The notes beneath the pieces were generated by a model. That model ran no database searches, was not told the DNA's origin, and worked only from the letters and a program-made list of their open reading frames with translations. A DNA stretch of 17,500 bases, from positions 406,376 to 423,875 of the forward strand of contig BLFN01000956.1 of NCBI GenBank assembly GCA_014634225.1, in the 5' to 3' direction. Numbering within the stretch: position 1 is the first letter of the stretch; each line of letters opens with the position of its first letter. This DNA comes from Acropora yongei (Eukaryota; Cnidaria; Anthozoa; Scleractinia; Acroporidae). Positions 1 through 17,500 of this stretch are shown in pieces. Both the position numbers and the translations under genes were made by a program.

Positions 1-19
1 CAGACAACCTAAAGCATGT

Positions 20-745
20 TAGAAGTGTAGGTGGGAACCCAGGCATCCTTATTTATATTTTTTGTAGTGTTTAAGCAGCAGCCCCACAGAAGTTTAGGTG
101 GGAATCCTGGCATTTCTATTTATCTTATATTTTTGTAGTTTTCTAAGCGGTAGCCCCACAAAGTGTATGTGGGAACCCCGGCATCCTTATTTATATTTTT
201 TGTAGTTCTTTAAGCGGTAGCCCCACAAAGTGTAGGTGGGAACCCCGGCATTCTTATTTGTATTTTTGTAGTTTTCTAAGCGGTAGCCCCACAAAGTTTA
301 GGTGGGAATCCCGGCATTTCTATTTATCTTGTACTTTTGTAGTTCTTTAAGCGGTAGCCCCACAAAGTGTAGGTGGGAACCCCGGAATTCTTATTTGTAT
401 TTTTGTAGTTTTCTAAGCGGTAGCCCCACAAAGTGTAGGTGGGAACCCCGGCATCCTTATTTATATTTTTTGTAGTGTGTAAGAGGCAGCCCTACAGAAG
501 TGCAGGTGAGAATCCCGGAATTTCTATTTATCTTGTATTTTTGGCATCCTTATCTGTTTTCATAGCCCCACAAAATGTCGGTGGGAACTCCTTCATCTTT
601 ATTTATCTTATTTTAATGTAGTTTTTAAACGGTAGCCCCAAAAAGTGTCGGTGGGAATCCCGACAACTTCATTTACTTTGTACTTTTGTATCTCTTAAGT
701 GGTAGCCCCACAAAGTGTAGGTGAGAGAAACGGCACCTTTACTCA
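20..745 (+). repeat. 5' UTR tandem array of ~70-bp monomers (El-1)
   Basis: About eleven head-to-tail units of roughly 66-73 bp, each built on a core like GGTAGCCCCACAAAGTGTAG followed by GTGGGAA and a T-rich stretch ending TTTTTGTAG. Many units carry CCCAC and GTGGG about 9 nt apart, able to form a short hairpin. Two subtypes (GGGAACCCC and GGGAATCCC) tend to alternate, suggesting a dimeric higher-order unit. The last three or four units are divergent and match the last units of the El-6 array. Position just ahead of ORF1 recalls the promoter monomers of mouse L1 (established precedent); a promoter role here is inference. Confidence 0.85.
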
Positions 746-821
746 TCTTGTACTCTTTCTAAATATTTGCTTGTTATTACTACTCTTTATTTACTTCTAG
801 TATATTATTTATTCCTTCGCT

Positions 822-1976
822 ACAAAACAGCCACGTACTCTTAATATTCATGTTGGCCCTAAATTATCGGACAAATCTCACGCTGAAATTCTGAGTAAAG
901 TTACCCGGAAGATAAATTCTGTTATTGCTGTTCAAGTTCTCTATGAGATTGTGAGAGTTACATTTAAAACTGACGAAGCTTTTCGTGCGGCCAAACAACA
1001 TAAAGATACATATATTTTTTCATTTAACTGCAGTATCTTAGGCGGTGGCCCATCTGCCACTCCTGTTCACATCTTTGACTTTCCTTATGAGGAAGATGAT
1101 ACCCCCCTATTAAGCTTACTCTTAGTTCTCATGGTGCAGTTAAAAATATCATTAAACAGAACTATCATGGTTCTTCTGTTTTTACTGCCACGCATGTTGC
1201 TTTCATGGATATTACTGAGTCTGAGTTTTAAGTTATTGGCAGCTATCGCTGTCGTTCTTGGTACCGTGGGCAACCTCTAGTATGCAACATTTGGAAAAAT
1301 GAGGGTCATGTGTCTGCCAATTGCCCGGATAAAGATAAATGTCGCCGTTGTGGCTCTTCCAGTCATTTCGCCCGTGATTGCCATTCATTGTGGGACTCTA
1401 GTCCTTCTACTGTCCCTCCTGCTGCTTCATCCTCCGACTTTAATCTTGAATTTCCACCCCCTACCCCTGTGGCGATTGTTTCTGATCCCCCTCCTCCTTC
1501 AAATGCTAATGCTGACGTCACTGAACATCTTGCTGATGCTGACCAGGACTCTCTGGCTGACGTCGGTTTATCTCATGTTGATGATCCTTCTGCCGGCTCT
1601 TGTGAGTCTGAGTCAGATACTAGTGATAAAGACACTATTGATGACGATAATGATAATTCTGTAGTTGTTGCTCCTGTTGAGCACCTCTCTGATTCAGATG
1701 TCTCTGATGAGGAGGATTTCTCCTCCTCTCGTAAGCATAATCATGGTTCGGATATTGAAGACTGGACGTGTTGAATGTAATGATTCTGCAGCAGAGACTG
1801 CTGTAGATCCTGAATCTCCTCTTGAGGATTCAAATTCTGTTGTTTCTCCCTCTGTGGAGCCTACTGAGATGTCTGATTCCGATCTGGCATCTAATGTTTC
1901 GCCTGATGCTGCCTCTGTTACCTCCTCTGTTTTGGAGGATGCACAGAGACCGGAAGTGTCTCCTTCTGTTTTGTAG
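822..1976 (+). pseudogene. ORF1 (nucleic-acid-binding protein) remnant, El-1
   Basis: Degenerate ORF1. By alignment with El-6 the start codon at 822 has become ACA. An RRM-like stretch follows (GGGPSATPVHIFDFPYEEDD near 1049-1100), then two extra C bases at about 1103 shift the frame, and TTA has become TAA at 1229-1231. A double zinc knuckle lies at about 1283-1381; the first knuckle has Trp in place of its second Cys ([14 protein letters not shown]) and the second is [14 protein letters not shown]. The C-terminal part is rich in Asp, Glu and Ser. A deletion of about 22 bp relative to El-6 near 1760 shifts the frame again; the last frame ends at TAG 1974-1976. LINE ORF1 proteins bind element RNA (family knowledge). 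Confidence 0.8.
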
Positions 1977-2001
1977 TTTTTTTTTTCTTTCTTCCTCTAT
2001 A

Positions 2002-3838
2002 ATGGCTCGTTTTTTTGACTCTAAAAGTTAATGGTCTTCGAGACCCTAACAAACATATGTCCTTTCTTCAGTGGTTGACTCATGTCTCCGCTGATTTTAT
2101 TTGCCTTCAGGGGACGCATCTCACTTCTGAATCTAAATGTTTTTACTGGTTTTCCTCTCTGGGCTTCTCCACCTTGTGCTCTCCGGGTTCTTCCCATTCT
2201 TGTGGCACTGTTCTTTTATTTCGTCATTCTTATTGTTTGTGCCCTTCTTTCACGGATTCTGCAGGTCGCTTTGTGTGTGGTGTATTTGATTTCGATTGTA
2301 TTTTTTTTAACGTTATTTCTCTTTGAGCACCTGATCGTGATCCTGGCCGCTCTGATTTTTTTTATTTTGTTTCTGATCAGGTGGACCCATCTGTCCCAAC
2401 AGTCATCTGCGGGGACTTTACTGCAGTTTTTGATGAGTCTTTGGACCGTTGGGGCTCTCATCCCTCTTTTTGTCGTAACTCATTTGTCTCATTGCTTGCT
2501 CTTTTTGAGGATTGTTGTATTGTTGATGTTTGGCGATATTTGAACCCTAGGGTGGCAGCCTTCACATGGTTTAAGCCTGATGGTACTCTTTCCTCTAGGA
2601 TTGACCTTATTGGTTTTCCCTTCCCTTGGTTACATCATATTTCTCCTTGTTCCATTTTGCCTTGTCCTTATTCGGATCACTCTGGTGTGCTGTGTGTGTG
2701 TGCAATCCCTGTGCTCCGGGACCGTGGAAATTAAATGTTTCTATACTTGAGGAACCTGATTTTATTGAGCTTATCGAACATTTTTGGCAGTCATAGAGGT
2801 TGAGTAAACCTTCCTCTAATCTCCAGACTTGGAGGGATAGATGCAAGTCCCATATCCGTGCCATTTGGCTCCGTTATTGTTCACGTCATTCAATGTTACG
2901 GAAGACTCTTCTTTGCTCGATTCCCTTCCTTGTCAACTAAAATCCCGTGTGGATGCGGGTATCGTCTCCTTGCTTGATGTGTAAGAGAAAGTACTTTCTA
3001 AGATTGCTGATGATGACAAGGTTAAGGCTAGGGGTGCCAGTGTCCCTTCGAGGATTCGCTGAGCCGAGGAGGGTGAAGCTTCCACTCGCTTCTTTCTTCG
3101 TCTTGAGAAGCAGTGTGGCACCAAGGGCTGGATTGCTGCTATGCGTCGGCCTGACCGCGTCCTTGCTACTGACGTTGCCTCTATTTGCTCATCCTGGGTT
3201 CATTTCTATTGCGACCTCTTTTTGGCATGTGCTGCTGACATGTCCGCCCAACGTACCTTAGTATCGGGTTTCTCTTCCCGTCTTCCTGACGAGGAATCTA
3301 TCTTCGTGAAGGTCTTGTTAGTTTGACCGAGGTTTCTGAAGAAAGGATAGCCGATTCAAAGGATCAGATGGTCTTCCGAAAGGAATTTTATAAAGCATTT
3401 TGGCATATCCTTGGTCCTGACCTTGTTGACGTCGATAATGATGCTTTCCCCACTGGTTGTCTGTCGGTTTCTCAACACACGGCTCTCATTACTCTGATTT
3501 TTAAAAAAGGAGATCGTCTTGATCACAAAAACTGGCGTCCGATTAGTCTTCTTAACTGCGACTACAAACTTTGCGCTAGAGTTTTGGCTGGTCGTCTTCT
3601 TCATGTTCTCCAGTCTATCATTGGCGACTCAGTTGCTTTTTTGAGAGATCTAGTAGATTTTAATTCCGAAACTAACACCTCTGCGGCCATTCTGTCTCTT
3701 GATCAGGAGAAAGCTTTTGATCCAGAAGATTGAGCTTTTCTTTTCCGTATTCTTGCTCAGTTTGGTTTTGATGCTTGTTTTATTTCTTGGGTTAAATTAC
3801 TGTATACTAATATTAGAAGTACTGTTCTTGTTATTAGC
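2002..3838 (+). pseudogene. ORF2 remnant: APE endonuclease plus partial RT, El-1
   Basis: Begins with ATG at 2002, but a T run at 2010-2016 puts the start one base out of frame with the endonuclease. APE motifs follow: TLKVNGL, ICLQGTH (catalytic Glu of LQETH changed to Gly; El-6 keeps LQETH), VICGDF, SRIDLIG and SDHSGV. Tyr of the SLYAP motif is a stop at 2324-2326. A frameshift near 2710 and a TAA in LLDV*EKVL near 2985 follow. RT motifs begin with KGSDGLPKEFYKAFW (frameshifted), then FKKGDRLDHKNWRPISLLN and ILSLDQEKAFD (motif A). About 13 residues are missing before IGDSVAFL relative to El-3, and the Trp after AFDPED is TGA. Sequence stops at NIRSTVLV, before RT motifs B and C. Confidence 0.85.
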
Positions 3839-3839
3839 T

Positions 3840-4440
3840 ATCGTGTCCTCCACCTGTGATGTGTAACTTGTGTAAATCTGTTGATCATAAAGCTAATGTT
3901 TGTTCCTTCTCCTGGGCGCGTGAACCTACCGGCATTTCACCGCCTCGTGAGGATGAGATTTCTTTTGCTGATCCTGTGCTTACCGACGATGCTGTAAAGG
4001 ACACTGACAACCACAACGACACCGACGATGATATGGATGATGATGAAGAAGAAGAAGAAGATGAAAATGAAAATGAGGAACAATTGCATGCTACCTCCAA
4101 TACCAATGAAATTTTTGTTGCCGCCGCTGGTATTCCTTCATCTACACGTTTAAACACCGATTCTTCAACTGATGACGTTTCTACCGAGAAAATGGGCAAG
4201 ACCCCGAAGGAAACTGCTGAGGAGTCCCCACTTTTATTTTCTGTAGACAATACCAAACAAGACAGTTGTACTACCAATATGACGACCGCGAAATTGAAGG
4301 AAATTAATATACCTCTCCGTAATCCTACTCAACCTACTTTAGTCACTGGAAAAACTGTTGAGAAGAGCGATAATGCTAAATTGTCTGGTCCTTCTGATGT
4401 GGAAGCAAGTCCGAAGAGAAATAACCCCCACGCCATATGA
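3840..4440 (+). pseudogene. ORF1 C-terminal half, El-2 (zinc knuckle and acidic tail)
   Basis: Open frame of about 195 codons with no good start, entered from the El-1/El-2 junction. Its N-terminus reads PPPVMCNLCKSVDHKANVC, a CX2CX4HX4C zinc knuckle in the same relative place as in the other ORF1s. Then comes a strongly acidic run of Asp, Glu and Asn (about 4010-4080) and a Ser/Thr-rich tail ending at 4440. The RRM-like region expected upstream is absent, so this is the 3' half of ORF1. It is uninterrupted, unlike most other ORFs here. It differs clearly from the ORF1 of El-5 although both insert in U2. Confidence 0.7.
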
Positions 4441-4502
4441 AATGTAAATAATTGATTTTTTTGTGTTTACATTTTGTGCTCATTGAATTCTTTTTGATGT
4501 TC

Positions 4503-5288
4503 ATGTCAGTTTCTCTTACTACCTGTCGAATTCAGAGCTAAGCTTTCTACTTTAAACGTTTGTGGTTTTGGCTCAAAAGCCACACAGCTTTCCGTTTTTG
4601 AATATGCTCGAAACACGAAATCGGATTTTATTTGCTAATTGCGATATCAATCGCAATGGTCAGGGCCTAGTTTTTGGTCTTCTGCTCTTGGCAAACAAGG
4701 CGGAGTTGCTATTTTTCTTCAGGAAAATTCTCATTTTGATATTTTAAATTAGCAGAAGGATTCTTCGGCCAGAATTGTTAGTCTTTTAGTTAAAGTTGAT
4801 GATGCGCTTTTTAATTTAGTTAACATTTACGCTCCCACCTATCCAACAGAACGAAAAGAATTTTTAGCAAATTTGCACAGACGGGGTTATATCAATAGTG
4901 ATTCACGCGCTGTCTGTACTAGATCAGAGACGATCGCTCATTGTTTTATTCACTGTCGCCGAACCAGGGAGTGTGGCGTCATTTTCATCATACCCTTTAT
5001 GCTCTCACTGTTCAGGACTTTGTTCCTAATATTAAGAATGCTTTCTTTTATGCATGGTCTAGGACTGCTTCTCAGGCACACAGATTAACTCGTTATGTGA
5101 TTCAAAGTATTCTTTCGGGCATTTGGTTTTTTTGCAATAGGGCTACTTTTCACAATGGTAGGGTAATGATCACCAGACTGAATGTAGATCTGTACCGACT
5201 TCCTCTTTCTGAATTGAATGACTTGTGGTGTCATCCTTCCTTCTGTGATTATGATGGAAACCAAGTGATTCCCAAGTCTTACGTGTAA
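4503..5288 (+). pseudogene. ORF2 remnant, El-2: endonuclease piece joined to C-terminal domain
   Basis: From about 4540 one frame reads STLNVCGFGS, SDFIC (then a stop), GPSFWSSALGKQGGVAIFLQ, a second stop, then NLVNIYAPTYPTERKEF, which is the N-terminal part of an APE endonuclease. At about 4870 it jumps to the far C-terminus of ORF2, where CTRSETIAHCFIHC resembles the C-terminal zinc knuckle of L1/Tx1 ORF2s. A frameshift near 4965 leads into VWRHFHHTLYAL and a final stop at 5286-5288. The rest of the endonuclease and all of the RT are deleted. The ATG at 4503 is one frame out from the endonuclease, so the true start is uncertain. Confidence 0.75.
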
Positions 5289-5443
5289 CAAAAAAGAAGA
5301 AAAAAGAAGAAAAAAGAACAAGAAGAAAATAATGAACTTTTGTATGTATTTTTCTTTTACCGGAAGTGACCTTTTGATTTATTTTGTAAACCGGATATGA
5401 CTCGAAGTATCTTGAAGTACTGTGAAGTAATGATGATGAAGGG

Positions 5444-5459
5444 TGTGCCATTTGGCACA
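5444..5459 (+). other. 3'-terminal hairpin of El-2
   Basis: TGTGCCATTTGGCACA forms a short perfect hairpin (GTGCC, loop ATTT, GGCAC, plus one more pair) 31 nt before the U2 junction. It is followed by GAATAACATTTCAAGAAC and an A run. El-5 has a hairpin of the same geometry at 11930-11943 with different paired bases and a matching downstream sequence. Likely a structure in the element RNA recognised by its reverse transcriptase (inference). Confidence 0.65.
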
Positions 5460-5490
5460 TTGACTGAATAACATTTCAAGAACAAAAAAA

Positions 5491-5641
5491 ATCTGTTCTA
5501 ATCAGCTTAATATCTGATACGCTGCTCATTGAGCAGCTCATATATTAAACTGATTTATGGAATCAAGCGCTGGAAAAGAGGCTTGCCTCGTCCCAGCCAC
5601 GGGTTGCCTCGGTGTAGCACTACCTCTGAGCCCAGCCCACC
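5491..5641 (+). ncRNA. U2: U2 snRNA, nucleotides 38 to ~188 (5' part displaced by El-2)
   Basis: Begins ATCTGTTC, followed by CTTAATATCTGATACG as in stem-loop IIa of U2. Stem-loop IIb is GCTGCTC-ATT-GAGCAGC, a perfect 7-bp stem differing from the human one, as expected of a real U2. The Sm site is mutated (ATTTATGGA instead of ATTTTTGGA). The 3' stem region includes CTCGGTGTAGCACTACC. The length fits nt 38-188 exactly. The 5' 37 nucleotides, which carry the U6-pairing and most of the branch-point recognition sequence, are not present upstream. As it lacks promoter and 5' end this copy is a pseudogene. Confidence 0.9.
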
Positions 5642-5661
5642 TCCCTCTCGGGAAGAAACAA

Positions 5662-5677
5662 TCAATTGAAAAGAGCT
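5662..5677 (+). terminator. Candidate U2 3' box
   Basis: CAATTGAAAAGAGCTT starts about 22 nt after the U2 end and is identical at the equivalent place after the other U2 copy (near 12143-12158). snRNA genes use a purine-rich 3' box shortly after the coding part (established). The match to the vertebrate consensus is loose, so this is a position- and conservation-based guess. Confidence 0.35.
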
Positions 5678-5770
5678 TCACCGTTATCGTTACTAACCAA
5701 GTGGTTTGTTGTTCTCTCCGCAGACACACACAGCCGGCTGTGAGTTTAGCAACTGACGGACAGACAAGGA

Positions 5771-5780
5771 AGCACCACAA
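5771..5780 (+). promoter_or_regulatory. Candidate PSE of U1 (upstream of El-3)
   Basis: AGCACCACAA lies 63 to 54 bp before U1 nucleotide 1. The other U1 unit has AGCATCACAA at the same distance, and the U2 gene has AGCACCACCA at 64 to 55 bp before its start (10582-10591). This spacing is where the proximal sequence element that binds SNAPc lies in animal snRNA genes (established). The motif call comes from the three-way match and is not experimentally known. Confidence 0.5.
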
Positions 5781-5833
5781 GGGATCAGCGCGCAAGCTCC
5801 GTAATGCGGTGTCAGGCTGCATCAGAAAAGTTC

Positions 5834-5848
5834 ATACTTACCTGATGC
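5834..5848 (+). ncRNA. U1: U1 snRNA 5' tip (nt 1-15), 5' side of the El-3 insertion
   Basis: ATACTTACCTGATGC matches the U1 5' end, whose ACTTACCTG pairs with 5' splice sites. It directly follows the U1 promoter region and is then interrupted by El-3. The bases from nt 3 on are repeated on the far side of El-3 at 9227-9240, giving a target-site duplication of about 13 nt with one mismatch. Confidence 0.85.
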
Positions 5849-5982
5849 GTTTTGGGGTCCAGTGAGTGTCTCTCTGTGCCTGTGGCTCAATTGTGGGAGT
5901 GTGGTTCGGTTATTACCTCCGTTCTCTTGGCGACTTGTGGTAGCGTAAGTTTTTCTAGTGTATATAAGTTTTTGTATATATC

Positions 5983-6034
5983 GGGTGACCCTCCCAGGGA
6001 CTTCAAGCTGGGCTTTTAGCCCTAACCTGGGGTA
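5983..6034 (+). other. Conserved structured 5' UTR element of El-3
   Basis: GGGTGACCCTCCCAGGG is followed by a hairpin GGGCTTTTAGCCC (6010-6022) and then TAACCTGGGGTATGCCC. El-6 has the same series at 12535-12590 with hairpin GGACTTCTTGTCC; the third pair changes from G-C to A-T on both sides, a compensatory change. Conservation here, amid poorly alignable flanks, suggests a functional RNA structure of U1-inserted elements (inference). Confidence 0.6.
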
Positions 6035-6129
6035 TGCCCGCCGGGTCCTGGGACTCTCTTTTCTATCATTTTTGTAAATATTTTCGTTGCTGTTTGGCCT
6101 GCTATTACGGCCTGTTTTTTTGCTTAAAC

Positions 6130-6609
6130 ATGATTTTCAAACGCACTCTTAGCGTGTAAGTCAACAAAGTTTCTCATGGAAAATCCAGCGAGGATGTTGT
6201 GACTGAGGTTAGGAAGGCCTATTCCCAGTACTCCTTGACGGCTGTGCAAGTCGGTTATGATACTACTCGAGTAACTTTCCAAGATATTGAAACTTTCAAA
6301 GAAGCTCAAGCAAGTAGGCATGTCCCCATTTTCAGTACTAATTGCTCCGTTGTGGGAGGGGGTCCACCCCCGGTGATGGTTCATATCTTTGATTATCCGG
6401 CTGAGATGAAGGACGACACTATTAAGTGCTGTCTGGCTTTGGTGAAGTTAAGTCTGTTAGAAGGCAGAAATACATCGGTTCTCCAGAGATTGAAACTGGA
6501 ACACACCTAGTTTTAATGACTTTTAAGACCATTCCACCACGCCTTATCAATATAAATGGTTTTTTTGTCGACTCTGGTATAAGGGCCAACCCCCGGTCTG
6601 CAAGCATCA
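6130..6609 (+). pseudogene. ORF1 remnant, El-3
   Basis: Starts at ATG 6130 (MIFKRTLSV, then a TAA at 6157-6159) and continues in the same frame to VTEVRKAYSQYS, aligning with El-6 ORF1. The RRM-like part includes GGGPPPVMVHIFDYPAEMKDD, then a frameshift near 6422 leads into GFGEVKSVRRQKYIG and HLVLMTFKTIPP. It reaches WYKGQPPVCKH, the first Cys of the expected zinc knuckle, and then runs without a break of frame into the pre-RT part of ORF2. The knuckles and acidic tail seen in El-1 and El-6 are deleted. Confidence 0.8.
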
Positions 6610-8879
6610 GTCCTGGGGAGATTATTACTCTTCCCTTTTTTCTGCTGAGTCCGTGGACGTTCGGATCCAGGATAGTGTTTTTGAAAATCTTACTACTAGG
6701 CTCCCTGCAGATGCTTGTTCCTCTTGTGAGGGCCCTGTCAGTACATGAGGTCCACACAGCATTAGAGGGAATGGCACGGGGAAAATTCCCGGGCTCAGAT
6801 GGACTCCCGATGGAGTTCTATTTGACTTTCTGAGACAGCATTGGCTCTGACCTGACCTGGTACTGAATGATTCTTTGGACAGAGGCCTTTTGCCTCTCTG
6901 ACAATGCACGGCATTAATTTCTCTTATCTTCAAGAAGGGGGATCGCCTTGAACATAAGAATTGGAGGCCCATTAGCCTCTCAAACATAGATTACAAAATA
7001 TGCACAACGACGGTGGCGGGTAGGCTACTTAAAGTCCTACATCACGTCATCCTCCCTAATCAAACATACAGTATTAGGGGCCGCTTCATTGGCGAGAATG
7101 TGACTCTTCTCCAAGATGTCGTGGATTTTGCAACGGAAACTGGGCGACCCATCACTATCCTGTCACTGGACCAAGAAATGGCCTTTGACAGGCTGGATTG
7201 GGGTTTTCTGTTTAAAACCTTGACACACCTGGGCCTTGGACCATCCTTCATAAAATGGGTCCAGCTTTTCTATGATAACATTAGAAGTGTCGTTCTAGTG
7301 GACGGATACAAGTCTGGCTTTTTCTTCCCTTCTCGAGGTGTTCGACAGGGATGCCCCCTGTCCCCCCTGCTATATGTTATTAGCATCGAGGTCCTTGCTG
7401 CTTTTCTTCGTACCAATTTGGATATTTTGGGATTGGAAGCACCTGGTTTGGCTCGGTGCCTCCCCACGGTATAGCTCAAAACAGATGCCACCTCTGTTAT
7501 TGCGTCATCTGATAGTGGTCCAAGCGGTTTTCTCTACATATGACATCTTTGAACGTGGTACTGGCTTAAAACTAAATCTGGCCAAGTGCCGTAGGCTTTG
7601 GCTGGGCTCTTGGCGAGGGCCACAGAATTCTCCGGTAGCCATTCAATGGACCTCAGGCATGATTAAGATCTTGGATATTTTCATTGGGCACAGGGATTTG
7701 GCGGAAGCCAATTGGATGCCTTGAACTGACTGTTGAGAAATGCCTGGCCTCTTGGCGAGGGCGAGCGGTGGTGCTTAATGCACTGGTGCTCTCCAAGATA
7801 TGGTATGTGGCTTCTCTGGTTTTCCTTCCATCCTGGGCCCTTGCCAGGCTCAACTCTGCGGTCTTTGGCTTCTTCTAGACTGGAAAGCCAGAGCTCGTCG
7901 CTCGGAATGTTGTCCAGCAACCTAGAGATAAGGGGGATTTCTCTGTAGTCTCCATATAGTTTAAAATATTCTCTCTCCTAGTTCAGTGGGTAAGACGTCT
8001 CGAGGCTTGCCCCAGTGGGTGGGTATACCTTCTGATGTACTGGCTACTGGACCGCTACGACCTTACTATTCCAATTGCGTTCCCTGGTTCCGTAGAGGTT
8101 GACTGGGAGCTTCTGCCTCCCTTCTATTGTGCTCTTTCCCAGGCCTGGACAGCCATGCAAGGCTCTCTGTCCCCCACTGCTGGTTTTTCCTTCGGGTCCC
8201 CCCCCCAGTGGGTGGCCCTTTTCCCATTTTGAAAGCCTCATGCAAATCATGCTACATTACCTTAGTGCAGTCCACTTCAGTGCAGCCTCACTGTGTAGTA
8301 AAGTTTAACCCTTTGTATGGCCCCCTGGACTGGGTGTCAATCTGGACATCCCTCTTTTTAATGAGGCTTGACCGTAAAGTAATAGATCTTTCATGGAAGG
8401 TTGCACGTGGGGTTCTAGATACGGCAGAACGCCTGCATAGTTTTGGCTATACAGTGCCCCAATCTTGTTTCTGTTGCTTTCCACTGGAATCCCTGGATCA
8501 TCTCTCCTTTTCCTCCCCTCTGGCTCAGAGTGGCCTGTCCTGGATCCAGTCTCTGCTGTTTGCTGCAGCCCCTCAGGCTCCTTCGATAAACACCAAACAA
8601 GTCCTATTTGGATTTTCCAGTGATGATTTCAGGATTTTTCCGCATGTTTTTGCATACCTCATTGGTGTTTGTAAGCTGGGAGTGTGGCGCCAGCGAAATG
8701 ACTTCAGATTTCGGGGAGTCCGCCCGAGCACTGTTCGGCTTGTGTTTTTTATCAGAAAGAGGGTGCGTTTTTACTTCCCCCTTCTCTCTAAATGTTTTCG
8801 TTCCACACACAGACATCACTATTTTCATCATCAATGGGGTGGGGATGGTGCAATCGGTGCAATCTGTCAAGGTGCTTAA
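6610..8879 (+). pseudogene. ORF2 remnant, El-3: reverse transcriptase and C-terminal domain
   Basis: Begins just before the RT with YYSSLFSAESVDVR, then EVHTALEGMARGKFPGSDGL. RT motifs: FKKGDRLEHKNWRPISLSN (about 6930-6990), RGRFIGENVTLLQDVVDF, ILSLDQEMAFDRLDW (motif A, Asp kept) and SRGVRQGCPLSPLLYV (motif B). In motif C, YADDATS has become LKTDATS near 7474-7495, so one catalytic Asp is gone. The C-terminal part has several frame changes, RGRAVVLNALVLSKIWYVAS, then a 250-codon open stretch (8127-8879) with CFCCFPLESLDHLSFSS, a C-terminal zinc knuckle whose last Cys is Ser. The endonuclease is absent. The protein would copy element RNA at the nicked target (family knowledge). Confidence 0.9.
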
Positions 8880-9226
8880 TTTTAGTGAGCTTTACAATTA
8901 TAGCTTTTAAAATTCCTATTTTATTTCCTTTATTGCCTCTTGTTTTTTAAGACCTCCCGTACTTTTATTCTTCTCTCTTTGGGAAGGGGGTTTCAACTCC
9001 CTGGCGAAGTTGGAGAGCCGGTGCTTCCTCACATGGCAGTTCCATATAAACCTTGGATGGTATTGATTTTTTTCTTGACTACTATAGTCTCTTTCCTTTT
9101 GGCGTCTTTTCTCTTTGCTCGCTTTTCTCTGTTTGTTTCTCTCACTAGCTGCTTTGTTTTCTTTCCTGACCTTAATGGCTCACAGGCATTCTACTACACC
9201 TGTGGGACCAAAAAATAACAAAAAAA
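8880..9226 (+). other. 3' UTR and tail of El-3
   Basis: Non-coding, T-rich. Contains the 3' UTR motif GGTTTCAACTCCCTGGCGAA (8989-9008) followed by GTTGG, shared with El-4 (9665-9685) and El-6 (16431-16452); CAACT and AGTTG can form a 5-bp stem. A terminal hairpin pairs CTCACAGG (9179-9186) with CCTGTGGG (9199-9206). It ends in an A-rich tail fused to U1 nt 3 at 9227. Confidence 0.65.
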
Positions 9227-9254
9227 ACTTACCTGACGCAGGAGGCACTGTGAT

Positions 9255-9297
<43 letters not shown>

Positions 9298-9310
9298 AGA
9301 TCTGGCTGAC
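9227..9310 (+). ncRNA. U1: U1 snRNA 5' half (nt 3 to ~85), 3' side of El-3
   Basis: Starts ACTTACCTGACGCAGGAGG and is almost identical to the U1 body at 16568-16730 up to CATTGCACTT, the U1A-binding loop of stem-loop II. It then diverges (GATCTGGCTGA still aligns weakly) and is lost by about 9310. The second half with the Sm site is absent; El-4 sequence takes over. It has no promoter of its own because El-3 separates it from the U1 promoter. Pseudogene. Confidence 0.88.
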
Positions 9311-9748
9311 TCTGTTACCTGTTTCATCTGATGTTCCTCTTAAGGAAGGAGAGATCGCAATGTCTACCGAGCCTTCAGAGGTTGGTGCCTCTTCATCCCG
9401 GTCTGTTCGTTCGTCTAATGTTCCTCATGTTACTCCTGTTCCTGATTACAGAAAGCTTGTCCGTTTTGTCCTTCCTAAAGTGAAACCTGGTTCTGATTCA
9501 TCCGCTGTTAAGAAGTTGTGCCTGTCCTTAGTCAAAGCCCATAAACTGAATGTATCCGAAGATGGATGTGCCTGTATTACTGCCCCTGTGTGTTCAAATT
9601 CCTGAGGATTGTTCCTGCTTGTTCCTGTCACTGAATTTTTTCAAGTTTTTTCAAGAAGGGTTCCGGTTCGATTCCCCAGCGAAGTTGACCAGCTCGTGCT
9701 CCCCCTTTTAGGCACTCTGACATTACAACCTGGCTGTAGTCTGTAGTC
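9311..9748 (+). mobile_element. El-4: remnant of a further non-LTR element
   Basis: Short remnant between the U1 5' half and the long spacer. It holds the start of an ORF1-like frame (9360-9605) and then jumps to a 3' UTR-like stretch GGTTCGATTCCCCAGCGAAG (9665-9684), matching the 3' UTR motif of El-3 and El-6. Most of the element is deleted. It occupies the position of the missing U1 3' half, so it may be a separate insertion into U1 stem-loop II, or a fragment brought in by a deletion. Its 3' boundary is unclear: repeat-unit spacer homology resumes at 9749. Confidence 0.55.
9360..9605 (+). pseudogene. ORF1 N-terminal fragment, El-4
   Basis: An 81-codon open frame from ATG at 9360 to TGA at 9603-9605. 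The N-terminus is Ser-rich and low complexity, followed by a more ordered KLVRFVLPKVKPGSDSS and LCLSLVKAHKLNVSEDG. I recognise no catalytic motif. Its place ahead of a LINE 3' UTR-like stretch and the SNAQ-like composition of LINE ORF1 N-termini make an ORF1 fragment the best guess. It does not align with the N-termini of El-5 or El-6 ORF1 by eye. Confidence 0.4.
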
Positions 9749-10216
9749 TGTTCTCCTCCCACCGATCATGTTAGCCAAGCAGGCAGGCCGTTTGTGTGTG
9801 GCCTACCGGCAATAACAATGTGCAATTTGAAGCTTGTGTGTCGGTCACGTTCGTTGCAGATGGGTTCTATTTTTATAGTTCTGTCTGTGTCCCTCCGTCT
9901 TGAAAGGAAGACGACATAAGGTGACATAAAAAAGATTAGGTTGGGACACTGTTTGTTGTGTGTGTGCGTGTGTGTCTGCCAATGCCATGGACACTTCATT
10001 GCATTGTTGTCTCTACTTAGAATGGCTTTTATTTGTCTTGTATGCGCTCCGCCTTCCATGTTGGCTGGAGAATTGTGTTTTTAATGTCACAAATGTCTAA
10101 AGTCAATGGAATTGAACAGCATGCGCAGTTATCACGCTAGCGCGCGCTCCATTGCAAATGACTCCAAAAAGTAGATTTGAATTGAGAAACAACTTGTGCT
10201 TGGTTGTTTGCTCGAT

Positions 10217-10247
10217 TGCTTGCTTCCTTGCTTGCTTGCTTGCTTGC
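10217..10247 (+). repeat. (TTGC)n microsatellite
   Basis: Imperfect run of TTGC units, GCTTGCTTCCTTGCTTGCTT and onward. The paralogous spacer at the window end has only about two units, so the run expanded or contracted after the repeat units diverged. Confidence 0.8.
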
Positions 10248-10451
10248 ACACTGGTTAAGCAACCTCTGTCTGAAAAAAATGGTGTAGAAGTAAAACAAGT
10301 TAATTCAGTGACTTGCTGTTGTGTAATAGTTACATCTCAGGTGATGCCAAGGGACAAAACAGCTTTCCCTGTGGTATGGTCGTAGACAAGGAAATCATTG
10401 CGAAAATTTGCTCTCTTATGAGCGGAATTCAAAGAGAGGGTTACTTGTCTA

Positions 10452-10471
10452 GTTGGTTGGTTGGTTGGTTG
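10452..10471 (+). repeat. (GGTT)n microsatellite
   Basis: Five consecutive GTTG units in the U1-U2 spacer, about 175 bp before U2. The paralogous spacer is cut off by the window end, so conservation cannot be judged. Confidence 0.8.
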
Positions 10472-10581
10472 CTGTCATGCAACACAGAGAGCAGTGATCA
10501 CTGCCGTTAGAAGGGAAGGCTTGCTGTTTTGCTGTTGCACGTGCACGCTGGCATTCTGGGCAAGGCAGTCGGGTATGCAAT

Positions 10582-10591
10582 AGCACCACCA
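10582..10591 (+). promoter_or_regulatory. Candidate PSE of U2
   Basis: AGCACCACCA lies 64 to 55 bp before U2 nucleotide 1 at 10646. Near-identical decamers occupy the same distance upstream of the two U1 starts (5771-5780 and 12260-12269), while the rest of the U1 and U2 upstream regions differ. This is the pattern expected of a shared SNAPc site. Confidence 0.5.
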
Positions 10592-10645
10592 TATCTTCTG
10601 TGCAGGAACCGTGCTGCACTCTGGCTGGCGTGGGCCATTTTGGCC

Positions 10646-10659
10646 ATCGCTTCTCGGCC
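10646..10659 (+). ncRNA. U2: U2 snRNA 5' tip (nt 1-14), 5' side of El-5
   Basis: ATCGCTTCTCGGCC is the invariant start of U2 (the next bases should be TTTTGGCTAAG). Sequence then switches to GATAGTTAAC, the 5' end of El-5. U2 resumes at nt 38 at 11977, so nt 15-37 are missing around this insertion. Confidence 0.8.
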
Positions 10660-10699
10660 GATAGTTAACATTTCGTTTGTTTTCTTGTAGTTTGTCAGA

Positions 10700-11857
10700 A
10701 TGCCAACCTACCATTATCCATGCAGCCTTGTGGCCCAGTTTTCAGAAGACGTGTAGAAGAACGCAGGCGTCGCTGATGTCTTACCACTTCTCATGAAATG
10801 CCTTGATCCGGATAAGATCCTGTGAGCGCAGTTTCTAAGAGCTGGAAGAGTGCGGCTGACCTTTGACGATCCTGAGACTTGTGCTGCTCTTCTAAAGAAT
10901 GGTCTTGGCGATGTCGCGGTTCAGCTTTTTAATGCAAGAGTTCGTTTAGTCCACCTACGAGATCTACCTGTTGAAGTTGATCACAATGCTGTTTCTACTT
11001 TTTCCTCAACCTACGGTGAAGTCCTGTCCATTGATCATTGTGACTTTGAAGACTACCTGTCTGTGCGCAATGGTAACCGGATAATCAAGATAATTTTGAC
11101 TCAAGACACCCCCTACTTTATTGCAATCGAAAGTTGCAATTGTCGGGTCTGGTATCATCGTCAACCGTCTCAGTGTTCAATATTTTGTGAATTTGGTCAC
11201 CGTGCCCAGGCCTGCCCGCTCTGTGGTTACTGCCGGCGTGGTCGTCAACCCGGCCAGGCAGGTCTGGGGCTCTCCTCCTTCTGCTGATGTTTTTACCAAT
11301 GTTTCTATTGATTTGGATGATTCAAGTATTTCTGATTCTGCTATAGTTATTGAAGATGATCGTGTTCCTGAGGATAATTCGCCAGTTCCTGAACTTTCTG
11401 CTAATTTGCCTGTTGATCCTGTCAAAGTTATGCAACCTGCCGATCCCGGTTTAGGTAAATCACCTGATACTGTTGCTGTTAAAGTTTCGAACAATCCGCC
11501 TGCTAATAATGATGTGTCAAAGTCTCAATCTTCTCGTTCCTTTGTTACTGCAAAAGTATTTTGTACTCGTCTATCCAAGAACTTTGTTCCTCTTCCATTT
11601 CCGAACTTTAATGTTACTGACAAAGAATGGGACTCTAAAGCTAAGGCTCACTTAAGGCTGTGTTTACTGGTAAAGTCACCAACATAACTAATAGTGACCT
11701 TCGAAAATGGTCAGAGAACGATTTACGGGAAGTTTCAAATCTTTTTTGTGAAATGCTGTCAGTTTGGGATTATTTGGTGGACTTTGTTTTTGGTTTAGTT
11801 AAGTCTTACTGGAACAATGTGAAAAAAACTAAAGGAGCATCACCTAGTACATCTTGA
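10700..11857 (+). pseudogene. ORF1, El-5 (RRM-like region, zinc knuckles)
   Basis: ATG at 10700 opens a frame with two in-frame stops (after FSEDV and after PDKIL) that continues into VRLTFDDPETCAALL. RVRLVHLRDLPVEVDHNAV and SSTYGEVLSI look like an RRM fold. A zinc knuckle follows at about 11172-11230 (CSIFCEFGHRAQACPLCGYC). The frame then shifts near 11235 into a long acidic, Ser-rich tail (SIDLDDSSISDSAIVIEDD) up to LSKNFVPLPFPNF. A final shift near 11655 gives TGKVTNITNSDLRKWSENDL and the stop at 11855-11857. ORF1 here has its full C-terminus and is followed directly by 3' UTR. Confidence 0.8.
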
Positions 11858-11929
11858 GTGAATTTTTTGGAAAACTTTTTTTAGGCTTAATTCTTTTTCG
11901 TTTAATATAATGATATTTTCTGTATATAT

Positions 11930-11943
11930 GTATCTAATGATAC
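11930..11943 (+). other. 3'-terminal hairpin of El-5
   Basis: GTATCTAATGATAC: five pairs and a four-base loop, 33 nt before the U2 junction. The El-2 counterpart is GTGCCATTTGGCAC. Two of the five pairs differ and both keep pairing (G-C to A-T and C-G to T-A). This supports a selected RNA structure at the element 3' end. Confidence 0.65.
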
Positions 11944-11976
11944 TTTTGAGAATAAAGTTTCAAAAGACAAAAAGAA

Positions 11977-12122
11977 ATCTGTTCTTACCAACTTAATATC
12001 TGATACGCTGCTCATTGAACAGCTCATATATTAAACTGATTTTTGGAACCGGGCTGTGGAAAAGAGGCTCGTTCCAGCCATGGGTTGCCTCGGTATAGTA
12101 CTACATACGAACGTGGCCCACT
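11977..12122 (+). ncRNA. U2: U2 snRNA, nucleotides 38 to ~188 (3' side of El-5)
   Basis: ATCTGTTCTTACC, CTTAATATCTGATACG, stem-loop IIb GCTGCTC-ATT-GAACAGC (one pair broken), an intact Sm site ATTTTTGGA, then GGTTGCCTCGGTATAGTAC near the 3' stem. It is about 5 nt shorter than the copy at 5491-5641 because of a small deletion in the stem III region. Stem IIa is damaged. It lacks its own promoter and 5' end because El-5 is in between. Pseudogene. Confidence 0.9.
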
Positions 12123-12322
12123 TCCCTCTGCGGAAGAAACAATCAATTGAAAAGAGCTTGACCGTTATCCTTACTAACCGGGTGGCTTGTTGTTGTTTCG
12201 ACACACAGACACGGCCAGCTGTGAGTTGAGCAGGTGACGGACGGACGGACGGACAAGAAAGCATCACAAGGGATCAACGCGCAAGCTACGTAATGCGGTG
12301 TCAGGCTGCGTCAGAAAAGTTC
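12123..12322 (+). other. U2-to-U1 short spacer with U1 promoter region (second unit)
   Basis: A 200-bp spacer paralogous to 5642-5833. It carries the same candidate U2 3' box (CAATTGAAAAGAGCTT near 12143), a small GACG run (12236-12254, longer than in the other copy), and the conserved 60 bp before U1 with GTCAGGCTGCGTCAGAAAAG next to the start. Confidence 0.75.
12260..12269 (+). promoter_or_regulatory. Candidate PSE of U1 (upstream of El-6)
   Basis: AGCATCACAA at 63 to 54 bp before U1 nt 1 at 12323. One C-to-T change from the motif at 5771-5780. Same reasoning as for that site. Confidence 0.45.
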
Positions 12323-12338
12323 ATACTTACCTGACGCG
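12323..12338 (+). ncRNA. U1: U1 snRNA 5' tip (nt 1-~16), 5' side of El-6
   Basis: ATACTTACCTGACGCG, the U1 5' end, directly after its promoter region. Bases from nt 3 recur at 16568 beyond El-6 as ACTTACCTGAAGC, a target-site duplication of about 13 nt with one difference (C against A). Confidence 0.87.
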
Positions 12339-12534
12339 GGTTAAGCCCATGGCGAGTGCCTTGTTTGCTTGGCGTGTTTTGGGGTCAAGTATATTTGTGA
12401 TAATTAGAGACGTTTATTTGGATTATGGTATCCAACTGGACAAGCCTTTTTTGGATCTGTTGTAAGATTTTGTGCTTTTTCTTGTCTCTTTTGGTCACCC
12501 ATGCGGTTTAACTTTTCCGTAGTTTTATCCGGTT

Positions 12535-12590
12535 GGTGACCCTCCCAGGGCCTTATTCTGGACTTCTTGTCCTAACCCGGGGTAAGCCCT
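12535..12590 (+). other. Conserved structured 5' UTR element of El-6
   Basis: GGTGACCCTCCCAGGG, then hairpin GGACTTCTTGTCC (12560-12572), then TAACCCGGGGTAAGCCC. Homologous to 5983-6034 in El-3, with a compensatory change in the hairpin stem. It lies between the U1 junction and the monomer array. Confidence 0.6.
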
Positions 12591-12667
12591 CTTCTCTGTT
12601 CCTGTTGGACGTTTTTTCCCTTCAAGTCCAGACTCTTTTAGTTCCCATTTTTTCTAGCCTTAAATTA

Positions 12668-13290
12668 TTGTAAGCGGTAGCCCCACGAAGGGTAGGAGGC
12701 AATACCGGCACTTCTACTTTCTATTTTCTATTTTTGTAGTTCTTAAATGGTAACCCCACAGAGGTGTAGGTGGGAATCCCGGCTTTTCTATTTATTCTGT
12801 ATTTTGTATTTCTGTATTTCTTTAAGCCGTAGCCCCACAAAGTGTAGGTGGGAACCCTGGCATCCTTATTTATATTTTTTGTAGTGTTTAAGCGGTAGCC
12901 CCACAGAAGTGTAGATGGGAATCCCGGCATTTCTATTTATCTTGTATTTTTGTAGTTTTCTAAGCGGTAGCCCCACAAAGTGAAGGTGGGAACCCCGGCA
13001 TCCTTATTTATATTTTTTGTAGTGTTTAAGCAGCAGCCCCACAGAAATGTAGGTGGGAATCCCGTCATTTCTATTTATCTTTTATTTTTGGCATCCTTAT
13101 CTGTTTTCAAAGTGGTAGCCCCACAAAGTGTAGGTGGGAACACAGTCATCTTTATTTATCTTATTTTAATGTAGTTTTTAAACGGTAGCCCCACAAAGTG
13201 AAGGTGGGAATCCTGACACCTTCATTTACTTTGTACTTTTGTATCTCTTAAGCCGTAGCCCCACAAAGTGTAGGTGGGAATAACAGCTCC
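12668..13290 (+). repeat. 5' UTR tandem array of ~70-bp monomers (El-6)
   Basis: Nine head-to-tail units with the same core as the El-1 array (GTAGCCCCACAAAGTGTAGG then TGGGAA). The first two units are more divergent. The last three or four correspond unit by unit to those of El-1, while the middle differs in number, as expected if units are gained and lost by recombination or template switching. Confidence 0.85.
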
Positions 13291-13375
13291 TTTACTCATC
13301 TTGTACTCTTTTCTAGATATTTGCTTGTTATTACTACTCTTTATTTACTTCTAGTTTATTATTTATTCCTTTGCT

Positions 13376-14523
13376 ATGAAACAGCCACGTACTCTTAATA
13401 ATCATGTTGGCCGTAAATTATTGGACAAATGTCAAGTTGAAATTATGAATGAAGTTACCCGGAAGCTTAATTCTGTTATTGCTGTTCAAGTTCTCTATGA
13501 GATTTTGAGAGTTACGTTTAAAACTGACGAAGCTTTTCGTGCGGCCAAACAACATAAAGATATATATCTTCTTTTTTCATTTGACTGTAGTATCTTAGGC
13601 GGTGGCCCATCTGCCACTCCTGTTCACATCTTTGACTTTCCTTACGAGGAAGATGATACCCCTATTAAGCTTGCTCTTAGTTCTCATGGTGCAGTTAAAA
13701 ATATCATTAAACAGAACTATCATGGTTCTTCTGTTTTTACTGCCACGCATGTTGCTTTCATGGATATTATTGAGTCTAAGTTTTTAGTTATTGGCAGCTA
13801 TTGCTGTCGTTCTTGGTACAGTGGGCAACCTCTAGTATACAACATTTGTAAAAATGAGGGTCATATGTCTGCCAATTGCCCAGATAAAGGTAAATGTCGC
13901 CGTTGTGGCTCTTCCGGTCATGGGACTCTCTTACTTCTACTGTCTCTCCTGCTGCTTCATCCTCCGACTTTAATCTTGAATTTCCACCCCCTGCCCCTGT
14001 GGCGATTGTTTCTGATCCCCCTCCTCCTTCTAATGCTAATGCTGACGTCACTGAACATCTTGCTGATGCTGACCAGGACACTATGGCTGACGTTAGTTTA
14101 TCTCATGTTGATGATCCTTCTGCCGGCTCTTGTGAGTCTGAGTCGGATACTAGTGATAAAGACTCCATTGTTGAAGATAATAATACTTCTGTAGTTGTTT
14201 GCTCCTGTTGAGCACCTCTCTGATTCAGATGTCTCTAATGAGGAGGATTTCTCCTCCTCTCGTAAGCGTAATCGTAGTTCGGATATTGAAGATTTTACTT
14301 TGTCTCGTCTAAGATTGGACGTGTTGAATGTAATGATTCTGCAGCAGAGACTGCTGTAGATCCTGAATCTCCTCTTGAGGATTCAAATTCTGTTGTTTCT
14401 CCCTCTGTGGAGCCTACTGAGATGCCTGATTCCGATCTGGCATGTGTTTCTCTTGATGCTGTCTCTGTTACCTCTCTTTTGGAGGATGCACAGAGACCAG
14501 AAGTGTCTCCTTCTGTTTTGTAG
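13376..14523 (+). pseudogene. ORF1, El-6 (start intact, later frameshifts)
   Basis: ATG at 13376 (MKQPRTLNNHVGRK) begins about 180 intact codons: VTRKLNSVIAVQVLYEILRV, an RRM-like part with GGGPSATPVHIFDFPYEEDD and LALSSHGAVKNIIKQ, and knuckles YNICKNEGHMSANC (first Cys now Tyr) and CRRCGSSGH. A deletion of about 24 bp relative to El-1 cuts the second knuckle near 13922 and shifts the frame. The acidic tail (SDTSDKDSIVEDN and SDSDVSNEEDF) continues in other frames, with further shifts near 14200 and 14300, to TAG at 14521-14523. The long frame 13376-14194 is therefore chimeric: its last ~90 codons are out of frame. Confidence 0.82.
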
Positions 14524-14548
14524 CTTTTTTTTTCTTTACTTCTCTATA

Positions 14549-16419
14549 ATGGCTCGTTTTTTTTACTCTAAAAGTTAATGGTCTTCGAGACCCTAACAAA
14601 TGTATGTCCTTCTTCAGTGGTTGACTCGTGTCTCCGCTGATTTTATTTGCCTTCAGGAGACGCATGTCACTTCTGAATCTGAATGTTTTTCCTGGTTTTC
14701 CTCTCTGGGTTCTTCCCATTCTTGTGGCACTGTTCTTTTATTTTATCATTCTTATTGTTTGTGCCCTTCTTTCACGGATTCTGCGGGTGGCATTGTGTGT
14801 AGTTTCTTTGATTTTGACGGTTTTTGTTTTAACGTTATTTCTCTTTACGCACCTAATCGTGATCCTGGCTGCTCTGACTTTTTTCATATTGTTTCTGATC
14901 AGGTGGACCCGTCTGTTCCAACAGTCATCTGCGGGGACTTTCATGCAGTTTTTGATCGGTCTTTGGACCATTGGGGCTCTGACCCCTGTTTATGTCATAA
15001 TTCATCTGTCTCATTGCTTGCTCTTTTTTTAGGATTGTTGTATTGTTGATGTTTGGCGATATTTGAACCCTAGTGTGCCAGTCTTCACATGGTTTAAGCC
15101 TGATGTTACTCTTTCCCCTAGGATTGACCATATATTGGTTGTCCCTTCCCTTGGTTATATCATATTTCTTCTTGTTCCATTTTGCCTTGTCCTTATTTAG
15201 ATTACTAAGGTGTGCTGTGTGTGTGCTATCCCTATGCCTTTGCCTCGTGCTCCGGGATCGTGGAAATTAAACGTTTCTATACTTGAGGAACCTGATTTTA
15301 TTGAGCTTATCAAACATTTTTTACAGTCATGGAGGTTGAGTAAACCTTTTTCTAATCTCCAGACTTGGTGGCAGACAGGCAAGTCCCATATCCACGGCAT
15401 TTGCCTTCGTTATTGTTCACGTTGTTCAATGTTACGGAAGACTTCCTCTTCTTTGCTTGATTCCCCTGCTTGTCATCAAAAATCCCGTGTGGATGCGGGT
15501 ATCGTCTCCTTGCTTGATGTGTAAGAGAAAGTACTTTTCCACTAAAATTAAAATCTTGGGTGTCTTTTTTGGTGAAAGACATTTGTCTGACGATAATTGG
15601 CATCCTCGCCTTGATGTAGTCTCTCGTTGCCTGAATTCTTGGCATTCTTGTGTCCTTTCTTTCGCGGGTAGAGCCTTGGTCGTTAATGCCCTTGAGTTCT
15701 CCCGCGTCTGGTATATTACATCTTTGATTCATATGCCGGAGTGGGTCCGCACCGAAGTCAGACGCACTGTTTTTAGTTTTATATGGGCCGGCAAGCAAGA
15801 GTTGGTCGCGCGTCGCGTTATGTATCATCCTAAGTGTCGAGGTGGTTTTTCTGTCATTTCAGTGGATCTTAAAATAGCGGCACTTTTAATTCAGTGGGTA
15901 AGACGACTCTCTGTCTGCCCCAACGGATGGGTTTCTCTCTTGAAATATTGGCTCCTTGACCGGCAAGGTGTTTCGCCTAATGATTTTTATGCTAACCCAT
16001 CTATTTTTTCTTTTCCTCGTTTTCCACCTTCTTATACTGTCTCCTCTGTCTCGTGCAAGTCTACCTATCAAGCTTTATTTTCACTTCACCCAGCGGTACC
16101 GCACTGTGTTTGTAAGTTCCATCCCTCGTTTGGTGCCCTTGATTGGCCCACTAAATGACGCTCGCTCTTTTTTCTCCCTCAGGATCATCAAGTATGTGAC
16201 CTTAACTGGAAGATCGCTCATGGAGTACTAGAAACTGCAGAGAGTCTTTCTTCATTTGGATTGTCTGTTCCTCTAGCCTGTTTTTGTGGATATCAAACTG
16301 AATCTCTCAAACATCTCTTTTTCTCGTGTCCTTTGGTTCCGAGTGGGTATGCTTGGGTCCAAACTTGTCCGATTCCTCTTTCATATGCACTGTTTAGCCT
16401 CCCGTTTTTTATTATCTAA
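14549..16419 (+). pseudogene. ORF2, El-6: endonuclease joined to C-terminal domain, RT missing
   Basis: ATG at 14549 is followed by an 8-T run that leaves the start one base out of frame, as in El-1. APE motifs: ICLQETH (Glu kept), SLYAPNRDPG, VICGDFHAV and PRIDHIL; the SDH motif is lost. A frameshift near 15028 and the same LLDV*EKVL stop as El-1 (TAA near 15521) follow. At about 15536 the sequence jumps to TKIKILGVFFGERHL, beyond the RT palm. The C-terminus includes AGRALVVNALEFSRVWYITS and FIWAGKQELVARRV, a frameshift near 16150, then CFCGYQTESLKHLFFSCP, an intact C-terminal zinc knuckle, and a stop at 16417-16419. Compared with El-3 the last ~110 residues are also missing. Confidence 0.87.
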
Positions 16420-16567
16420 GGGTGAGGCGAGGTTCGACTCCCCGGTGAACTTGGCGGGCCAGCCCCATTGAGGGGGAGCCCCCTCTCCCTGGCTCTTCTT
16501 TTCTTTATCTGTTTTGAAGACCTTCGGGCATTGCATTTAGCCTGGGGGATCGCCCGAAATACAAAAA
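16420..16567 (+). other. 3' UTR and tail of El-6
   Basis: Contains GGTTCGACTCCCCGGTGAAC (16431-16450), the 3' UTR motif shared with El-3 and El-4. A terminal hairpin pairs TTCGGGC (16523-16529) with GCCCGAA (16552-16558). A short AATACAAAAA tail then runs into U1 nt 3 at 16568. Confidence 0.65.
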
Positions 16568-16651
16568 ACTTACCTGAAGCAGGAGGCACTGTGATCAAGG
16601 AGGCAGTCCTATCAAGGTGAGGCCCTTTCATTGCACTTTGATCGGGTTGAG

Positions 16652-16686
<35 letters not shown>

Positions 16687-16730
16687 CACAATTTGTGGTA
16701 GCGGGGACCTGCGTTCGCACTAGTCCCCGC
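16568..16730 (+). ncRNA. U1: U1 snRNA body (nt 3-165), separated from its promoter by El-6
   Basis: Complete U1 apart from the first two bases. ACTTACCTG (16568-16576) is the 5' splice-site recognition sequence. Stem-loop I follows with GATCAAGG (human GATCACGAAGG, so the U1-70K loop is altered). Stem-loop II has ATTGCAC (16630-16636), the U1A site. Stem-loop III GCGATTACCCCAAATGTGGG then TAACTCG shows compensatory change against human TTTCCC/GGGAAA. The Sm site is AATTTGTGG (16690-16698). Stem-loop IV GCGGGGAC...GTCCCCGC pairs perfectly. Length fits the usual 164-165 nt. It lies 4.2 kb from its promoter, so it is probably silent, unless the element's 3' UTR drives it. Confidence 0.93.
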
Positions 16731-17500
16731 CTCTTTCTCGCTCACCTGTTTGTTTCTGTGATGTGGATGCACCGCGGCTGCTGTTGCAGTTGAGCTGTGC
16801 TGAGTCAGTGTGGGGTTTGATGTTTGATGTTGTTCATGTTGCAGAGATGAGGAGGCTGACTGGCTTGATTTTTTGCGTACATGAGGAGGAAGAATGTAAT
16901 TGATCAATGGTCATTGTAATTTCTCTACGGAGATGAACAAACGATAGAGTCTACAAATAGTAAGTAGTCATGCTATGTAGTAGTGATATATGTTTGAAAT
17001 TAATGTTCTCCTCCAACCGATCATGTTAGTCGTGTTAGTCAAGCAGGCAGGCCGTTTGTGCTTGGCCTGCCGGCAGTAACAATATGCAATTTGAAACTTG
17101 TGTGTCGGTCACGTTCGTTGCAGATGGCTTCTATTTTAGCATGTAGCTCTGTCTGTGTCCGTCCGTCTTGAAAGGAAGACAACGCAACGCGACATGGAGA
17201 AGATTAGGTTGGGACACTGTTTGTTGTGCGTGTGCGTGCGTGTCTGCTAATGCCACGGACACTCCATTGCATTGTTGTCTGGACTTACAATGGCTTTTAT
17301 TTCTTGTCTGCGCTCCACGGCTGGAGAATTGTTTTTGATGTCACAAATGTCAAATGTCAATGGAATTGAACAGCACGCGCAGTTATCACGTTAGTGCGCG
17401 GCATTGCAAATGACTCCAAGAAGTAGATTTGAGTTAAGAAACAACTTGTGCTTGGTTGTTTGCTGGCTTGCTTGTTTAGCAACCTCTGTCTGAAAGAAAT
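16731..17500 (+). other. Long U1-to-U2 spacer (start of the next repeat unit)
   Basis: Non-coding DNA after U1. 16731-17003 has no counterpart in the other unit, where El-4 or a deletion replaced it. 17004-17500 aligns with 9749-10280 through most of its length, so a U2 gene is expected a few hundred bases past the window end. No clear 3' box after U1, though GTTTGTTTCTGTGATG (16748-16763) is in the usual range. A reverse-strand open frame crossing the U1 copy is not taken as a gene. Confidence 0.7.

Follow-up and report, generated by a model that had tools for sequence, protein, structure and literature searches.

What kind of locus keeps its small nuclear RNA genes in pieces, each cut off where a LINE begins? 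The window, by which we mean the whole 17,500-nucleotide stretch analysed (C350:406376-423875, within a 405 Mb eukaryote assembly), raises this question, as the initial annotation had read it as a U1-U2 array with every visible copy interrupted. The Rfam models recover the pieces it placed there, all on the forward strand. Three matches reach the curated cut-offs, namely U2 at 5468-5645 (101.4 bits) and 11913-12126 (69.3 bits) and U1 at 16566-16729 (122.2 bits), while a U1 match at 9225-9394 (51.8 bits, E 1.3e-10) falls under its cut-off of 69.5 because it is truncated. As claimed, no uninterrupted U1 or U2 lies within the 17,500 nucleotides, though the U1 body at 16568-16729 is short of intact by its first 2 nt alone. 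The two spacer types are also duplicated as described: the U2 3' part, spacer 1 and U1 tip at 5466-5849 match 11950-12338 (83.8%), and spacer 2 at 9749-10225 matches 17004-17477 (85.3%). Weak snoRNA matches in the window are below cut-offs and were taken as chance.

The gene order and the junctions of the window are found again at other places on the contig, so the pattern is not due to chance. The surrounding array, of which 80,983 bases were read on C350, spans at least 460 kb in the order U2-spacer-U1-spacer. The tandem U1-U2 order first proposed is thus correct, but the unit is not one of two genes: 5S rRNA is a third, lying between U1 and U2 on the opposite strand and having a LINE lineage of its own. 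In the window, where it had been overlooked, it is reduced to nt 1-24 (10364-10387, reverse strand), which the 5S gene at C233:2970460-2970578 matches at 95.8% over 24 nt (E 1.3e-5). Linkage of 5S, U2 and U1 has been published for Acropora, with a unit of 1731 bp and an array of about 424 kb in A. digitifera, and the gene order given in the accessible text is identical to ours (PMC8167085). When that text on the Acropora array was searched for transposon, LINE and insertion, the sole match was the title of a reference; no LINE insertions were found described in it, unlike the array here.

That every visible copy is interrupted holds for U2, for which no uninterrupted site was found in the 405 Mb assembly with up to 3 mismatches allowed, but not for U1, as two of the eight readable promoter-proximal U1 tips on C350 (74161 and 160012) belong to uninterrupted genes. 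A U1 tip is also present on C169, and a U1-model match of 76 bits lies at C229:6599379. U2 being indispensable to an animal, the assembly probably lacks intact units, with part of the array missing or collapsed; the same observation favours viewing the whole arrangement as an artefact of repeats collapsed or chimerically joined. We consider this very unlikely. The junctions recur at identical bases in many separate places and with different elements, and assembly was rejected as their source. Moreover, when the lists of U1-type and U2-type relatives were matched by contig, 15 contigs, recognised by their equal length, were found to hold proteins of both types, and a protein from a public collection, P0003, is itself an open fusion of U1-type and U2-type ORF2.

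The interrupting elements can be followed across the window, all on the forward strand. The first is a U1-type LINE, family U1-A copy 1 (1-3843), whose 5' end lies beyond the window and whose frames are broken; it holds 5'UTR repeats (about 21-757), an ORF1 with a CCHC motif (PF00098 in 1232-1771), an endonuclease and the start of an RT, is 87.8% identical to 12668-15537, and matches P0015 at 84% in the endonuclease piece and 80% in the RT piece. Near 3844 it is fused to a U2-type LINE, family U2-D (3844-5489, left boundary approximate), a fusion missed by the initial annotation. The order of the array would call for a U1 3' part, spacer 2 and a U2 5' tip between the two elements, but none of these is there. 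U2-D lacks its 5' part and keeps the end of ORF1, the start of the endonuclease, a C-terminal part and the 3'UTR; its endonuclease and C-terminal pieces match the U2-inserted element at about 68757-73814 at 45% and 37%, respectively, and its 3' side directly adjoins U2 nt 38/39. There follow the 3' part of U2 copy 1, running from there to the end of the gene (5490-5645), spacer 1 (5646-5833), which occurs with a U2 3' part at nine places on C350, and the 5' tip of U1 copy 1 (5834-5849). This tip leads into family U1-B (5850-9226), a U1-type LINE with part of ORF1, RVT_1 (PF00078, E 2.8e-24) and zf-RVT (PF13966, E 4.2e-8), in which the endonuclease region is absent; its RT is 84.6% identical to P0001, and its 3' hairpin (9177-9209, fold z -2.89) has the loop ATTCTAC as against ATTGCAC in most other families.

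U1 copy 1 resumes with the duplicated ACTTACCTGACGC and continues from nt 3 to nt 89 (9227-9313; 93% to the same part of intact U1). It gives way to another overlooked feature, the U1-type remnant U1-C (about 9314-9748), whose 3' tail can be aligned at 75-76% with the ends of two other U1 elements; by comparison of spacers, this place lacks the rest of U1 (from nt 90) along with the initial 274 bp of spacer 2. After the later parts of spacer 2 (9749-10645, placed by the duplication and by other copies) comes the 5' tip of U2 copy 2, nt 1-14 (10646-10659), and then U2-E (10660-11976), a U2-type LINE that is internally deleted (ORF1 and 3'UTR), with an ORF1 30% identical to that of U1-A and a last 31 nt matching the element end at 159670 at 90%. 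The 3' part of U2 copy 2 (11977-12126), the second spacer 1 (12127-12322, from the duplication match and spacer comparison) and the 5' tip of U1 copy 2 (12323-12338) precede U1-A copy 2 (12339-16567). This copy has 5'UTR repeats, ORF1, an endonuclease (PF03372, E 2.7e-7) and a C-terminal part, with the RT core missing near 15537 and pieces 65-81% identical to P0015; its 3' hairpin (16518-16551, z -1.50, also aligned) carries the 10-nt loop ATTGCATTTA. U1 copy 2, nt 3-164 (16568-16729), again starts with the duplicated sequence, and the first parts of spacer 2 (16730-17500, assigned by duplication and spacer comparison) continue past the window.

Counted over the readable copies on C350, the junctions fall at set positions. 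All nine U2 3' junctions lie at nt 38/39, and all eight U2 5' junctions lie inside U2, seven of them at nt 25, the exception being the window copy with its 14 nt where the seven other tips keep nt 1-25; an insertion bounded by nt 25 and nt 38/39 has deleted the branch-site segment. Two U2 tips on C233 reach about nt 30 and about nt 34. For U1, all eight 3' junctions are at nt 3, preceded by an A-rich tail, with a ACTTACCTGACGC-like sequence in seven; the junction at 365975 is degenerate. Five of eight U1 5' tips enter the element near nt 15/16, and the tip at 457636 is fused to spacer. Insertion into U1 duplicates 13-14 bp that include the sequence recognising 5' splice sites, and for both U1-A and U1-B in the window the two sides of a single insertion can be read. 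In 5S, both 5' junctions are at nt 40. Of the two 3' junctions one is at nt 38 and the other at about nt 27, and neither connects, within the readable stretches, to an element whose 5' junction with 5S can be seen. Elements are oriented like the gene that they occupy, with one orientation per gene. A scan of IMG/VR with the U1-element junction pattern gave no match. That non-specific LINEs merely piled up in a decaying array, as the lack of any full-length open ORF2 in the window might suggest, is contradicted by these junctions: with repeated nucleotide positions, a single orientation per gene and a lineage matched to each gene, we give it next to no chance.

The proteins tell the same lineages apart. 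The window elements contain PF03372, RVT_1, zf-RVT and CCHC domains, and the features of the Tx1/L1 group are found, with APE, RVT_1 and zf-RVT in ORF2, CCHC in ORF1 and an RT nearer L1; in the comparison with solved structures, made with the RT of U1-B alone, L1 ORF2p (E 3.2e-24) is closer than R2 (E 1e-12). The U2-type ORF2 relatives carry PF03372, and the local endonuclease pieces match each other and the P proteins. A tree of RTs from 239 of 352 fetched relatives (1050-1400 aa) and 10 local fragments splits into a U1 clade (0.958), a U2 clade (1.0) and a 5S clade (1.0), one apurinic-endonuclease LINE lineage for each gene and its fixed entry point. The earlier suggestion of a separate family per gene is right for lineages but too simple for families, as several diverged families occupy U1, and several U2. 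In a genome search with P0015, all matches of at least 53% identity lie in the C350 array; the top three by E-value, on C233 and C234, are longer, but 34-49% identical.

Could a few insertions, multiplied by unequal crossing-over, have produced this regularity through amplification of units rather than repeated targeting? The U1-A copies of the window share 88% identity, element fusions exist (at 3844 in the window, in P0003 and, by inference, at C350 361005-364594), and 6 of 28 pairs of U2-element 3' ends are related (8 ends compared, the ninth, L009, left out). However, the other 22 pairs in that comparison have no match, and diverged families share the same junction, with the U2 RTs of the 67 kb and 157 kb copies 40% identical and U1 RTs at their common junction about 60% identical. 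Two tandem U1 insertions with target sequence between them (355757 and 364595) point to repeated insertion, and we regard amplification as an unlikely source of the pattern.

Very probably, then, three lineages of L1/Tx1-kind apurinic-endonuclease LINEs share the composite 5S-U2-U1 tandem array, probably that of a stony coral, as a landing site, and each of them uses target-primed reverse transcription to enter its one gene at a fixed and highly conserved point. The array, its gene order, the junctions and the lineages are demonstrated; the order of the nicks, the use of promoters and the present activity of the elements we infer. In U1 the bottom strand would be cut near nt 2/3 and the top strand near nt 15/16, so that ACTTACCTGACGC, through which 5' splice sites are recognised, becomes duplicated. 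In U2 the cuts would fall at nt 38/39 on the bottom strand and, in most cases, at nt 25 on the top strand; nt 26 to about 38 would be lost, and with them the segment that recognises the branch site. The 5S lineage would cut the top strand at nt 40. With gene and element pointing the same way, transcription from the gene promoter could extend into the element, and unequal exchange and deletion between units would then have left elements truncated and fused.

LINEs that target U2 (Keno, Utopia) and 5S (Mutsu) are already known. Keno inserts in U2 at TCTGTTCTTATC, about nt 38/39, the position of every readable U2 3' junction on C350, and destroys the gene; judged by target position and published description, it has the APE endonuclease, the gene-destroying insertion and the start of the U2 3' flank in common with our U2 elements (PMC6136364). 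Unlike Keno, several families here occupy a 5S-U2-U1 composite array with a visible deletion of nt 26 to about 38. Utopia, as the accessible sections describe it, has the same U2 3' junction, tandem insertions, several families sharing one U2 array in Phytophthora, and disrupted copies outnumbering intact ones, as here (PMC4640811). Our elements are not Utopia, as the restriction-like endonuclease is absent and an APE domain present instead. Mutsu, known to us by a mention as a LINE in 5S rRNA genes (PMC3706591), has the target gene and LINE type in common with the 5S lineage. Dada-U1 elements also insert into U1 snRNA genes, but are DDE transposons with 6-7 bp duplications at the site GCGAAT, whereas ours are LINEs at nt 3-15 with RT, APE and 13-14 bp duplications, which excludes membership. 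The parallel originally drawn with R1 and R2 is apt, as in 28S rDNA too separate lineages of site-specific LINEs occupy one tandem unit, though R1 and R2 use two sites in one gene and here three lineages use three genes. The literature searched yielded no joint occupation of U1 and U2, which the initial annotation had not known to be described, no LINEs in U1 genes and no three LINE lineages sharing one repeat unit.

A further likeness concerns the ends of the U1 elements, most of which carry AUUGCAC, suggestively the U1A/SNF-binding loop sequence of U1 itself. It is exact in five of seven 3' ends, with varying flanking stems; the count omits the end at 106978 (masked, one of the eight 3' junctions) and the truncated U1-C end. 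ATTGCAC is not strikingly abundant in the mosaic, with 14 occurrences on the forward strand (4.8 expected by composition) and 11 on the reverse. The case rests on position, because U1 bodies account for six of the 14 and five U1-element ends for another six. LINEs often carry a 3' stem-loop. The motif may simply belong to one that the RT of the element reads, and resemble U1 stem-loop II by accident, an interpretation to which we give even chances. The exact motif is absent from two of the seven ends, and folding is better than shuffles clearly in two and weakly in one, in a test that is weak either way, as the same run gave a z of -0.04 for the stem-loop II of U1 itself. Against an accident, the five exact copies persist despite differing stems, ATTGCA is absent from the last 150 nt of nine U2 elements, and the predicted fold of 422941 has a 10-nt loop closed by C-G, like U1 stem-loop II (the motif there being AUUGCAU), as 394256 could if one A-U pair opens. 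More tentatively, U1-targeted LINEs might carry, near the 3' end, a mimic of U1 stem-loop II through which the host U1A/SNF protein would serve them in RNA stability, in poly(A) control or in homing to snRNA loci, element and target then sharing one RNA-binding protein. Target mimicry would have a second example in a 5S-inserted element whose tail contains TCGTAGGCTT, which is also found at the 5S 3' end.

With these insertions, U1 snRNA would join the genes that sequence-specific LINEs exploit, and three lineages would be seen to divide a single repeat unit among themselves, two of them striking the bases that recognise introns, at the 5' splice site in U1 and the branch site in U2. The array is a natural test of how related LINEs diverge in target choice at one locus, and of how a genome functions in whose assembly no intact U2 copy was found. 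A genuine U1A-type hairpin would point to a way in which an element could home to its target, or be regulated together with it.

Rfam models confirmed the U1 and U2 pieces of the window where the initial annotation had placed them, all on the plus strand, and self-comparison bore out both duplicated spacers at 84–85% identity. The unit runs U2, spacer 1, U1, spacer 2, U2, and measures about 1.7–1.8 kb once the elements are removed, in keeping with the roughly 1.7 kb first proposed. The same linkage, with 5S as a third gene (see below), is published in PMC8167085: in the coral Acropora pruinosa 5S, U2 and U1 form a tandem unit of 1731 bp, and the array spans about 424 kb in A. digitifera. For Favites, PMC9005458 reports a U2-5S linkage. 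We searched the eukaryotic assembly (405 Mb, 365 contigs) with a probe made of the U2 3′ part and spacer 1, which was found at 10 places, nine of them on the contig of the window (C350) between 73826 and 536145, all on one strand; the tenth is a 48-nt match on C169. On that contig (C169:453321, locus L010) a lone U1 5′ tip stands with 55 nt of spacer 1, and other sequence follows. Piece boundaries were read base by base, and apart from those of whole-genome searches, counts refer to the readable part of C350, which is 80,983 bases in 13 segments including the fetched loci and the window; bare positions below are on this contig.

The junctions recur at fixed places in both genes. All nine readable U2 3′ parts start at nt 38/39 behind an A-rich tail. 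The eight readable U2 5′ tips are all cut: seven extend to nt 25, two of which are followed by one or two bases that likewise fit U2, and that of the window extends to nt 14, so that insertion removes about nt 26–38. Two more U2 tips, of about 30 and 34 nt, adjoin spacer 2 on contig C233. The U2 model gave at least 14 matches in the genome, at least nine over the cut-off (46 of 1453 candidates scored), and these nine, among the matches listed, are all C350 3′ parts. The proposal that every copy is interrupted fits U2, as no uninterrupted site (32 nt, up to three mismatches) was found in the whole assembly, but fails for U1, where two of the eight readable 5′ tips (74161, 160012) are uninterrupted; five others enter an element near nt 15/16 and one is fused to spacer 2. 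The eight readable U1 3′ junctions all start at nt 3; seven have a sequence like ACTTACCTGACGC, and that at 365975 is degenerate. Two of the eight (355757, 364595) are tandem insertions, with another element in place of U1 behind the junction. With the U1 model we obtained at least 10 matches, at least eight over the cut-off, seven of those on C350 (42 of 468 candidates scored).

A third gene belongs to the array. Rfam detects 5S rRNA, on the strand not used by U1 and U2, in five of 14 fetched loci (four on C350, one on C233), and BLAST with the C233 copy finds it, whole or partial, at 10 places on C350. Copies free of interruption over full or near-full length, some with small changes, number five on C350 and one on C233; in the window only nt 1–24 are left (10364–10387, minus strand). 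Two copies break off at nt 40, where minus-strand LINEs take over (332160, 360758), one of which retains pieces of ORF1, endonuclease and RT. Two copies start behind an A-rich tail, at nt 38 in one (457790) and at about nt 27 in the other (107322). Genome-wide there are at least 47 5S matches, at least 39 over the cut-off (47 of 782 candidates scored). Contig C234 holds, at 2483531–2507275 and 2557488–2560166, a separate 5S-only array with a period of about 674 bp and, about 50 kb beside it, a LINE frame of 1150 aa. Another stretch of array, comprising 5S, spacer 2 and U2 tips, lies at about 2.89–3.06 Mb of C233 (L041–L044), where nearby peptides of 22 and 29 residues match U1-type and U2-type proteins.

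The LINEs of the window are two copies of U1-A, one U1-B and a remnant U1-C in U1, and U2-D and U2-E in U2. They carry PF03372 endonuclease, RVT_1, zf-RVT and CCHC domains, and in none of them is ORF2 open over its full length. By its RT, U1-B is closer to L1 ORF2p than to R2. Close relatives with long open frames are P0015 for U1-A (84% over the endonuclease piece) and P0001 for U1-B (85% over the RT). The 5′UTR of U1-A has tandem repeats of about 70 nt with core GGTAGCCCCACAAAGTGTAGGTGGGAA, several copies per element (window 21–757 and 12671–13310), and its sole match to that of U1-B in DNA self-comparison is a 56-nt block at 82% (window 5984–6039 and 12535–12589).

Protein searches with E up to 0.001 found 909, 973 and 672 relatives, of which the best 120 from each search were listed. 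An RT tree was built from 10 local fragments and the 239 relatives, out of 352 fetched, that are 1050–1400 aa long. In it a U1 clade (97 relatives, four local; support 0.958), a U2 clade (80 and four; 1.0) and a 5S clade (45 and two; 1.0) stand apart, which upholds a separate element lineage for each gene and extends this to 5S. The other 17 relatives come from the 5S list (13) and the U2 list (4), and in a tree without the 5S list the two 5S-inserted fragments fall on the U1 side, a long distance away. Searching the genome with P0015 gave at least 51 matches (40 of 341 candidates scored). Among the matches listed, all those of at least 53% identity lie in the C350 array, the best outside it reaches 49% (C233:2930932) and others 28–43%, and three longer off-array matches have the best or near-best E-values. 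U1 families near P0015 thus look confined to the array in this genome, among the matches listed.

Keno and Utopia are already known from U2 genes and Mutsu from 5S genes, and PMC12005156 puts L1-Tx1 elements at about 1% of three coral genomes. In open-licence PMC literature we found no LINE in U1 and no three lineages occupying one unit, though either may already be listed in Repbase or in the 2004 Keno/Mutsu paper. Passages of that literature give U1 as a target of Dada, which is a DNA transposon, whereas the U1 elements here are LINEs.

The 3′ ends of the U1 elements are suggestive of the U1 loop bound by U1A/SNF. Among seven readable ends reaching target sequence (an eighth, masked, was excluded), five carry ATTGCAC 39–49 nt from the end, and the others ATTGCAT and ATTCTAC; ATTGCA is absent from the last 150 nt of nine U2 elements. 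The predicted fold at 422941 puts the motif in a loop of 10 nt with a closing C-G pair, which is also the arrangement of U1 stem-loop II; the loop at 394256 is predicted at 8 nt, or 10 nt if one A-U pair opens. Against shuffles, folding gave z of −3.18 (394256), −2.89 (U1-B) and −1.50 (422941), and was no better for the other four ends (−0.42, 0.47, 0.77, 1.22); U1's own stem-loop II scored −0.04. The contacts of U1A include AUUGCAC and the closing C-G pair (PMC2203988), and PMC5992148 reports the preparation, for structural study, of Drosophila SNF in complex with a 22-mer whose loop is AUUGCACCUC. A second conserved 3′UTR motif, GGGGTTCGATTCCCC and then a sequence like AGCGAAGTTGGCGAGCT (window about 9650–9700 and 16430–16465; L035, L037), looks like a tRNA T-arm and hairpin. 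In one case, the 5S-inserted element ending at 457790, the tail holds TCGTAGGCTT, 10 nt, as at the 5S 3′ end.

The lineages may also meet elsewhere. Counted by eye in the best 120 of each list, and taking equally long contigs as identical, 15 contigs are common to U1-type and U2-type relatives (including those of 26,586, 31,451, 101,867, 127,101 and 172,315 bases), and two of these (359,124 and 695,809 bases) also have 5S-type proteins, 41–53% identical to the query. The two LINE-protein relatives that bear names come from Oculina (P0290), a coral, and Actinostola (P0227), a sea anemone; together with the published linkage they suggest a stony coral as host. P0003, an open ORF2, is U1-type over its first ~1000 residues (91% to P0001) and U2-type at its end, resembling the fusion at window ~3844; it may reflect exchange between lineages via recombination in the array.

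The recurring junctions, the A-rich 3′ ends and the APE domain are consistent with target-primed reverse transcription, a mechanism in which the 3′ junction marks the first nick. Owing to the offset between the cuts, target sequence is duplicated in U1, deleted in U2 and, over a short or longer stretch, duplicated in 5S. Each element has the orientation of the gene it occupies, so transcription from the gene promoter could continue into the element. The insertion sites fall within strongly conserved regions of the RNAs, in agreement with the view put forward in PMC3706591 that target choice is shaped by copy number and conservation.
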